64,000 bases of DNA from Waterburya agarophytonicola KI4. GTDB lineage: Bacteria > Cyanobacteriota > Cyanobacteriia > Cyanobacteriales > Xenococcaceae. The notes under the pieces were generated by a model. It was not told the DNA's origin. It made no database searches and saw only the letters and a list, made by a program, of their open reading frames with translations. Every line of letters begins with the position of its first letter. Position 1 is the stretch's first letter. Positions 1 through 64,000 of the stretch are shown here, in pieces. Both the position numbers and the translations under genes were made by a program. Where the stretch lies: NCBI RefSeq assembly GCF_020640915.1, contig NZ_JADWDC010000004.1, positions 62,001-126,000 of the forward strand, given 5' to 3'.

Positions 1-108
1 AGCGATGGAGATGTATTCGATGCAGATTTTCCAACTACCACACATCCTGGAAGCCTGGATATTTTATTTCAATGGGGTGGCCCTGTACCGCAAACATTTT
101 TGGGGTAG
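1..108 (+). CDS. C-terminal end of an unidentified protein (partial)
   Basis: An open frame enters from the left edge and stops with TAG at 106-108. The last 35 residues end in QWGGPVPQTFLG. It is on the same strand as the next gene, 92 bases upstream of it. I do not recognise the family; the acidic, Gly/Pro-rich tail would suit an exported protein, but that is a guess. The start lies outside the window. Confidence 0.5.
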   Translation, partial: SDGDVFDADFPTTTHPGSLDILFQWGGPVPQTFLG

Positions 109-200
109 CAATTTTAAAACATAGCTGTAGCCATAGAATTTTAAGACTTTGAAGTACTGAAAGACATAAATTATTTACACTCTTGACATAGAAATTAAAG

Positions 201-995
201 ATGAAAAACAAAAAAGTACCAGAAAAAAGAATTATATTAGGCGTTTTCTCTGCTGCACTATTTACTATAATCGGCATCCCATCGGTTATAGCTAGTGAAA
301 TTAGCCCGACAGTTAAAACGTTGTGTCGTAAGTTTCCTTTGAACTCAAAATGCCAAAGTTCGTTAACTCAAGCCTCAGCAATTGAACTTAATTTAGAGGC
401 AAAAGTTGAGTCATTTAAAGACGAAAGTCTTTGCCGAAAATTTCCCCTAAATTCTCGTTGTGATGCTGTTCGAGGAAGTCAATCCCAAGAAACATTACAC
501 GCAATTAACCGAGAAAGCTTTTGTGGCAAGTTCCCCTTTAATTCCCAATGTCAAGAATCTGTAATTAAAGTATTCGAGCTTAATTTAAACCGTTCGGGAG
601 AAGAAGACGAATGGGTTCGGATCGAACAGCAAGATAATAAAGTAAAGCTATTACACACTACTCAAGTCAAGAATGCTCTGGTTTCACAAGTGTTGAATAG
701 TGGGTTGGAATTAATCCCTATTCCTATTCCACTGCCTCTTCCAGAACTGAATAAATATAGCTGGGATGACCATAGCACGATGCAAGTCGCTTTTAAAAGC
801 GATCGCTGTAGAAGTAAAAACTGCATTATTTTAGGGAAAGATACTTTAGTTCTTCCCCAAGGCGTTGATGTATATGGTGGAGAATTTACTATTGATTATC
901 GTGAAGAAGGTCTTGAGCGATCGGTGTCATTTAGAGTCCCTCCCAAAGTCAAAGCAAAGACTGAAGAGATGATAACGGTGAGATTCAATAATTAA
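201..995 (+). CDS. Secreted protein with three C-x8-C (CxxFPxNSxC) repeats
   Basis: 264 aa. Residues 10-32 form a hydrophobic signal sequence ending near SVIAS, so export is likely. Three copies of a short Cys motif follow: LCRKFPLNSKC (Cys42/51), LCRKFPLNSRC (78/87) and FCGKFPFNSQC (108/117), about 30-36 residues apart, each able to form its own small disulfide loop. A fourth Cys pair (CRSKNC) lies in the C-terminal half, which looks like a beta-rich domain. I know no function for it. It lies 25 bases before the RND adaptor gene and may be co-transcribed. The start is the first ATG giving a full signal peptide. Confidence 0.75.
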   Translation: MKNKKVPEKRIILGVFSAALFTIIGIPSVIASEISPTVKTLCRKFPLNSKCQSSLTQASAIELNLEAKVESFKDESLCRKFPLNSRCDAVRGSQSQETLHAINRESFCGKFPFNSQCQESVIKVFELNLNRSGEEDEWVRIEQQDNKVKLLHTTQVKNALVSQVLNSGLELIPIPIPLPLPELNKYSWDDHSTMQVAFKSDRCRSKNCIILGKDTLVLPQGVDVYGGEFTIDYREEGLERSVSFRVPPKVKAKTEEMITVRFNN

Positions 996-1020
996 GCAAA
1001 AATCTAGCCTTTATCAAAGC

Positions 1021-2424
1021 ATGAAAATAAATCAACAGATTCATATCCCAAAATTATTGATAGTGGCAATAATTTTTCTGGGGTCTAGTATTGTTATTAC
1101 TCAAGGATTGCTCCCCAGTGAAACAAAAGAGCAAGTAAATTCTGAAGTAGACAATCAACAGTTTGATTCTCAATCTGATTTTGATGTTCGTGGGGCAGCA
1201 GGTGCGAGAGTAAAAGAACAAAAGACAGAAAAAATTTCTGTTGAAACTGTAGGCAGCAACATTAAAGCAAATATCTTGCCTGTTGAAACTACTACTTTAA
1301 AATTAGTTAATTCTTATTCAAGGCATCAAACCTATACGGGGGAGGTAGTTCCATCGAGAACAAGTGAAATTGGTTTTGAAAATGGGGGGAAACTAGTTCG
1401 GATCTTAATTGAGGAAGGCGATCGCGTTTCTCTCAATACTCCTCTAGCTCAATTGGATACAGCAAATTTAGAAGCACAGCGTCAGGGATTAACTGCTCAA
1501 AAAAATGAAGCCCAAGCTAGGCTAGCTGAACTTAACAATGGCGCGACAAGTGAGGAGATAAACTCAGCCCAAGCTCAAGTCAGAGATCTAGAGCAACAGC
1601 TCGAACTAGAAAATATTAGAGCTAAACGTCGTGAATATCTATATTCTGAAGGTGCTGTTAATCGTGAAGAACTAGAAGAAATAACTTTCAACAGTAAAGC
1701 TCTTGCCGAACGATTGGCGAATGCGACCAGTAACTTGAAGCAACTGCAAAATGGATCTCGCATAGAGCAAGTAAATGCAGGGCAAGCAGTTGTCGATCGC
1801 CTGAGTGCCGAAATCAAAAATTTGGACATCACTATTGCCAACAGTACTTTACGTTCTCCCTTTGAAGGTATAGTTTCGGCTCGTAATTTTGATGAAGGTT
1901 CAGTAGTTAGCCCAGGTCAAGCAGTATTGAGACTAGTGGAAAACGAGGGGCTAAAAGTAAAAGTTGGTGTCTCGATTGAAGCAGCTCATCAACTACGAGT
2001 GGGAAGCTCCCAAACGCTTACTATAGGGCAGAAAGAGTACAAAGCCAAGATCGCCTCAATTTTGCCAGAGGTAAATGCTTCTACTCGCAATCTTACTGTA
2101 GTTCTGAAATTAACTTCAGCAGAAATTGGGCAAGTATCGCCCAAGCAGATTGCTAGACTCGATCTTATTCAAAAAAGCGAAGGGGAAGGGTATTGGTTGC
2201 CTGTTACTGCTTTAGTTAAAGGAGATAAAGGATTATGGTCTTGTTTTGCTTTAGATAAGAGCCAAGAAGACTTGAAGGTTGAGCGAAGATTGGTCGAACT
2301 AATAGAAACTCAAAATGAGCGAGTATTGGTTCGGGGGACACTTCAACCTGGAGATGAAATTATTACCGAAGGTACTCATCGTCTAGTTCCAGGTCAAGTA
2401 GTTAATGTTGCAACTGAGGGATAA
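1021..2424 (+). CDS. RND efflux periplasmic adaptor (HlyD/MFP family)
   Basis: 467 aa. An N-terminal membrane anchor (about residues 10-29) is followed by an unusually long linker, then the first lipoyl half (YTGEVVPSRTSEIGFENGG), a long alpha-helical hairpin rich in Gln/Glu/Ala (about 150-275), the second lipoyl half (LRSPFEGIVSARNFDEGSVV) and beta-barrel and membrane-proximal domains. This is the classic adaptor that links an inner-membrane RND pump to an outer-membrane channel. Six bases separate it from the pump gene, so the two are an operon. No outer-membrane TolC gene is in the window. The substrate cannot be read from the sequence. Confidence 0.9.
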   Translation: MKINQQIHIPKLLIVAIIFLGSSIVITQGLLPSETKEQVNSEVDNQQFDSQSDFDVRGAAGARVKEQKTEKISVETVGSNIKANILPVETTTLKLVNSYSRHQTYTGEVVPSRTSEIGFENGGKLVRILIEEGDRVSLNTPLAQLDTANLEAQRQGLTAQKNEAQARLAELNNGATSEEINSAQAQVRDLEQQLELENIRAKRREYLYSEGAVNREELEEITFNSKALAERLANATSNLKQLQNGSRIEQVNAGQAVVDRLSAEIKNLDITIANSTLRSPFEGIVSARNFDEGSVVSPGQAVLRLVENEGLKVKVGVSIEAAHQLRVGSSQTLTIGQKEYKAKIASILPEVNASTRNLTVVLKLTSAEIGQVSPKQIARLDLIQKSEGEGYWLPVTALVKGDKGLWSCFALDKSQEDLKVERRLVELIETQNERVLVRGTLQPGDEIITEGTHRLVPGQVVNVATEG

Positions 2425-2430
2425 ATAAGT

Positions 2431-5400
2431 ATGCTGACTTTGCTATATCGCAACAGTCGTTTATTGGCTTTAACAGTTATTTTAATTTTGGTTTGGGGCA
2501 TTTCTTCTTATTTAGCTTTACCCAGATTGGAAGATCCAGAATTAGTATCTCGTAACGCTGTAATCAAAACCTTTATTGGAGGTGCGGATGCAAAAAGAGT
2601 AGAGGCATTAATTACCAATAAAATAGAAGAAAAACTAACAGAAATAGAGGAGATCGATAATTATCAATCGACCTCTAGTGCGGGAAGTTCGATTATTAGT
2701 GTTGAGCTAGAGGATAGTACTGAGAAAGAAGAAGTTGAAAAAGTTTGGGCGCAGGTACTTAATAAAATCGACCAAGTTAAGCCAGAGTTGCCTTCTGAGG
2801 CGAGCGAACCAGAACTAGAAAAAATTAAAGTAAAAGCCTTTGCCCTAATAACCTCAATAATTTGGCAGCAGGATAATGACCCAAACTATAGTATTCTTAA
2901 TCGTCAAGCAGAAGTACTAAAAGAACGATTATCCAATATTTCAGGAACGGAAGAAGTAGAGCTTTTTGGTTTACAGCCTGAAGAGGTCTTGGTAGAACTA
3001 AATCAAGGAGCGATCGCCCTTTATAACCTTTCTGTTAGCGATATCTCTCATCAGATTGAGCAGAGTGATTCAAAAGTGTCAGCAGGTAGAATTAGCTCTA
3101 ATCAGAGTAATTTGGCTATTGAGGTAGCTGGAGAACTAGATACAGTAGATCGAGTCAAAAATATTCCTTTAATTTCTAGCGATGGAGCGAAACTGATTCG
3201 TCTTCAAGATGTAGCAACGGTAACAAAAGGGGTTGTTGCTCCTGCTAATGAACTATCGGTAATTAGCGATCGTCCTGGAGTAACTTTAGCAGTTCATGTA
3301 GATCCAGAAGCAAGGTTAAATGTGTGGATCGAAGATGCTAATAAAATACTGGATGAGTATGGCGACCAATTGCCCCAGGGAATCAAGTTAAAGACAATAA
3401 TCGATCAAAGTAATTATGTTTCCGAGAGAATTAACAATCTTATTTTAAATCTGCTATTTGGCGGAGCTTTAGTCTTTATTGTCACGACTGTCATGATGGG
3501 TTGGCGATCGGCAACCATTGTCGGAATTTGTTTGCCGTTATGTATTTTGATGGTCTTTGGTTGGATGAACGTAATGTCTATTCCTTTACATCAAATGTCA
3601 ATTACGGGACTAATTGTGGCTTTGGGAATTTTAATCGATAATGCGATCGTCATGGTTGATGAGGTCAATGAGCGTTTGCGTCGTGGCTTAAAGCCAATCG
3701 GTGCTATTAAAAGCAGTATTTCCTACCTATTTGTGCCTCTGTTTAGTTCGACAATTACCACCGTTCTGGCTTTTCTACCTATCGCTTTGTTGCCTGGACC
3801 AACAGGAGAATTTGTCAGTACCATTGCTATAAGCGTTATTCTAGCGGTATGTTCGTCATTTTTGTTAGCAATGTTAGTTATGCCCACTTTAACTGTAAAG
3901 CTATACAAACAGGAGACGATCTATCAGCAATATTGGTGGCAGACAGGTATATCTTTACCATCTTTAACTCGTTGGTATAAAAAAACAATTAAGTGGTCTA
4001 CTGCTAGACCAGTATTGGGTATTTGTTTGGCTTTATTCTTACCATTGATGGGATTCTTGAACGTAGGTAGCCTAAGACAACAATTTTTCCCTGCTGCCGA
4101 TCGCGATCAATTGCAGATCCAGTTAGAGTTACCAGCAGCTACTGCAATTGCTCAAACTCAAGAAATTACCAAAAAAGTCCGTAAAAGCTTGTTGAAGTTT
4201 GAAAATATTAGAGATGTTCACTGGTTTATTGGTAGAAGTGTACCAAGATTCTATTACAACATAGCAGGCGATCGCGAACAAGAATCAAATTATGCCCAAG
4301 CCATTGTTCAATTAGATTCATTTGCTACTAGTAATTTAGCTAAAGATATACAAGCTCTACTAGATCGTTCTTTCCCTACGGCACGTATTCTAGTTAGACA
4401 GTTAGAACAAGGACCACCTTTTGATGCCCCAGTCGAAATGAGAATTTATGGCTCTAACTTAAATCAATTAAAACGATTGGGTGAAAAAGCACGAAATATC
4501 TTACTAGAAGTCGATAATATAACCCATACCCGTGCTAGTTTGGCTGAGGTAATACCCCAAATTAAAATAGAGCTAGATGAAGAGGAAGTAGTATTAGCTG
4601 GTTTAGATCGCAGAGCAATTGCTTCTCAGATTCAATCAAATTTCACAGGAGCAACTGGAGGATCGATCTTAGAAGCAAATCAAGAGTTACCAGTTCGAGT
4701 TAGACTGAGTGATTCGCAACGCGCTTCAAATATCAATTCTCTCAATTTACTACCCAACTTTAATCGAAGCGACGGTGAAATGACAGACATTTCTCTATCA
4801 TCTTTAGGTCGTACTAGCCTCAAGCCAGAGTTAGCTCAAATTACACGCTACAACGGAAAGAGAGTTAATGTAGTCCAAGGTTTCTTAACTCCTGGAATTC
4901 TTCCAGAAGAAGCACTGAGCAATTTTGAGGAGAAATTGAAAGAGGCTAATTGGCAACTCCCAGGTGGCTATAGTTTTGAATTTGGTGGTGAAGAAGAAGA
5001 AAAAGAAGATGCTTTAAGCGGATTAGTTTCCACTATAGGTGTTCTGGTAATAATGATGATAGCTACTTTGGTATTATCTTTAAATTCTTTTCGTTTGGCT
5101 GCCGTTATTGGGGTGGTTGCGATCGCATCTTTTGGGCTGGGACTATTTTCTATTTGGCTATTTGACTATCCATTTGGATTTAATCCTATTGTTGGTACGG
5201 TTGGCTTGATTGGAGTAGCTATTAATGATTCAATTGTGGTGCTATCTGCTATTGGGCAACATTCCGAGGCAAAAAAAGGTAATAAAAAAGCTATTAGAGA
5301 AGTAGTTTTGAAATCAACCCGTCATGTAGTTACTACTACTCTGACTACTGCTGTTGGCTTTGTTCCACTATTACTAGTTGGCGGAGAATTCTGGCCACCC

Positions 5401-5544
5401 TTAGCAGTTGCGATCGCAGGAGGAGTTATCGGAGCAACCTTTTTGGCACTGTACCTGATCCCCGCAGCTTATTTGGTAGTCATTCCAGGCAAAGGAAAGA
5501 GGTTAGCCTATCTTCCTTGTGCAGAGCCTTTGGAGACTTCATAG
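2431..5544 (+). CDS. RND efflux transporter permease (AcrB family)
   Basis: 1037 aa, normal length for an RND pump. TM1 is at residues 8-28, a large periplasmic loop follows, TM2-6 begin near 335, a second periplasmic loop follows, and the last helix cluster starts near 860. The TM4 proton-relay region reads [15 protein letters not shown], so the usual DD pair is DN; the second repeat has [13 protein letters not shown]. It works with the upstream adaptor to drive proton-coupled efflux. The charged C-terminus overlaps the converging MFS gene by 6 bases. Whether it exports metals or hydrophobic compounds is unknown; the Glu typical of metal-exporting HME pumps is not evident. Confidence 0.9.
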
Positions 5545-7224
5545 ATTACCTCTAACAAATTCTAGCTTCAGATTGAAAGCAAAAGCAGCGACAAGAATTG
5601 TAAATGCCCCTGTTATCAAAAAAGGAGTGCTGTAACTTTGGCTGACAAGAACCCCAGAAATCACAGGACCGATCGCGCTGGATATGCTGAAGTAAGATGA
5701 GTTAATGCTCAAAATTTCTCCTTGGTCTTGATTATCAGAATTGAGTGATAAAACTGTATCAATCAAAGGCATAGGGAAAGAATTTACCAAACCGAATGCA
5801 ATGAGAATAATCACAAACCCCTGATAAGTTGGAAAAACGGGTAACAGCAAAAATGTTATTCCTCTTATGAAGAGAGAAACGCCAATGATATCAATCAGAT
5901 TAAATCTCTTTCTCAATGGTTCGAGGGCAAATATCTGGGAAATAAAACCTAAGATACCTACCGAAGCAAATACAATGGCTAAACCTTTCGCATCTTGGTT
6001 CAGAACGTTGAGGAAAAATGGCTGGAAAGCAAAGGTAAAAATAGTAAAGCTAAGACCACTAAAAAAAGTCAAAATAAAAAGTTTTCCTATTCTGGGTTTA
6101 CTGAGTGAGAAGACAACTTTGCCAAAAGTAAAATCTGACCAATCTAGTTGGAATTTTTGGCGTTGGAAATTAGTTTCAGGCAGAAAAAGTATAGTTAGCA
6201 CTGTAGCAAATGCTGCGATCGCAGCACTGATCATAAAACTCATCCCCAAAGATGAAATCCCAGATAAGGTAGGTAACTGCTGCGCCAGATAACTTAATAT
6301 TGGACCAATAACAAACCCCAATCTAAAAGTAGCTCCAAAGATACCAAAAGCCTTTGCACGTTGCTCTGGAGTAGTTATATCACTAATGACAGCACTAGCA
6401 ACTGAGTTATTTCCTCCAGTTAAGCCATCTAATATACGGGATAAATATAATAGCCAAGCTACTCCTGCCATACTTGCAAGCAGATTAGCTATCACTGTAC
6501 CCATCAAGCTAAAAACTAAAATATACTTACGTCCCAGGAGATCTGAAAGTTTTCCCAGAATTGGTGTACCAAAAAATTGAGACAGGGCAAAGGAGCTAAT
6601 AAGTAAACTAGCCTGAAAGTCACTTAAAGCAAACTGTTTCGCATAAGGATAGATTAAAGGAATAATAATAGTAAAGCTTATTGAGTTAATCAAACCAATA
6701 AAGACTATTAACCAAAAAACTACAGGTAATCCAGAAGCAGGATTTACTTTACGTTGTTTACGGACAATATTCTCTTGTTCTGTGGATAAATAACCAGCAG
6801 AACTATTTTGAACTAGATTATTAATACTATCTGCTTGAACCAAAGCATATCCCTGGTGTACTGCTCGGATTACGGAAGCCAAATCTTCGCCAATATTATT
6901 CTTGAGAATATATCCTTTTGCTCCTAATTTGACGGTGTAGAGAGCAGTTTCAGGATTTTTGACATTGGTTAAGATAATTACTTTTGTTTTAGAAAAATGC
7001 TTATTAATTTCCTCAATAGCTTTAATTCCACCCATAACAGGCATGACCAAATCCATAATCACTACATCTGGTTTTTCTAAATTATTTTTCATTAGTTCTA
7101 ATGCTTCAGATCCATTTGAAGCAAAGCCTAATAAAGTAATGTCTTTTTCTGTAAATAAAGATTTTTTAAGAATTTCCCAAACTAATTTGGAGTCATCAAC
7201 AATTAATACTTTTACTTTAGTCAT
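5539..7224 (-). CDS. Response-regulator receiver fused to an MFS transporter
   Basis: 561 aa with two modules in one frame. Residues 1-125 are a complete CheY-like receiver: acidic pair D10-D11, phospho-acceptor D58 in VVIMDLVMP, a Thr in ILTN and a Lys in YILKNN. A linker of about 40 residues leads to a 12-TM major facilitator starting near residue 165, with the loop 2-3 signature GKLSDLLGRKYILV. MFS proteins are proton-coupled exporters or importers; a receiver in front suggests that transport is gated by phosphorelay. No in-frame break separates the modules and there is no internal SD-ATG pair of note. The cognate kinase is not evident; the CHASE2 kinase 2 kb away is one candidate. Confidence 0.9.
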   Translation of the reverse strand: MTKVKVLIVDDSKLVWEILKKSLFTEKDITLLGFASNGSEALELMKNNLEKPDVVIMDLVMPVMGGIKAIEEINKHFSKTKVIILTNVKNPETALYTVKLGAKGYILKNNIGEDLASVIRAVHQGYALVQADSINNLVQNSSAGYLSTEQENIVRKQRKVNPASGLPVVFWLIVFIGLINSISFTIIIPLIYPYAKQFALSDFQASLLISSFALSQFFGTPILGKLSDLLGRKYILVFSLMGTVIANLLASMAGVAWLLYLSRILDGLTGGNNSVASAVISDITTPEQRAKAFGIFGATFRLGFVIGPILSYLAQQLPTLSGISSLGMSFMISAAIAAFATVLTILFLPETNFQRQKFQLDWSDFTFGKVVFSLSKPRIGKLFILTFFSGLSFTIFTFAFQPFFLNVLNQDAKGLAIVFASVGILGFISQIFALEPLRKRFNLIDIIGVSLFIRGITFLLLPVFPTYQGFVIILIAFGLVNSFPMPLIDTVLSLNSDNQDQGEILSINSSYFSISSAIGPVISGVLVSQSYSTPFLITGAFTILVAAFAFNLKLEFVRGNL

Positions 7225-7527
7225 TTATATGTATTTTTATTCTTTGTTCGCCAAAGAGAAATTTATGTGAAAAAATTGCATTTAAAATAAGGAATGCTTA
7301 TACTGAAGTGCCTAATTTAAGCTTTTAAATTGTATTGAATTTCTGTTAAATGTATTTGTGCGATCAACGGAAAAAGTATTAATATTCAATACTTTTTTAA
7401 TTAAAATGACAATGTTGTCATAATACTTTTATTAGAAAAGGAAAAGTTTGCTTAAACATCTATAAAAAATAAGCTCAAATTAAAAGTTAATTTAAACCTT
7501 TTAAGTAAAACTATTAATATGGAATGA
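7225..7527. other. Divergent intergenic region with a TGACAA-TG-TTGTCA palindrome
   Basis: 303 bases, very AT-rich, between the divergently read receiver-MFS gene and the TpsB gene, so it must hold both promoters. A 6-2-6 inverted repeat, TGACAATGTTGTCA, sits at 7407-7420, about 110 bases before the TpsB start, and could be an operator. I see no ORF, RNA gene or convincing -35/-10 pair. Confidence 0.35.
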
Positions 7528-9111
7528 ATGCTAAAAGGTCTGTATTTTATTAAGAAAATTGCTACTTTCTGTTTTGGGTTTACTGTTTTTGTAGTAGTTA
7601 CATCAAGTTCTTCGTCAGCACAAGAAAAAGATTATTATTCAACATTAAATTTATTAATTACAGTAGATAAGTTAGAAATAACTGGAAATACTGTATTTAG
7701 CGATTTTGAATTAATTGATATAATTACACCCCTAGAAGATAATGAAGTCACACTAGATAGATTAATACAAGTAAGACGAGAAATTACTAACTACTATACG
7801 AAAAAAGGATATATAGCCACTGGTGCATTTATTCCTCCTCAAAATCTAAGTGATGGCAAAATTAAGATCGTAGTTATTGAAGGAAAGTTATCTGAAATAG
7901 TTTTCAAACAAGATAATATTGTTAACAAAAAATATATCATAAATCGCCTACCAGATAATGGCAAAGTATTAAACTATAACTCTTTAATAGCTTCCCTTAG
8001 TAGCTTACAAAAAAGCCGATTCATTGAAAATATTAAAGGAGAAACTACTTTTGTAGAAGTAGGTAAAATAAAGTTATTACTAGACATTAAAGAAAATCCT
8101 AGAATAACTAAAGAATTTAATTTGAGTAACACCTTCTCTTCTAGTATAGGTGAATTTGGGGGACAAGCTAAATTTCAGTTTAATGCTTTAGGAATTGGTG
8201 ATTTATTAGAAACAAGTATTACTCGAACTCAAGGATTAGAGCAATTTACAGCTTTATATTCTCTGCCATTGAATCAATATGAGACTCAGTTAACACTGAA
8301 GTATATTACTGCTTCTAGTAATTTAGTTCTGGATGAGCTAGAGGAACTAGATATTAACGGAGAATTTACTTCTTATTCTCTAGAGTTAAATCAGCCAATT
8401 TCACTTGATATAAATCAGCAATTGGATATAAAAATTGGCTTTAATGTTGAAAGGAGTGAATCATTTATTCTAGATGATTTTTCTTTTTCTTTTGTTGATG
8501 GGTTTAATAATGGTATTAATAGAACTTCTGAATTATCATTTACTCAGCAATTTAGCAAAAAAGGGTTAAATAAATCATTTGTATTATTGTCTATATTTAA
8601 TATTGGAGTCAATATTTTTGAGCCGACAATTACAGAGCAAGGAAGAGATTCGCTGTATTGGAACTGGCAATTTCAATCTCAAGGAATTGTTCGGTTAAGC
8701 TCAACATTTAACTGGATATCAGACTTTAAATTGCAGTTATCTCCCGATCAGCTTCTTCCAAGTAAGCAGTTCAGTTTGGGTGGAGTATCAAGTGTTCGAG
8801 GATATAATCGAAACTTATTTTTAGGTAATAATGGTATATCTATTGCCAACGAGATACAAACATCGATATATAAAACTTCAAACTCAGACTTTAGAATTAT
8901 TGGCTTTATAGATAGTGGAAGAGTATGGAGTAGTTCAGCAGGTAATGCGATAAATCAAAATCTACTTTCATCTGGTTTTGGTTTGCAATATTTAAGTAAT
9001 AAACTATTTAATATTAGATTAGATTATGCTTTTCCTCTGACTAATACAGATAATTTAGGTTCAGAATCATCCACTTCTAACCTTACTTTTTCAGTCCAGC
9101 TTTCTCAATAA
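7528..9111 (+). CDS. TpsB outer-membrane pore (ShlB/FhaC/HecB family)
   Basis: 527 aa. A signal peptide (about residues 1-32) is followed by POTRA-type domains (about 45-200; LEITGNTVFSDFELIDI) and a C-terminal 16-strand-type barrel with alternating hydrophobic strands. The Omp85/TpsB loop-6 motif is present as SLGGVSSVRGYNR, with the conserved VRGY. Such pores secrete large beta-helical TpsA proteins. No TpsA gene is next to it; the nearest candidate is the haemagglutinin-type gene at 27.7-30.6 kb. It ends convergently, overlapping the CHASE2 kinase by 7 bases. It starts at an ATG preceded by a weak GGAATGA. Confidence 0.88.
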   Translation: MLKGLYFIKKIATFCFGFTVFVVVTSSSSSAQEKDYYSTLNLLITVDKLEITGNTVFSDFELIDIITPLEDNEVTLDRLIQVRREITNYYTKKGYIATGAFIPPQNLSDGKIKIVVIEGKLSEIVFKQDNIVNKKYIINRLPDNGKVLNYNSLIASLSSLQKSRFIENIKGETTFVEVGKIKLLLDIKENPRITKEFNLSNTFSSSIGEFGGQAKFQFNALGIGDLLETSITRTQGLEQFTALYSLPLNQYETQLTLKYITASSNLVLDELEELDINGEFTSYSLELNQPISLDINQQLDIKIGFNVERSESFILDDFSFSFVDGFNNGINRTSELSFTQQFSKKGLNKSFVLLSIFNIGVNIFEPTITEQGRDSLYWNWQFQSQGIVRLSSTFNWISDFKLQLSPDQLLPSKQFSLGGVSSVRGYNRNLFLGNNGISIANEIQTSIYKTSNSDFRIIGFIDSGRVWSSSAGNAINQNLLSSGFGLQYLSNKLFNIRLDYAFPLTNTDNLGSESSTSNLTFSVQLSQ

Positions 9112-11186
9112 ATCTTCGGCAAGGAAATCATAAATATAGTGCCAGTCATTGAATTACTCTCTAAAGTTAGTTTTCCTTTTCGACAATTTATAATCTGAGA
9201 AACTAAATGTAAACCCATTCCATCCCCACGTCCCTCTTTAAAAGATACAAAAGGAAAAAATATCTTTTGTTGAAGTTCTTCTGGAATTCCCATGCCATTA
9301 TCCTCTACTATGAGCTTAATATTTTTTGGAGTGTTAATAGTTTTTAATTTTATTTTAGGCTCAAAGCTTTTAGATTGATTTAATTCAGGATTAATTGCAT
9401 ATACAGCATTAGAAATGAGATTTTCAACTATAATCAACCAATCATCAATATGAACTTTTTGAGCTATGACTAATTCGTCATAGTTTGGCTCAATTGAGTA
9501 AGTATAATCTATACGCTGCTCGGATATAAATTGATTAATAAATTCATTTATTTTAAAGTTTAGGTCATGTACCTCTATATTATGAATAAAACTTGAATAA
9601 GTATAATTTAGAAAGTTCGCTGTGCGTTCTTGATAGCGATTAATTCTTATTATTCCTGCATCAATAGCTTGGTTTCTCGTAGTAATTGAGTCAATATTTT
9701 GTCTGAGTAAATTATCTAAAAACTCAATTTCGCTATTTTCAAAAAGAGATAAATTATCGTTTATTTTGCTTGCGATCGCCTTATTATTACGATGAATTCC
9801 CCTATTTGCCGAGGCAATTTGACGAGAAACCCCCCTAATATTATGTTTAAAGTCTTTCATCAATAACTTTAGGTAATGAAAATCTCGTTTTTCTTTCTGA
9901 GATTGACTAAATGTATTGAAACATATCCAACTCAATATGATGCCGATGATACTGGGGGTGATACTAATCCAAATTCCAAAGTTTTGAAAGCTAACTAGGC
10001 AAATAATGCAAAGTACTGCAATATATAAAATTCCATAAATAAAGGTTCTTAATCTAAGTTGACTAAGAGAGCCATTACTATTGAAGAAATCTTCGCACTT
10101 TTTGGCAATACTAAACATTGGAAGAATAAGTAGAGCATATTCGACCCATAAAGGAGCAGGATGTATCAAATTGCGATCGTCAAGGGCAGCACTGATTATA
10201 GAGCTTGAAACTTGTGCAACTATTTCCACTCCATTCATTAACTCTTCTCGCGTGGAAAACCGATCTAATGGTGTGCGATGAGTATCTCCATTATAGCTAG
10301 TTACATTACCTATAATTACTAAGCGATCGCTAAATAAGTTATCGAGATTTTTTGATTCTTTAAGAATTTCTGCTACTGAAATAGATTGAAAATTATCATC
10401 TAGCTTAGTCTTCCGCCAGTTAAGCAGAAATTTCCACTGAGAATCATCTTTCACAAATTTACTTGCACTTAGTTTTGTAGGAAATTTTCCTAAAACTATT
10501 GATTTATTATCTTTGTGGATATTTAATCCATCGATAATATTGTCTGCCAACCAGCCATCTTTAGCGAGGTATTGGTATGCCAAAGCGACTCCAATGTAAG
10601 GTATTTCCGTAGGATTTCCGTCTACGTCAATATTAGGAAAAGTATACGCCTTACGAACTCTAACATCAAGGTCTTGATATAGATCTGAAGCTGCCACACG
10701 ACCATTTTTGGCAAGAACTGGTGTTGGTTCGATCTTGGGAAAGACAATTTTCTGAATTCCAATAATATTGGAATTATTCATAAACGTTCGGCTAAGAGAA
10801 TTATAGGCTTGAATATTTGCTTCGCGATCGAGCTTAAATGATGGGACTGGAATGTCTCTATATAAATCCAATCCTAGAGTAATAGGATTATGTCTTAGAA
10901 CTTTATTGAGTAAAAGATTAAGAGTGTTATCTGAAATAATAGATTCTTGCAGTGTATTAATGCTGTTTTCATCCCATTCAATTAAAGTAATTCTTCGATC
11001 GATAGGCTCTTGTTGCTGTATATAAAAAAGAAGGTCGTAATTAGCTAGCTCTATATTATGTATCATTCCAAATTGATGAATGGTAATAATAGAAAAGCTA
11101 AGATACATCGCCAGAAAAATAAATGGCTTTGCAAACTTCTTGGGGAGATTTTTGATTTTTTTGTTAAGGTTAAATATCCTTTTCAA
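9105..11186 (-). CDS. CHASE2-domain sensor histidine kinase
   Basis: 693 aa. One N-terminal TM helix (about 20-38) leads to an extracytoplasmic CHASE2 sensor (about 50-330), then a cluster of hydrophobic helices (about 345-425) and a cytoplasmic kinase core. The core has a degenerate H-box region (KDFKHNIRG), N-box NLISNAVYAI, G1 DNGMGIPEEL, an F-box and G2 GDGMGLHLV. The start appears to be TTG with AAAAG upstream, and it overlaps the end of the DUF928 gene by 17 bases, so the two are translationally coupled. No response regulator follows; the nearby receiver-MFS fusion is a possible partner (inference). Confidence 0.87.
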   Translation of the reverse strand: MKRIFNLNKKIKNLPKKFAKPFIFLAMYLSFSIITIHQFGMIHNIELANYDLLFYIQQQEPIDRRITLIEWDENSINTLQESIISDNTLNLLLNKVLRHNPITLGLDLYRDIPVPSFKLDREANIQAYNSLSRTFMNNSNIIGIQKIVFPKIEPTPVLAKNGRVAASDLYQDLDVRVRKAYTFPNIDVDGNPTEIPYIGVALAYQYLAKDGWLADNIIDGLNIHKDNKSIVLGKFPTKLSASKFVKDDSQWKFLLNWRKTKLDDNFQSISVAEILKESKNLDNLFSDRLVIIGNVTSYNGDTHRTPLDRFSTREELMNGVEIVAQVSSSIISAALDDRNLIHPAPLWVEYALLILPMFSIAKKCEDFFNSNGSLSQLRLRTFIYGILYIAVLCIICLVSFQNFGIWISITPSIIGIILSWICFNTFSQSQKEKRDFHYLKLLMKDFKHNIRGVSRQIASANRGIHRNNKAIASKINDNLSLFENSEIEFLDNLLRQNIDSITTRNQAIDAGIIRINRYQERTANFLNYTYSSFIHNIEVHDLNFKINEFINQFISEQRIDYTYSIEPNYDELVIAQKVHIDDWLIIVENLISNAVYAINPELNQSKSFEPKIKLKTINTPKNIKLIVEDNGMGIPEELQQKIFFPFVSFKEGRGDGMGLHLVSQIINCRKGKLTLESNSMTGTIFMISLPKIY

Positions 11187-11871
11187 CTTTTAAATGCTTG
11201 AAAAATATGTTGTGACCTAAAAAAGTATTTACTTCTTGTTCTGGAGTATCCTGTACAACTAAATCAATTGTCTCGTACCAAAGACCATTTGCATTGTATA
11301 TTTCTATTTTCTCAAGATTTGAAGTTGCATTGCTAAGTTTTGTAGCAATACTAGGAGCAATATTTACTCTTTCAATTCCTGCATTTAAAACTGTTTGATA
11401 ATACTGTGGAGTATTTTTACAAGGAATTGCAATATACCACAAGTATACATTATTACTTTTTAGCTTTATATCCAGCGGTAAAGAAATTTTTTTGATTCCT
11501 GGTTCTTCAATCTTAATTCTTTTTTCCACTAAAGGTTGGGGAGTTGCTGGATCTATTAAGGTAAAAGCAACTGAGACAGATTCGTTAGCGCGAAAATATA
11601 AATATAATGAAGGGTTTTCAGAAATAGTTTGATGAGCTACTGAAAGGTTGGGTACAAGTAGCTCAATTCCATTGGCGGACGTTATTGATGGAATACATTT
11701 GGAACGAGATCCAGTGCCAATAGTTCGGCGTTGACTGACCTTAGTTGCCTTTTTAGATACTTTGAAGTTTCCAATCAAATTAGCTAAAGCAGTATCAGAA
11801 ACAAAAAAAAAGTAGTTGAATACTAATATGCTTGTAAGTGCTTTCAACAAATTTTTGTGTATGATTATCAA
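11170..11871 (-). CDS. DUF928 family exported protein
   Basis: 233 aa with a signal peptide (about 1-31, ending near DTALA). The body matches the cyanobacterial DUF928 pattern: a GTGSRSKC segment, PNLSVAHQTISENPSLYLYF, then strands of an Ig-like fold with YLWYIAIPC. DUF928 genes recur beside CHASE2 kinases and CHAT proteins in cyanobacteria, as here. The only plausible start is TTG at 11871; no ATG lies upstream of the signal peptide. It is the first gene of a leftward pair with the CHASE2 kinase and is divergent from the CHAT gene, 134 bases away. Function unknown. Confidence 0.8.
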   Translation of the reverse strand: MIIIHKNLLKALTSILVFNYFFFVSDTALANLIGNFKVSKKATKVSQRRTIGTGSRSKCIPSITSANGIELLVPNLSVAHQTISENPSLYLYFRANESVSVAFTLIDPATPQPLVEKRIKIEEPGIKKISLPLDIKLKSNNVYLWYIAIPCKNTPQYYQTVLNAGIERVNIAPSIATKLSNATSNLEKIEIYNANGLWYETIDLVVQDTPEQEVNTFLGHNIFFKHLKVEKDI

Positions 11872-12005
11872 AATATTTTAACCGTAAGGAGAGTAACCAG
11901 TATTAAGTTAATAGTTAATAATTTATAAGTCTCAATAGCTAGAATAAATGATACCTTAATAAAGCTCATAGTAAAGCTATCTGAGTTAAACTTTCATAAT
12001 TGAAA

Positions 12006-14360
12006 ATGGCAAGGCAAAATAACTGTTTAATATCATCTATTTTTATTTTTGTTACTGTTATATTCAGCTTGTTTTCATCTATCTCCGTTAATGCGATAGA
12101 GCGCGAAAAAGCTGATATTCACGAACGTGTAAATAAATTAGAAAAAGCAGGAAAATTTAGCCAAGTAATTCAAATATGGCAAGAACAAGCAGAGATATAT
12201 AGAAATGAAAATAATTCAAATAAAGAAGCAGAAGTTTTATTTGCAATAGCTGAAGTATATAACAAAGTTGGTAATTTTGATCTTGCAATTGGTAAGCTAA
12301 ACTACATCATTGATCTAAATATAAAAAAACCAAAGTTAAACGCTTTAGTTTTGGAAGAAATTGGTAATTCTTTTCAGGGGAAAGGTAAATATAAACAAGC
12401 AGTTTCTGCATATCAAAAAAGCCTAAGACTTAATAATTCATTATCCTGTTTAAATAATTTGGTTAAGACCTGGATAGTATTTATCGATAAGACTATGGTA
12501 GAACTGGAGGGAGTAAAGGAAAAAGAATACTTAGAATCTGATATATCACAGTATAACGATAGGTTACTGGAATACAATAGGGAAAAAAGATTATTTACCA
12601 ATGCAGCTTCGAGATACAAGCTTGAGAAAAAAGTAGATATTTTGAAAAAATTAGCTTTAGAAAGAGCAAACGAAGCTGTAAAAATTAGAGTAGTTAATAA
12701 TTCGTTGTCAGAAGTATATGCTCTGATTAATTGGCACAAATTAACCTCCCAATCTATTTCAAAAGCTCAATTATTTCATGCTCGTAAAATACTTGAGTCT
12801 GAGTTACCTTCTAGAGCCTTAGTTTTTTCCTTGATTAACTGGAGTAAAGTAGATATTGATAATAATATTTACTGGCTCAAAAAAGCAGAGGAGGTAGTTA
12901 GTTTAATCCAAGATCCAGTGGCTCAATCTCATGTAGCGCAGGAATTAGGACAATATTACTATGATAACGATCGGTTTGAAGCTGCATTACAGTACACGCA
13001 ACAATCACAGTTAATTGCCCAATCCTATTTTTTGTTTGAGAACTTATATCGAGCGCAATGGCTAGCAGGAAAAGCTTATTTGAGGCTCAATCAGCGTAGT
13101 GACAGCCTAACTGCATATAAAAATGCGATCGCAGCTTTGGATACGGTAAATCAAAATATTACGTCCTGGGATTCTGTCCAAAAAGCAAAGTATAGGCTAG
13201 ATACTAAGCCTCTTTATCATGAGTTAATCGATCTTTTACTAGGGCAGGAACGGGTAAGTAAGCAGGATATAAAGCAGGCTATATTCGTGGCTGATAAATT
13301 AAGATTTTCAGAGCTTCAGAATTATTTTGGTGATGACTGTTTTGAAGTTCGTAGCTTAGATTCTACCCAAGCTATTTTAGAAAAAGAAAAAAATGAGACG
13401 TTACTCTATTCGATAGTGCTAGATGATAAATCCTATGTAATCCTTAAATTACCTGACGGATCGTTTCACTTGAATAAGCTGGATATACCTAAGTCTGAAA
13501 TTCAAAAGCTAGCTGTAGCATGGCGTAAAAATTTGACTGCTGGAAATACCAATAAATTTCAAATACAAGGTCGAGAATTATACGATTTACTAATTAGTCC
13601 TTTTGAGCAAAAGCTGGAATTATCAGAATTTGAGGTGCTAATTTTTATTCATGATGGTATTCTACGTAATCTTCCAATGGCAGCATTATATGATGGCGAT
13701 CGCTATTTAGCCCAAAAGTGGGCAAGTGTTTCTTCTTTGGGTTTAAATATTGCAACAGAAAATCTCCCTTCATCTAATACTCAAGCTCTAATATTTGGAT
13801 TGTCCCGCCCGAATCAGCCAGGATGGACAGATTTAGAAATGGTCGATCGTGAAGTTAATCTTGTTCATCAACTTATTGGAGGACAAAAATATCTTGATGA
13901 TGATTTTACCGTTAGTAACCTAACCAATCGGCTGGATAAAAAATTCTATTCGGTAGTTCATTTGGCTACTCACGGCTACTTTGCGGGAAATGTAAAAGAT
14001 TCTTTTCTGCTTGCCTATGATGGTCAAATATCAATTACAGATCTAGAAAAGATTTTGCAAAACCAAACAGCGATCGATTTACTAGTGCTGAGTGCTTGTG
14101 AAACCGCAATAACTAGCGATAGTTCATTACTAGGACTAGCTGGTGTTGCAGCTAGAAATGGTGTTAAATCTATTCTAGGAAGTCTTTGGCTGGTACAAGA
14201 TGATTTGCAAAGTGAAATCATGGGAGACTTTTATACTTACCTAGCTAATTCTGATAATAATAAGGCTATTGCTCTACAAAAAGTTCAGCAGAAAATGATA
14301 TCTCAATATGCCCATCCTCAAAATTGGGCTGCACTTAATTTAATCGGGGACTACCGATAA
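12006..14360 (+). CDS. TPR-CHAT protein (caspase-like protease)
   Basis: 784 aa from the ATG at 12006 (a TTG two codons earlier is less likely). A signal-like hydrophobic segment at about 10-30 suggests it is exported or membrane-attached. TPR-like helices span about 40-410. The C-terminal CHAT domain (about 470-784) has the caspase-type dyad: His656 in VVHLATHGYF and Cys698 in LVLSACETA, followed by GVKSILGSLWLVQD. CHAT enzymes are cysteine proteases of the caspase clan; in cyanobacteria they often accompany DUF928, CHASE2 and two-partner secretion genes. Substrate unknown. It is divergent from DUF928. Confidence 0.9.
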   Translation: MARQNNCLISSIFIFVTVIFSLFSSISVNAIEREKADIHERVNKLEKAGKFSQVIQIWQEQAEIYRNENNSNKEAEVLFAIAEVYNKVGNFDLAIGKLNYIIDLNIKKPKLNALVLEEIGNSFQGKGKYKQAVSAYQKSLRLNNSLSCLNNLVKTWIVFIDKTMVELEGVKEKEYLESDISQYNDRLLEYNREKRLFTNAASRYKLEKKVDILKKLALERANEAVKIRVVNNSLSEVYALINWHKLTSQSISKAQLFHARKILESELPSRALVFSLINWSKVDIDNNIYWLKKAEEVVSLIQDPVAQSHVAQELGQYYYDNDRFEAALQYTQQSQLIAQSYFLFENLYRAQWLAGKAYLRLNQRSDSLTAYKNAIAALDTVNQNITSWDSVQKAKYRLDTKPLYHELIDLLLGQERVSKQDIKQAIFVADKLRFSELQNYFGDDCFEVRSLDSTQAILEKEKNETLLYSIVLDDKSYVILKLPDGSFHLNKLDIPKSEIQKLAVAWRKNLTAGNTNKFQIQGRELYDLLISPFEQKLELSEFEVLIFIHDGILRNLPMAALYDGDRYLAQKWASVSSLGLNIATENLPSSNTQALIFGLSRPNQPGWTDLEMVDREVNLVHQLIGGQKYLDDDFTVSNLTNRLDKKFYSVVHLATHGYFAGNVKDSFLLAYDGQISITDLEKILQNQTAIDLLVLSACETAITSDSSLLGLAGVAARNGVKSILGSLWLVQDDLQSEIMGDFYTYLANSDNNKAIALQKVQQKMISQYAHPQNWAALNLIGDYR

Positions 14361-14381
14361 TCAATTTTCTAATACGAGTCA

Positions 14382-14960
14382 TTAAAGGCTAAAGTCATTA
14401 TCGCTAGACTCGTCGAACTGCAAACGTGCTGCTCCCAAATATATCCCTTGAGATTTTTCTCCATCGGGATAAGCAGTAACGCCAAACAAATATGTACCAC
14501 CAAAATCAGGATTGCGTTTCGGTTTAAGACCAACCGTAAAGGTAGTGCCAGCAGATATAGGTTTGGCAAAAGTTATCGTCACGGTTTCGGTTTCTTCATC
14601 AAAAGTAGCATTGGAGATCGCTATCTCTTCAGTTCTGTTTCTCGCTGTTCCTACTGCTGCAATCGTTTTATCGAGTTTATAATTAATATTATCTCCTCCT
14701 TGACGCAGATTTATAGTTATCTTTTGTACTGATTCTTTTGCTGCTTCAGGCAAAAAGAAGGTGAAATAATATTTAGCACCTCTTGCTCTAGTCGCTCTAA
14801 ACGTAGTTATGGCATCGAGTAATTTAGGAGGATTAGCAAATGCCACTGTACCATCAGCTAGTTGAACCGCTTGAGTCGCTGGAATACTTGTCCCCCATAG
14901 ACCTGCGCCCACTGCTATAAGAATTCCTAGTTGTTGGAAAGTCGATGTAATTTTGTTCAT
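14382..14960 (-). CDS. DUF2808 domain exported protein
   Basis: 192 aa. The signal peptide (about 1-31) ends near ATQAVQ, and the mature part carries the DUF2808 pattern: TFRATRARGAKYYFTFFLPEAAKESVQKI, a beta-sandwich and a KRNPDFGGTYLFGVTAYPDGE segment (quoted in parts of the domain core). This family is cyanobacterial, periplasmic or secreted, with no assigned function. It converges on the CHAT gene with a 21-base gap, so its own promoter lies at 14961-15007. Confidence 0.8.
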   Translation of the reverse strand: MNKITSTFQQLGILIAVGAGLWGTSIPATQAVQLADGTVAFANPPKLLDAITTFRATRARGAKYYFTFFLPEAAKESVQKITINLRQGGDNINYKLDKTIAAVGTARNRTEEIAISNATFDEETETVTITFAKPISAGTTFTVGLKPKRNPDFGGTYLFGVTAYPDGEKSQGIYLGAARLQFDESSDNDFSL

Positions 14961-15007
14961 TGTGTTCTTTCTCTATTTATTAGTTTGAAATTGAATTGGA
15001 ATACCGA

Positions 15008-15763
15008 TTAATATCGGTTTCGACAGTATTTTGAAATTTCCGAACTACTTAAATCACCTAAATTTAGTGGTTTTAGTGGTTTATGATTACAACGATAGGC
15101 AACTATTAATCCAGAAATTTGAGGTAAAGTTTTCACAACGATACCCAAACTAATAACGACCATTGAAGCGATCGCTATTTTTTTGATTGATTTAGCATTA
15201 GCAGATTTTCTAGTTGAATTTAGCTTGGAATTGAGAATAAAAGAAGCTTTTGCATAAGATTCTGAAGTATTAACCGAGCTAGAGTTTTCTTCGATCTCGG
15301 CTAGTTGTTTCAGCAGCCATCGTTGAGTAAATACTGCTTTATATATAGGATTGGCAAATTTTAGCTTGCCAATTTTTTTTACTATTAGTCCAGAGCTTCT
15401 TAAGAGCAAATCTTCTGGAGAATTTATACTCGATAAAACTTTTTGCTGTAATATTTCCTGTAATCTAAGTAAAACTGCTTGTCGCTGTTTTCCTTCTCCC
15501 AAGGATTGCTCTATTTGCTTAAAATGGGATGCTGCTAGTTGATTTTGCCAGTCTCGAATGAGATAAGAATATACAAGTTGCTCGACAAATATCTTCTCTT
15601 GTCCAGGAGGTACTTTTCGTCGAGACTTAAGAACAAGCAGACAAATTTTATCGGTTAGCCAAGACTGAAATTCAGTCCAATACATAATTTCTTTGGCTAT
15701 TGCACCAGGACGGCTTAAATTAGGTATTTTTTTGGCTTCAAAAACAAATTTGCCGATATCCAT
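15008..15763 (-). CDS. AAA-like (AAA_35) C-terminal module with a TM helix, no P-loop
   Basis: 251 aa. Residues about 25-165 resemble the region after the NTPase core of the large cyanobacterial AAA-like proteins: FQSWLTDKICLLVL, then VEQLVYSYLIRDW, RLQEILQQKV, LLLRSSGLIVKKIGKLKFANPIY and FTQRWLLKQL. The preceding ATPase part (Walker A/B) is absent, and no coding remnant of it is in front. A TM helix at about 197-215 is followed by a short Cys-containing tail. It may be a binding or adaptor remnant of a STAND-like protein, or a stable stand-alone family. Function unknown; the homology call rests on pattern recognition only. Confidence 0.6.
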   Translation of the reverse strand: MDIGKFVFEAKKIPNLSRPGAIAKEIMYWTEFQSWLTDKICLLVLKSRRKVPPGQEKIFVEQLVYSYLIRDWQNQLAASHFKQIEQSLGEGKQRQAVLLRLQEILQQKVLSSINSPEDLLLRSSGLIVKKIGKLKFANPIYKAVFTQRWLLKQLAEIEENSSSVNTSESYAKASFILNSKLNSTRKSANAKSIKKIAIASMVVISLGIVVKTLPQISGLIVAYRCNHKPLKPLNLGDLSSSEISKYCRNRY

Positions 15764-15769
15764 AGTTTT

Positions 15770-15865
15770 TTATAGACGAATTAAACCTGAATAAACCCGT
15801 TTGATCGCAGGATCGTCTGCTGTCCAATTAAGTTTGACCCAATCGTATTTACTATTCAGCATCAT
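15770..15865 (-). CDS. Possible 31-aa peptide or gene remnant
   Basis: A short frame from ATG 15865 to TAA 15770-15772 encodes 31 aa that look like real protein sequence (YDWVKLNWTADDPAIKRVYS), ending 7 bases before the AAA-like module gene. No clear ribosome binding site is visible. It may be the end of a lost gene or a small peptide; I cannot assign a function. The rest of 15866-16037 holds a hairpin repeat and no gene. Confidence 0.3.
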   Translation of the reverse strand: MMLNSKYDWVKLNWTADDPAIKRVYSGLIRL

Positions 15866-15877
15866 CACACGGTTAAA

Positions 15878-15906
15878 GCGATGCCTGCGGCTAGCTCCGC
15901 AATCGC
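15878..15906. repeat. Small GC-rich hairpin repeat
   Basis: 29 bases starting GCGATGCCTGCGG and ending CCGCAATCGC form a stem-loop (GCGAT/ATCGC and GCGG/CCGC) far more GC-rich than the surroundings. This is the style of the short dispersed palindromic repeats common in cyanobacterial intergenic DNA. No second full copy was found in the window. Confidence 0.45.
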
Positions 15907-16037
15907 GCTTGTCTGGTAAAGCGGGAATCACCCTAAAAACAATAGATTCACTATTTTAAAAAGCAACTTGCCACAATTGGGGATTGATTTGAAGTATTTC
16001 GATTACTTGTTAAATTTCCATCAATAAAGCGATCGCA

Positions 16038-16331
16038 TCAAATTTTAGAGTTACCTCTATAAACCCTGCGTGACTTCCACCACATAGAAATACCCGTTAC
16101 AGTCAAAAACAGTAATCCAATTCCATTAAGAAAAGGAAAACTTCTTTGAAAATCAATGTAGCCAAAGTCACCTTTATGCCAGTGAATAGCCCAACTAACC
16201 TGTTTGACAAAACCGCCTATTTCTCCAATTTGATAGATGATTCCCGTAATTGTTGTTAGCAAAATGGGAAGTAGCATAACTGGAGCAAGCCAGCGATGCC
16301 ATTGACGTATTTTTGCAGCTTTAATTTTCAT
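16038..16331 (-). CDS. Short PepSY-associated TM protein
   Basis: 97 aa, consisting of an N-terminal PepSY-TM-type helix (RQWHRWLAPVMLLPILLTTI, with the typical WHRW), a periplasmic loop with His residues (IHWHKGDFGYID) and a second helix ending in GISMWWKSRR. Full-length PepSY-TM proteins are about four times longer and often act as ferric reductases; this short form resembles a compact cyanobacterial family of unknown function. It is upstream of nothing obvious but follows the lipoprotein gene by 48 bases in the same direction, so the two may be co-transcribed. Confidence 0.7.
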   Translation of the reverse strand: MKIKAAKIRQWHRWLAPVMLLPILLTTITGIIYQIGEIGGFVKQVSWAIHWHKGDFGYIDFQRSFPFLNGIGLLFLTVTGISMWWKSRRVYRGNSKI

Positions 16332-16379
16332 AATTAAATCAGTTCACAGTGAAAAAATTAATTTTAATAATTGATTAGA

Positions 16380-16562
16380 TTAACTACCTTCCCCACCTTC
16401 ACCGCCTTCATCTTGTTGAGGGACGGTTTGTTCGGTTTCTGCACCATCTTCGCCGCCTTCTCCACCTGCACCACCAATTTCGCAGCCTGCCAAAGAGGAC
16501 ATCATACCTAGAGAAAGGAATAGCGCAATCGCTTTAGAAGTTGTTTTGTGAGAGTCGTTCAT
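16380..16562 (-). CDS. Small Gly/Glu-rich lipoprotein
   Basis: 60 aa. The signal sequence ends in a lipobox SSLAGC (Cys27), so the mature protein would be a lipid-anchored tail of about 34 residues made almost only of Gly, Glu, Asp and Gln (GGAGGEGGEDGAE, EGGEGGEGS). The acidic tail could bind cations, but that is a guess. It sits between the ferritin-like gene (44 bases upstream) and the PepSY gene. No family recognised. Confidence 0.65.
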   Translation of the reverse strand: MNDSHKTTSKAIALFLSLGMMSSLAGCEIGGAGGEGGEDGAETEQTVPQQDEGGEGGEGS

Positions 16563-16606
16563 AATAATTTCTGAATGTTAATTGAAATTTTGTTGAACCA
16601 TATAAG

Positions 16607-17302
16607 TTATTTTGGCGAGCAAGCTTCAAGTCCTGGATGACTATCAAATATTTCACCCGTGAGCTGACATACATACAATTGATGATCGGCTAGTTTCCAA
16701 TCATCTAAGTTGCCCTTAACTTGACCCAAAATTTGGGAGTGTTTATGTTCTGCAACTAAAGCCGTTTCAAATGTCTCTAAAGCTGCTGAGTTGTTGTCTA
16801 ATTTAGCTTGCTTAATAAATTGAGCATACATTTGCCGTTCGTCAGATTCACCATTAACTGAATTGTTCAAATCATGTTGGACTAATGTAGATAAATTATC
16901 AGTAGTCTCAACTTCCTGATCGACAGTAGAAGCTACTTGAGGAACAATCATTATTTTTTCAGGTGCTGCTCCCATTGCTTTGATTACTCGTGCATGATTA
17001 TCTAGATGAATTTTTTCAGCACCAGCCAAAGTTTTAAAGAGAAGAGCCAAGTCTTTGTAACCCTCCTCTCTGGCTTTTTCAGCAAAGTTCAAATACATAA
17101 CATGGGAATTAGCTTCAGAGTTGTAGGCTTCTTGTAGATTATCCAATGTGGGAGAAGCTTTACCCTTCAAAGAGTCTTCTGCTTGAACTTTGGGAGGTCG
17201 AGAACGACTGAAATATACCAAAAACAGGATTACCAAACTGGTGATGACTGTCCATATTTCTACTTTTTGGACAATAGAATCAAACTCCGAATCCTCAGTC
17301 AT
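16607..17302 (-). CDS. Membrane-anchored ferritin-like (rubrerythrin-type) protein
   Basis: 231 aa from the ATG at 17302, which has GGAGAAG 8 bases upstream; the ATG 12 codons earlier lacks such a site. A TM helix (about 16-34) anchors a four-helix ferritin-like domain (about 55-190) with Glu/ExxH-type iron ligands (SHVMYLNFAEKA, GAEKIHLDNHARV, ESDERQMYAQF, VAEHKHSQILG). The tail YVCQLTGEIFDSHPGLEAC is a degenerate rubredoxin-like segment with two of four Cys. Rubrerythrins reduce peroxide; this one would act at the membrane. It is a paralogue of 18045-18776 and carries the shared promoter element at 17398-17420. Confidence 0.82.
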   Translation of the reverse strand: MTEDSEFDSIVQKVEIWTVITSLVILFLVYFSRSRPPKVQAEDSLKGKASPTLDNLQEAYNSEANSHVMYLNFAEKAREEGYKDLALLFKTLAGAEKIHLDNHARVIKAMGAAPEKIMIVPQVASTVDQEVETTDNLSTLVQHDLNNSVNGESDERQMYAQFIKQAKLDNNSAALETFETALVAEHKHSQILGQVKGNLDDWKLADHQLYVCQLTGEIFDSHPGLEACSPK

Positions 17303-17397
17303 ATTAGTAACTTCTCCAAATTTAGTTTTGATAACCACAACCTGTAACTGGTTAGATTAGTTATGCGATTTAGCTGTGGTGGGAATTTTATAAAAAG

Positions 17398-17420
17398 AAT
17401 GAGGTAGAAATGGGGGTAGA
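17398..17420 (-). promoter_or_regulatory. Shared 11-bp direct-repeat box, copy 1
   Basis: Read leftwards the box is CTACCCCCATTTCTACCTCA, two ACCnCAnTT half-sites 11 bases apart. It lies 95 bases before the chosen start of the ferritin-like gene. Five closely similar copies precede other genes to 24.3 kb. The 11-bp spacing is typical of OmpR/PhoB-type regulators. Confidence 0.65.
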
Positions 17421-17452
17421 GGGAAAAACTATATTAGGTGTTTGTAATTAAT

Positions 17453-17893
17453 TTAGGTGGTTTTAACCAAAATTGAATCTCCTTCTACCTTGACTTCATA
17501 TCGAGTTAAAGGTTCTGTAGCAGGAGCTTCTAGGACTTCTCCACTGCTACTAAATTCCGAATCGTGACAAGGACAAAGAAATTTTTGTTGGTCTGATTCC
17601 CAAGTTACGGCGCACCCTGCATGGGGACAGGTAGGATTGACGGCAATTAATTTATCAGCGTTGATAGGGTCTTTAATGACTAAAGCTGCTCCATTAGCTA
17701 ATTCTTCGTTGAGAATTTGTCCTGTTTGCTCCAATTCGCTCACGCTGCCAACTTCTTCAAAACTACCTCCAGAAGTAGCAATCTCAGCAGTAGCCTTGTT
17801 TTTAGTTTGAGCATCACAAGCAGTCAAAGCTGTTGGTAAGATGCTCATTCCTACTCCTACACCTACAAAACTAGTAAATTCTCGACGTTTCAT
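17453..17893 (-). CDS. Rieske [2Fe-2S] lipoprotein
   Basis: 146 aa. The N-terminus is Tat-like (KRREF) and contains a lipobox LTAC (Cys25), so export with lipid anchoring is likely. The Rieske cluster ligands are present: CPHAGC (C-x-H) and CPCHDSEF (C-x2-H), with the usual disulfide Cys, and a GEVLEAPATEPLTRYEV strand after them. The length fits a soluble Rieske ferredoxin domain rather than a cytochrome b6f subunit, which has a TM anchor. It lies between two ferritin-like paralogues, suggesting an electron donor for them (inference). The promoter region 17894-18044 lacks the shared box. Confidence 0.87.
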   Translation of the reverse strand: MKRREFTSFVGVGVGMSILPTALTACDAQTKNKATAEIATSGGSFEEVGSVSELEQTGQILNEELANGAALVIKDPINADKLIAVNPTCPHAGCAVTWESDQQKFLCPCHDSEFSSSGEVLEAPATEPLTRYEVKVEGDSILVKTT

Positions 17894-18044
17894 TTAATAA
17901 AACCTGTTGCTAAGATGAATAAAATTTTCGGACAGTAATTGATTCGATTAATTGGGGAACAATATCGTTATCGTTATGCCGAACCAGATCCGTTCCCCAA
18001 GAAAATCACGTTTTTATAGTTTAAACAAGTAATCTAAATACCTT

Positions 18045-18776
18045 TTAAATTACTTGTTCTAAACTTTCTCCATTAGGATTTTGTGGACAAGCTTCAGCTT
18101 CTGGTTGGCGATCAAATGTTTCACCAGATATCGTACAAACGAAATAACTATTGCTAGCTTCTCTTCTATTATCCAAATCTTGGTTTACCTTGGAAAAAAG
18201 ATCGGCGTGTTGAGTTTCTGCTGCTAGAGCCAGTTCAAAAGTCTTTAAGGCTGCGGAATTATTTTCAGCTTGGGCTTGCTCGATAAATTCAGGATACATT
18301 GAGTCGCGTTCGTAGGATTCTCCTTTAATTGCATTACTCAAATTTCCTCCCACCGCTTTCTCTAGGTTATCGGCAGTAGAATTTACTTGGGGAGTGGTGA
18401 TCTTGTTTTCAGGTGTTGCTCCCATTGCCTTGATTACTTCGGCATGATTATCTCGATGGATTTCCTCAGCACGGGCGACAGCTTTGAAGAGATTAGCCAC
18501 ATCTTGATAACCTTCTGATTCAGCTTTATCAGCAAAGGCTAAATACATGACGTGAGCATTAGATTCTCCGTTATAGGCTTTTTGGAGATTTTCTAAAGAT
18601 TGAGAATTTTGTTTGGCGGAAACTAAAGTGGCTTGAGCAGGTTTTGAAGATTCTACTCTTGCTTCTGGCGGTTGAGCTTGACTACAGCCTACTAGAGTAA
18701 GGGCCGCTAAACTGGTAACGATTGACCATTTTCCAGCTTTTTTAAGAGTTAAACCAAAATTTGAATAACGAGTCAT
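18045..18776 (-). CDS. Ferritin-like (rubrerythrin-type) lipoprotein
   Basis: 243 aa. Signal peptide with lipobox TLVGC (Cys31), then a ferritin-like domain (about 60-205) with iron-ligand motifs NAHVMYLAFADKAE, RAEEIHRDNHAEV, GESYERDSMYPEF and AAETQHADLF, and a rubredoxin-like remnant YFVCTISGETFD ending in AC. It is a clear paralogue of 16607-17302 but lipid-anchored instead of TM-anchored. A role in peroxide or iron handling outside the cytoplasm is inferred from the family. Start ATG with AAGGAAA upstream. The shared promoter box is at 18871-18893. Confidence 0.83.
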   Translation of the reverse strand: MTRYSNFGLTLKKAGKWSIVTSLAALTLVGCSQAQPPEARVESSKPAQATLVSAKQNSQSLENLQKAYNGESNAHVMYLAFADKAESEGYQDVANLFKAVARAEEIHRDNHAEVIKAMGATPENKITTPQVNSTADNLEKAVGGNLSNAIKGESYERDSMYPEFIEQAQAENNSAALKTFELALAAETQHADLFSKVNQDLDNRREASNSYFVCTISGETFDRQPEAEACPQNPNGESLEQVI

Positions 18777-18870
18777 GGCATTAATTTCCTTGAATGTAAT
18801 TATGGCAATCAGAAGCTATTAGCCAGTTAAATTGATTCTGCTTTCTAGCTATATGAATAGATTACAGAGC

Positions 18871-18893
18871 AAATGAGGTGGAAATTAGGGTAG
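18871..18893 (-). promoter_or_regulatory. Shared 11-bp direct-repeat box, copy 2
   Basis: Leftward reading CTACCCTAATTTCCACCTCA, followed by GCTCTGTAATCT whose TGTAATCT may be an extended -10. The box ends 94 bases before the lipoprotein start. That spacing puts the second half-site near -35, as for an activator. Confidence 0.68.
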
Positions 18894-19013
18894 AGGAGAG
18901 AAAGATTTTTCCTTCACTTAACTCTTGATAAATTGAAGCAGCTTGGGGATAGTTCCTAATTTTCTTAATTTGAGAAAAAGAGAAAAGGGCTTCAGTTATT
19001 AGTTGGCAAAATC

Positions 19014-19619
19014 TTAGAATTTGAATAATGGAACTTGCAGATCTTTAATTAAACCAGTTTGAAGATTAATCACCCAACCATGAATTTGGGGTGCATTATC
19101 TTCTCGCAAACACTTACGCAAAATTGATGTTTGGTAGAGGTTTTTAACTTGGACAATGACATTTAATTCTGCCAAGCGGTTGATTTTATCTTTTCTGCTA
19201 GATAGAGAGTCTATTTCTACTTGTTTTTGCAGATATATCTCTCGAATGGGATTAACCCAGTTATCAACCAATCCAGTTGTGCGTCCTTCTAAAGCAGCTT
19301 CAATCCCTCCACAACCATAATGTCCGCAGACGATAATGTGCTGTACTTCTAAATGAGCGATCGCATAATCTAAAATAGATAGAAAGTTAATATCGGTCAG
19401 GGATACTTGATTGGCTATATTGCGGTGAACAAAAATTTCTCCAGGTTCGGTTTGGGTAAATCTGGTTAAGGGCATACGACTATCAGAACAACCAATATAT
19501 AAATAAGGTGGCTTTTGTCCCGCACTTAATTCGTTGAAATACTCAGGTTCAAAAGCAAGTTTTTGGGCAGCCCAGGATTGGTTGTTTTTTAGTAATTCGT
19601 CTATGGTGTAATGAATCAT
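19014..19619 (-). CDS. Beta-class carbonic anhydrase
   Basis: 201 aa, typical length. Zinc ligands are in GCSDSRMP (Cys, Asp/Arg dyad) and CGHYGCGG (His and Cys). IVQVKNLYQTS and HGWVINLQTGLIKDL are standard later segments. It interconverts CO2 and bicarbonate in the cytoplasm; no carboxysome-targeting extension is seen. It neighbours a bestrophin gene, a family that can conduct bicarbonate, so the two could cooperate in inorganic carbon supply (inference). The shared promoter box is at 19713-19735. Confidence 0.93.
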   Translation of the reverse strand: MIHYTIDELLKNNQSWAAQKLAFEPEYFNELSAGQKPPYLYIGCSDSRMPLTRFTQTEPGEIFVHRNIANQVSLTDINFLSILDYAIAHLEVQHIIVCGHYGCGGIEAALEGRTTGLVDNWVNPIREIYLQKQVEIDSLSSRKDKINRLAELNVIVQVKNLYQTSILRKCLREDNAPQIHGWVINLQTGLIKDLQVPLFKF

Positions 19620-19712
19620 CTATTTACTACAATCTCCTCAAATTTAATTTTGTAAATACAAGTTATTAGCCAAATCCTTTTTTTAAAAACTACACAACTG
19701 AGATTACAAAAC

Positions 19713-19735
19713 TATTGGGGAAGAAATTGAGGTAG
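19713..19735 (-). promoter_or_regulatory. Shared 11-bp direct-repeat box, copy 3 (weakest)
   Basis: Leftward reading CTACCTCAATTTCTTCCCCA, then TTTTGTAATCT in the same place as in copies 2, 5 and 6. It is 93 bases before the carbonic anhydrase start. The second half-site is degenerate. Confidence 0.55.
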
Positions 19736-19808
19736 ATTAAAGATTATTTCACTATGACCGAATATCGACTTGTATATATTTTCGCTTCTTTAGCTCTCAA
19801 TTTGGAGT

Positions 19809-20822
19809 TTAGTCAGTCAGTCTAGCTTGATTTGATTTAATCAATTCTTGAATATTTCCTGATATAGTATTACAGATAAAATCTAAAGGTAAATCATTAG
19901 GATCTCGCCCAAAAGGATTTTCTAGCTCTGAGCCAATTTCTTCAATTCCAAACAAAATTAAACTAAATAAAGCCATAATTAAAATTGTCCAAAAATTAAA
20001 ATGGACAGCTAGCTCAATTGGCAAAATTAAACAATAGATTACTAAAAGCTGCTTTAGAAATAGTGAATAAACTATGGGTGTAGGTGTTTTCAGAATACGT
20101 TCGCAGCCTCCTAAAATATCAACTAAGTCATCTAGTAATTTGTGTAAGGTATTTAACTGATAAAGGTTTATTCGGTTAAGAAGATACTGTTCTTGCAAAT
20201 ATTCTCCCAGCCAAAATACAATTTTTAGCGGAGGATGACCGCTTTTATAAAGTTGCCTATATCGGGAATTACTCATTAAAATCATCAATTCTTCTTCGAC
20301 AAATTCTTCCTGGCGCAAATGAATTTTCATGGCGACACAAAATGCATCTATAAGCTTCATATTTTCTTCTTTAATAGGACTGTCTATTGGAGAAGATTCG
20401 CGGTCAATTGTTATTGATATACCACGAGCTAAGTTGCGTGTTGTATTGACTAAAGAACCCCAAAGTTTACGACCCTCCCAATAGCGATCGTGAGCTGCAT
20501 TGGTTCTAAAAATTAGTAAGAAACTCAGAAGTAAATTGATGCTTAAAACAATATGAGCTATTCCGCCCCCTACATCAAAAGATGAAGTGAGTTCAAGTCT
20601 CTGTGCTAGCAACACAATTAAAAAACTATATCCACTGTAAAAAGCTACCCAAGGCAAAACCTGACTAGTAATAGCTCCTTGGAGTAACCATGCTATTTGA
20701 AAACCGTTTTTATGTTCACCAGTGTAATTCTGGAATTTTCTTTTCCATGACCTGGAAAATTTGCGTCTTTTAAAAGCTGATTTTGTACGATCTCTTTTGG
20801 AAGAGCGCGGATATAAAGGCAT
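19809..20822 (-). CDS. Bestrophin family channel (UPF0187/YneE type)
   Basis: 337 aa from the ATG at 20822, which has GGTGAG five bases upstream; an in-frame GTG at 20846 would lie upstream of the likely transcription start. Several TM helices (about residues 35-100 and 220-275), RTNAAHDRYWEGRKLWGSLVNTTR and the C-terminal FGIEEIGSELENPFGRDPNDLP are bestrophin signatures. Members form pentameric anion or cation channels in the inner or thylakoid membrane. Next to carbonic anhydrase, bicarbonate or chloride are reasonable substrates (inference). The N-terminus is long and basic. Confidence 0.87.
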   Translation of the reverse strand: MPLYPRSSKRDRTKSAFKRRKFSRSWKRKFQNYTGEHKNGFQIAWLLQGAITSQVLPWVAFYSGYSFLIVLLAQRLELTSSFDVGGGIAHIVLSINLLLSFLLIFRTNAAHDRYWEGRKLWGSLVNTTRNLARGISITIDRESSPIDSPIKEENMKLIDAFCVAMKIHLRQEEFVEEELMILMSNSRYRQLYKSGHPPLKIVFWLGEYLQEQYLLNRINLYQLNTLHKLLDDLVDILGGCERILKTPTPIVYSLFLKQLLVIYCLILPIELAVHFNFWTILIMALFSLILFGIEEIGSELENPFGRDPNDLPLDFICNTISGNIQELIKSNQARLTD

Positions 20823-20860
20823 TTTCTCACCAAAGAATAATAACACAGAAACAGATGATT

Positions 20861-20883
20861 AAATGAGGTGGAAATTGGGGTAA
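20861..20883 (-). promoter_or_regulatory. Shared 11-bp direct-repeat box, copy 4
   Basis: Leftward reading TTACCCCAATTTCCACCTCA, 38 bases before the bestrophin ATG at 20822. By analogy with the other copies, transcription would start near 20835, which argues against the GTG start at 20846. Confidence 0.62.
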
Positions 20884-20906
20884 AGAAAAAAACCTTATAC
20901 CCAGAG

Positions 20907-20928
20907 ATCTAAAGCGATCGCTTTAGAT
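20907..20928 (-). terminator. Perfect 22-base palindrome, likely original aquaporin terminator
   Basis: ATCTAAAGCGA/TCGCTTTAGAT is self-complementary and is followed leftwards by a short spacer and TTTTTT. It would have lain 3' of the aquaporin gene before the insertion sequence entered; now about 1.5 kb of IS DNA separates them. It may be bidirectional. Confidence 0.5.
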
Positions 20929-21025
20929 TTAGATTTAGCTTTACCTGATGCTGGATTGCGTTTCAATACTTCTTGTTTAAGCCCAAAATCAAGTTAAAGT
21001 AAGAATTATTTAGAGCAAAAAAAAA

Positions 21026-22437
21026 GTGCAGCTCAAAGAATTCTCCTTGATCAACCCGAAGTTGGAAGCATCATTAGTCTTCCAAGCAATTAAAACAGTA
21101 ATTTCGCCAGAGGTAATCGCCCAAGAATTAGAAAAAAGTAACAGCGTAGAAAAACGTCAACGCAAGCTACCAGCTAGCTTGGTGGTATGTTTGGTAATTG
21201 CGATGAGTTTGTCCTAAAGGATACCGCTTCGCATATGGTCATCAGATTCGATGGCAACGGTTTTGAAAAATCTAGTTAATGGGCTAAATCGGCAGTGGAC
21301 AAAATTAGGACAATACTGGATTGCGCCGAATAGTTCTTCGATTAGTATCGCTAGACAAAAACTAGGATGCCAAGTAATGAGTCGATTATTTGATTCAATA
21401 GTAAGACCATTGGCAACTCCCGAAACCTTAGGAGCATTTCTGGGTGGATTAAGAGTGATGGCAGTGGATGGAACGGTATTAGATGTTCCAGACAGCGAAG
21501 CTAATGCCAAGGTTTTTGGATATCCAGGGAGTCGAAAAGGAACAAGAGCAGCTTTCCCTAAAGTGCGTGTAGTATTGTTAGTTGAAGCAGGAACACATTT
21601 AATTACAGATGCCTTGATGTGTCCCTATCGAATTGGAGAAAGAGTCAGAGCTTTGAAACTACTGCGTTCGGTGAGCGAATCAATGCTGTTAATGTGGGAT
21701 AGAGGATTTCATTCTTATCGAATGGTCAACACTACACTAGCCCAAGGATGTCAATATCTAGGAAGAGTTCCTGCCAACGTTAAGTTTCCTGTTCACAAAG
21801 TCTTAGACGATGGTTCATATTTAAGTTGGATTAATCCCGATCGCAAATCAAAGAAAAAAGGTTTAACTAAAATTCAAGTTCGAGTTATAGAATACACCAT
21901 TGAGACTGATGGAGAATTGAAAACTTACCGTTTGATTACTAGCTTAATCGACTTGGCTTTGTTTCCTGCCTTATTGTTGGCACAGCAGTATCATCGACGG
22001 TGGGAAATAGAAAATACCATCGATGAACTGAAAACTCATCTTCTCGGACGTAAGACTCCGATTCGTTCCCTTAAACCCCGTGAAGTTGTTCAAGAAATTT
22101 ATGGTTGGCTCTTAGGTCACTATGCAATTCGTTCTTTAATGTTTCAAGCCTCCCAACAAGCTGGTATTTCTCCTTTACGCTTGGGGTTTACTGGCACTCT
22201 CAAAATTATTCGCCGAGCAATGGGTGATTTTCAAGACCTCAACCAAGAGCAACTGCCCTTTTTTTCTCACGGTTAATTCAAGATATCCTAGCTGAAAAAA
22301 TTCCTCCCAGACAAGGCAGACATAATCCCAGAGTAGTCAAAAAACCCCGTTCTAAATTTCCTTCTAAAAAGCCAATTCATCGAGAACTGTCTCCACACTC
22401 CAAACAGCTTACTTTTTCGATTTTTAACTCTGTTTAA
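21026..22437 (+). pseudogene. IS4-family transposase, broken twice
   Basis: Starts at GTG 21026. The frame is stopped by TAA 21215-21217 inside a 24-base insert, then reopens in the same frame (SSDSMATVLKNLVNGLNRQW). The DDE core is visible: VMAVDGTVLDVPDS, LMLWDRGFHSYRMV and YHRRWEIENTIDELK (YREK-like). Near the end a run of seven Ts (22259-22265) shifts the frame; with eight Ts the protein would continue as SRLIQDILAEKIPPRQGRHN to TAA 22435-22437, which is the usual C-terminus of this family. Full protein would be about 460 aa. Both lesions look like decay. Confidence 0.88.
21211..21234. repeat. 24-base insert inside the transposase (small mobile repeat type)
   Basis: Starts GTCCTAAAGGATACC and ends GCTTCGCAT. 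Removing exactly 24 bases restores the family sequence (AMSLWSSDSM) without a gap, so it is an insertion of a multiple of three that brings its own stop codon. Size and style match the very small dispersed repeats (about 24 bp) described in Nostoc-type genomes; exact identity needs a search. Confidence 0.65.
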
Positions 22438-23179
22438 TCCTTAAACAAGAAGTATTGGATTGCGTTTCCTCTATCTCAGCAGAACGAATTATAGCTCCAC
22501 GCTTGTCTTCAAGCACATGGTGATAAATTAAAGCAGCAGTAGCACCGCCAGCCAGTGGACCAAGCCAATAAAGCCAAAAATCTTTTAGTCCACCTCCCAT
22601 TAAAGCTGGTCCCAAATAAGGAGCGGGATTCATTGCAGCACCAGTTAACGGACCACCCGCAAGAATATCGAGAGCTACAGTCAAACCAATAAACAAACCT
22701 CCCATTTTAGGAGCGCGAAAATCAATTGCCGTACCAAAGACGACAAAGACTAAGAAAAAGGTGAGGACAAACTCCATAACCAAACCCATCACTGGAGTTT
22801 CCCCTTTGCCTAAGATTGGAGTTCCCATGCCAACTGCCTGAAGTACTTCTAAAGGAAAAGCTAACTTAATTAAACTGGCAGCGAAAATTGCTCCTAAACA
22901 TTGAAAAATAACGTACCCGAAAGCATTTTTTAGGTCGATTTTGTTAGTCAGCCAAGCTCCAAAGGTAACGGCTGGATTGAGATGTCCGCCACTGACAGCA
23001 GCAGTAGCACTGACCATAACTGCAATAGTAAAACCGTGGGCGAGGGCAATAGCAGTGATGTCTACTGCCGTTCCTGTAATTCCGTCTCTAATAATATAGT
23101 TGGTGGCGATTGAACCTACTCCAACAAAAATTAGGGCGAAAGTACCGATAAATTCGGCAATTAAAGCTTTGGTGTTCAT
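22424..23179 (-). CDS. Aquaporin / MIP family channel with altered C-terminus
   Basis: 251 aa, six TM helices and both half-helices: NPAVTFGAW and NPAPYLGPAL. The second NPA is followed by Pro where most aquaporins have the selectivity-filter Arg, so the pore may pass solutes other than water (inference). The C-terminus was changed by the IS: the native end reads ETQSSIR and stop in the flanking DNA left of the IS, whereas now it reads ETQSNTSCLRIKQS with codons from the IS end. The membrane part is intact. Start ATG has GGAGAAA upstream; the shared promoter box is at 23237-23259. Confidence 0.88.
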   Translation of the reverse strand: MNTKALIAEFIGTFALIFVGVGSIATNYIIRDGITGTAVDITAIALAHGFTIAVMVSATAAVSGGHLNPAVTFGAWLTNKIDLKNAFGYVIFQCLGAIFAASLIKLAFPLEVLQAVGMGTPILGKGETPVMGLVMEFVLTFFLVFVVFGTAIDFRAPKMGGLFIGLTVALDILAGGPLTGAAMNPAPYLGPALMGGGLKDFWLYWLGPLAGGATAALIYHHVLEDKRGAIIRSAEIEETQSNTSCLRIKQS

Positions 23180-23236
23180 GATTGATAATTTCTCCGAAGC
23201 TTGATTTAGAAAAGTTATGTTGCTAGATTACCGAGC

Positions 23237-23259
23237 AAATGAGGTGGAAATTGGGGTAG
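23237..23259 (-). promoter_or_regulatory. Shared 11-bp direct-repeat box, copy 5
   Basis: Leftward reading CTACCCCAATTTCCACCTCA, then GCTCGGTAATCT (candidate -10 TAATCT). It is 57 bases before the aquaporin start and is the closest to the consensus. Confidence 0.68.
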
Positions 23260-23280
23260 AGGAGAAAAAAACTTTGCTCA

Positions 23281-24183
23281 TTAAGTTAGTGACTGCTGAT
23301 ATATAGCAGCACGGTCAAAGATATTACCTTTACGATCGATACCTTGAATTTCTAAACGTTCTGGATAAACTTCAATCACAGCAAAGCTTAATTTGGAAAC
23401 TGAAAAAGCCGTCCAGTCGGATTTACCTACAGGACGCAGTTTTGCACCTGCACCACAGGTCAAATAGGTCGTTCCTTGTAATGGGTTTGTTCTTTCGTAA
23501 TGATGGTCGTGACCATTGAGATATAGCTGAACGCCATAGCGAGAAAACAAGGGGGTAAGCCGTTTGACCAGATTGAGATGAGTTCCATGTTTTCCCGATG
23601 AATAAACAGGATGATGACCAAACACAATTTTCCAAGGCTGGATGGATTTTGATAAATTAGCTTCTAGCCAACTTAATTGTTCTAGCCAAGGTGCTTCTGG
23701 ATTGGTATCGAGAGCAAAAAACTGGACGTTTTTTTTTGTGAAGGTATAGTAACGTCCTTGCATATTGAAGTTTTGATAGTTAATCTGATCGATACCGTTA
23801 TTGGTCAAAATATCATGATTGCCGATCGCTGCATAAAATTGAATCTGTTGCTTGAGTAAATCCTGATAGGGCATTTCAAAAGCGTCATGGATTTTAGTGA
23901 TTTCGCCGTATTCGTAGATATTGTCTCCTGTTAAGAGGACTAAAGGAAAGGGATTAACATTGGAGTAGCAACTGATGGTCTTAGCCACTGAATATTGATG
24001 ATTATCCCCCGTTCCTACATCGCCAACTGCTACAAAACGGAACTGGGGTGAAGATGTAGTAGTAGGGAAGGAAGAACAAGCTTGAAACTTTAATGGGTAT
24101 TTATAAGCTCGGTAGCGATGACTGCCTAAAGCCAATCCTAAACTACCTAAAGCTGTAAGTCCTAAAAAATTACGCCGTTTCAC
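23281..24183 (-). CDS. Tat-exported metallophosphoesterase (purple acid phosphatase-like)
   Basis: 300 aa with a GTG start and a twin-arginine leader (KRRNFLGLTALGSLGLALG). Calcineurin-type metal motifs occur in order: GDVGTGDN, GDNIYEYG, GNHD, GHHPVYSSGKHG and NGHDHHYER. It would hydrolyse phosphomonoesters or related compounds in the periplasm, with two metals folded in before Tat export. The start is set by the Tat motif directly after it. The shared promoter box lies at 24237-24259. Substrate unknown. Confidence 0.88.
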   Translation of the reverse strand: MKRRNFLGLTALGSLGLALGSHRYRAYKYPLKFQACSSFPTTTSSPQFRFVAVGDVGTGDNHQYSVAKTISCYSNVNPFPLVLLTGDNIYEYGEITKIHDAFEMPYQDLLKQQIQFYAAIGNHDILTNNGIDQINYQNFNMQGRYYTFTKKNVQFFALDTNPEAPWLEQLSWLEANLSKSIQPWKIVFGHHPVYSSGKHGTHLNLVKRLTPLFSRYGVQLYLNGHDHHYERTNPLQGTTYLTCGAGAKLRPVGKSDWTAFSVSKLSFAVIEVYPERLEIQGIDRKGNIFDRAAIYQQSLT

Positions 24184-24236
24184 TAATTTTGCTGATATTT
24201 TCCCAGATTACGTTGAATTAATCTAGGTTACAGACT

Positions 24237-24259
24237 AAATGGGGTAGAAATTGGGGTAG
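24237..24259 (-). promoter_or_regulatory. Shared 11-bp direct-repeat box, copy 6
   Basis: Leftward reading CTACCCCAATTTCTACCCCA, then TTTAGTCTGTAACCTAGATT (possible -10 in TAACCT or TAGATT). It is 53 bases before the phosphoesterase start. Confidence 0.65.
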
Positions 24260-24325
24260 AAGCAATTTCAATCAGTAACTAATTTTCTCCAGCCAATTAA
24301 TCGATATTTAGGATGCGCCGATAGT

Positions 24326-25027
24326 TCACGCTACTGTGCCAAATAACGTCCCAACAACTATTGTAAGAGCCATTGCCAACGCCCCTAAGAGTGTCATCCT
24401 CGCTACTCCCACAGCAATATTTGCACCACCTGTACGGGCAGCTAATCCACCTAAAAGTGCCAGAAACATGAGTGAACCAACTACTACACTAGGAATCATG
24501 AGATTTTTCGGACTCAGCACAACTAGAATTAAGGGTAAACTTGCTCCCACTGCAAACGTGGCAGAAGATGCCAGGGCAGCCTGAATCGGGCGTGCCTGGT
24601 GTATTTCTGATAACCCCAGTTCATCACGGGCATGAGCCGAAAGGGCATTGTGAGCCATTAACTGATTAGCTACTTGCCGAGCTAGAGACGGCGTTAACCC
24701 TCTGCCCACATATATATTAGCCAGTTCATCTTGTTCGGCATCTTTATTCTCCTCTAGTTCGTACCGTTCGCGAGTCAAATCGGCTAGTTCTGTATCGGCT
24801 TGAGAACTGACCGACACATATTCTCCTGCTGCCATAGACATAGCTCCAGCTACTAGTCCTGATACCCCAGCGACAAGTACACCGCTCTTTACAGTATTGG
24901 CAGCAGCTACGCCTACTACTAAGCTTGCGGTTGAAACAATGCCATCATTTGCGCCAAGCACTGCCGCTCGCAACCAACCAATTCTGTCTGTGTAGTGACG
25001 TTCCGAATGTTTACCTGTCCTGGGCAT
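24326..25027 (-). CDS. VIT1/CCC1-type Fe2+/Mn2+ transporter
   Basis: 233 aa from ATG 25027, which has AGGAAAG a few bases upstream; the ATG at 25042 would place that site inside the gene. N-terminal GWLRAAVLGANDGIVSTASL is the VIT1 hallmark, followed by four more TM helices and a cytoplasmic metal-binding stretch with EYVSVSSQADTELADLTRER. The family moves Fe2+ or Mn2+ out of the cytoplasm by proton antiport. It fits with the neighbouring ferritin-like proteins. No shared box precedes it; it follows the kinase gene by 59 bases and may be the last gene of that operon. Confidence 0.9.
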   Translation of the reverse strand: MPRTGKHSERHYTDRIGWLRAAVLGANDGIVSTASLVVGVAAANTVKSGVLVAGVSGLVAGAMSMAAGEYVSVSSQADTELADLTRERYELEENKDAEQDELANIYVGRGLTPSLARQVANQLMAHNALSAHARDELGLSEIHQARPIQAALASSATFAVGASLPLILVVLSPKNLMIPSVVVGSLMFLALLGGLAARTGGANIAVGVARMTLLGALAMALTIVVGTLFGTVA

Positions 25028-25086
25028 ATTTTCTTTCCTCATGGATACACTTAGTCTAGTAAATTTGAGAGCTTGTACTTTTTCCT

Positions 25087-26433
25087 TTAATCAAGCGGTA
25101 ATTTGACTCTAAAACAACTACCTACATCAATTTGACTAGTTACCGAAATTTCTCCCTGATAACGTTTGGCGATCGCCATCGCAATAGCTAACCCCATGCC
25201 CATTCCTCCAGATCTTCTAGTTCTGGCTCGATCTGCTCGCCAAAAGCGATCGAAGATTGAGGATAGATGTTCTGGTGCAATTCCTACGCCAGTGTCTTTG
25301 ATGTTGACATAAACATTTTGCCCTTCTTGCTCCATACTGACCGTGACTTTCCCACCTGAAGGAGTATATTGCAGGGCATTTTCTAGTAAATTTCTAAATA
25401 GACGGGCTAATTCTGCGCCATCTCCCTTGAGCATCACATTTGGTAGCAGATACGATTCTAAAGTAATTTCCTTAGCTTGAGCAGATGATTGAAATAGTTC
25501 GAGTAAATCCTCTAGAATTTCGGATAAAGAAAGTTCAACCCAAGTTACTGTTTCCTGAAGAACGTCTGAATCGATTCTAGTGAGTAAAAGCAAATCTTCT
25601 ACCAATTTAATTGTATGGTCGGTAGTTGAGGCGATCGCGCCAACTTTTTTCAAATCTTGAGGATGAAGTCTCTCTGGGTAATATTCCATTACCTGAACCG
25701 AGGTTTTAATTGCAGCTAAAGGACTACGTAGCTCATGGGCAGCATCAGCAGTAAACTGTTTAAGTTGCTCAAAACTTTGCTCGATTGGCTTAAGAGACTG
25801 TTTGGTTAACCAAATTCCCCCCAAGCCAGTTAAGCCTATAACACCAATCCCACCAAGACCAAGACCCCAACGCAGACGAGTCAAAATCACTTCGATCTCG
25901 TCAGTAACCTGGTTAGCACGAATATAGCCTTCTAACTGTTTTTGACCATCACTACCGCTGTAAGCTGGTAAAGTTACGGTTCTGATTTTCTTTTGTCGTC
26001 CAAACTGCCATCCTGGTTGGGGAGGTAAATCATTTAATAATGTTCCTGCATTACCTACTAAACGCTTTTGAGCATCAAACCATTCCACTCCCTGATCTGG
26101 TTGACGTAAATGTTGCCAGGGAATATCTAAATCTCCATCATCGTCAAGATAACATCTAGTTTTGGCAGAGGTTGGATTGCCGATTAAGCCTCTTTGCTGA
26201 CGTTTACTATAGTGAGCTTTAATTGCTACCAAATTATGAGAAGCAGCTTGGGCTAAAACTTCTAAACGCCGATCCATTTGTTCGTAAAGATTATGACGGG
26301 TATATTGGTAAATTGCTAAAGCGGAAATCCCCAAAATCGTCATCATTACGCTCATATAGGATAGTAGCAACCGCCATCGTAATGCTTGGGAACTAAAATT
26401 TTTAGATTTGTTTGAGACGATACCCAAAACCAT
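25087..26433 (-). CDS. OmpR-type system sensor histidine kinase
   Basis: 448 aa. TM helices at about 23-43 and 190-210 enclose a periplasmic sensor of about 145 residues with RCYLDDDGDLDIPWQ. The cytoplasmic part has a HisKA H-box FTADAAHELRSPLAAIKTSV, N-box LFRNLLENALQYTP, G1 DTGVGIAPEHL and G2 GGMGMGLAIA. It overlaps the regulator gene by 32 bases, so they are coupled. The signal is unknown; the acidic sensor stretch would suit a metal or pH sensor. It may control the neighbouring box-bearing genes. Confidence 0.9.
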   Translation of the reverse strand: MVLGIVSNKSKNFSSQALRWRLLLSYMSVMMTILGISALAIYQYTRHNLYEQMDRRLEVLAQAASHNLVAIKAHYSKRQQRGLIGNPTSAKTRCYLDDDGDLDIPWQHLRQPDQGVEWFDAQKRLVGNAGTLLNDLPPQPGWQFGRQKKIRTVTLPAYSGSDGQKQLEGYIRANQVTDEIEVILTRLRWGLGLGGIGVIGLTGLGGIWLTKQSLKPIEQSFEQLKQFTADAAHELRSPLAAIKTSVQVMEYYPERLHPQDLKKVGAIASTTDHTIKLVEDLLLLTRIDSDVLQETVTWVELSLSEILEDLLELFQSSAQAKEITLESYLLPNVMLKGDGAELARLFRNLLENALQYTPSGGKVTVSMEQEGQNVYVNIKDTGVGIAPEHLSSIFDRFWRADRARTRRSGGMGMGLAIAMAIAKRYQGEISVTSQIDVGSCFRVKLPLD

Positions 26434-27079
26434 AAACTGACTCCACTAAATCGGCAGGCGCACCAACCGCTTTTAACTTTTTACGTAATGTTTTAAGATG
26501 CACTTTGACCGTTTCTTCTGAAGGAGGATCGTCAAATGTCCATAGGCGATCGATTATAGTACTGCGACTTACCAACTTTCCCTGTTGGCGCAATAGCAGA
26601 TCCAGTAGACCATATTCTTTGGGAGTTAGGTGTATCGGTTGTTGTTGGTAGATAACTTGGCAACTACTACAGTCTAGAAACAAATCTCCCCATTCAAGTA
26701 TTGGTAATAAATTAACGTTACCCCGTCTTAGTAAGGCGCGAATTCGAGCTAGTAACTCAGGTAAATCGAAGGGTTTGACGACATAATCATCTGCTCCTAC
26801 ATCCAAGCCCATAACGCGATCGCTACTCATATCTCTAGCTGTTAGCATCAATACAGGAGTCATACTACCTGTTCGCCGTAATCGCTGACATAAACTAATG
26901 CCATCTAACTTGGGTAACATGATGTCTAGAATAATTAAATCGTAAACAGTAGCTTCCATAAATGCCCAACCCGTTTCTCCATCAGTAACAGCATCTACAG
27001 CATAATATTGTTTATCAATTAAAACTTCTATTAATGCTGCTGCTAATTGCTCGTCATCTTCGACTAATAAAATTTTCAT
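26402..27079 (-). CDS. OmpR/PhoB-family response regulator
   Basis: 225 aa from ATG 27079, where the receiver begins directly with MKILLVEDDE; an ATG eight codons earlier only adds GITIETA. Receiver: acidic pair in VEDD, phospho-Asp in LIILDIMLPKLDG, Lys in DYVVKPFDLPEL. C-terminal winged helix: LTPKEYGLLDLLLRQQGKLV and ETVKVHLKTLRKKL. Such regulators bind direct repeats with 11-bp spacing, exactly the pattern of the six promoter boxes from 17.4 to 24.3 kb. A partial box (GAAATTAAGGTAG, about 27155-27167) precedes this gene too. Confidence 0.92.
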   Translation of the reverse strand: MKILLVEDDEQLAAALIEVLIDKQYYAVDAVTDGETGWAFMEATVYDLIILDIMLPKLDGISLCQRLRRTGSMTPVLMLTARDMSSDRVMGLDVGADDYVVKPFDLPELLARIRALLRRGNVNLLPILEWGDLFLDCSSCQVIYQQQPIHLTPKEYGLLDLLLRQQGKLVSRSTIIDRLWTFDDPPSEETVKVHLKTLRKKLKAVGAPADLVESVYGFGYRLKQI

Positions 27080-27103
27080 GGCAGTTTCAATCGTAATTCC
27101 CAT

Positions 27104-27661
27104 CGATAATTGGCTAAATCGAATTTATAACTAAGATTAATCTTGAAACGTAAAGAAATTAAGGTAGTTCCTTAAAAGACAGCCTTTTGTTAGATAAAAA
27201 TATTATTCTGGTTAAGAATGAAAAAGAAATATTTTTGCTTTGTCAAATTTTAGTAAGAGACTGAGTAGCTAAAAAAATTGATGAGAGGTAAGTAAAAACT
27301 TATCATCGAATTAATTCCCCCTTATTCACTTTTTGAGAACTTAACAACTGGACAGCAGATAATTCACTCTGTTGGACAATGAGCGATCGCACGAGCTTCT
27401 TATTCAAGTACTTTAGTGTTGGCAGTTGTATTTACAGGAAGATAGTGGGGAAAGTTAAAGTAGACAAAATCTTCAACAGAAGTAAGCATTGATAAATTTG
27501 GAATCGCTCTTGACAAAAAACTAATTAGCTACTGTCTAAAATATAAAGCAAATCTTAAACCGTTTCACAAATGACAGCTTATGCTTCAACTTACGACAAC
27601 TTATGGTTCAAATGAATCTGTATAAGCAAAATTCATTTATTTGTTTGCTCGCAATCAATGT
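27104..27661. other. 558-base region without genes
   Basis: It lies between the response regulator start and the end of the TpsA-type gene. It holds the partial promoter box near 27155, one HIP1 site near 27383, and two repeats of the recombinase-associated motif at 27573-27611. No convincing ORF or RNA structure was seen; the end nearest the TpsA gene should carry its terminator but no clean hairpin is visible. Confidence 0.5.
27573..27611 (+). repeat. Two 17-base repeats (CARCTTATG motif)
   Basis: GACAGCTTATGCTTCAA (27573-27589) and GACAACTTATGGTTCAA (27595-27611) differ at two positions and are 22 bases apart, two helical turns. The CARCTTATG core is the same as in the repeats around the STAND gene and recombinase at 34.8 and 39.9-40.1 kb. 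They may mark an old integration or protein-binding site. Confidence 0.55.
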
Positions 27662-30592
27662 TTACAGTTTATATTGGCAAATTTTATCTCGAACACCTTG
27701 CAACTCGGTTCGAGCCACTAAATATTGATTACCATCTGAGCTAGTTTTGACTTCATTTGCTTCAACAACAGGATCTCCTGGTTGCCAATCTTGTATAAAT
27801 TCGCTCTTTTGCTCATTATGGGCTTGATTAGAAAAAGTTGGTTTCATTAAATTCGACCCATCATCAAAATAATTATTTGGATTCTCCGTGATTCCTCCGC
27901 TACCGTAATTTAAGAGCGTTCCCGTGTTCTGAGTATTGGAATTGAAACAGCTTTGAGCAACTAAATTCTCTGAAGAACTAAAATCAAGTTGACGCGATGA
28001 TATTAACTCTTCACTAGTTGAGTTATTAGTCGGAACTAGCTGGATATCTCCATTCAAACCAAGTTCAGAACTAGCAGTTATATCGTTTTGCTCAGTGGTT
28101 TCATTTCGGGCAACTAAGCCAAAAATATAGTTTGAGGAAATAGTTATATTCCCACCATTTCCTCCTACTGAATTAGCAGTAATATCGCTATTCTCAATCC
28201 CCAGAATTGAGTCAGAATCAATTGAAACGTTACCACCCGATCCATTATTAGCGTTAGCTGCAATTGCACTGTTTTCTGTCAAGATAATGGCATCCGAGCT
28301 TACTTCAAGATTCCCACCATCACCTTCTCCTCTTGTTGAAGTTCCAATACTAGCGCGATCATTAACTGTTATCAAATCAGAATTAATGGAAATGTTCCCG
28401 CCATTTCCTCTCAAAGATCCTGTATTTATCTTACTAATTCTCTGTGGCACTACTGGGATATCAGCAAAGCGATCGATTTCTGATATTTCGATGGTGTTTG
28501 CGTCAATGGTAATGTTTCCAGCATCACCGTCACCTAAACTAATTGCTCTGATTATCGAGCCATTTATTACTCTCAGAGAACCTGTATTAATATTAATATC
28601 ACCTCCATTGCCAAAGGAAGATCCTCCTGTAGAAGTTGATATTCCACCAATAAAATTACCAACTTTAGGTTTTGTACCGTTTAACTCAATATTTTCGGCA
28701 TTAATATTGATATCTCCAGAGCTTCCTACGTTGTTAACGGCTTCGATTTTACCACCATCGAAGATTCTAAGTTCTGCTGTATTGATATTAATTAGACCTG
28801 CTTCTGGATTTGTTTCAGTAATACTATCGATATCGTTAGGATTTCCCCTCAATTCAACTGAAGCAACAATCGAACTGGGAACAAATATACCATTAGGAAT
28901 AAAGCCCGATACATTAATTAATTCAGCTTCAATATCTATTTCTCCCGCATTGCTCTGTCCAAAAGTGGCGGTACTAATTCTTGCTCCATCTAAAATGCTG
29001 AGGGTACTAGTTTTGATACCAATGTTGCCACTGTCATCATCTATTGGCGAACTGGCAATTAAGCCAGTATAGATAGGTATAAAAGGGCGTACTGAACCAC
29101 TTAAAAGGATGTTTTCTGACTCTATACTTAAGTTTCCCGCACTCCCGACGTTGAAAGAATCTACTTTTATTCTTCCACCGTCTAAAACCTGCAAAGATTG
29201 AGTAGAGATATTAATATCCCCACCGTTTCCTCTGCTGCTGCTACCCGTACTTGAAGTAATTACAGAAGTTAGTAAATTATCAATATTATTTGTTCCCTCT
29301 ACTACAATATTCTCCGCATTAACATTGATATCTCCAGCAGTACTTCGATCTGCTGAAAAATTGACAGTACGAATCTCTCCACCATCAAATATCTGTAAAT
29401 TTTTTGTATTGATGTTAATGTTATTTCCCGTACCAGTCGAATCTGAGAATATGTCTGCTCCAATTAAGCTAACAGAATAATTATTATTTATATCTTCTCT
29501 GGGCATATTGCCAGCAGTAATCTGTTCTATTTCATCGAATGATTTATCATCATTAAATTCTCCTGAAGTTCCTTGAATTGTGAGAGCTTCAGATGCATTA
29601 ATATTGATCGCATTATTAGATGATAGAGAAGTATTTGCTAAAATTACCGAACCTTCATCAAGGCTAATTTCTCGTCCACTAATATTAATATTGCCAGCTA
29701 TTTCACCGCTAACGTCGATATAAGCAGCTTTGGTAAAATTGATATTTCCCAACTCGAACGTATTACTCAAGCTAGTATTAAACCAATCATCAGTCGATAT
29801 AAAGTCTATATTTTCACTGCCATTTGTGCCAATTAGTTCAATATTACCTCCAGGGGCTTGTAAGCCTCCTCCACTAAAATTGATATTGCCTCCAATTAAG
29901 GAAATGCTTTTACTAGGGTTAACTTTAATTCCTGGCGGAAGATTATCAGTATTAACTTTAAAACTAGGAACTTCAACTACTACGTTATTTTGGAGACCTT
30001 CAACGATAATATCCCCAGGACTGCTACCAAACCCTAAGCCGATGGGAAAGTCGAGCAAAATGGTTGATTGCTCAGGAGCGATCGCGCTAAACTCGCCATC
30101 GCCGAATTTGATTGAATCAGCAGTAGTAGCAAGGAAAGAACCACCAATATCTAACCTGGCATTTTCAGTAAAAACTATACCCGCTGGATTAATTAGAAAT
30201 AAGTTAGCACTGTCATTTGCTCTAATTAATCCATCAATATTGGAGATATTCCCACTAGTTACGCGACTGAAAATATTGGAAATATTACTAGCATTATCAA
30301 AAAAAACTTCATTTCCTGTAGGTATGGAGAAATTTTGGAAACTATGAAATAAATTATTTCCTTGTGTTTCTCCTCCTGTTATTTCAGATACGTTTTGATT
30401 TTGATTGACTTGAGTATTGATGCTGTTGTCGGGAATAACCTGAGCAAGTATCACTTCGTTTGAAGAAAAGAAACAAGCAAAAGTTGTAATAATTAGTGGG
30501 AATAGAGGAATTTTGCCTGTTGAAAGAATATTGTTTAAGTTTGACTGTTGCCATGAGGGTGTAAGGCGAAAAATAACTTGCTTTTGCTTCAT
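27662..30592 (-). CDS. TpsA-type exoprotein (filamentous haemagglutinin N-terminal domain)
   Basis: 976 aa. After a signal region ending near residue 51 (SSNEVILAQ), the TPS secretion domain covers about 52-200, with NLFHSFQNFSIP, FSRVTSGNISNIDGLIRAN and NLFLINPAGIVF. The rest is a beta-helix of repeated strands such as GNGGDINI and INTGSLRV. The C-terminus has two Cys (882 and 972), a pattern that in some TpsA proteins makes an anchoring loop. It would be exported by a TpsB pore; the only one here is 18 kb to the left. It is expected at the cell surface; adhesive or haem-binding roles are possible but not shown. Confidence 0.88.
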   Translation of the reverse strand: MKQKQVIFRLTPSWQQSNLNNILSTGKIPLFPLIITTFACFFSSNEVILAQVIPDNSINTQVNQNQNVSEITGGETQGNNLFHSFQNFSIPTGNEVFFDNASNISNIFSRVTSGNISNIDGLIRANDSANLFLINPAGIVFTENARLDIGGSFLATTADSIKFGDGEFSAIAPEQSTILLDFPIGLGFGSSPGDIIVEGLQNNVVVEVPSFKVNTDNLPPGIKVNPSKSISLIGGNINFSGGGLQAPGGNIELIGTNGSENIDFISTDDWFNTSLSNTFELGNINFTKAAYIDVSGEIAGNINISGREISLDEGSVILANTSLSSNNAININASEALTIQGTSGEFNDDKSFDEIEQITAGNMPREDINNNYSVSLIGADIFSDSTGTGNNININTKNLQIFDGGEIRTVNFSADRSTAGDINVNAENIVVEGTNNIDNLLTSVITSSTGSSSRGNGGDINISTQSLQVLDGGRIKVDSFNVGSAGNLSIESENILLSGSVRPFIPIYTGLIASSPIDDDSGNIGIKTSTLSILDGARISTATFGQSNAGEIDIEAELINVSGFIPNGIFVPSSIVASVELRGNPNDIDSITETNPEAGLININTAELRIFDGGKIEAVNNVGSSGDININAENIELNGTKPKVGNFIGGISTSTGGSSFGNGGDININTGSLRVINGSIIRAISLGDGDAGNITIDANTIEISEIDRFADIPVVPQRISKINTGSLRGNGGNISINSDLITVNDRASIGTSTRGEGDGGNLEVSSDAIILTENSAIAANANNGSGGNVSIDSDSILGIENSDITANSVGGNGGNITISSNYIFGLVARNETTEQNDITASSELGLNGDIQLVPTNNSTSEELISSRQLDFSSSENLVAQSCFNSNTQNTGTLLNYGSGGITENPNNYFDDGSNLMKPTFSNQAHNEQKSEFIQDWQPGDPVVEANEVKTSSDGNQYLVARTELQGVRDKICQYKL

Positions 30593-30686
30593 TTAGGTAA
30601 TTGTAGCGATTTCAAAATTTAAGATTCCCAAAAAGATATTACTAGCAAGATAAAGTATTCTGGAATATATTCGATATTCTTAAAAT

Positions 30687-32219
30687 TTAATTCACGTTTT
30701 GAAAAAGTTCGCGAGCGTCTTGAGGGATTACGTTAAGATTTTCACAACTTTTAAGACTCTTAGCAGTTTTCAGGCTGTAGTCATACCCAATTTCTGGATG
30801 AAAATAAGAACTGTAGTAAAAAGCGTGCTGGATTGCAGCAAATGGACTTTTACCTGGATTGGCAGTGTGACGACTGATTATACAGTTTTTTTCGTCAGGA
30901 ACGATGTGCTGTAGAAGTTCTAAATTAAGATTGTTTTTAAAAAAACTTTCAACGGTACGATTATCTTTTATTAAATAAAAACTCCTAATTTTGATACACA
31001 TTACGATGAAAAATATCAGATAAACCAGCATGAACAGCTTTGACTTGAACCACCCCCAACCATTATTGTGTAGAGACACAACAAGAAAAAGATTTAAAGA
31101 TACCAGAGTAATCATCCAAAACATAAAGTAGCGTAACTCATGCGATTGAGGAAAATTAGCTGGCACTAAGGATATTAAGAGTATTGTAACTAGGGCAATC
31201 GTGGCATCATTCGATCTGTTATTGGAAGATTTTTGCTTAGTCAATTGTTCTCTAATACTTAGCCCTAAAAGCATCAGCAAATTGAAAGCTACATAAGCTC
31301 CAAAAAACCCGCCTCCTCGTCCCAAGAGTTGTCGATCGCCACCATCGTTTGACTGATCGGCAGACCACTGGGGAGTATTTATTTCAAAGATAGACTGTAG
31401 CCATTTTTGAGGTCGATTACCCTGGCTGTAAGTTTGTGGGACTAATTTGTGGTTTAGAACAACTCCTGCTATCTCAATTTTGATTGGGTAAAAAGGATTG
31501 CCATAAAGGGCTACATTTTTGATGGGCGTAAAAAAAATTAAACCTGAAGCAAGTATTGCTAAAAGTATAGTTTGCCATAGTTTACGCTGTATCTTTTTCG
31601 TATGCCTAAAATATAACCAAACTAATCTAATTCCAATTACCCAGTAGAGAATGAAAATTAGAGGCTGTAGCTGAGGTTTTGTATTGGCAGCAGCAGCAGC
31701 AGCCAAAAAAGTAATGAGTAGTTCTTTTTGTTGGGGCAAACTAGATTGACAAAAAAACAGATATCCCATCATCATTACTACTGAAACTCCTATATTTCCT
31801 GGTAAATCTACAAAGCTAGTAGGAGCATGGGTTATTACTGCTGGAATAGTAAAAATAGCGATTGCCGATAAATATAGCGGAATCTTAAAATAAATTTTTA
31901 GGAAGAAAAAGTAAACTATTAAACTGAAATAACCTACTAAATTAGTCGCCTGAATTCTGCCAGTTATCTTCCATAATAATCCTTGGAAAAAGTGTGCCAG
32001 GAGAGGAAAACCATCGTAGCGAAATTCGATTTTGCTCTCTGAAGTAAAAGATTCGGCAGGAATTATTCCCCAAATTCTGGCAGCAAAAGGCAAATGATAC
32101 CAGCTCACATCATAGTTTGGATCGATATCAATAATTGCCTTGAGAAATATAGAGATAGTAATTCCAAGAGCAAAGATGCTTAATATACTCTCTATAAAAC
32201 CAAATTTTCTGTTCTGCAT
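30687..32219 (-). CDS. Polytopic membrane protein, possible GT-C glycosyltransferase
   Basis: 510 aa with about ten TM helices and a short C-terminal periplasmic domain. The first loop has NYDVSWYHLPFAARIWGIIP, and a later one has THAPTSFVDLPGNIG. Acidic residues in the first large loop and the overall layout recall GT-C type lipid-linked sugar transferases, but no family motif decides it. An Ala run (AAAAAA) comes from a GCA/CAG-type repeat near 31690. It lies downstream of no clear operon partner: 94 bases from the TpsA gene, 109 from the small gene. Function uncertain. Confidence 0.55.
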   Translation of the reverse strand: MQNRKFGFIESILSIFALGITISIFLKAIIDIDPNYDVSWYHLPFAARIWGIIPAESFTSESKIEFRYDGFPLLAHFFQGLLWKITGRIQATNLVGYFSLIVYFFFLKIYFKIPLYLSAIAIFTIPAVITHAPTSFVDLPGNIGVSVVMMMGYLFFCQSSLPQQKELLITFLAAAAAANTKPQLQPLIFILYWVIGIRLVWLYFRHTKKIQRKLWQTILLAILASGLIFFTPIKNVALYGNPFYPIKIEIAGVVLNHKLVPQTYSQGNRPQKWLQSIFEINTPQWSADQSNDGGDRQLLGRGGGFFGAYVAFNLLMLLGLSIREQLTKQKSSNNRSNDATIALVTILLISLVPANFPQSHELRYFMFWMITLVSLNLFLVVSLHNNGWGWFKSKLFMLVYLIFFIVMCIKIRSFYLIKDNRTVESFFKNNLNLELLQHIVPDEKNCIISRHTANPGKSPFAAIQHAFYYSSYFHPEIGYDYSLKTAKSLKSCENLNVIPQDARELFQNVN

Positions 32220-32328
32220 TCAAATTTGTGTCTGACTGGTATTCAGACATTTAAGTTCATTCAAGTTAAGTAGCAGAGTATACTATATTGTTACCTTTCC
32301 TTGTAAAGAGTTTATTGTTTACGTTAGG

Positions 32329-32568
32329 CTAATCGGATAAAGTATTTACAGCCTTTCTTGCTTCAGTTTCTGCTGCTTCTACCGTATAAAAAACTTCAGG
32401 GTAATCGTATGTACATTCAAACTCGTCGATAATAGAGAACTGATAGCAATGACCAGTTGAATGGTAGATCATAAAAATACGATTTTTAATTGCTATTACT
32501 ACTTCAATCCTGATTTGGTTCATTACTCTTGAGAGAAATGTATCTGGCAAAATTAGCCATTTGTTCAA
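32329..32568 (-). CDS. Small hypothetical protein coupled to the binding-protein gene
   Basis: 79 aa (64 if the second ATG, MNQIRIEVVIAIKNR, is used). No signal peptide or TM helix. It contains one CxY..FSIIDEFEC region and an acidic C-terminus (AAETEARKAV). Its start overlaps the stop of the substrate-binding protein gene by four bases, so it is the second gene of that operon. I do not recognise a family. Confidence 0.55.
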   Translation of the reverse strand: MNKWLILPDTFLSRVMNQIRIEVVIAIKNRIFMIYHSTGHCYQFSIIDEFECTYDYPEVFYTVEAAETEARKAVNTLSD

Positions 32569-33587
32569 CTAGATTTCGAGTAAGCCTCGACAAACTGAGA
32601 ATCTAATAAGCGTGATATATCTGGTTTTTCATCAATTATGTCGAGTTTTTGCTGAAGAAAATCTGTAATCTCTTTTGACATATTAAAGAGATTTGTAATG
32701 TCATTACTCTTATTAAAAGTAACTAAGTTATCTTCCAAGCTGAACATTTTCGTACCTGACTTGAGTAGCTGAAGCTCTTGGGGGCTAACTCCCGCCCGAC
32801 TTGCCATAATTTGGTCTGCCTCTTCAATATTTTTAGTCATGAAATCAAGAGTATCAAACCATGTATCGACCAATGCTTGAACTTTTTCAGGATGCCAATC
32901 TATTAATTCTCGACTTACTATCAACAAGTCGGGAATTGCTCCAGGAAATTCAGCCGAAGAGGTTATTTCATGCGCTCCTTCTTTCTTCAGCGCGGTATAC
33001 CAAAAAGGTGGGAATGCGCCTACTGCATTTGCTTGACCTGCTATAAAAGCTTCCACTGCTGCGCCAGTTTCCACATCTAAAATTTGAACGTCTTTGCGTG
33101 ACATTCCTACTCTGTCTAATGCCAAAGTTAAGAGAAAGTCATCGACAACTCCCGCTTCTACTGCCACCATTTTGCTTTTCAAATCCTCAACTTTATCAAT
33201 CCCTGCCTCAGCAATAATTTTGTCATTTCCCGCCGAATTATCGTTAACTAAAACTACTACCTCCCCTTTTACTGCCTCAGCAGCAAAGGAAATAGTGTCA
33301 TTAAGAGTTTGACAATTACCGTCAATGTACCCCGCAGCTAAGTCTTCCATCGATTGAGAATAATCGTCGTACCATCTAAGCTCAACTTGAAGATTATGCT
33401 TGGCAAATAGTCCTTTTTGTTCGGCGATCGCCCAGGGCCACCATCCAGCCCAGTTACTATATCCAATCGTAATAGTTGAATTAGCTAGAGGTGGTGTAGT
33501 TTCTGTGGTATAAAAATTATTTTGCCAATTAAATAATAGAAAACTTCCTATAAGTAGGAAAGCTAGTATCCAAAGTTTTTTTAACAT
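32565..33587 (-). CDS. Orphan ABC substrate-binding protein (NMT1/ThiY/SsuA-like)
   Basis: 340 aa. The hydrophobic N-terminus (WILAFLLIGSFLLFNW) is a signal anchor or signal peptide without a lipobox Cys. The body has the periplasmic-binding fold of the NMT1/SsuA group: TIGYSNWAGWWPWAIAEQKG, VELRWYDDYSQSMEDLAAGYIDG, then VKGEVVVLVNDNSAGNDKIIAEAGI and DLKSKMVAVEAGVVDDFLL. Ligands in the group include nitrate, sulfonates and thiamine precursors. No permease or ATPase gene is near, so it either serves a transporter elsewhere or acts as a sensor. Confidence 0.85.
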   Translation of the reverse strand: MLKKLWILAFLLIGSFLLFNWQNNFYTTETTPPLANSTITIGYSNWAGWWPWAIAEQKGLFAKHNLQVELRWYDDYSQSMEDLAAGYIDGNCQTLNDTISFAAEAVKGEVVVLVNDNSAGNDKIIAEAGIDKVEDLKSKMVAVEAGVVDDFLLTLALDRVGMSRKDVQILDVETGAAVEAFIAGQANAVGAFPPFWYTALKKEGAHEITSSAEFPGAIPDLLIVSRELIDWHPEKVQALVDTWFDTLDFMTKNIEEADQIMASRAGVSPQELQLLKSGTKMFSLEDNLVTFNKSNDITNLFNMSKEITDFLQQKLDIIDEKPDISRLLDSQFVEAYSKSS

Positions 33588-33808
33588 TTTAATTGCCCAA
33601 AGCGCAATAGCTATTGCGTGATTTTAAAGTGTGGATTATTTTATTTTCACGTTTTACCATAAAATATAACGCAATCCTAAAGCAGTAATTTATAGATTAT
33701 AAAAATTGTTATTTGATAGTAAAAATGTATCTTGTAAATTTGAAAAGATTTGAATAATTTGTTATCTTAATTATATCATTTTGTCTATAGTAAGAATGAT
33801 GTAATTTA

Positions 33809-34690
33809 TTACTTTAAATAGAAATTTTCCAACAGTTGCAAGAGATTTTCTTCTAAAGTAGTTAAATAGGGTTTGTCTAATTTAGCTAAACCATTAAGCA
33901 CCCACAAAGCAGCTTTATCTAATTTTCCTGTTTGATGAAGTTCGGTCATACGCACGCCTATATCTTCAATATTCTGATATTGTTCCGTATCAAATTCTGT
34001 TGATTCTAGATTACCTAGTGGTACTTCTAACTGGTCGTTCCAAGTATTGACGATACAATTACCATCGTTGACCTTCTCTACGATGCACCAACTGCCTCCT
34101 TTACCTTTTAGCTTGCTGTTGTTTTTAACCATAATTCGGCAAATTTCGCCTTCGGTAAAAGGATTTAATTGGGTATTATCTTGATCTAAATACAAATTAA
34201 CTGCTTCAGTGACAACAGAGCCACTTGGAATTTTACCATCAGCTAAAGCGATCGCCATTTGCCAAACCTCTACTTGGGCATCCGCGTCTAACTTTGCCTT
34301 GACAATCGGTCTTAACTGTCTTTGACGAGTTGGCAGTATTGAATGCCGACCATTGGTCGGTAGACTATCTATTAGGTTTTGATAGACTCTAGCTGCTGCC
34401 ATTTTGAGATAAGCATAGTCACTGCTATAACCGAAAACATCTTGACAAAATTCCTCGAAGCTAAGGTGGGTGCTGCGATAAAGCCTTAGTTGATTCAGTT
34501 CAATGAGAGCGAGTCCCGAACGATAAAAAGCAGTTTTAACATCTTGCTCTAGAGATAAACGCAATTCGGTTTCTTGAGCATTCAATGGCTCAAAGACAGA
34601 TAAACGCAATTCATCTTTAGTAGTTTTAGAAGCTTTGTATCTTGACCTTCGACCCACAATAAATTGACATTGAATAGATTGATTTATCAA
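33809..34690 (-). CDS. DNA-binding-like accessory protein (plasmid/integrase-associated type)
   Basis: 293 aa, TTG start (the only one before an in-frame stop). A helical N-terminal half contains LALIELNQLRLYRSTHLSFEEFCQDVFGYSSDYAYLKMAAA, read here as a KorB/ParB-like helix-turn-helix region (shown in key parts), then TRQRQLRPIVKAKL. The C-terminal half has an SH3/KOW-like stretch (GEICRIMVKNNSKLKGKGG). I know related proteins only from cyanobacterial plasmids and islands; no function is established. It is divergent from the STAND gene, with one copy of the 30-base inverted repeat between them, so it may bind or regulate there. Confidence 0.55.
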   Translation of the reverse strand: MINQSIQCQFIVGRRSRYKASKTTKDELRLSVFEPLNAQETELRLSLEQDVKTAFYRSGLALIELNQLRLYRSTHLSFEEFCQDVFGYSSDYAYLKMAAARVYQNLIDSLPTNGRHSILPTRQRQLRPIVKAKLDADAQVEVWQMAIALADGKIPSGSVVTEAVNLYLDQDNTQLNPFTEGEICRIMVKNNSKLKGKGGSWCIVEKVNDGNCIVNTWNDQLEVPLGNLESTEFDTEQYQNIEDIGVRMTELHQTGKLDKAALWVLNGLAKLDKPYLTTLEENLLQLLENFYLK

Positions 34691-34797
34691 TAATTATAGG
34701 TTGCTGAGGGTATATCTGACTGAGAAAACTGAGAGAGTAGAAATCCCTATTATCACTTTCTCAACTCCCACAACTACTGTAAAATCGTAGAGCTTTG

Positions 34798-34827
34798 TCG
34801 TGTCGGTTAACGCATAAGCTGCAAATA
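34798..34827 (-). repeat. Left copy of a 30-base inverted repeat flanking the STAND gene
   Basis: Read on the minus strand it starts TATTTGCAGCTTATGCG and ends TTAACCGACACGA. It matches 27 of 30 bases of the plus-strand sequence at 40033-40062, so the two form an inverted pair about 5.2 kb apart enclosing the 1639-aa gene. The HpaI-like GTTAAC core and the CARCTTATG core are shared with the array in front of the recombinase. Confidence 0.75.
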
Positions 34828-34963
34828 ATAATTCGAGCATAGGATTAGAGGTAGTCCATCTCGATAATAAGAGGACAATCGCATTTCTAAATCATTCAGA
34901 ATCTGGCAAATGTCAATATTATTGGTCATTATTGAGTAGGAATACATTAGTAGATATCAAAGT

Positions 34964-37900
34964 ATGCCTTTATCTGGTGGAGCTACTGACAAATTTGGCA
35001 ATCGATATGAAGGACTGTGGACAGTAGATTGCATAATAGATGTTATAGACGAAAAGGCTAGCTCAATTCGCCTAGAGCCACCAGGAGAAGAAGGGGAAGG
35101 AGTAGAGTTTTGGTTAGACAGGGATAATTGTCGTGAATATCATCAGGTAAAACGGCAAAACACACAAGGTCGTTGGTCGATTAGCGATTTAGCCAGCAAG
35201 CAAATATTGTCAAATTTTTACAAGAAACTGATTGAACCTAGCTCTAAATGCGTTTTTATTTCCACAGCTAAAGCTTATCAATTAGATGAATTAGCCGATA
35301 GAGCCAGAGGCTCGCAATCCTGGCAAGAGTTTAAAAAAGAGTTTTTTAGCTCTAAAGATTTGGAGCAAAGTTTTTACAAAATTGCTAGTCATTGGAGCGA
35401 ATATAGCGACAAAGAAATTGAAGAGGCAATCTCAGCAATTAATAATAGTAAACCAAGCTCTACCCATATACAGATAGATGGAATAGCGCAAAACGCATAT
35501 AAATTTCTCAAAAGAGTTGATGTTGAAACAGAAAGTGAAAGTAGACTAAGAAAAATTTTAGAAACTCGTCTTAGATATTTAGTAGAGAAAAATACTAATG
35601 ATCTATCTTTTCAAGACGAGTCGCCAACAATCGTAGATATATTAGCTCAATTTGCTTTAGACAAGGTTCATCATGAGTTAAATACTGTTGATATTTGGCA
35701 TCATCTTAAACAAAGGGGATATCGTCATCGCAATTGGAGCAAAGATTATCACGTATTAGCTGCTGTTCAAAATATTAATAATAGCTATGTTTCTAGACTA
35801 AAAGATATTGCGATCGCAGATAAGATAATTGCCCGTGATGAAACTCAAACTGTTCTGGAAAAACTAAAATACAGCTATGAAAAAAGAGCTTTACTGGTAA
35901 CGGGAGAAGCTGGAGTTGGCAAAAGTATAGTAATGCTTCAGGTGTTAGAAAATCTAATTAATGAAGGTGTTCCAATCCTATCTTTTCGCGTTGACAACCT
36001 CAATCCAGTAGCTCATCCAGATGATGTCGGTAAGCAGTTACAATTACCTGGTTCTCCTGCCACTGTATTAGCTAGTATTGCCCAAAAAAGAGAATGTGTT
36101 TTGGTAATCGATCAATTAGATGCAGTTAGCCTAACCTCTGGTCGTCATCCAGATTTTTTTGAGTGCATTAACGAAATTATTCAGCAAGCTTTAATTCATT
36201 CCAACATACATTTACTGGTAGCTTGTCGTAAATTCGATTTAGATAATGACCATAGATTAAAGAAGTTAACTGGGGAGCAAGGGATTGCTGAAACTATAAA
36301 CATTAATCGCCTTACTCATGACAAGGTTAAAGAGCTTGTTACAGAATTAAATTTAGATGTAAGTCGATTAAGTAGAAAACAGTTAGATTTATTATCGATT
36401 CCTCTACATCTTTATTTACTATCACAGATTGCTGAGGATTCAGACTTTAGTACTTTAAACTTTCAAACAGCTAAAGATCTATTCGATCGCTTTTGTGATT
36501 ACAAACAGGCAAAACTAAGAGAGCGTCTTGGTTATTCAGTAAAGTGGACTAAGGTAACTGACTCGCTTGTTAAATATATGAGTGATAAGCAAACTTTATT
36601 TGCTCCTGAAAATGTAGTCCGACACTACAAAGATGACGCAAAAATAATGACATCAGAGAATATATTAACTTGGAGTGGAAACAAAATTTCTTTTCTACAT
36701 CAAAGTTTTTTTGACTATTTATTTGTTGATTTTTTTGTAGAAAGTAATATCAATTTATTAGAGTTTCTGCAAGGCAATGAACAACATTTATTTCGGCGTA
36801 CTCAAGTCAGACAGATTTTAATTCACGAAAGAGAAACCGATCCTGATGAGTATATAGAACATCTTGAAGAATTGCTTACAAGTAATGATATTCGGTTTCA
36901 TATCAAACAAATAGTTTTTGCATGGTTGGGAACTTCAGAAGATCCGAAAGAAGAAGAATGGGAAATTTTAGCTTCTATTTTTGAAAGTGATGATACTTAT
37001 AGTATCAGTTCGGCTTGGTCGGCTATTTGTATGTCTATCTCTTGGTTTAGATTACTGCATTTAATAAGCGTAATAAAACAATGGCTCAATAGCGATCGAG
37101 AGCAAGATATCAATCGGGTAATTTATTTATTATGGAATGCTCAAAAAGGATCACCTGAAGTTGTTGCAGAAGTTTTAATTTCCTACATTAACGTTTCAGA
37201 AGAATGGGATCGACGTATTAATAAGATAATTAATCGCCTTGAGCTTGGAAATAATCATCAAATCTTCGATCTTTTTGCATATCTAATAAAAAAAGGTCAT
37301 TTTGTAGGAAAGAGTAAAACCGTTAATCATGAAAGAGATTTTTGGTCACAAATACATTCTTTAGTCAGAAAAAGACCTGATTGGGCTTGTGAGGCGATCA
37401 CAATTTATCTAAATCATTATCTAGATTTAAGCGTTGAAAATGGGCAAAATAATTTGTTCGCAAGAGATAATGATATTTATCCCTACAGTCAGAGTGCTGA
37501 TAGTGCGATTAATGAAACTGCCAAGAAATCTCCTAAATCTTTTGTTGTTAATGTTCTTCCATTTATTATTAGAATTGTCAAATTAAATGTAATTACTTCC
37601 GACGAGAAAATATTGAAAGATAAAGTATGGAAATACAAACATTATGGCTCTTATTACAATTTTGAGGACGTTCTTTTAATACATTTAGAAAATGCACTTC
37701 GCAACTTAGCAATTAATCAATCAGATAAATGTTCTGAAATTATTAATAATCACCTCATCCCGAATCGTGGTTACGACACCATAAAATATTTGTTGATTCG
37801 TACTTTTGCTGCTGATGGAGCTATATTCGCCAATGAAGCTGCTGATTTTCTCTGCGAAGAGCCAAGTAGATTAGCTACGGGATACGAGATTTGTAATGGT

Positions 37901-39883
37901 AATATTCATGCTTCTCCATATTGGGCAACACATCAGCTCTTAGTTGAGATAATTCCTTACTGTTCCACAACAAAACTAAAACAAATTGAAAGCTTGATAT
38001 TAAATTATTATCCGCAGTGGAATGGACTAAAGCAATATCAGTCTGATTTAATTTTGACTTTGCACAGTCAAAAGATAGAAATAATATTTAAGTTTTTGAA
38101 TCTATATCCAGAGCTACTTTACTGCATATATGTTTGTCAAACATATCAGTATTTAGAAAAAGTTCGCAAATATATCAAGTATACTCACCATCTATTAGGA
38201 TATCCACAGTTTACGCTATTAAACAGTTTTCGAGTTAGTGTTATCTCGCAATTGAACACTATATTGCCGAAGATAGTTGCATTTTTACTATCTGTTAAAG
38301 CCAATTATTTTAAGATTTCGTATCTAATTTTATTAAGTAGTAACAGACTTTTTGACTTAAGCGATGTTGTTGTTAATCGTTTGAGTGAATGGCAACGTAA
38401 GTTTAAATCAATAGGATTAATAGAAGATATAGAAGTTATTCAGCCTCCTGAAGCCATAGAAGCTTACGCAGTAGGTTCTCCAATTGAGCAGGATTCAGCA
38501 GACTACATGACAGATAAAGAATGGCTTAAAGCAATTTCTGCATACAGTGAAAGCGATATGAGATATAGATCGGACTTTACTAAAGGTGGAGCAGTAGAGC
38601 TATCGCGAACTTTAGAAAAATGCGTTCAAAAAGAACCTGTTCGTTTTGTTAATTTAATTGGACTTTTACCCGATGATACTAATACATCTTATTTCGATGC
38701 GGTGCTTCGTGGCATTGCAGAAGTAGAAGAAATAGACATTAGAATTGCTTTAAGTGCGGTTCAGAGGTGCGATCGATTACCTGGAAAACCCTGTGGAAGT
38801 TCTATTAGTTGGCTGTTCCAAAAATTAGCACGCTTACCTTGGTCTATTGGAGCTTTAAACATAATAATCTGCTATGCAACCACCGATCCAGATCCAGATC
38901 GAGAGCTATGGCGTACTGAGGCTTCAAATGGTCAGGTTTACTATGGTGGTGAAGTTTTTACGGCTGGCATAAATTCTGTTAGAGGTGCTGCGGTACAAGC
39001 GATCGCAAAACTAATTTTTGCCGACAAAACTCGTGGTGCTTATTTCCAATATGCCCTAGAGCAAATGGTTAGGGATAAATCTCTGGCTGTGCGTTCTTGT
39101 GCTGCTGAAGCATTAGTAGCCATGTTAAATTACGATCGCGATTTGGCAGTCAAATTATTTTTGACGCTTTGCGATACAGAAGATATTATTTTAGGAACAC
39201 AAACTGTTGATAGATTTTTATACTATGCAACACATAATCATCTTGAGACTCTCAAACCAATCTTAGAGAGAATGATATACTCTGATTCTCCACAAGCAGT
39301 AAAAGCGGGTGCGAGACAATCTTGTATAGCAGCTTTGGGAAATGAACAAGCCCAATCTTTAGTAGATTATTGTTTATCATCAGGAACTACCGCACATCGA
39401 AAAGCTTTGGCTCAAGTTTTTGCGAGTAATTTTAAATCCGCAGATTTTCGCCAATACTGCGAAGATGGATTGATTAAGCTTTTTCAAGATTCAGACGAAG
39501 AGGTTCGTTCTCAAGCAGCTAGATGTTTTTATGAACTAAAAGAAAATGAATTAGAAAATCATACAAATCTGCTGAAGGCATTCGTTAACAGTCCTTCTTT
39601 TGCTAGTGATTCGGAAGACTTAATCTATGCACTTGAAAAAACTACAGCCAAATTGCCAAAAGAAACCTACTTAGTTTGCGATCGCTTTGTCAAAAACCTT
39701 CAAGCGCAACAGCCAGAACAAAAAAGTTACATCAGAGATGGAGATCGAATTAGTCAATTACTTATAAGACTCTACACTCAATCAAAGAGACAAATGCGAG
39801 CGCAATGCTTAGATTTAATTGATCGCCTGTGTGAAATGAATGTTTATGGCTTAGATCGAGCTTTACTTGAATATGAAAGGTGA
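34964..39883 (+). CDS. Cap4-like nuclease-STAND NTPase-HEAT fusion, candidate defence protein
   Basis: 1639 aa. Residues 1-130 look like a Cap4/DUF4297 PD-(D/E)xK nuclease: SGGATDKFGNRYEGLW, IRLEPPG (Glu38), GVEFWL and the catalytic-type HQVKRQ (Gln61, Lys63). A STAND/NACHT ATPase follows: Walker A GEAGVGKS (314-321) and Walker B VLVIDQLDAVS (379-389). Then comes a long helical region with HEAT-like repeats near the end (about 1340-1530, e.g. DSDEEVRSQAARCFYEL). This layout is that of Avs-type sensors, which detect phage proteins and cut DNA. It stands alone, between the 30-base inverted repeats and next to a recombinase. Immune function is inferred, not shown. Confidence 0.8.
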   Translation: MPLSGGATDKFGNRYEGLWTVDCIIDVIDEKASSIRLEPPGEEGEGVEFWLDRDNCREYHQVKRQNTQGRWSISDLASKQILSNFYKKLIEPSSKCVFISTAKAYQLDELADRARGSQSWQEFKKEFFSSKDLEQSFYKIASHWSEYSDKEIEEAISAINNSKPSSTHIQIDGIAQNAYKFLKRVDVETESESRLRKILETRLRYLVEKNTNDLSFQDESPTIVDILAQFALDKVHHELNTVDIWHHLKQRGYRHRNWSKDYHVLAAVQNINNSYVSRLKDIAIADKIIARDETQTVLEKLKYSYEKRALLVTGEAGVGKSIVMLQVLENLINEGVPILSFRVDNLNPVAHPDDVGKQLQLPGSPATVLASIAQKRECVLVIDQLDAVSLTSGRHPDFFECINEIIQQALIHSNIHLLVACRKFDLDNDHRLKKLTGEQGIAETININRLTHDKVKELVTELNLDVSRLSRKQLDLLSIPLHLYLLSQIAEDSDFSTLNFQTAKDLFDRFCDYKQAKLRERLGYSVKWTKVTDSLVKYMSDKQTLFAPENVVRHYKDDAKIMTSENILTWSGNKISFLHQSFFDYLFVDFFVESNINLLEFLQGNEQHLFRRTQVRQILIHERETDPDEYIEHLEELLTSNDIRFHIKQIVFAWLGTSEDPKEEEWEILASIFESDDTYSISSAWSAICMSISWFRLLHLISVIKQWLNSDREQDINRVIYLLWNAQKGSPEVVAEVLISYINVSEEWDRRINKIINRLELGNNHQIFDLFAYLIKKGHFVGKSKTVNHERDFWSQIHSLVRKRPDWACEAITIYLNHYLDLSVENGQNNLFARDNDIYPYSQSADSAINETAKKSPKSFVVNVLPFIIRIVKLNVITSDEKILKDKVWKYKHYGSYYNFEDVLLIHLENALRNLAINQSDKCSEIINNHLIPNRGYDTIKYLLIRTFAADGAIFANEAADFLCEEPSRLATGYEICNGNIHASPYWATHQLLVEIIPYCSTTKLKQIESLILNYYPQWNGLKQYQSDLILTLHSQKIEIIFKFLNLYPELLYCIYVCQTYQYLEKVRKYIKYTHHLLGYPQFTLLNSFRVSVISQLNTILPKIVAFLLSVKANYFKISYLILLSSNRLFDLSDVVVNRLSEWQRKFKSIGLIEDIEVIQPPEAIEAYAVGSPIEQDSADYMTDKEWLKAISAYSESDMRYRSDFTKGGAVELSRTLEKCVQKEPVRFVNLIGLLPDDTNTSYFDAVLRGIAEVEEIDIRIALSAVQRCDRLPGKPCGSSISWLFQKLARLPWSIGALNIIICYATTDPDPDRELWRTEASNGQVYYGGEVFTAGINSVRGAAVQAIAKLIFADKTRGAYFQYALEQMVRDKSLAVRSCAAEALVAMLNYDRDLAVKLFLTLCDTEDIILGTQTVDRFLYYATHNHLETLKPILERMIYSDSPQAVKAGARQSCIAALGNEQAQSLVDYCLSSGTTAHRKALAQVFASNFKSADFRQYCEDGLIKLFQDSDEEVRSQAARCFYELKENELENHTNLLKAFVNSPSFASDSEDLIYALEKTTAKLPKETYLVCDRFVKNLQAQQPEQKSYIRDGDRISQLLIRLYTQSKRQMRAQCLDLIDRLCEMNVYGLDRALLEYER

Positions 39884-39929
39884 GTCCTCAATTGCGATTG
39901 CTTAACAGCAAAATATTACGCCAGATTTT

Positions 39930-40062
39930 TGCAACTTATGGTTTATTCAGTTCGGATATTATCAATTTATGTGTTAATTATTTTCAACTTATGCGTTAAT
40001 AACTATACTCAAAGCATTAAAAACCCATAAAGATATTTGCAACTTATGAGTTAACCAACACG
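39930..40062 (+). repeat. Phased array of four CARCTTATGnGTTAA repeats
   Basis: Four copies in the same direction: TGCAACTTATGGTTTAT (core at 39932), TCAATTTATGTGTTAAT (39963), TCAACTTATGCGTTAAT (39985) and TGCAACTTATGAGTTAACC (40039). Core spacings are 31, 22 and 54 bases, close to 3, 2 and 5 helical turns, so proteins would bind on one face. The last copy extends to the 30-base right inverted repeat (40033-40062). It fills the gap between the STAND gene and the recombinase and could be a recombination site, an iteron set or an operator. Confidence 0.7.
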
Positions 40063-40160
40063 ATTGAGTCGTAAATCGAAAATTAAGGTAGACCTGAGAT
40101 ACATAAATAGTTAGACGTTTAATGGGATAATTCTTAACTAAATATATATTGAGAATTTTC

Positions 40161-41174
40161 ATGTCCGAGCTGACGAGTGTTGTTACTCGTTTAGAAGCAT
40201 CACTAGTTACCCCTATTGGTTCGTCATTCCCGATTGAAAGCGAACCAGATGTTGTTGCTCAATTATTAGCCCTAAAGCGATCGCCAAATACTAGAAGAGC
40301 TTACTCAAAAGATATCAAAGATTTTTTTCAAGTAATAGTAGAATCCGAACCGACAAGAGATTTAGTTCTAGAATTTCTTCACCTGGAACAAACTCAAGCA
40401 GTACAGTTGGTTCTCAACTATAAAGCTAAATTAATTAATAAAGAATTAAAAGCTGCGACAATTAACCGCCGTTTAGCTGCGCTCAAATCTCTGACAAAAA
40501 TTGGTCGAAATATTGGAGTTTGTAACTATACTCTTGAAAATATTCCTAGAGAGAAAAATCAACCCTATCGAGATACGACAGGAGTTGATAAAGATGCTAT
40601 TAACCGAGTGTTTGTTTTGGCAGAACAAGTTAAAAAAGCAAAAACTCATCGCTCTAGATTAAAAGGAATTAGGGACTACGCATTGCTAAGATTGCTATGG
40701 GGCAACGCCCTGCGTCGAGGAGAAATATCATCAAGCAATATTAGTGATTTTAATTTTGGGGCTAAAACTCTCTTGATTATAGGTAAAGGAAGCGGCGGAG
40801 AAAAACAAAAAATTACCTTACCTCCAAAAAGTGCGATCGCTATTTCCGAATGGTTATTAGCAAGAGGAGAAGATGCAATTGACGCACCGTTATTTACTGC
40901 GGTAGATAACGCTAATTATGGCAAGCGATTGAGTGGGAATGCTATTTATACGATGGTTGATAAGCTGTGTGTCGCTGCTGGTATTCCGAAAAAAATGTCA
41001 CCCCATAGAATTAGACATAGTGCCATTACTGCTGCTTTAGATGCGACAGACGGTAATATTAGAAAGGTACAAAAACTAAGCCGTCACAAAGACATCAATA
41101 CGGTAATGACTTACGACGATAACCGTAGTAATGACCAAGATGAAATGAGTCAATTACTCGATGATTTAATTTAG
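40161..41174 (+). CDS. Tyrosine recombinase / integrase
   Basis: 337 aa from ATG 40161 (a TTG four codons earlier is less likely). A SAM-like core-binding domain (about 30-130; SPNTRRAYSKDIKDFF, AATINRRLAALKSL) precedes the catalytic domain. Active-site residues are visible: Arg in WGNALRRGEI, His-x-x-Arg in MSPHRIRHSAIT, His in KLSRHKDI and Tyr in TVMTYDDNR. It catalyses site-specific cutting and joining of DNA. The repeat array directly in front and the inverted 30-mer beyond the STAND gene are plausible substrates (inference). Confidence 0.93.
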   Translation: MSELTSVVTRLEASLVTPIGSSFPIESEPDVVAQLLALKRSPNTRRAYSKDIKDFFQVIVESEPTRDLVLEFLHLEQTQAVQLVLNYKAKLINKELKAATINRRLAALKSLTKIGRNIGVCNYTLENIPREKNQPYRDTTGVDKDAINRVFVLAEQVKKAKTHRSRLKGIRDYALLRLLWGNALRRGEISSSNISDFNFGAKTLLIIGKGSGGEKQKITLPPKSAIAISEWLLARGEDAIDAPLFTAVDNANYGKRLSGNAIYTMVDKLCVAAGIPKKMSPHRIRHSAITAALDATDGNIRKVQKLSRHKDINTVMTYDDNRSNDQDEMSQLLDDLI

Positions 41175-41283
41175 TATGATTTGATGAATAGTCAAAAAAG
41201 AACTACTGTAACTTGAAGGATAAAATGGCACCAATGTGGCACTAATGGAATCATAAAATGACACTTCTCTGAAAGTTCATCTA

Positions 41284-41763
41284 GGCGTTGTGACAGCAAA
41301 CGGACAAAATAATGCTCTCTCGTATAATTCGATAAAATAAATTTCTGAAACCTTTACTCCATAGTGCTTTTGATTTTTGTTGGCAAATACTCTGTGGAAT
41401 AAGCTTCCTACTAGGTGTGCATCTCTCACCATCAATTAAGAATCTATATTCCAAGTTCCAGAACCTTCTTGAGATTCAGCCCAAGCTAAAGCTTCCGTAT
41501 CTCTTTTTTTTGAACCAACATCGTAGTAATTCCACAATTCATTTTCAGATAATCTTCCGAGTCCATCACACCAATCACACTTATTGTCGGCGTAATTGTC
41601 ATCAACTCCAGTCCCATTACAGGCAGGACAATCATGTATGAGACATAATTAAATCATATTCATCACGTTATTATTTAGCTTAAATTACTTCGAGTTCAAC
41701 TGTGCATATAAGTAAACTTGTACGAAAGAGCATTGTTTTTTGTCCGTTTGCTGTCCCAACGCC
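41284..41763. mobile_element. 480-bp element with 41/43-base terminal inverted repeats
   Basis: Left end starts GGCGTTGTGACAGCAAACGG; right end finishes CCGTTTGCTGTCCCAACGCC. The two arms match over about 36 of 41 positions, with two extra Ts on the right. No transposase is inside, only a broken small gene (41436-41646), so it is a non-autonomous or deleted element. No target duplication is visible. The right end abuts a truncated multicopper oxidase. IS family not assigned. Confidence 0.75.
41436..41646 (-). pseudogene. Small DnaJ-type zinc-finger protein, frameshifted
   Basis: ATG at 41646 opens MSHT and stops at once; four bases later another frame runs to TAA 41436-41438. Removing four bases (a CATA/ACAT-type duplication) joins them into about 68 aa: MSHDCPACNGTG, then KCDWCDGLGRLSENELW and a tail ending WNIDS. 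The two CxxCxGxG units resemble half of a DnaJ zinc finger. It lies inside the 480-bp element as cargo. The plus-strand frame across it is only its shadow. Confidence 0.6.
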
Positions 41764-41794
41764 ATTTATGGTTCTCCGATAACATTCCGATTAG

Positions 41795-42103
41795 GCTGAC
41801 GAACTCCAGGGCGATCGCATTCACACTCAAGTAAAACTCAATACTGTTGAAGATTGGGAATTAATTAATACGGGAGTAATGGATCATCCCTTCCACGTTC
41901 ACGGGAATGCTTTTCAAGTCATTAGTCGCGACGGTCAACCAGAATCTTTACTAGCTTGGCGAGATACGGTGCTAGTAAAAAGAGGAGAAACCGTGCGTAT
42001 CCGCATACCTTTTAATGATTTTACGGGTAAAACTGTCTATCACTGTCATGTTCTCGACCACGAAGATTTAGGCATGATGGGTAATTTAATGATTGAATCT
42101 TAA
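41795..42103 (+). pseudogene. Multicopper oxidase, C-terminal fragment
   Basis: In-frame coding starts after TAG 41792-41794 and continues to TAA 42103, about 102 aa: RIHTQVKLNTVEDWELINTG, DHPFHVHGNAFQVI, and the type 1/3 copper motif TVYHCHVLDHEDLGMMG (His-Cys-His...His...Met). Roughly the first three quarters of the enzyme are missing; the DNA to the left belongs to the 480-bp element. The internal ATG at 41879 gives no functional product. A complete but different two-domain oxidase is at 53568-54647. Confidence 0.75.
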
Positions 42104-42313
42104 TTGTTAGCAATTGTTTAAAAAAGTAGTTATAAATTAACTATTTCCAATAAAAAGGTAATTATAAAATTGGCATGAAATATATACATTATTTCTTAGC
42201 TAACTGTTGCTGAGTTTATTAATAGACAATAATGAAAAAATGATGAAATGCAGCTATATCTAAAGCAATAAATACAGTTTATAGCGATCGATAGAAGTAT
42301 TAATAACAATCAA

Positions 42314-42351
42314 TTCCTATTATTTTGATATTGCCAATTAAGTAATAGGAA
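42314..42351 (+). promoter_or_regulatory. Stem-loop covering the ribosome binding site of the Csp gene
   Basis: TTCCTATTA (42314-42322) pairs exactly with TAATAGGAA (42343-42351), and the second arm contains the AGGAA ribosome binding site for the ATG at 42359. The structure could block translation until opened, or the DNA dyad could be an operator. The rest of 42104-42313 is AT-rich with no gene. Confidence 0.45.
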
Positions 42352-42358
42352 ATATCTA

Positions 42359-42694
42359 ATGTTATTAGTTCACGAAGAATATCAATCCAGCTTCGATGTC
42401 GCGATGAAATGTGCAGTGGAATGCGAACACTGTGCTGAAGCCTGTATGGGCAATCCCGATATGCTCCAGTGCGCTCGCACTTGCCTCGACTGTGCGGAGA
42501 TATGCCGTACTATCTCTACGTATATGGTGCGCGGTTCTCGCTTCATTCCCAACTTAACCAAAGCCTGTGCCGAGATTTGTACCGCTTGCGCTGAAGAATG
42601 CGGTTCTCATGACATGGATCATTGCCAAAAATGCGCTCAGGCTTGTCGCGAAGCAGTTGAAGAATACAACAAAATTGCTGCTGTAGCTGCCTAG
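42359..42694 (+). CDS. Four-helix-bundle copper-binding protein (Csp-like, DUF326)
   Basis: 111 aa with 15 or so Cys, arranged as Cx3C/Cx2C in helices: CAVECEHCAEAC, CARTCLDCAEIC, CAEICTACAEEC and CQKCAQAC. This is the pattern of bacterial copper-storage proteins, where the Cys line the core of a four-helix bundle and bind many Cu(I). There is no signal peptide, so it resembles the cytosolic Csp3 type. It heads the copper block of the island; a stem-loop overlaps its ribosome binding site. Confidence 0.88.
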   Translation: MLLVHEEYQSSFDVAMKCAVECEHCAEACMGNPDMLQCARTCLDCAEICRTISTYMVRGSRFIPNLTKACAEICTACAEECGSHDMDHCQKCAQACREAVEEYNKIAAVAA

Positions 42695-42703
42695 AAAAAA
42701 ATA

Positions 42704-42749
42704 AGCGGAGGCTGAAAAGTTTTTAACATTTAGCTTTTCTCTTTCCGCT
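42704..42749 (+). terminator. Hairpin after the Csp gene
   Basis: AGCGGA and GAAAAG pair with CTTTTC and TCCGCT around a T-rich loop. It begins ten bases after the Csp stop codon and ends 42 bases before the DUF305 gene. It looks like a terminator or attenuator, though no U-run follows. Confidence 0.45.
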
Positions 42750-42791
42750 ACACACTTTTATTTATCGACATCATTAAATCTCTCATTCGCT

Positions 42792-43295
42792 ATGAAATCT
42801 ACTTACGACTCTAAATCTAAATCCGAGATGAAATCAAAATCGAGCATGAAGCCTTATATTACTTTGTTTATTTCATTGGTAATTTCCTACGTGGTGATGT
42901 TTGCCATCATGTTTTCGCGGGTCAACGAGTGGAGTAACTTGTTTATCAGCTTAAACCAAGTGTATATGACGGGATTAATGATCTCGACGATGCTCATTAT
43001 TATGCTGCTGACAATGGGTTCTATGTTTGCCAACAAAACCCTAAATCTCGTGCTTCTGGCATCGGGAGTAGCACTGATCTTAATGTTCTGGACTTTAGTA
43101 AGAAATCAAGTAGGAGTTGGAAACCAACAGTTTTTGCGCTCGATGATTCCCCACCATGCTGCTGCAATTCTCGTCTGTCAGCAATCATCTTTGACTAATC
43201 CCCGCATTGAAGAATTATGTGTGGAGATCGTTAAGACTCAAAAGGAAGAGATTGCAATTATGAAAGAACTGATGGAGACACCCGATCTAAGTTGA
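42792..43295 (+). CDS. DUF305 membrane protein
   Basis: 167 aa. Three hydrophobic segments (about 27-48, 55-77, 80-100) are followed by a DUF305 motif: FLRSMIPHHAAAILVCQQ, then EIVKTQKEEIAIMKELM. DUF305 proteins often sit in copper-resistance clusters, and the HH pair may bind metal. The protein begins with a Ser/Lys-rich cytoplasmic stretch. It lies between Csp and CopB genes on the same strand. Confidence 0.8.
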   Translation: MKSTYDSKSKSEMKSKSSMKPYITLFISLVISYVVMFAIMFSRVNEWSNLFISLNQVYMTGLMISTMLIIMLLTMGSMFANKTLNLVLLASGVALILMFWTLVRNQVGVGNQQFLRSMIPHHAAAILVCQQSSLTNPRIEELCVEIVKTQKEEIAIMKELMETPDLS

Positions 43296-43343
43296 GGGCT
43301 GTATAGCGATTACGCTGCGCTTATTAAAGATCGTAAATAATTA

Positions 43344-43374
43344 TTGACTCTCTAGCTAGGTAGAGATTGAAAAC
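43344..43374 (+). promoter_or_regulatory. MerR/CueR-type promoter of copB (weaker)
   Basis: TTGACT (43344-43349), a 19-base spacer with the dyad CTCTAGCTAGGTAGAGA, then a poor -10 (GAAAAC, 43369-43374). The long spacer with a dyad is the hallmark of MerR-family control. Transcription would begin near 43381, downstream of the TTG at 43367, so translation must start at the ATG 43406. Confidence 0.6.
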
Positions 43375-43405
43375 TAAATATAGTTGCTTTTTAGGTTTAA
43401 CTTCT

Positions 43406-45460
43406 ATGCAAAAGGTTAAAGAAGAACACCATCACAACCATCATTCAAAACACCATCATAGCGAGCATCATAGTCATCACGAGCCTCATGGACATGGCGG
43501 ACATGACAAACACGCTGGTCACAGTCCCGAAATATTCAAGCGTCGCTTTTTTATCTGTTTAATCCTTACTCTACCAGTTCTCTATTTTTCCTCACAGTTA
43601 CAAAATTGGTTAGGTTATCAAGCCATCGAGTTTCCTGGTTCTAACTGGGTCAATCCCATTCTAGGCATCGTCATTTATTTCTATGGTGGCTGGGTATTTT
43701 TGAGGGGTGCTTGGCGAGAATTACATAGCAAAGTAGGGATGATGACCCTGATTGCCCTGGCAATTACGGTAGCTTTTGTCTACAGTCTGGCAGTCTCTCT
43801 GGGACTGCGGGGTAAGCCTTTCTATTGGGAACTGGTGACATTAGTAGATATTATGCTGCTGGGTCACTGGGTTGAGATGGCATCAGTTAAGGGTGCATCC
43901 CAAGCTTTAGAATCCCTCAAAGAATTAGTCCCCGCCCAGGCGCATCTTTGGCGTAATGGGAGAGTAGAAGATATTTCTGTCACCGAAGTAAGAGCCGAAG
44001 ACACCATATTGATTCGTCCTGGGGAACAAGTTCCCAACGATGGAGAAGTCATAGAAGGGTCAACCGAAGTCGATGAAGCTTTCTTAACTGGTGAATCCCG
44101 TCTCATACCCAAACAAGTAGGAGATGAAGTAGTAGCGGGTTCGGTGAATAGCGCGGGTTCGATTAAAGTTAAAGTCACGCGCACGGGAGATGAAACCACC
44201 CTCAGCCAAATTATGCGTTTGGTGGAAGAAGCACAAAACTCCCGCAGTAACTATCAAGCTTTAGCCGATCGCATTGCCTATTGGTTGACTATTATTGCGA
44301 TCGCAGCAGGAACTTTAACCTTTGTGGTTTGGTTATCCATCTCCGATTTGGTATTTGCCATCAATCGCGCCGTAACTGTGCTGGTGATTACCTGTCCTCA
44401 TGCTTTGGGTTTAGCAATTCCTTTAGTTATTGCCAACTCCACTGCTTTAGCTGCCAAAAACGGCATTCTGGTTCGCAATCGCGATGCTCTAGAAAGAGCT
44501 AGAGATATTAAAACGATGGCGTTTGACAAGACGGGAACGCTGACGGAAGGACATTTTGGAGTCCAAAAAATCTATGTTTACGGCATGGGTGAAGATGAAG
44601 CACTAGCGATCGCAGCAGCTTTAGAAACTTCTTCGGAACATCCTTTGGGTAAAGCGATCGTCGAAGCAGCAGAATTTGAAGAGTTAAGATTACCTCAGAT
44701 GACCAACTTTGAAACTGTAACGGGCAGAGGGGTAAAAGGAGTAATTAAAGGCAAAACCTATCAAGTCGGTAGACCTGAGTGGATTGAGGAACAGCAGCTA
44801 TATCTGCCGAATTCTTTGCAAAAAGGCTTAGATATTGCCGATGATAGGGGTGAAAGTGCAGTAGTGCTACTAGATGAATCCCAAGCAGTAGCGGTGATTT
44901 CGATGGCAGATAAAGTCAGAGAAAGAGCCAGAGAAACCATCAACAAACTCAATCAAGAAGGTATACAACCCGTAATGATTACAGGGGATGCCGAAGCTGT
45001 TGCCAGAACTGTCGCTCAAGATCTGGGTATCGATCGCTATTATGCCCGTGTCTTACCCGAAGATAAGGTAAACATCATCAAACAGCTAAAGCAAAGACAG
45101 CCCACCGCTTTTGTTGGTGATGGGATTAACGATGCTGCTGCTTTGCTAGAAGCCAATATGGGTTTAGCCATTGGTGCGGGAACAAATGTAGCGATTGAAT
45201 CTGCGGATTTAGTTTTGATTGAAGATGATCCTTTAGATGCAGTTAAAGCCCTCAACCTTGCCAAGAAAACCTATAGCAAAATGATTCAAAATCTTTTCTG
45301 GGCAACGGGTTACAACATTGTTGCTATTCCCCTAGCTGCTGGGGTGCTGTCTGCCTGGGGTTTTGTGCTTTCACCAGCTATAGGTGCGTTGTTGATGAGT
45401 CTATCAACCGTAATTGTGGCAATTAATGCTGTTCTGTTACGTCGAGCTAAACTTGCCTAA
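43406..45460 (+). CDS. copB: CopB-type heavy-metal P1B-ATPase (CPH motif)
   Basis: 684 aa from ATG 43406; a TTG at 43367 is excluded because the promoter places transcription after it. The N-terminus is a His-rich tail (EEHHHNHHSKHHHSEHH) instead of an HMA domain. P-type ATPase motifs: TGES, the membrane metal site TCPHALGLAIPL, DKTGTLTEG, SSEHPLGKAI and GDGINDAAAL. CPH enzymes of the CopB group export Cu or Ag. It complements CopA at 48306-50588. MerR-type control upstream. Confidence 0.9.
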   Translation: MQKVKEEHHHNHHSKHHHSEHHSHHEPHGHGGHDKHAGHSPEIFKRRFFICLILTLPVLYFSSQLQNWLGYQAIEFPGSNWVNPILGIVIYFYGGWVFLRGAWRELHSKVGMMTLIALAITVAFVYSLAVSLGLRGKPFYWELVTLVDIMLLGHWVEMASVKGASQALESLKELVPAQAHLWRNGRVEDISVTEVRAEDTILIRPGEQVPNDGEVIEGSTEVDEAFLTGESRLIPKQVGDEVVAGSVNSAGSIKVKVTRTGDETTLSQIMRLVEEAQNSRSNYQALADRIAYWLTIIAIAAGTLTFVVWLSISDLVFAINRAVTVLVITCPHALGLAIPLVIANSTALAAKNGILVRNRDALERARDIKTMAFDKTGTLTEGHFGVQKIYVYGMGEDEALAIAAALETSSEHPLGKAIVEAAEFEELRLPQMTNFETVTGRGVKGVIKGKTYQVGRPEWIEEQQLYLPNSLQKGLDIADDRGESAVVLLDESQAVAVISMADKVRERARETINKLNQEGIQPVMITGDAEAVARTVAQDLGIDRYYARVLPEDKVNIIKQLKQRQPTAFVGDGINDAAALLEANMGLAIGAGTNVAIESADLVLIEDDPLDAVKALNLAKKTYSKMIQNLFWATGYNIVAIPLAAGVLSAWGFVLSPAIGALLMSLSTVIVAINAVLLRRAKLA

Positions 45461-45533
45461 CTATCGGTGATAAAAGCTCAAACTCGATCTAATTAACAAA
45501 ACATTTGAAGAGCAAAACAATGAAATATGCGAC

Positions 45534-45911
45534 ATGGATAAGAATGAATCTTTAGCCAAAAATGCCTCAAAAATAACCGAGATAGTAAATCCCACAACCC
45601 CTCCAGAAACTCCGACTAAAGAAACATTGACTGGTTATAGCGGTCTATTGGAAGTGTTGCTTATGGGCATGGTGACAGTAGCAGGATTTTATTTGCTGTA
45701 CCGCAAATCTAAACTACATTTAGATAAAGCTAACCCTCCAAAGCCAAATGTTTTCAAGCGGTTTTCTCAACAAAGTTGTAGTAAGTGTCGTTTCTTTAAT
45801 AAAAACGAGCATCTTAAATGTGCGGTACATCCAGTTTTAGTAAGCAAAATTAAAGCTAAAGATTGCCCTGACTATTGGCAACGCGATCGCCCTAAATTCC
45901 TACATCGTTAA
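45534..45911 (+). CDS. Small membrane protein with a C-terminal Cys cluster
   Basis: 125 aa: Thr/Pro-rich N-terminus, one TM helix (about 38-58, LLEVLLMGMVTVAGFYLLYR), then CSKCRFFNKNEHLKC and DCPDYW, a four-Cys pattern that could hold a metal. I know similar small proteins from cyanobacteria but no function. It lies 16 bases before the ion-channel gene. The ATG at 45534 has no obvious ribosome binding site. Confidence 0.6.
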   Translation: MDKNESLAKNASKITEIVNPTTPPETPTKETLTGYSGLLEVLLMGMVTVAGFYLLYRKSKLHLDKANPPKPNVFKRFSQQSCSKCRFFNKNEHLKCAVHPVLVSKIKAKDCPDYWQRDRPKFLHR

Positions 45912-45927
45912 TCCAATTAGTAATTTA

Positions 45928-46998
45928 ATGAACTGGTTAACTCAAACAATTGGCACGGGACTAATAATTATTGCTGCAATCGATATATTTATTACCGTTT
46001 TATATCCCCGCACTGGCAATAGTATTGTAAGTTTGCCTTTGGGTAGGGGAGTTTGGCACATATTTCGTTGGTTAGCACGCTGGACGAAGAGCGTTCGCCT
46101 GATGGCTTACTGTGGTTCGGTTGTTTTGGTAGTCGTAGCCATCTTTTGGATTGCTTTATTTCTCATCGGTTTTGCCTTAATTGTTTGGTCGATGTTGGGG
46201 GAGGAGATTGTTGCCAGCAGTGGAAAAACTCCTACCGATTTTGGTACTGCTATTTACTATAGTGAATTTAACTTTACTACTTTGGGAATTGGCGATTTAG
46301 TACCTCAAAGCACTGTTTGTTGATTATTGACTATCTTACAGGCAGGATTGGGATTTGCCACTTTTACCGTTACCCTAACCTACCTGCTTTCGGTGCTAAA
46401 TGCTCTGACTCAAAGAAACCTCTTTGCCCTGAGTCTGCACCATCGCACGGGTACAAAAGGCAATGCTGCCGAATTGTTGTTAGGTTGGGGGACGGGCGGT
46501 GAATTCGATAATGCCAAGCAAGATATTACCAACATGGCACAGGATTTACTGCAATTACTCGAATCTCACAATTCCTATCCCGTTTTACACTACTTTCGCT
46601 TCCCAGAGGCTCATTACTCTCTGGCGCGAATGATTTTGATAACGATGGATACGGCTACGTTAATTAAAACCGCACTGTGCGATCGAGAATATAAAAGCTT
46701 AATCTACTCTACTGCTGTCACCGAATTACAATCGAGCGGTTTATATACCTTAAAGCAGTTAGCAGATTCCTTTTTGCCTCAAGGTGCGATTGCATCCTAC
46801 TCCTGTGAAGCTCAATGGCGTGAATGGTATTACTACGTTATTCGACGGCTACAGTCTGAGGGCATCAAAACCCCAGAAGATATCGAAACTGGTGCGGATA
46901 AATATGTTTCTCTGCGACGGGAGTGGAATAGTGAGGTAGCAGCTTTTGCCAAGCACATGGCATACAGATGGAGCGATATTGCCCCAGCACAACCATAA
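45928..46998 (+). pseudogene. Potassium-channel-like protein with an in-frame TGA
   Basis: One reading frame of 357 codons broken by TGA at 46321-46323. Upstream part: two to three TM helices and the selectivity filter FNFTTLGIGDLVPQ. Downstream part: last TM helix (LLTILQAGLGFATFTVTLTYLL) and a cytoplasmic domain of about 190 aa. The stop lies between filter and pore-lining helix, so the upstream product would lack the inner gate. A start of the second part at ATG/TTG 46327 would give no channel. Two point changes (TGG CGA to TGT TGA) would explain it. Likely a recent pseudogene; readthrough is possible. Confidence 0.8.
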
Positions 46999-47199
46999 AT
47001 TATTACTTCTATAATTATTGCTTCTATTTGTCCTTCCGTTCAGAAATTTAGAAGTTATCAGCAAATAATGAAATCAATATGAAATTGCTCTCCAACTTTA
47101 GCTATAAATCCAGCTTGTTTCTAAGGTTAGATGCATTTTTTGCTATTACTTTTTAAAGTTATTAATGTTAACCAAAAATCAAAAAAATTGGAAGAAATT

Positions 47200-47379
47200 A
47201 TGAATATAAAACCGATAGTTTACGGCATAGTTGGTTTGGTTTCAGGAGCATTACTTATAGTTTTGCTGGGCTTTTTAGGCATGAGAAATATGATGTGGGG
47301 AACAGGAGGAATGATGAATGATGAAATGCATAATACAAGTGAAAATTATAATCGTTTTGAATATACCGAACGTAATTGA
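47200..47379 (+). CDS. Small Met-rich single-TM protein
   Basis: 59 aa from ATG 47200, preceded by GGAAG; the ATG at 47131 is less likely. One TM helix (about 7-28) is followed by a Met-rich tail GMRNMMWGTGGMMNDEMHN. Met clusters in copper islands often bind Cu(I). It lies between the broken channel and the MerR-controlled Met-rich protein. Unnamed family. Confidence 0.6.
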   Translation: MNIKPIVYGIVGLVSGALLIVLLGFLGMRNMMWGTGGMMNDEMHNTSENYNRFEYTERN

Positions 47380-47448
47380 ACATAAGTTTAAAACTGATTA
47401 ATTGACGAACCAGAACAAACGGAAATTGCGAGGCTAGATAATTTCCAC

Positions 47449-47479
47449 TTGACTCTCTAGTTTATTAGAGAGTTTAAGT
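47449..47479 (+). promoter_or_regulatory. MerR/CueR-type promoter of the Met-rich gene
   Basis: TTGACT (47449-47454), a 19-base spacer with the dyad CTCTAGTTTATTAGAG, and -10 TTAAGT (47474-47479). The 19-base spacer is typical of MerR-family activated promoters. The start codon at 47525 follows at a suitable distance. Confidence 0.78.
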
Positions 47480-47524
47480 TAATTTCAGAACCAAATAAAC
47501 CAATCGTAAATAAGAGGAATAAAA

Positions 47525-47926
47525 ATGAATCTGAAGAATAAAACCTTTCGTATGGCTGCCATCGCTGGAATTATGTCGATAATGCTGAGTGCAACTTCAT
47601 CGCGGGCGCAAACAAACCCAGAAATGCCGACAACACCTAATAACACCATGTCGGAGTCTATTACCCCAGAGCAAATGCGACAACAGCATCAACAAATGAT
47701 GGGACAGATGCAGCAAAGAATGGGGCAGATGCAGCAGCGAACCGCTCAAATGACCCCAGAACAGCTACAACAGCACCACCAACAAATGACGGAACAGATG
47801 GAACAGATGGAGCAAATGATGGGACAGATGGACAGCATGATGATGCAGGATAATTCCATGATGGAGAATGGTTTTGATATGCCTGGAAATCCCAACTATC
47901 AACCTGGGCAGGAAATGAACGAGTAA
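47525..47926 (+). CDS. Exported Met/Gln/His-rich protein, probable periplasmic copper binder
   Basis: 133 aa. Signal peptide (about 1-28, ending SSRAQ), then a low-complexity mature part of Met-Gln repeats: QQMMGQMQQRMGQMQQRTAQM, shown in part, plus QQHHQQM and EQMEQMMGQMDSMMMQ. About a quarter of the residues are Met. It likely forms a helical Cu(I)/Ag(I) chelator in the periplasm, inferred from composition and from its MerR-type promoter shared with copZ-copA. AGAGG ribosome binding site seven bases before the ATG. Confidence 0.8.
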   Translation: MNLKNKTFRMAAIAGIMSIMLSATSSRAQTNPEMPTTPNNTMSESITPEQMRQQHQQMMGQMQQRMGQMQQRTAQMTPEQLQQHHQQMTEQMEQMEQMMGQMDSMMMQDNSMMENGFDMPGNPNYQPGQEMNE

Positions 47927-48018
47927 ACAAAAGAATAATAGCCATCATCACCGTATATCTTTACAGCAGATATCCCTATCCAATTGTCAACAAACCTAAA
48001 TATGTTTTCAATTTTACC

Positions 48019-48049
48019 TTGACTCTATACCTGACTAGAGAGTTTAAGC
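48019..48049 (+). promoter_or_regulatory. MerR/CueR-type promoter of copZ-copA
   Basis: TTGACT (48019-48024), spacer of 19 bases containing the dyad halves CTCTA and TAGAG, and -10 TTAAGC (48044-48049). It resembles known CueR operators closely. The first start codon is at 48087. Confidence 0.82.
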
Positions 48050-48086
48050 TGACTTCATAGCTAAATAAACTAGGGGATATAAAAAT

Positions 48087-48281
48087 ATGACCATAGAATT
48101 AAAAGTTCCTAACATGGCTTGCGGTGCTTGCGCTAAAACTATTACTCAAGCAGTCATCGAACTAGACCCCAAAGCTTCAGTTAAAGCCGATCCGAAAAAT
48201 AAACAAGTAATAGTAAATAGCAAAGTATCTGAGTCATCTGTAAAAGATGCGATCGCTGCTGCTGGCTATCCTGCTGCTTAA
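48087..48281 (+). CDS. copZ: CopZ/Atx1-type copper chaperone
   Basis: 64 aa, one HMA ferredoxin-like fold. The metal site is NMACGACAKT (MxCxxC). It passes Cu(I) to P-type ATPases; the CopA gene starts 25 bases downstream, so they form one operon under the MerR-type promoter at 48019. Strong AGGGGA-type ribosome binding site before the ATG. Confidence 0.9.
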   Translation: MTIELKVPNMACGACAKTITQAVIELDPKASVKADPKNKQVIVNSKVSESSVKDAIAAAGYPAA

Positions 48282-48305
48282 ATAACCTCTTCTCCCGTAC
48301 TAATT

Positions 48306-50588
48306 ATGAACGCAACTACCAATTTAGAAAAAATTAATCTCAAACTCAGGGGGATGAGTTGTGCTTCCTGCGCTAGCAGCATAGAAGAAGCAATTAGTAA
48401 TGTACCTGGGGTAGCTCGATGTAACGTAAACTTCGGTGCAGAACAGGCTGCTATTGAATACAATCCCAAAAGAACCAGCATTGAAGATATCCAAGATGCA
48501 GTAGAGGAGGCTGGTTACTCGTCTTATTCCCTCCAAGAACAAGAAATGATTACGGGAGAGGATGATGCTGAAAAAGCAGCCCGAATAGCCGAATCGCAGG
48601 ATTTACTGCGTAAAGTGATTGTAGGTGGAATAATCAGCCTGATTTTAGTTATTGGTTCTTTACCAATGATGACAGGGCTAAATATCCCATTTATTCCTGC
48701 ATGGTTGCATAACCCTTGGTTGCAATTAATTCTGACCATTCCCGTACAGTTTTGGTGTGGTTATGGTTTCTATATCCATGCTTGGAAAGCATTTAAGCGT
48801 CATGCTGCGACTATGGATACTTTAATCGCACTGGGTACGAGTGCAGCCTTCTTTTATTCGATATTTGCTACTGTCTTTCCTTTTTTCTTTCTCAACCAGG
48901 GTTTAATGCCAGAAGTTTACTACGAAATCGCAGCCGTAGTGGTGACAATGATTTTACTTGGGGAATGGTTTGAGAATCGGGCAAAGGGACAAACCTCAGA
49001 AGCGATTCGGCAACTGATGGGGTTACAGGCTAGGGATGCTAGAGTAATTCGCAATGGTCAAGAAATGGATATTCCCATCAGCGAAGTGCAGATTGATGAC
49101 ATTATCTTAGTCCGCCCTGGGGAAAAGATTCCCGTAGACGGCGAGATTGTCAGTGGGAGTTCTACTATCGATGAAGCAATGGTAACGGGAGAAAGTATTC
49201 CCGTAAAAAAACAGCCAGGAGATGAAGTAATTGGCGCGACAATTAATAAGACAGGTAGTTTTAAATTTCGGGCTACTAAAGTTGGTGCAGATACAGTATT
49301 GGCGCAGATCGTTAAATTAGTTCGAGATGCCCAAGGTTCAAAAGCACCTATTCAAAGACTTGCTGACCAAGTAACAGGTTGGTTTGTCCCCGCAGTAATT
49401 GCGATCGCCATTTCTACTTTTGTCGTGTGGTTTGTCATTATGGGTAATGTTTCTCTGGCAATGATTACTACTGTCGGAGTGTTGATTATTGCTTGTCCCT
49501 GTGCTTTAGGTTTGGCTACCCCTACCTCTGTAATGGTAGGTACGGGTCAAGGTGCAGAAAACGGTATTCTGATTAAGGGTGCAGAGAGTTTGGAACTGGC
49601 GCATAAAATTCAAACCATCGTCCTTGATAAAACTGGCACGATTACTCAAGGCAAACCTACTGTAACTGATTATCAAGCTGTTCGAGGTATTAGCGATGGT
49701 GCAGAACTAAAATTACTCCGTTTGGTGGCAGCAGTAGAACGTAACTCCGAACATCCTCTAGCAGAAGCAGTTGTCAGATACGCTGAATCTCAAGATGTGG
49801 ATTTGACTGAATGCCATGACTTTGAAGCCGTAGCGGGTAGCGGAGTACAGGGGACAGTTTCAAACCGCTTAATTCAGATTGGTACTCAACGCTGGATGAG
49901 TGAATTGGGTATTAAAACCGATACTCTACAGCAGCAAAAAGACACCTGGGAAGCAGAAGCCAAAACCGTCGTGTTGATTGCCGTAGACGGCGAATTAGAA
50001 GGCATTATGGGGATAGCTGACGCAATTAAACCATCTTCCACCGCAGCAGTCAGGGCATTACGCAACCTGGATTTAGAAGTGGTGATGCTGACGGGAGATA
50101 ACCAAAAGACCGCAGAAGCGATCGCCCGTCAAGTTGGTATAGTCAGAGTAGAAGCCGAAGTACGCCCCGACCAAAAGGCAGCTAAAGTCAGGGAACTACA
50201 GCAAGAAGGAAAAATCGTGGCAATGGTAGGGGATGGTATTAATGATGCCCCCGCACTAGCCCAAGCAGATGTAGGAATTGCGATCGGTACGGGAACGGAT
50301 GTGGCGATCGCAGCTAGCGATATTACCCTGATTTCTGGAGAACTACACGGCATTGTCACTGCCATCGGGTTGAGTAAAGCGACGATTAGTAATATCCGTC
50401 AGAACCTTTTCTTTGCCTTTATTTATAACGTCCTGGGTATTCCCATTGCAGCAGGTATCTTGTTTCCGTTCTTTGGTTGGTTACTCAATCCGATTATTGG
50501 TGGGATAGCAATGGCATTTAGTTCGGTTTCGGTAATAACTAATGCGCTACGTCTACGTAACTTTAGTCCGTCTCATCCCAGAACATAA
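48306..50588 (+). CDS. copA: Copper-translocating P1B-ATPase CopA
   Basis: 760 aa. One N-terminal HMA domain (about 7-72) with [10 protein letters not shown], eight TM helices, and P1B-1 motifs: TGES, CPC in [33 protein letters not shown] and [16 protein letters not shown]. It exports Cu(I) from the cytoplasm to periplasm or thylakoid lumen. In operon with copZ upstream and the cupredoxin gene downstream (21-base gap). Confidence 0.94.
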
Positions 50589-50609
50589 TTAAGGAGGAAA
50601 GAATTAGCC

Positions 50610-51125
50610 ATGTTTAATAAAAGCAAAATGGTTGGCAGTTTGCTAGGGTTAGGGTTTTTCTTAGCTTTAACTCCCAACATTGGGTTAGCAGAAATGGAAA
50701 TGCCCGCTTCGGCGGAGAAACAAACTAGCCAATTTCAGAAGCTCGAACAGCCCTTGGGTTTGAAGCTGGCTGTGGCTTTGGGAGGATTGGGTTTAATTGG
50801 TGCAGAACTGTGGTGGTTTATGTTTAGTAAGACTAAATCTCAAAAAGCTCAGGTCAAACAAGGTATTCAAGAGATAGATATTGTCGTCGATGGAGGCTAT
50901 ACACCTGACAGAATTGAAGTAGCTGCTGGCGAACCTGTTAAATTAAATTTTTATCGTCAAGATCCTAGTAGCTGCTTAGAACAGGTTTTGTTACCAGACT
51001 TTAGTAAGGCATTAGATCTGGCTTTGAATCAAACTACTTCTGTCGAAGTTGTGCCAGAGAAATCGGGTGAATATACCTTTACCTGCGGGATGAATATGTA
51101 TCGTGGGGTAATCAAAGCCGAATAA
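50610..51125 (+). CDS. Membrane-anchored cupredoxin-domain protein
   Basis: 171 aa. Signal-like segment (about 8-28), then a second TM helix (about 50-68) and a cupredoxin-like domain (about 85-171): VDGGYTPDRIEVAAGEPVKL, SSCLEQVLLPDF, GEYTFTCGMNMYRG. The Cys-x-Met-x-Met ending replaces the usual Cys/His/Met blue-copper set, so it probably binds Cu(I) or Ag(I) rather than serving in electron transfer. Very strong AAGGAGGA ribosome binding site. It belongs to the copZ-copA operon. Confidence 0.8.
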   Translation: MFNKSKMVGSLLGLGFFLALTPNIGLAEMEMPASAEKQTSQFQKLEQPLGLKLAVALGGLGLIGAELWWFMFSKTKSQKAQVKQGIQEIDIVVDGGYTPDRIEVAAGEPVKLNFYRQDPSSCLEQVLLPDFSKALDLALNQTTSVEVVPEKSGEYTFTCGMNMYRGVIKAE

Positions 51126-51185
51126 TTTTTACCTTAATTTATTTTCTAATGACTAAAAATTGTGTGCGACTTTCAGTAATCACTT

Positions 51186-51530
51186 ATGAATAAACCTCAA
51201 CCAAGAATTTCTCAAGAACATACCGATGAAATTTTTGCTTTAGCTGCCCAACTACAAGCCAAGCACGAGCAAAGCTACTCCTTAGCAGAACTCAAGAAAA
51301 TTGGGGCTGAAGCTCACATATCGCCAGAGTTTATCGAACGAGCAACAAAGCAAATTCAGAGGAAAAAACAAAGAGAGTCAAGACTTGAAACAATCTTGGA
51401 AAGTTTGAGTAATGCTGTAGCAGTAATGATTTTATTCAGCTTTGTAACTGGCTTTGTTGGATTACCTAACGGACATTGTTCTCTAGCCAAAACTCAACCA
51501 GAAAATACTAGAGTATTGCCTGACGGTTAA
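51186..51530 (+). CDS. Small hypothetical protein with a C-terminal TM helix
   Basis: 114 aa. A helical, charged N-terminal half (QEHTDEIFALAAQLQAKHEQ, SPEFIERATKQIQRKK) ends in a hydrophobic segment (about 76-97). The first part recalls the short helical domain found before membrane anchors in several cyanobacterial proteins. It ends the rightward copper block. Function unknown. Confidence 0.55.
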   Translation: MNKPQPRISQEHTDEIFALAAQLQAKHEQSYSLAELKKIGAEAHISPEFIERATKQIQRKKQRESRLETILESLSNAVAVMILFSFVTGFVGLPNGHCSLAKTQPENTRVLPDG

Positions 51531-51622
51531 TAATTCAGTGGTACACGTAAGCACTAAAAAACAATAAGAATATTTCTAAATTTTTATTATGTTTTTATCA
51601 TCAGACTAATCAATCAAACTCG

Positions 51623-52312
51623 CTACCGTTCGATCATTTGAATATACGCAAGGGTCTGTTGATATCCAGCCATATTTCCTGAATCTAGAAAAAGTGTGGC
51701 TGCCTGTTGTAAATCTTTTAAACCTTTCTGTTTATTTCCTAGCCGAGCGCGAACAAATCCACGATTGCCATAAGCCTCAGCCAGATTGGGGTTGAGCTTA
51801 ATCGCTTGATTATAATCAGCGATTGCTCCTTGAAGATTTCCTAATTCGGTGCGTGCTTTACCTCGATTGTAGTAAGCATCTACAAAATTAGAATCAAAAT
51901 TTAAAGCTTGGTCAAAGTTCTCTACTGCTAGCTCTAGATTGCTTTGCTGTGCGAAAACAATTCCTTTTCTGTTGTAGGCATCAGCGTGACGGGGTGCAAC
52001 TTCTAGAGCCAGTTCAAATTCGGCGATCGCTCGATCTAAATTACCCAAGCTAAAGTGCGCCATTCCCCGACTGCAATAGGCTTCAATATAGTTCGGATTA
52101 AGAGCAATAACGCGGTCAAAGTCACTAATTGCCCCTTGGTAATTTCCGCGATTGATTTTCTCTGTACCTCTCTCAAATAAGCTTTCAGCATTCATTTGGT
52201 CGAACTGCTGCTGATTAGTTGAAATAGCTAAAGCTGGACTGACAGAAGCAAACAATCCTCCGAAAGCTATTGTCATTCCTAATATGATGCCTGATGCCTT
52301 AATCGGTTTCAT
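51623..52312 (-). CDS. Exported TPR protein
   Basis: 229 aa from ATG 52312, which starts a clean signal peptide (MKPIKASGIILGMTIAFGG, cleavage near SPALA); a longer frame to 52390 adds 26 residues without sense. Five TPR units of 34 residues follow (GAISDFDRVIALNPNYIEAY, and similar). TPRs bind partners; nothing in the sequence names them. It starts the leftward half of the island and converges on the small gene at 51186. Confidence 0.75.
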   Translation of the reverse strand: MKPIKASGIILGMTIAFGGLFASVSPALAISTNQQQFDQMNAESLFERGTEKINRGNYQGAISDFDRVIALNPNYIEAYCSRGMAHFSLGNLDRAIAEFELALEVAPRHADAYNRKGIVFAQQSNLELAVENFDQALNFDSNFVDAYYNRGKARTELGNLQGAIADYNQAIKLNPNLAEAYGNRGFVRARLGNKQKGLKDLQQAATLFLDSGNMAGYQQTLAYIQMIER

Positions 52313-52416
52313 GAATTGATTTTCCCTGCTGTAACTCAGAACAAGAAAATTACCTCTCAATACCATTCTAATAAAAGAATATAAAACCAATAGGATATCG
52401 GACTTCTTTGTGAAAG

Positions 52417-53571
52417 CTAAAAAGTTACTAGTAATGCTGTACCGTACATTATTATCAATCCCGCACTAAATCCAGCCAAACTAACTTTAGATAACCAAGT
52501 ATCACCAATTTTACTAGCGGTTCGTGCTAAATACGAACCTACTTCCACGATTACTTGTAAGATTGCTCCTGCACCGATGCCCATAAATATTGCGCCCCAA
52601 TGAGGAGAAAAGGCAAATACGCCAATCCACGTTCCCAGTACCGCAGGTAATCCTGCTAAAGCAGTCAAACCAACAAATGTAATCAGTGAAGGTTTGGATT
52701 TAACCAAAGGTGCAGCAATACCGATTCCTTCTGTTAGGTTGTGCAGGGTAAAACCAACTACCAAAAGCGAACCCAGGGCTGCTTCACCCACAGCAAAAGC
52801 CGTACCGATTGCCAGTCCTTCGCCTAAATTATGAATGCCAATACTAAAAGATAGATAAATAGATAGGCTTTGTCCTTCAGGAGCTTTACCCCGACTGCGC
52901 CCCAAAGTTAGAATTGTTAGAAAAGAAATAGCTGCGATCGCCCAAACTAAAATACTGCCCGAAAAGGCATTTGCTGCACCCCTAGCGAGTTCTAGCCCTT
53001 CTTCAATGGTATCTACCAAGAGAAAAGCCAACATTCCCAAGGTTAAAGCGAGAATAAACTTCATTCCTTCCCCACCTAATGTTTTAAGAGACGGATAAAA
53101 TAACATTCCCAATCCTACGGGTACGACACCTACGTATAACCCCAATAAAGTAAAGCCCCAAAGACGACTGAAGGAGAATTGAGGAGTTGCCACCGCTACA
53201 TCGATAGTGTGTTCAAAACTAATTCCTGTACTGGTAACGAAGTTGAGATGATGGGTTTCATTTTCTACCCAAGGATAGGGAATATCGAGCCAAACAGTTG
53301 ATAGTCTGGGTATTGCACCTGGAGGCTTTTGAGTAAACGTCCAGTAAGAACCGTCTACCTGTACTTGAGCAATCTGCATTGGTTCTGAACCTTCCGCCCT
53401 CACTAACAAGGATATACCGCGATCGCTCAATACGGTTCGCTCTACGGTCAGATTTTCTAGAGGGGGTGCAGAAACGCCCAAAGGACTGAGAGGATCGGTA
53501 GAGAGAAAAATACCAATCGAAGCTAATAGGGCAATTAAGGGTAAAATTGCCCACAACCAAGTTTTCTTCAT
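52417..53571 (-). CDS. ZIP-family metal transporter with an N-terminal periplasmic domain
   Basis: 384 aa. An N-terminal TM helix and Ig-like periplasmic stretch (about 30-130) precede about eight TM helices. The ZIP metal site is visible: HNLGEGLAIG and LHNLTEGIGIAAP. ZIPs carry Zn2+, Fe2+ or Mn2+ into the cytoplasm. Its ATG overlaps the TGA of the upstream multicopper oxidase (ATGA at 53568-53571), so the two proteins are translationally coupled and may act together, for instance oxidation then uptake (inference). Confidence 0.87.
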   Translation of the reverse strand: MKKTWLWAILPLIALLASIGIFLSTDPLSPLGVSAPPLENLTVERTVLSDRGISLLVRAEGSEPMQIAQVQVDGSYWTFTQKPPGAIPRLSTVWLDIPYPWVENETHHLNFVTSTGISFEHTIDVAVATPQFSFSRLWGFTLLGLYVGVVPVGLGMLFYPSLKTLGGEGMKFILALTLGMLAFLLVDTIEEGLELARGAANAFSGSILVWAIAAISFLTILTLGRSRGKAPEGQSLSIYLSFSIGIHNLGEGLAIGTAFAVGEAALGSLLVVGFTLHNLTEGIGIAAPLVKSKPSLITFVGLTALAGLPAVLGTWIGVFAFSPHWGAIFMGIGAGAILQVIVEVGSYLARTASKIGDTWLSKVSLAGFSAGLIIMYGTALLVTF

Positions 53572-54647
53572 GCCACCACCTCAAAAGCACTCATCCAGCC
53601 GAGTTCGAGAAATTCTGATTGGTGGGCATGGAACATATACTGTCCTGGGGCGTGTTCTTGAAAGGAAAATTCTAAAATACCTCGTTGTCCCTGACACTGC
53701 ATCACAGTATCGATAGTGCGGAGGGAAGGAGTTAAGGTAGTTCCGCTATCATAATAGTCAAAGAAATTACCATGAAGATGAAAAGAATTAATGGGATCGA
53801 ATTCAGTTACGTTAATTAAATAAACCCGCACGGGGCGATCTCGTTCGATGCGGAGGGGTCGCTTCATAAATTCGTGAGGAATTGTATTAACGGCGTAGAA
53901 TTCGTTTTCCTCATCGAAGTTGGTGTCAAAAGCATTCATCACCATTAAAAATTCTTGCCACTCTTGATTTTCAGGAGTCCCTAATAAACGTGATCGCGCT
54001 GCTGCTTCATCTTCGGGATAGCGTTTGGGGTCGGGATCGACAATAAATGCGCCGTAGAGTCCTTTATGCAGGTGTCGCTTAAAAGGTGCAGAATGACAGT
54101 GATAGAGATGACAGCCAAAGGGTTTAGCATCAAAATCGTAAACGACCTCTTCTCCTGGCATCGCTTCTAACGTTCCTGGAACGCCATCTTGTCTGGCAGA
54201 ATGAATGCCGTGAAAGTGAATCGTATGGGGATGTCGGCTACGATTGCGGAAGTTAATCTTAACGCGATCGCCCTCGGTAACTCTAATGGTAGAACCAGGA
54301 ACGCGACCGTTATATGTCCAGGCGGGATAAACCACCCCAGGGGCGATTTCAATTTCCCGTTCTTCTACGGCAATGTCGTATTCTCGCAAGGTCTGACCGT
54401 TAGGCAGTTGAGAGACTTTTCCCCCATCCCAATCGGTTAAAATATCGCGGGGGCTAAAACCATTACGTTCATTGTCCACATCACCTACTGTAGTGCTGCC
54501 ACCGTGAACCGCACTGCTAGTAAAGTGATTATTGCGCTCTTTGGGTTTTTGGGCTAATGCCTCACGGGGTAAAAACTTGCCGAAGATACTTCCCCCTCCA
54601 AGTAATCCCATTCCCAACAGCGATCGCCTGGAAACATCAAATCTCAT
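53568..54647 (-). CDS. Tat-exported two-domain multicopper oxidase (NirK/laccase-like)
   Basis: 359 aa. Twin-arginine leader SRRSLLGMGLLGG. Domain 1: HTIHFHGIHSARQDG and GCHLYHCHSAPFKRHLHKG, holding the type 1 copper ligands (His, Cys, His). Domain 2: NSFHLHGNFFDYY and QYMFHAHQSEFLELGWM, where the usual Cys of the last motif is Ala. This matches two-domain oxidases and copper nitrite reductases with type 1 copper in domain 1. It could oxidise Cu(I) or Fe(II) in the periplasm. Coupled to the ZIP gene downstream. Confidence 0.88.
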   Translation of the reverse strand: MRFDVSRRSLLGMGLLGGGSIFGKFLPREALAQKPKERNNHFTSSAVHGGSTTVGDVDNERNGFSPRDILTDWDGGKVSQLPNGQTLREYDIAVEEREIEIAPGVVYPAWTYNGRVPGSTIRVTEGDRVKINFRNRSRHPHTIHFHGIHSARQDGVPGTLEAMPGEEVVYDFDAKPFGCHLYHCHSAPFKRHLHKGLYGAFIVDPDPKRYPEDEAAARSRLLGTPENQEWQEFLMVMNAFDTNFDEENEFYAVNTIPHEFMKRPLRIERDRPVRVYLINVTEFDPINSFHLHGNFFDYYDSGTTLTPSLRTIDTVMQCQGQRGILEFSFQEHAPGQYMFHAHQSEFLELGWMSAFEVVA

Positions 54648-54725
54648 TTTTATTCCTTTTCATAATCTTCTCATATTTTAGCAGAAGCTATTAAATATAG
54701 GCTGTTTGGAGAAGTAGTTTTGAAC

Positions 54726-54961
54726 CTACAAAACATTCAGTACGCCAAAGAGTATGACGGCAAGATAAACGAGGTAAACGCAGTCCAGGGCTATTACTTG
54801 CCAAAGCTTAAAGCCATGTTCTCTACTCCCCCAATGAATAAAGCCTGAGTCAGTCCCCACTGTTGTCGTAATTTTTTGAGGGTTTCATCTAACTGTTCTG
54901 CCCCCCAATGGGCTGCCCAGACAGCAGCAATCAGAACTACAACCCAGATCCAAATACTCAT
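54726..54961 (-). pseudogene. Ca2+/Na+ (CaCA) antiporter with an internal deletion
   Basis: ATG at 54961 opens the N-terminus of a CaCA antiporter (MSIWIWVVVLIAAVWAAHWG, then EQLDETLKKLRQQWG); that frame stops at TAA 54794. The next frame encodes the family's C-terminus, HGFKLWQVIALDCVYLVY to VLNVL and TAG 54726. About 240-260 middle residues, including both alpha repeats, are missing near 54820. It sits two bases from the DUF218 gene. No function expected. Confidence 0.7.
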
Positions 54962-54962
54962 A

Positions 54963-55640
54963 TCATAAAAAAGTAGGGTCAGGACGAGTAATGTGAATTT
55001 CCCACAGGGCTTTGACGTTAGCTAACATTTCCCGTAACCAATAGGGACTCATTCCACGAAGTCCATATCTTTCTCGATCTGGAGTTCCTAAGCCAGCTAC
55101 GTTTACTCCTAAATGACGACAAGTATAGACAGCACGAGGCAAATGATAGCGTTGGGTAATAACAACCGCCCGATGTACGTCAAAGGTTTTGTGAGCGCGG
55201 TAACAACTTTCGTAGGTGCTAAAACCTGCATAATCTAAAATAATATCTTTAGTCGGTACACCTAGATCGTGGGCATATCGCTTCATTGCCATAACCTCAT
55301 TGTGAAAGATCGTGCTATTGTCTCCCGTCATGAGCAGCTTATGAATGCGATCGCTCTGGTAGAGTTCGACAGCATATTTCACTCGGTCAGCTAACATTGG
55401 GCTAGGAGTTCCATTTGCTGACAAACCCGCACCAAATACAATAGCAATATCTTCTTGGGGAACTCGATCCGATTGAGAATAGCGATCGCTACTGGTGACT
55501 AAAGTAATATAGCCCGTAGAACTTACGGGTACTGCCAACGCAACAACTAACAACCAGAGCATTATTGTTCGCAGTCGAGCTAACCTTCTTAAAGATAGAT
55601 GGGATTTTCTTCGTCTCCTATAAGATTTGTTTTGAAACAT
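54963..55640 (-). CDS. DUF218 family membrane protein (SanA/YdcF-like)
   Basis: 225 aa. An Arg-rich N-terminus and one TM helix (about 26-46) precede a DUF218 domain: IAIVFGAGLSANGTPSPML, KLLMTGDNS, VITQRYHLPRAVYTCRHLG. SanA in E. coli affects envelope permeability; the biochemical function is not established. It lies 30 bases downstream of the CDF gene in the same direction. Confidence 0.85.
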   Translation of the reverse strand: MFQNKSYRRRRKSHLSLRRLARLRTIMLWLLVVALAVPVSSTGYITLVTSSDRYSQSDRVPQEDIAIVFGAGLSANGTPSPMLADRVKYAVELYQSDRIHKLLMTGDNSTIFHNEVMAMKRYAHDLGVPTKDIILDYAGFSTYESCYRAHKTFDVHRAVVITQRYHLPRAVYTCRHLGVNVAGLGTPDRERYGLRGMSPYWLREMLANVKALWEIHITRPDPTFL

Positions 55641-55670
55641 GATTAAAATGACGATCGCCTAAATATTCAA

Positions 55671-56312
55671 TTACCGCTCGATCGCGTGCAGACTATCTTT
55701 GAGTAGGGAAAAAGCACTTATCAGCATGAAAATTACCAGCAAACAGCTAGCTGCCGTATCCGCCCAAAGCCAATGAAAGGAGAAAATAGCTAGTGCTGCT
55801 ATCAGTAAACCCAACGAGCTTGCACCATCGGCGATCGCATGAAGGAATACGCCCCGCACATTCAAGTTATGGCGATCTTCGTAAAGCAAATTGGCATTTA
55901 TCCCTTTAACTATCAGTCCTAATGCTGCTATAGCTAACATCGGCAAACCAGCTTCAGGAGTAGAAGCCCGAACGTCATGCGTAATCCCCCAAAGGATCGA
56001 CGTTGCTACTGCTAATAAAATCAAGCTATTAACGGAGGCTGCTACAGCTTCGATTTGCTGTGGATTTAGTGGTAATTTGCTCCGATTAAAATGCTCGACT
56101 AACCAAGCAGCAGCTATAGCGATGGCGATCGCACTTAGATCGACAAAAAGATGTCCAGATAGAGCGATTAGGGATAAACTATGTACCCGAAATCCTGTAA
56201 TTAATTCAGCCAAAAATAGTCCGCTTCGCAGACATAAAACAATCCACAAGAGTTTGAGTGGTTGAGTTTTAGATTTTGTTTTAGATATATTGTTCGTTTT
56301 GATATCTAGCAT
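55671..56312 (-). CDS. CDF-type cation transporter, TM domain only
   Basis: 213 aa from ATG 56312 (GAAG upstream); the longer frame to 56432 would overlap the next gene by 71 bases. Six TM helices with the CDF metal site: GHLFVDLSAIAIAIAAAWL and HAIADGASSLGLLIA (HxxxD type pairs). CDF proteins export Zn, Co, Ni or Cd. The usual C-terminal cytoplasmic domain is lacking, and the N-terminus has few His. Confidence 0.78.
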   Translation of the reverse strand: MLDIKTNNISKTKSKTQPLKLLWIVLCLRSGLFLAELITGFRVHSLSLIALSGHLFVDLSAIAIAIAAAWLVEHFNRSKLPLNPQQIEAVAASVNSLILLAVATSILWGITHDVRASTPEAGLPMLAIAALGLIVKGINANLLYEDRHNLNVRGVFLHAIADGASSLGLLIAALAIFSFHWLWADTAASCLLVIFMLISAFSLLKDSLHAIER

Positions 56313-56361
56313 TAATTCTTCAATATTCGGGCGACTCTTTACAGAGTGCTTTTTTGCCGAC

Positions 56362-56892
56362 CTAAGACTTGCCTGTTTCTTCGGAACTACCAACGTTTTG
56401 CTTATAACGAGCAAAAAATAGAGCAGTACCAATAAAGCCCCACACAGTTGTAGAGATCATCAAGACCTTTTGTAGGGGCAGAATTTCTTCAAGATTCGCT
56501 CTTATCCCAGCTTTGTTCTCTGTTGTATTTGGATTGGTATCAGATGCACTATTTTCCTGCTCCAGCGAAATGCTAGCAATGTCGCCATGCCCAGCTTGAC
56601 GCACCTTAACATCCCAGTTACCCGACACCTGAGATTCTGGAACAAAAGTGAATTTTCCTTCGCTATCAGTTGTTCCTTTAAGCCAAGGATTAGAAGGATC
56701 ATCAGGGGAATAGACTATAGCTTGAGCATTTGCCATCGGAGTTCCATCATCAAAAGCTGCCCTGATGACAATAGCGGGTGTCTGTTGATGTTTAATGTTT
56801 GCTCCGTGAGCCAAAACAGAATCGGCAATTGCAGCATTGGCAATGACCAGCGCAAAAAAATACCATTTGTTGATGTTGGAAAACATTTTCAT
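56362..56892 (-). CDS. NikL-like exported protein
   Basis: 176 aa. Signal peptide (about 1-28); the mature part starts HGANIKHQQTP, a His near the new N-terminus as in CbiM/NikL-type nickel proteins. A carboxypeptidase-regulatory-like beta domain (AAFDDGTPMANAQAIVYSPD, then GTTDSEGKFTFVPE) and one C-terminal TM helix follow. NikL is an accessory part of ECF nickel/cobalt importers, none of which is here, so the assignment is tentative. Confidence 0.65.
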   Translation of the reverse strand: MKMFSNINKWYFFALVIANAAIADSVLAHGANIKHQQTPAIVIRAAFDDGTPMANAQAIVYSPDDPSNPWLKGTTDSEGKFTFVPESQVSGNWDVKVRQAGHGDIASISLEQENSASDTNPNTTENKAGIRANLEEILPLQKVLMISTTVWGFIGTALFFARYKQNVGSSEETGKS

Positions 56893-56906
56893 GTGTTTGG
56901 TAAAAA

Positions 56907-58001
56907 TTATTCTTGTAGTTCGTCTAAAATAGTTTCTACAGCCACTACCTGCTCGGTTTTACCCTGCTGTTGATAGAGTTTTATAGCTTCTTCGAGGGCA
57001 GTAATGGCTTCTTCGATGCGCTCTCTTTGTCTTAACGCCACTCCGAGATGGTGATAAGCTTTGGCATCCTTGGGAGCAAGAGCGATCGCTTGACGATGTT
57101 CGACAACCGCCATTAGGTAATCCTGCTGTTCTAGGAGAATATCGGCGATCGCTTTTCTGGTTTCCACCGCATCGGGTTGTATGTTGGCAGCTTTACGATA
57201 CTCGACTAAAGCTGCATCTACATCGCCTTCTATCTGTAAAATTTGACCCACCTGAAAATGAATCTCGCCGTCATTAGGATTTAACTCGGCAGCCCGCTCA
57301 AAAGCTGCTATGGCTTTAGGAGTATTGTTTAGATTCAACCAAGCTATTCCGATATCCAGTTGAATAGTACTTTCAGAGGGAGCGAGTTTAGCTGCTTGCT
57401 GTAAAACCTCGATCGCTTTGGCATACTGTTCTTTCTGAAGTAAAATCGTTCCCATAGTGCGATAAGCGAGGGCATTATCTGATGCGAGGGTAGTTACCTG
57501 TGAAAAAGCATCCAATGCGCCATCGTAGTTTTGTTGGCGTAGCAGCACTATTGCCAAACCTAAATGAGCATTTACCAAATTGGGATCGAGTTTGATAGTT
57601 TGATTGTAGGCATCGGCAGCATCAGCATAAGCTTCAGAATTAGCGAGGCTGTAGGCTAGCCCTAAATAAAAATGAGCATTGTCACTTTCTATAGCGATCG
57701 CTTTTTGAAAAGCATCTGCTGCTGCGGGAAAGTTAGACTGGGTTGCTTGCACATAACCAATTGCCGAAAAGACTCGCGGGTTTCTTTGTTCTAAACTAAT
57801 GACGTGCTGGTAAGCATTTAAAGCCTCATCCAGTTTACCCTGTTCTACTAATTCATTGCCTTGGCTCAAAAGCTGATTGATTTCTACATCAGCTTCCCAT
57901 TTTTCTAATGTCTCATTAGGTGAATGAGCATATACAGGAAGCATCGTTCCGATTATTCCGTTCACTAGAACGATCTTAAATATAAGTAGCTTTAACTGCA
58001 T
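56907..58001 (-). CDS. Exported TPR protein (about ten repeats)
   Basis: 364 aa from ATG 58001, which gives a signal peptide (MQLKLLIFKIVLVNG, cleavage near VYAHS); an ATG at 58064 adds 21 residues in front and cannot be ruled out. Ten TPR units (e.g. KLDEALNAYQHVISLEQRNP) fill the rest. A mature N-terminus HSPNETLEKW has an early His. It lies 14 bases before the NikL-like gene in one leftward operon. Confidence 0.78.
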   Translation of the reverse strand: MQLKLLIFKIVLVNGIIGTMLPVYAHSPNETLEKWEADVEINQLLSQGNELVEQGKLDEALNAYQHVISLEQRNPRVFSAIGYVQATQSNFPAAADAFQKAIAIESDNAHFYLGLAYSLANSEAYADAADAYNQTIKLDPNLVNAHLGLAIVLLRQQNYDGALDAFSQVTTLASDNALAYRTMGTILLQKEQYAKAIEVLQQAAKLAPSESTIQLDIGIAWLNLNNTPKAIAAFERAAELNPNDGEIHFQVGQILQIEGDVDAALVEYRKAANIQPDAVETRKAIADILLEQQDYLMAVVEHRQAIALAPKDAKAYHHLGVALRQRERIEEAITALEEAIKLYQQQGKTEQVVAVETILDELQE

Positions 58002-58103
58002 TGATTGTTTTTGATTGATGCTGAAAAACCACCGCTTAGTCTTCAGCAAAAAATTCTCGATCATTTGGTTTAAAAGTATAAAACTGTCTTGGAAACAATA
58101 GCA

Positions 58104-59042
58104 TTAATGATCGTGTTCGGAAGCGTTAGCGAAATTGCGATCGCCCTGATAGCCTGATAAATCTGCTAATTCTGCTAGCGTTTTTTCTCCTTGATACGAT
58201 TTCCCCTCGATTTCCCAGGTGGGGAAAGCCTGAATACCCGCTTTCATACAAAGGTCAGGTTGGGAATTTTCTCCCTGGGGATGGCACTCAATATAATTCA
58301 ATTGAGCTGCTGCCTCTTTACCAAATAGCTGTTTTTGATTCTGACAGTGAGGACAGGTAAAAGCCCCATACATTTTTGCCCCAATCTGCTTTAAATGTTC
58401 TGCTAGACCGAGTTCGGCAGCACTAGAAGTAGTAGAAATGGCATAGCCATTAGTGGGTTCAGCTTCAACACGAGGATTATTAACGTTGGCATACACCCCC
58501 AGCGTTCCTACTATGACGACCAGAGCTACGATTACCCCCGAAAACAACAGTTTTCCGATGTCTTCCCAGTAGCGACCGATAATCGACAAAATAAACAGAC
58601 AGGCTGAAAATACGGCAGAGACTATACAGTACATACAGGGAGCTTTGATGACAAAGGCGAGTAAATACATCAGATAGCTGCTAAACACCACCATTGCCGT
58701 TCCCCCCAGAAACAGCAATAAACCCGTCCACTGTTCGATATTGGCGCGTAGTTTCTTTTTCTTCGGAGAAGTTAGCAACAGAGGCGCGATGGCAAAAACA
58801 ATCATGCTCAAATAGCCCAAAAAACCAAAGAGAGTCAGGGGTAAACCAAACACAGTGGCATAAGGACTCGATAGCACCACATCGCAACCACCCGTCGGAC
58901 AAGCTGCCGTTCCTTGGGTCAGTTTAATTACTGTCAAATATCCCGTTCCCACCGCGCCAATGCTGGCGATTCCTGCCATCAAAGGACGCGACCATCGATA
59001 AATCCAGGGAGTAGAACCTCTTCGTCTCATTAAAAACCTCAC
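58104..59042 (-). CDS. Vitamin K epoxide reductase (VKOR) fused to thioredoxin-like domain
   Basis: 312 aa. Four or five TM helices carry VKOR cysteines: CPTGGCDVVLSS, CMYCIVSAVFS (CxxC). A periplasmic thioredoxin-like domain follows (about 215-300) with FTCPHCQNQKQLF (CPHC). This fused form introduces disulfide bonds in exported proteins, as in cyanobacteria that lack DsbB. In a metal-resistance island full of Cys-bearing exported proteins, that role is sensible. Confidence 0.93.
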   Translation of the reverse strand: MRFLMRRRGSTPWIYRWSRPLMAGIASIGAVGTGYLTVIKLTQGTAACPTGGCDVVLSSPYATVFGLPLTLFGFLGYLSMIVFAIAPLLLTSPKKKKLRANIEQWTGLLLFLGGTAMVVFSSYLMYLLAFVIKAPCMYCIVSAVFSACLFILSIIGRYWEDIGKLLFSGVIVALVVIVGTLGVYANVNNPRVEAEPTNGYAISTTSSAAELGLAEHLKQIGAKMYGAFTCPHCQNQKQLFGKEAAAQLNYIECHPQGENSQPDLCMKAGIQAFPTWEIEGKSYQGEKTLAELADLSGYQGDRNFANASEHDH

Positions 59043-59073
59043 ATCAACCTTTTACTTAACTGCTATAACCGAT

Positions 59074-59424
59074 TTATTCTCGAACCCAATTCCAGGCTTC
59101 AGTAGCGCGGTCGCGATCGAAGTATTTAGCTTCAAAGAATAGTTTTGTGGGTTGTGAAATCCACTTTTCCCATTGTTTATCGCCGACCAAAGCAAGGCGT
59201 TCAATGTTGTCTTTGTGTTTAGTGTCAAATTTTAAATCTTGCCAGAGAGCATCCAAATTCCAACCTTCAAAGTTGTCCATGTCCCAAACCAAGCGGATCT
59301 TTCCTTGTTTGCGAATCGTTTCTTCTAGCAGTGGGATTAGAGTTTCAAAATCTTTTTCCGTGAGTTTTTCGCTCACTTTAATCCCGATAACTTTTTCCGA
59401 ACTTTGATTCATTAATTTATACAT
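59074..59424 (-). CDS. SpoIIAA/STAS-like protein
   Basis: 116 aa (112 from the second ATG). STAS-like layout: VIGIKVSEKLTEKDFETLIP, IRLVWDMDNFEGWN, LALVGDKQWEKWI and FFEAKYFDRDRATEAW. The SpoIIAA-like family is small, cytoplasmic and of unknown function; some members bind hydrophobic ligands. It lies between the VKOR and the Zn/Cd ATPase in the same direction. Confidence 0.82.
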   Translation of the reverse strand: MYKLMNQSSEKVIGIKVSEKLTEKDFETLIPLLEETIRKQGKIRLVWDMDNFEGWNLDALWQDLKFDTKHKDNIERLALVGDKQWEKWISQPTKLFFEAKYFDRDRATEAWNWVRE

Positions 59425-59463
59425 TTGTGATTCTAATTGCTTTTGTATTTACTGTTTTCAACT

Positions 59464-61437
59464 TCAGTTAACTTTCAAAACCCGACTCGCATTGAAAATC
59501 GCTAATAATGCAACCCCGACATCGGCAAATACCGCTTCCCAGAGAGTCGCCAAGCCGATCGCACCGAGTAAAATAAAGAGTGCTTTAACTGCCATTGCCA
59601 GAATGATGTTTTGCCAGACAATAGAGTGGGTTTTACGAGCGATAACTATTGCCTCTGCTACTTTGGAAGGGGCATCGTCCATTAACACCACATCGGCAGT
59701 TTCAATCGCTGCATCCGAACCTAATGCCCCCATTGCCATTCCTACATCGGCTCTTGCAATTACGGGTGCATCGTTAATCCCATCCCCCACAAACGCCACT
59801 TTGCTTTTTTTATCCGACTGACGAAGGTACTGCTCGATCGCGTCTACTTTATCTTCTGGGAGTAATTCGGCTTTGTAGGTATCTAAACCAAGTTTATCGG
59901 CAACATTCCGAGCCACGACTCGGTTATCTCCCGTCAGCATTACGGTTTCGGTAACTCCCGCTTTTTTGAGTCGGGCGATCGCGATTGCTGCATCTGATTT
60001 GATTTTGTCGGCGATTAGGATATAGCCAGCATATTTCCTATCTATAGCTAGGTGAACTACCGTACCTTCAACGTTGCAGGTATCGTGGTCGATATTGGCT
60101 TTGTGTAACAGGCGATCGTTTCCTGCAAAAACCTCCATCCCCCTAACTTTGGCTCTTATACCGTGTCCTGGTATCTCCTCATAATCAGTGACATCAGAAT
60201 TGGTAAGAGTAATGTCAGACGCGCCAATTTCGTTGTCGTAGGCTTCCACAATCGATCGCGCTACGGGATGATTTGATTGAGATTCGGCGATCGCAGCAGT
60301 GGTTAATACTTCTTTTTCGCTATAGCCGTTGTACGGTGCTATCTGAGTTACTTGAAACACCCCTTCGGTTAACGTTCCCGTTTTATCAAAAATTACCGTT
60401 CTGACATCGGTTAAAGCATCAAGAAAAGTCGAACCTTTGACTAAAATTCCTCTTTTAGCTGCACCACCAACTCCACCAAAGTAACCCAGAGGAATACTGA
60501 TAACCAATCCACAGGGACAGGAGATAACCAACAAGACTAATGCTCGATAAATCCACAGTTCGCTGGTTTGGTCGGGAATTAATAAAGGCGGTAATATAGC
60601 AACTGCTAAAGAAAGAAAAACTACTACGGGAGTATAGTAACGGGCAAAGCGAGTAATAAATTTCTCTGTCGGGGCTTTTTTACTGCTAGCGTTTTCTACC
60701 AAATCTAAAATTTTAGCGATGGAAGATTCGGCAAATAGTTTGGTGACTCGAACGGTCAAACTACCTGTTTGGTTAATTACCCCCGCTAGAATTGTTTCCC
60801 CTTTTCTGACAGTGCGAGGTACAGATTCCCCTGTAAGTGCCGAAGTATCTACCTGCGAACTTCCCGACAATATTTCCCCATCTAAAGGAACTTTCTCCCC
60901 TGGCTTGATAACAATCGTATCTCCGACTTCAACTTTTTCGGGATCAACCTCCCTAACTACTCCATCAATAATTAAGTTTGCCGTATCTGGGCGAACCTCT
61001 AATAATGCCTTAATCGAACGACGCGATCGTCCGACGGCAAAACCCTGAAACAGTTCTCCGATCTGGAAAAACAGCATCACCGCTACAGCCTCGGGTATTT
61101 CGTGAATCGCGATCGCTCCTAAAGTAGCAATGGTCATCAAAAAGTTTTCATCGAAGATTTTACCCCGCAGTATATTACGTCCCGCACTGGTTAAAACACT
61201 CCAACCACTTATTAAATAGGCAGGAATTAAAACTGCATACTCGGCGATTGCACTAGGAGTATCGTGTAAAGGCTGGTTAAAGATCAACCCGACCAGAAAT
61301 AGAACGGAAGCAATACTAAGGGGTATTAGCTCTCGACGTAAATTAAACTCACCATGTTCGTGGCTGTGGTCGTGTCCGTGACTGTGATTATGACTTTCAT
61401 CGGTAGAACAACAACCAGGGGAATGTTGGTTTGACAT
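59464..61437 (-). CDS. Zn/Cd/Co-type P1B-ATPase (CadA/ZiaA-like)
   Basis: 657 aa. The N-terminus lacks an HMA domain but has CC and His/Asp runs (SPGCCSTDESHNHSHGHDHS, in part). Core motifs: TGES, SCPCGLVISIPLGYFGG (CPC), DKTGTLTEG, SNHPVARSI and [16 protein letters not shown]. The CPC with the SIPLGYFGG context is typical of zinc/cadmium exporters. An SmtB-type box is 36 bases before the start, and its repressor gene is 93 bases upstream. Confidence 0.92.
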   Translation of the reverse strand: MSNQHSPGCCSTDESHNHSHGHDHSHEHGEFNLRRELIPLSIASVLFLVGLIFNQPLHDTPSAIAEYAVLIPAYLISGWSVLTSAGRNILRGKIFDENFLMTIATLGAIAIHEIPEAVAVMLFFQIGELFQGFAVGRSRRSIKALLEVRPDTANLIIDGVVREVDPEKVEVGDTIVIKPGEKVPLDGEILSGSSQVDTSALTGESVPRTVRKGETILAGVINQTGSLTVRVTKLFAESSIAKILDLVENASSKKAPTEKFITRFARYYTPVVVFLSLAVAILPPLLIPDQTSELWIYRALVLLVISCPCGLVISIPLGYFGGVGGAAKRGILVKGSTFLDALTDVRTVIFDKTGTLTEGVFQVTQIAPYNGYSEKEVLTTAAIAESQSNHPVARSIVEAYDNEIGASDITLTNSDVTDYEEIPGHGIRAKVRGMEVFAGNDRLLHKANIDHDTCNVEGTVVHLAIDRKYAGYILIADKIKSDAAIAIARLKKAGVTETVMLTGDNRVVARNVADKLGLDTYKAELLPEDKVDAIEQYLRQSDKKSKVAFVGDGINDAPVIARADVGMAMGALGSDAAIETADVVLMDDAPSKVAEAIVIARKTHSIVWQNIILAMAVKALFILLGAIGLATLWEAVFADVGVALLAIFNASRVLKVN

Positions 61438-61472
61438 TATCTAAACATTTAAACAGTTTTATATTTGAACAA

Positions 61473-61490
61473 TTGAGTACTTGTTCAGAT
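61473..61490 (+). promoter_or_regulatory. SmtB-type operator of the Zn/Cd ATPase
   Basis: TTGAGTACTTGTTCAGAT, an imperfect 6-2-6 dyad (TGAGTA-CT-TGTTCA) with the TTCAGAT also seen in the second copy at 62020-62037. SmtB/ZiaR-type repressors bind such 12-2-12 sites. It gives the ATPase its own promoter. Confidence 0.7.
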
Positions 61491-61529
61491 AATATCCAAA
61501 AAAAACTAATTTAGCAATGGAAGAAAGAA

Positions 61530-61925
61530 TTAAACTTCGTCTAAATGCTCGGCTACTTCCCGATATAGATTGGCAATATGCGCGTCTGCTAGGCTGTAGT
61601 AAACATTACGACCTTCACGGCGATGCTTGACTAAGCGAAGATTTCTTAGCAACCGCAATTGGTGAGAGACAGCAGAATCACTCATCTTAACTACTGCTGC
61701 CAAGTCACAGACACAAAGTTCGGTACTAGACAAAGCCGAAAGAAGTTTGAGCCGATGGGGATCTGCCATTGCCCCAAAAAACTGAGCCATCTGCTGTGCT
61801 TTCTCTGTGGTAACGATTTCAGACTGCACCTGACGTACTTGCTCTATGTGAACTAAAGGCGAATCACAAGTTGGTGCGCTTGATTCTGGAGAGGATTGTT
61901 TTTTTGATTTACTAGCTTTGCTCAT
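61530..61925 (-). CDS. ArsR/SmtB-family zinc-type repressor
   Basis: 131 aa. Winged-helix ArsR fold with LFGAMADPHRLKLLSALS-type helices (as FFGAMADPHRL), ELCVCDLAAVV (alpha-3N Cys pair), MSDSAVSHQLRLLRNL (DNA-recognition helix) and DAHIANLYREVAEHLDEV (alpha-5 Asp-His/His-Glu zinc site). With both sites it resembles SmtB/ZiaR, which release DNA when zinc or cadmium binds. It precedes the ATPase gene on the same strand and has boxes in front of both. Confidence 0.92.
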   Translation of the reverse strand: MSKASKSKKQSSPESSAPTCDSPLVHIEQVRQVQSEIVTTEKAQQMAQFFGAMADPHRLKLLSALSSTELCVCDLAAVVKMSDSAVSHQLRLLRNLRLVKHRREGRNVYYSLADAHIANLYREVAEHLDEV

Positions 61926-61997
61926 TTGTAGACTCTAACCCCGATCGGCTTTGTTAATAACAATGCTGGGTTAATAGATTTTTGGGTTTGCTCTTAT

Positions 61998-62016
61998 GAT
62001 AATGATACTCATTTTA
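61998..62016 (+). promoter_or_regulatory. Fur/Zur-like box
   Basis: GATAATGATACTCATTTTA matches 16 of 19 bases of the classical Fur box (GATAATGATAATCATTATC). It lies 73-91 bases before the repressor start, next to the second SmtB-type box, so the repressor gene may be under a second, metal-dependent control. A Zur site would look similar. Confidence 0.5.
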
Positions 62017-62019
62017 AAC

Positions 62020-62037
62020 TTGAGTGTCTATTCAGAT
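62020..62037 (+). promoter_or_regulatory. SmtB-type operator of the repressor gene
   Basis: TTGAGTGTCTATTCAGAT, the same TTGAGTnnnTnTTCAGAT pattern as at 61473-61490 and in the same orientation, though 95 bases upstream of the repressor start. It also lies 30 bases from the stop of the RppB-like kinase gene. Confidence 0.62.
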
Positions 62038-62066
62038 GAACAAATAAAATGATCGCTCATGCTTTT

Positions 62067-63419
62067 TTAGTGATATTTAGGCAGTCTGATTATGAAACTG
62101 CTTCCTCGATTAATCTCGCTTTGTACCTCGATACTACCATTGTGTGCTAGAGCGATCGCCTTGGAAATCGCCAAACCCAATCCCGAACCACCTGTTTGCC
62201 GAGAGCGATCGCTATTGACCCGATAGAAGCGATCGAATATCTTCTTTTGTTCTGGTGGGGCGATGCCAATTCCCGTATCTCTGACGCGAATTACAGCTTC
62301 ATTGTGTTCTGATTCGAGAATTATCGTTATTTCCCCCGAACTAGGGGTATATTTGATGGCATTGATAACTAAATTGGATACTAAACGGTATAACTGTTCC
62401 GAGTTCCCTTTTACCGTAAGGTTTTGGGATGTATTAATTTGCTGCTTTAATTGCAGATTGGCAGAAATAGCCAAGGCAGCGAATTCTTCTGCTATGTCGC
62501 TAACTAAATCGTTAAGGATGACAGATTCGATTTCATTTGAACTTTTGACACCTGATAATTGGCGGTCTAAACGGCTTAATATCATCAGATCGGAGACAAT
62601 TTGCGATAACCTTTGATTCTGTCTGCTTACAGTTTGTAGAGTATTTCTAGCGTTAGCGTCCGTTAGTCTTGGTTTCATTAAGCTAGACTCTACCGTCGCT
62701 CTAATCGCAGCTAAAGGGGTTCTCAGTTCGTGGGCAGCATCGGCGGTAAACTGCTGTATCTGACGGTATGAACGATAAATCGGTTGCATGACTTTACCAA
62801 CTAGCCACCACGCCCCAACAGCAATCAAACTCAAAATAAACGGGAATCCTACGATTAGCACTCGCCTCATCGTACTGGTGTATTTCTTTACCTCTTCAAG
62901 CGATCGCCCTACCTGAAGATATCCCCACACGAGATTATCTTTGGTGTGTAGAGTTAAAGTGGTTTGTCGATAGGGGAAACCATCGTCATCCAATAGTTCC
63001 AGCCATTCAGATTTAGTGGGAGTTAGAGGTAGAGATTTAATCCGTTTACCTGCGATCGCTACAGGATTTCCTTCAGAACTCAGTAAGCTCACATAATATT
63101 CAATCTTGTAAATTGCTTCGACAGGCATCAATGAGGAGTTATCTGACTCATAGCAATCATCGCTGTAAGGACAAATATCTGGTAATAAATTACTTACATT
63201 CGACTCTAATGTTCCTGGACGATCGAGGATAGTGACAAACCCATTGTGCAGAGTATTCGCAACAGAAGTTAATTCGCGATCTAAAGTAGCTTTGTATGCT
63301 TGAGAGAGGGCGCGATCCAGACTGAATTCGCAGACAATTAGAATTATCGCCATCACGCTGACAAACCAGATTGCTAGCTGACGACGAGTTTTACTAAACA
63401 GTAAATTTCTATTCATCAC
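62067..63419 (-). CDS. rppB: Sensor histidine kinase RppB (NrsS)-like
   Basis: 450 aa. Starts NRNLLFSKTRRQLAIWF as in RppB. TM helices at about 15-33 and 187-208 enclose a sensor with a Cys pair DICPYSDDCYESD. Cytoplasmic kinase: H-box FTADAAHELRTPLAAIRAT, N-box LVSNLVINAIKYTP, G1 DTGIGIAPPEQ and G2 GGSGLGLAIS. In Synechocystis the RppB/NrsS-RppA/NrsR pair controls nickel export genes and redox responses. It overlaps the regulator gene by 11 bases. Start shown at the first of two adjacent ATGs. Confidence 0.88.
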   Translation of the reverse strand: MMNRNLLFSKTRRQLAIWFVSVMAIILIVCEFSLDRALSQAYKATLDRELTSVANTLHNGFVTILDRPGTLESNVSNLLPDICPYSDDCYESDNSSLMPVEAIYKIEYYVSLLSSEGNPVAIAGKRIKSLPLTPTKSEWLELLDDDGFPYRQTTLTLHTKDNLVWGYLQVGRSLEEVKKYTSTMRRVLIVGFPFILSLIAVGAWWLVGKVMQPIYRSYRQIQQFTADAAHELRTPLAAIRATVESSLMKPRLTDANARNTLQTVSRQNQRLSQIVSDLMILSRLDRQLSGVKSSNEIESVILNDLVSDIAEEFAALAISANLQLKQQINTSQNLTVKGNSEQLYRLVSNLVINAIKYTPSSGEITIILESEHNEAVIRVRDTGIGIAPPEQKKIFDRFYRVNSDRSRQTGGSGLGLAISKAIALAHNGSIEVQSEINRGSSFIIRLPKYH

Positions 63420-63999
63420 TATCTTGAGCTAAACGGGGATGAGAATCAAATCGATAGCCCAAACCATAAATACTTTCAATTGGGTTAGCACAACCGCACT
63501 GTGCTAGTTTGCGTCTTAGCAACCTAACCTGGGCAGCCACTACATTACTCATGGTTTCGGCATTCCAATCCCAAATCTGCGATAAAATCTGGTCGCGACT
63601 GACAATGCGATCGGGGTGACGCATAAAATATTCTAGTAGTTGAAATTCTTTGCTGGTTAGAGGAACTTCTTTTTCCCCCTCTTCAGGATTGCAAACGCAG
63701 ACGCAGTTATTGCTATAGTCGAGAGACAGACAACCCAAACTTAACTTTGCAGGTGCGAGTTCGGGCGATCGCCTTTGTAATGCCCGTATGACAGCCAGTA
63801 ACTCTGCCATGCCAAAGGGTTTGACTAAATAATAATCAGCACCACTATCTAAGCCCGTCACTTTATCTTCTACCGCACTTTTAGCGGTCAACATCAACAC
63901 GGGTAAAGGACTGTTTTGTTTTCTCAACCGTCGTAATAATTCAACACCCGATAATCCAGGCAGCATCCAGTCAAAGATCGCTACGTGATAATTAGTCCA
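63409..63999 (-). CDS. rppA: Response regulator RppA (NrsR)-like (partial at window edge)
   Basis: C-terminal 196 aa or so; the frame is open to the right edge and reads HVAIFDWMLPGLSGVELLRR, so the ATG at 63966 is internal and the true start lies outside. FDWMLPGLSG (phospho-Asp) is a hallmark of RppA. MLTAKSAVEDKVTGLDSGAD and KPFGMAELLAVIRALQRR follow; the winged helix has LTSKEFQLLEYFMRHPDRIV and VRLLRRKLAQ. An inserted CVCVCNPEEGEKE between domains has three Cys and may sense metal or redox (inference). Confidence 0.88.
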   Translation of the reverse strand, partial: WTNYHVAIFDWMLPGLSGVELLRRLRKQNSPLPVLMLTAKSAVEDKVTGLDSGADYYLVKPFGMAELLAVIRALQRRSPELAPAKLSLGCLSLDYSNNCVCVCNPEEGEKEVPLTSKEFQLLEYFMRHPDRIVSRDQILSQIWDWNAETMSNVVAAQVRLLRRKLAQCGCANPIESIYGLGYRFDSHPRLAQDSDE

Positions 64000-64000
64000 C

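Follow-up and report, generated by a model that had tools for sequence, protein, structure and literature searches.

A probable non-autonomous Tn7-like element carrying a single STAND ATPase gene beside a cyanobacterial tyrosine recombinase gene

Background

Defence genes are known as cargo of Tn7-like transposons, as set out in the portion of Benler et al. 2021 (PMC8649781) drawn on here. Two further lines of work, likewise used in excerpt, concern how such transposons choose their targets: Tn5053 targets plasmid resolution sites with a single TniQ (PMC11406308), and tyrosine recombinases acting in trans have been suggested as an early mode of target selection (Faure et al. 2023, PMC10293859). 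A search of literature titles for a Tn7-like family directed by tyrosine recombinases, or for a Tn7-like element holding a single STAND gene, found none, which does not establish absence in print.

The locus described here lies in Waterburya agarophytonicola KI4, in a stretch of 64 kb (the whole of the DNA analysed, called the window below). Positions 34801-40060 very probably represent a 5.26-kb non-autonomous Tn7-like element that lacks a transposase and carries one gene, for a STAND ATPase. What looked like an immune switch operated by a recombinase thus becomes a transposon question, with a putative immune gene alone between Tn7-like ends.

Results and discussion

The inverted repeats match Tn7-like transposon ends

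A preliminary description of this DNA had reported a 30-base inverted repeat, matching at 27 of 30 bases, that encloses only a 1639-aa gene and has its right copy about 100 bases before the ATG of a tyrosine recombinase gene; it had proposed a mobile or invertible cassette handled by that recombinase. A scan of the window for inverted 30-mers (at least 27/30 matching, no more than 10 kb apart, arms separated by more than 100 bp) finds exactly one pair, 34798-34827 and 40034-40063, matching at 27/30; the right copy lies one base to the right of the position first given (40033-40062). Four first-order Markov resamplings of the window contained zero such pairs. The single ORF of at least 80 aa between the copies (34964-39883) and the measured 98 bp from the right copy to the recombinase ATG at 40161 bear out the rest of the reported geometry.

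In the organism's own genome (5.1 Mb in 149 contigs, 99.98% complete) the site pattern with up to two mismatches has five matches, exact only at the two flanking copies, while the reversed pattern has 0 under the same search, which rules out a repeat scattered genome-wide. With at most one mismatch the pattern occurs in 18 of 291 genomes of the order, mostly as single sites; a genome of the same genus, G217, stands out among the 291 with five matches. Extending the pattern scan to 84,980 species genomes gives 10 loci, five of them cyanobacterial (two of these in LEGE 10410). The five others (Chryseobacterium, Mucilaginibacter, Subsaximicrobium and two Nitrospirae) look like chance matches, and the single site in Alkalinema may be another.

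On the right, the repeat copy forms the outer member of an array of four degenerate direct copies (39927-40054); on the left the copy is single, and on both sides similarity to transposon ends extends past the 30 bp. The right side is an L-type end (39922..40060, minus strand, terminus TGTTGGTTAACTC) with four TnsB-type sites, at 40035-40054, 39980-39999, 39958-39977 and 39927-39946. It matches positions 2872-2734 of locus L064, an element that encodes TnsA-TnsB-TnsC-TniQ, at 80.6% identity over 139 bp, and the match stops at the terminus. The site spacing, 0/55/77/108, is common to the window, L064, L119, L065 and L066, these last four L ends coming from two related genomes. The left side is an R-type (TnsA-side) end (34801..34874, plus strand, terminus TGTCGGTTAACGC) with one TnsB-type site at 34807-34826. 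It matches the R end of L064/L063 in two blocks, 34795-34825 (31 bp at 90-96%) and 34807-34874 (69 bp at 85.5%). R-end sites fall at 0/21/41/63 in L064, in L063 and in the distant Allocoleopsis locus L194; the window keeps the first site of the four and then passes directly into sequence found inside site 4, the 63 bp with further sites that lie between the R-end blocks in relatives being absent. Inward of the window R end, no continuing similarity to TnsA was found.

Both termini read TGTYGG, and the ends have the multi-site form with TGT...ACA termini by which Tn7-like elements are recognized, complete at the L end and with one site of four at the R end. With a full L end on the right and the matching R end on the left, 34801-40060 is best read as a Tn7-like element; since the STAND ORF is the only one inside, with no TnsB, TnsC or TniQ, we class it as a non-autonomous derivative, not a complete member. 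No tns gene was found between the ends, and tblastn with two Tns sets gave no match anywhere in the window.

Both ends have counterparts in a TnsA-TnsB-TnsC-TniQ family from the same bacterial family, the L end by the order and spacing of its sites and both by their termini. The mobile part of the earlier proposal is supported, the repeats being Tn7-like ends that bracket TnsA, TnsB, TnsC and TniQ genes in the same genus. In G217, motif arrays form the two ends of L064 2734-9672, and the genes inside are those for TnsA, TnsB (with rve and Mu_C domains), TnsC of the TniB type and TniQ. A distant complete relative, L194 on the Allocoleopsis plasmid pMIC7113.04, has TGTCGG termini and an exact AAGTA duplication, and between its termini holds only TnsA, TnsB, TnsC, TniQ and a small hypothetical gene.

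The 5-bp target duplication is absent from the window element, whose outer flanks are TGTCG at the R-type end (34796..34800) and CGATT at the L-type end (40061..40065). Among eight elements compared the duplication is exact in L194 only; no exact copy was found in L064 (ATTAC, one-base offset), L063/L119 (taken as a pair from two contigs), L195, L196, L208, L209 or L212. The missing duplication and the truncated R end, together with the existence of stacked and nested members (L066, L196), are what a composite remnant could also produce, in which each end stems from a separate insertion and the intervening STAND gene is host sequence or older cargo, the whole never having moved as a unit. Against this, there is one L and one R end, facing inward correctly with nothing else between them, and the ends lie 89 bp and 38 bp from the STAND gene. 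We consider such a composite improbable.

As to the history of a true element, its tns genes would have been lost or replaced, and TnsB would have brought it to its present place by cut-and-paste transposition, the enzymes being provided in trans. In the organism's own genome the best TnsB match to this transposon family has 25% identity (E 8e-15). The want of a close TnsB there, together with the one-site R end, suggests that the element is now stranded. Other Tn7-like genes do occur in this genome, with TnsA and TnsB beside a GlmS-like gene on contig C73, TniQ on C27, and TniQ with a Cas6-like gene on C20.

Another element with a single gene between both ends was looked for at six loci and not found, and L067, L107, L108, L112 and L117 show lone end-like sites with no partner within the stretch read. 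One of these, L107 5542-5600 (genome G046), is a lone L-type end whose two sites lie 31 bp apart, as though the segment from site 1 to site 3 were missing, which is the kind of loss that the window R end also shows. The window L end has no match in 72,556 plasmid records. Beside the L ends of L064 and L119, copies of a gene of about 163 aa lie both inside and outside the end, an arrangement that suggests repeated insertion at one place.

The cargo gene

The STAND ATPase gene (34964..39883, plus strand, 1639 aa) is assigned as such from Pfam, conserved residues, a profile match to PDB 9n00 and PADLOC. Pfam places HEAT and NPHP3_N above the cut-off and nSTAND_NTPase5 below it. The protein has a P-loop, GEAGVGKS, at 314-321 and C-terminal HEAT-like repeats, and its N-terminal part has a conserved E48...H60-Q61-x-K63, presumably a nuclease-like motif. 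These residues are invariant across 11 STAND relatives, and it is from them only that we infer an effector part. A profile of the 11 relatives matches PDB 9n00 ('AAA family ATPase') with E 6.3e-36, in two stretches that cover both halves; a literature search by the 9n00 entry codes found no paper. The PADLOC match is to PDC-M54A (E 3.9e-16), and we take the closest known proteins to be the Avs-like STAND immune proteins. By its architecture, then, this would be an immune protein, one that might sense a phage component, assemble, and arrest or kill the infected cell.

STAND relatives occur in 14 of 388 genomes, the organism's own included (E<=1e-60). When the surroundings of the other 13 were scanned for Tns genes within their contigs or fetched stretches, none was found in 11 of the 13 within the stretches read, and L154 gave one 65-aa TnsA-like match. 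Clear Tns genes surround the relative at L163 (genome G169; 44% identical to the window protein): a TnsA-TnsB fusion, TnsC, two TniQ and Cas6, with three neighbours without a Pfam hit, three 40-nt repeats just before the STAND gene, and the whole set within 28-nt inverted repeats. We take L163 to be a type I-B CAST (CRISPR-associated transposon). The STAND relative sits at 9138-14288 of L163, between the CRISPR repeats and tniQ-tnsC-tnsAB. A relative of the gene is therefore also cargo of a CRISPR-associated Tn7-like element, and at least two Tn7-like lineages have taken up members of the STAND family.

The neighbouring recombinase and the cassette reading

A XerC-like tyrosine recombinase gene (40149..41174, plus strand, ATG at 40161; Pfam Phage_integrase, 1.4e-20) lies just outside the element. 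By eye the protein keeps R, HxxR, H and Y, which we take to be the catalytic residues of tyrosine recombinases. These residues, and its position 98 bp from the right copy, are what speaks for the repeats being core sites at which this enzyme inverts or excises the STAND gene. The same ends, however, bracket tns genes in G217, where no relative of the window recombinase is found at E<=1e-60. Conversely, the 22 loci of recombinase relatives (two own-genome paralogues, at 76% and 66%, and 20 others) show, in the stretches read, no end array of the window's transposon family and no Tns gene. Nor does the right copy resemble a simple core site, being part of a conserved four-copy L-end array. The cassette reading is on this evidence largely refuted, and very improbable as an account of the repeats: of the earlier proposal, handling by the recombinase and invertibility are unsupported, and the search of related genomes suggested with it finds such sites beside the recombinase's relatives at 0 of 22 loci. 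A lone weak site appears at one of the 22, L169 (score 15.3, under a site model trained on 14 sites from the window and its relatives and biased toward finding relatives of these). A ParA match lies nearby in 8 of the 22.

It is likelier that the recombinase belongs to the landing site than that it moves the element. Two loci found later via TnsB, L214 and L216, encode recombinases 46% identical to that of the window, and at both an R end belonging to the wider transposon family follows the recombinase stop closely, after 27 and 14 bp. Such R ends suggest that the transposon may prefer the neighbourhood of recombinases as a target, a different idea from that of the preliminary description. TnsC/TniQ target selection would then have put the Tn7-like element beside a tyrosine recombinase gene, a frequent place for the family.

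Recombinases beside members of the transposon family

The family was gathered by TnsB, from 16 of 388 genomes at E<=1e-100 and from 12 plasmid records at E<=1e-60, the four cyanobacterial ones being used. G065 (same coordinates as L194) was not recounted, and G162, whose contig begins inside TnsA, is unscored. At 16 of the 19 loci scored, at least 4 kb lies outside TnsA; G046, read on into its adjoining stretch, is the seventeenth and counts as a miss. We counted a tyrosine recombinase if it lies outside the TnsA side, points away and starts within 4 kb of the TnsA start (at L210, where no TnsA was found, the distance is from the TnsB match). Such a gene is present at 9 of the 17 loci: L063, L064, L194, L195, L208, L210, L215, L217 and L218. 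The misses are of several kinds. At L212 the recombinase is 4,054 bp away, and at L196 it is 5.7 kb away, behind another Tn7-like set; L209 has no more than an 86-aa fragment, in the opposite orientation; L214 and L216 have a recombinase at 0.2 kb oriented toward TnsA; and L213, L110 and G046 have no recombinase at all.

Control windows have far fewer: 404 kb of other loci holds a single recombinase (20 of 2950 windows, 0.7%), and 150 kb from three of the plasmids themselves holds two fragments (21 of 1380 windows, 1.5%). Uncollapsed, 9 of 17 has P 9.4e-13 at the 1.5% background and 1.2e-5 at an inflated 10%; collapsing the nine to four recombinase groups (4 of 12) gives 2.4e-5 at 1.5% and 0.026 at 10%. 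Between groups recombinase identity is below 40%, and often about 25%, the exception being one 45-aa match. The recombinase model was built on 12 proteins, some of them counted later, and is biased toward their relatives. The excess may reflect a landing-site preference like that of the Tn5053 'res hunters'; it is correlative, and weaker once related loci are collapsed.

The alternative is coincidence, these genes being common on the cyanobacterial plasmids where the transposons land, and we give it somewhat less than an even chance. The window's recombinase family is indeed plasmid-borne, on 111 plasmid records (all below 60% identity) whose ten commonest genera are cyanobacterial, e.g. Nostoc, Tolypothrix and Calothrix. 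Eight of the 17 loci lack a recombinase so placed, the collapsed 4 of 12 leaves only P 0.026 if the background is set at 10%, no convincing core site was found, and the window recombinase is at the L end, opposite to the TnsA side of the nine counted loci. What coincidence explains poorly is 9 of 17 against control windows of 0.7% and 1.5%, and the second kind of close contact at L214 and L216. A more specific proposal, that this cyanobacterial Tn7-like family seeks unrelated plasmid tyrosine recombinases by sensing the site-bound enzyme and not a single conserved gene, as a tyrosine-recombinase analogue of the res hunters, and spawns single-gene STAND elements that reach those plasmids, is tentative, and we would hold it rather doubtful. 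If the preference does hold, it offers a natural case for the published suggestion of trans-acting tyrosine recombinases as target selectors, and a plasmid-targeting route with no need of TnsE or CRISPR.

The insertion site

Outside the R-type end lies a gene for a 293-aa protein of unassigned function (33809..34690, minus strand, no Pfam hit), whose family is present in 84 of 388 genomes. A divergent tyrosine recombinase lies upstream of its relatives in 10 of the 30 loci read, and four of the six closest loci are among those ten, with the recombinase within 55-150 bp; insertion of the element may have separated two genes so paired. The recombinases of those loci belong to other groups than the window's, so the idea is only suggestive. 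An empty site was found neither among the loci of recombinase relatives nor among eight loci of the left-flank gene.

Palindromes occur near some transposon ends, and a search for recombinase core-site palindromes in six intergenic loci and the joined window flanks found none that was significant (the best reached in 56 of 1000 shuffles). At L224, L226 and L227, between the left-flank gene family and a divergent recombinase, near-palindromes with arms of about 11 bp can be seen by eye (for example TACTGCGAGAA...TTCCTCGTAGTA), none significant singly; these are perhaps a recombinase site.

Farther out, 26-bp inverted repeats (96%) 428 bp apart at 41284-41763 look like a small insertion sequence or MITE; similar arms occur at L065 8027-8065. 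A multicopper-oxidase C-terminal remnant (41804-42103, Cu-oxidase_2, E 8e-25) follows just after, and genes of metal-efflux type lie at 1021-5544, 43367-45460, 48306-50588 and 59464-61437 (an RND pump with its fusion protein, and three P-type ATPases). No Rfam family was found in 30000-46000, and no tRNA in the window.

Comparison with known systems

In its protein plan the window protein resembles the Avs-like STAND proteins and PDB 9n00, with an N-terminal effector-like part, a STAND ATPase and C-terminal repeats; it is assigned to no named type, and its antiphage role is putative. The type I-B CAST at L163 shares with the window a relative (44%) of the STAND gene, and differs in its TnsA-TnsB fusion, its Cas genes and its other ends, as a separate Tn7-like lineage.

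With the Tn7-like transposons that carry defence genes, as far as the excerpt of PMC8649781 describes them, the locus shares the TnsA/TnsB/TnsC/TniQ family, multi-site ends, TGT termini and defence cargo; unlike them, it has no tns gene, a single cargo gene and a one-site R end. Its family shares with the Tn5053 'res hunters', in the part of PMC11406308 used, a single TniQ and possibly a preference for insertion near plasmid site-specific recombination genes, whereas here the recombinases are tyrosine and not serine enzymes, TnsA is present and targeting of recombination sites is putative. Tn6022 with TnsF, and Tsy, as presented in the excerpt of PMC10293859, likewise tie a tyrosine-recombinase protein to Tn7-like target choice; TnsF is encoded by the transposon and inactivated, whereas the window recombinase lies outside the element and, from its sequence, looks active.
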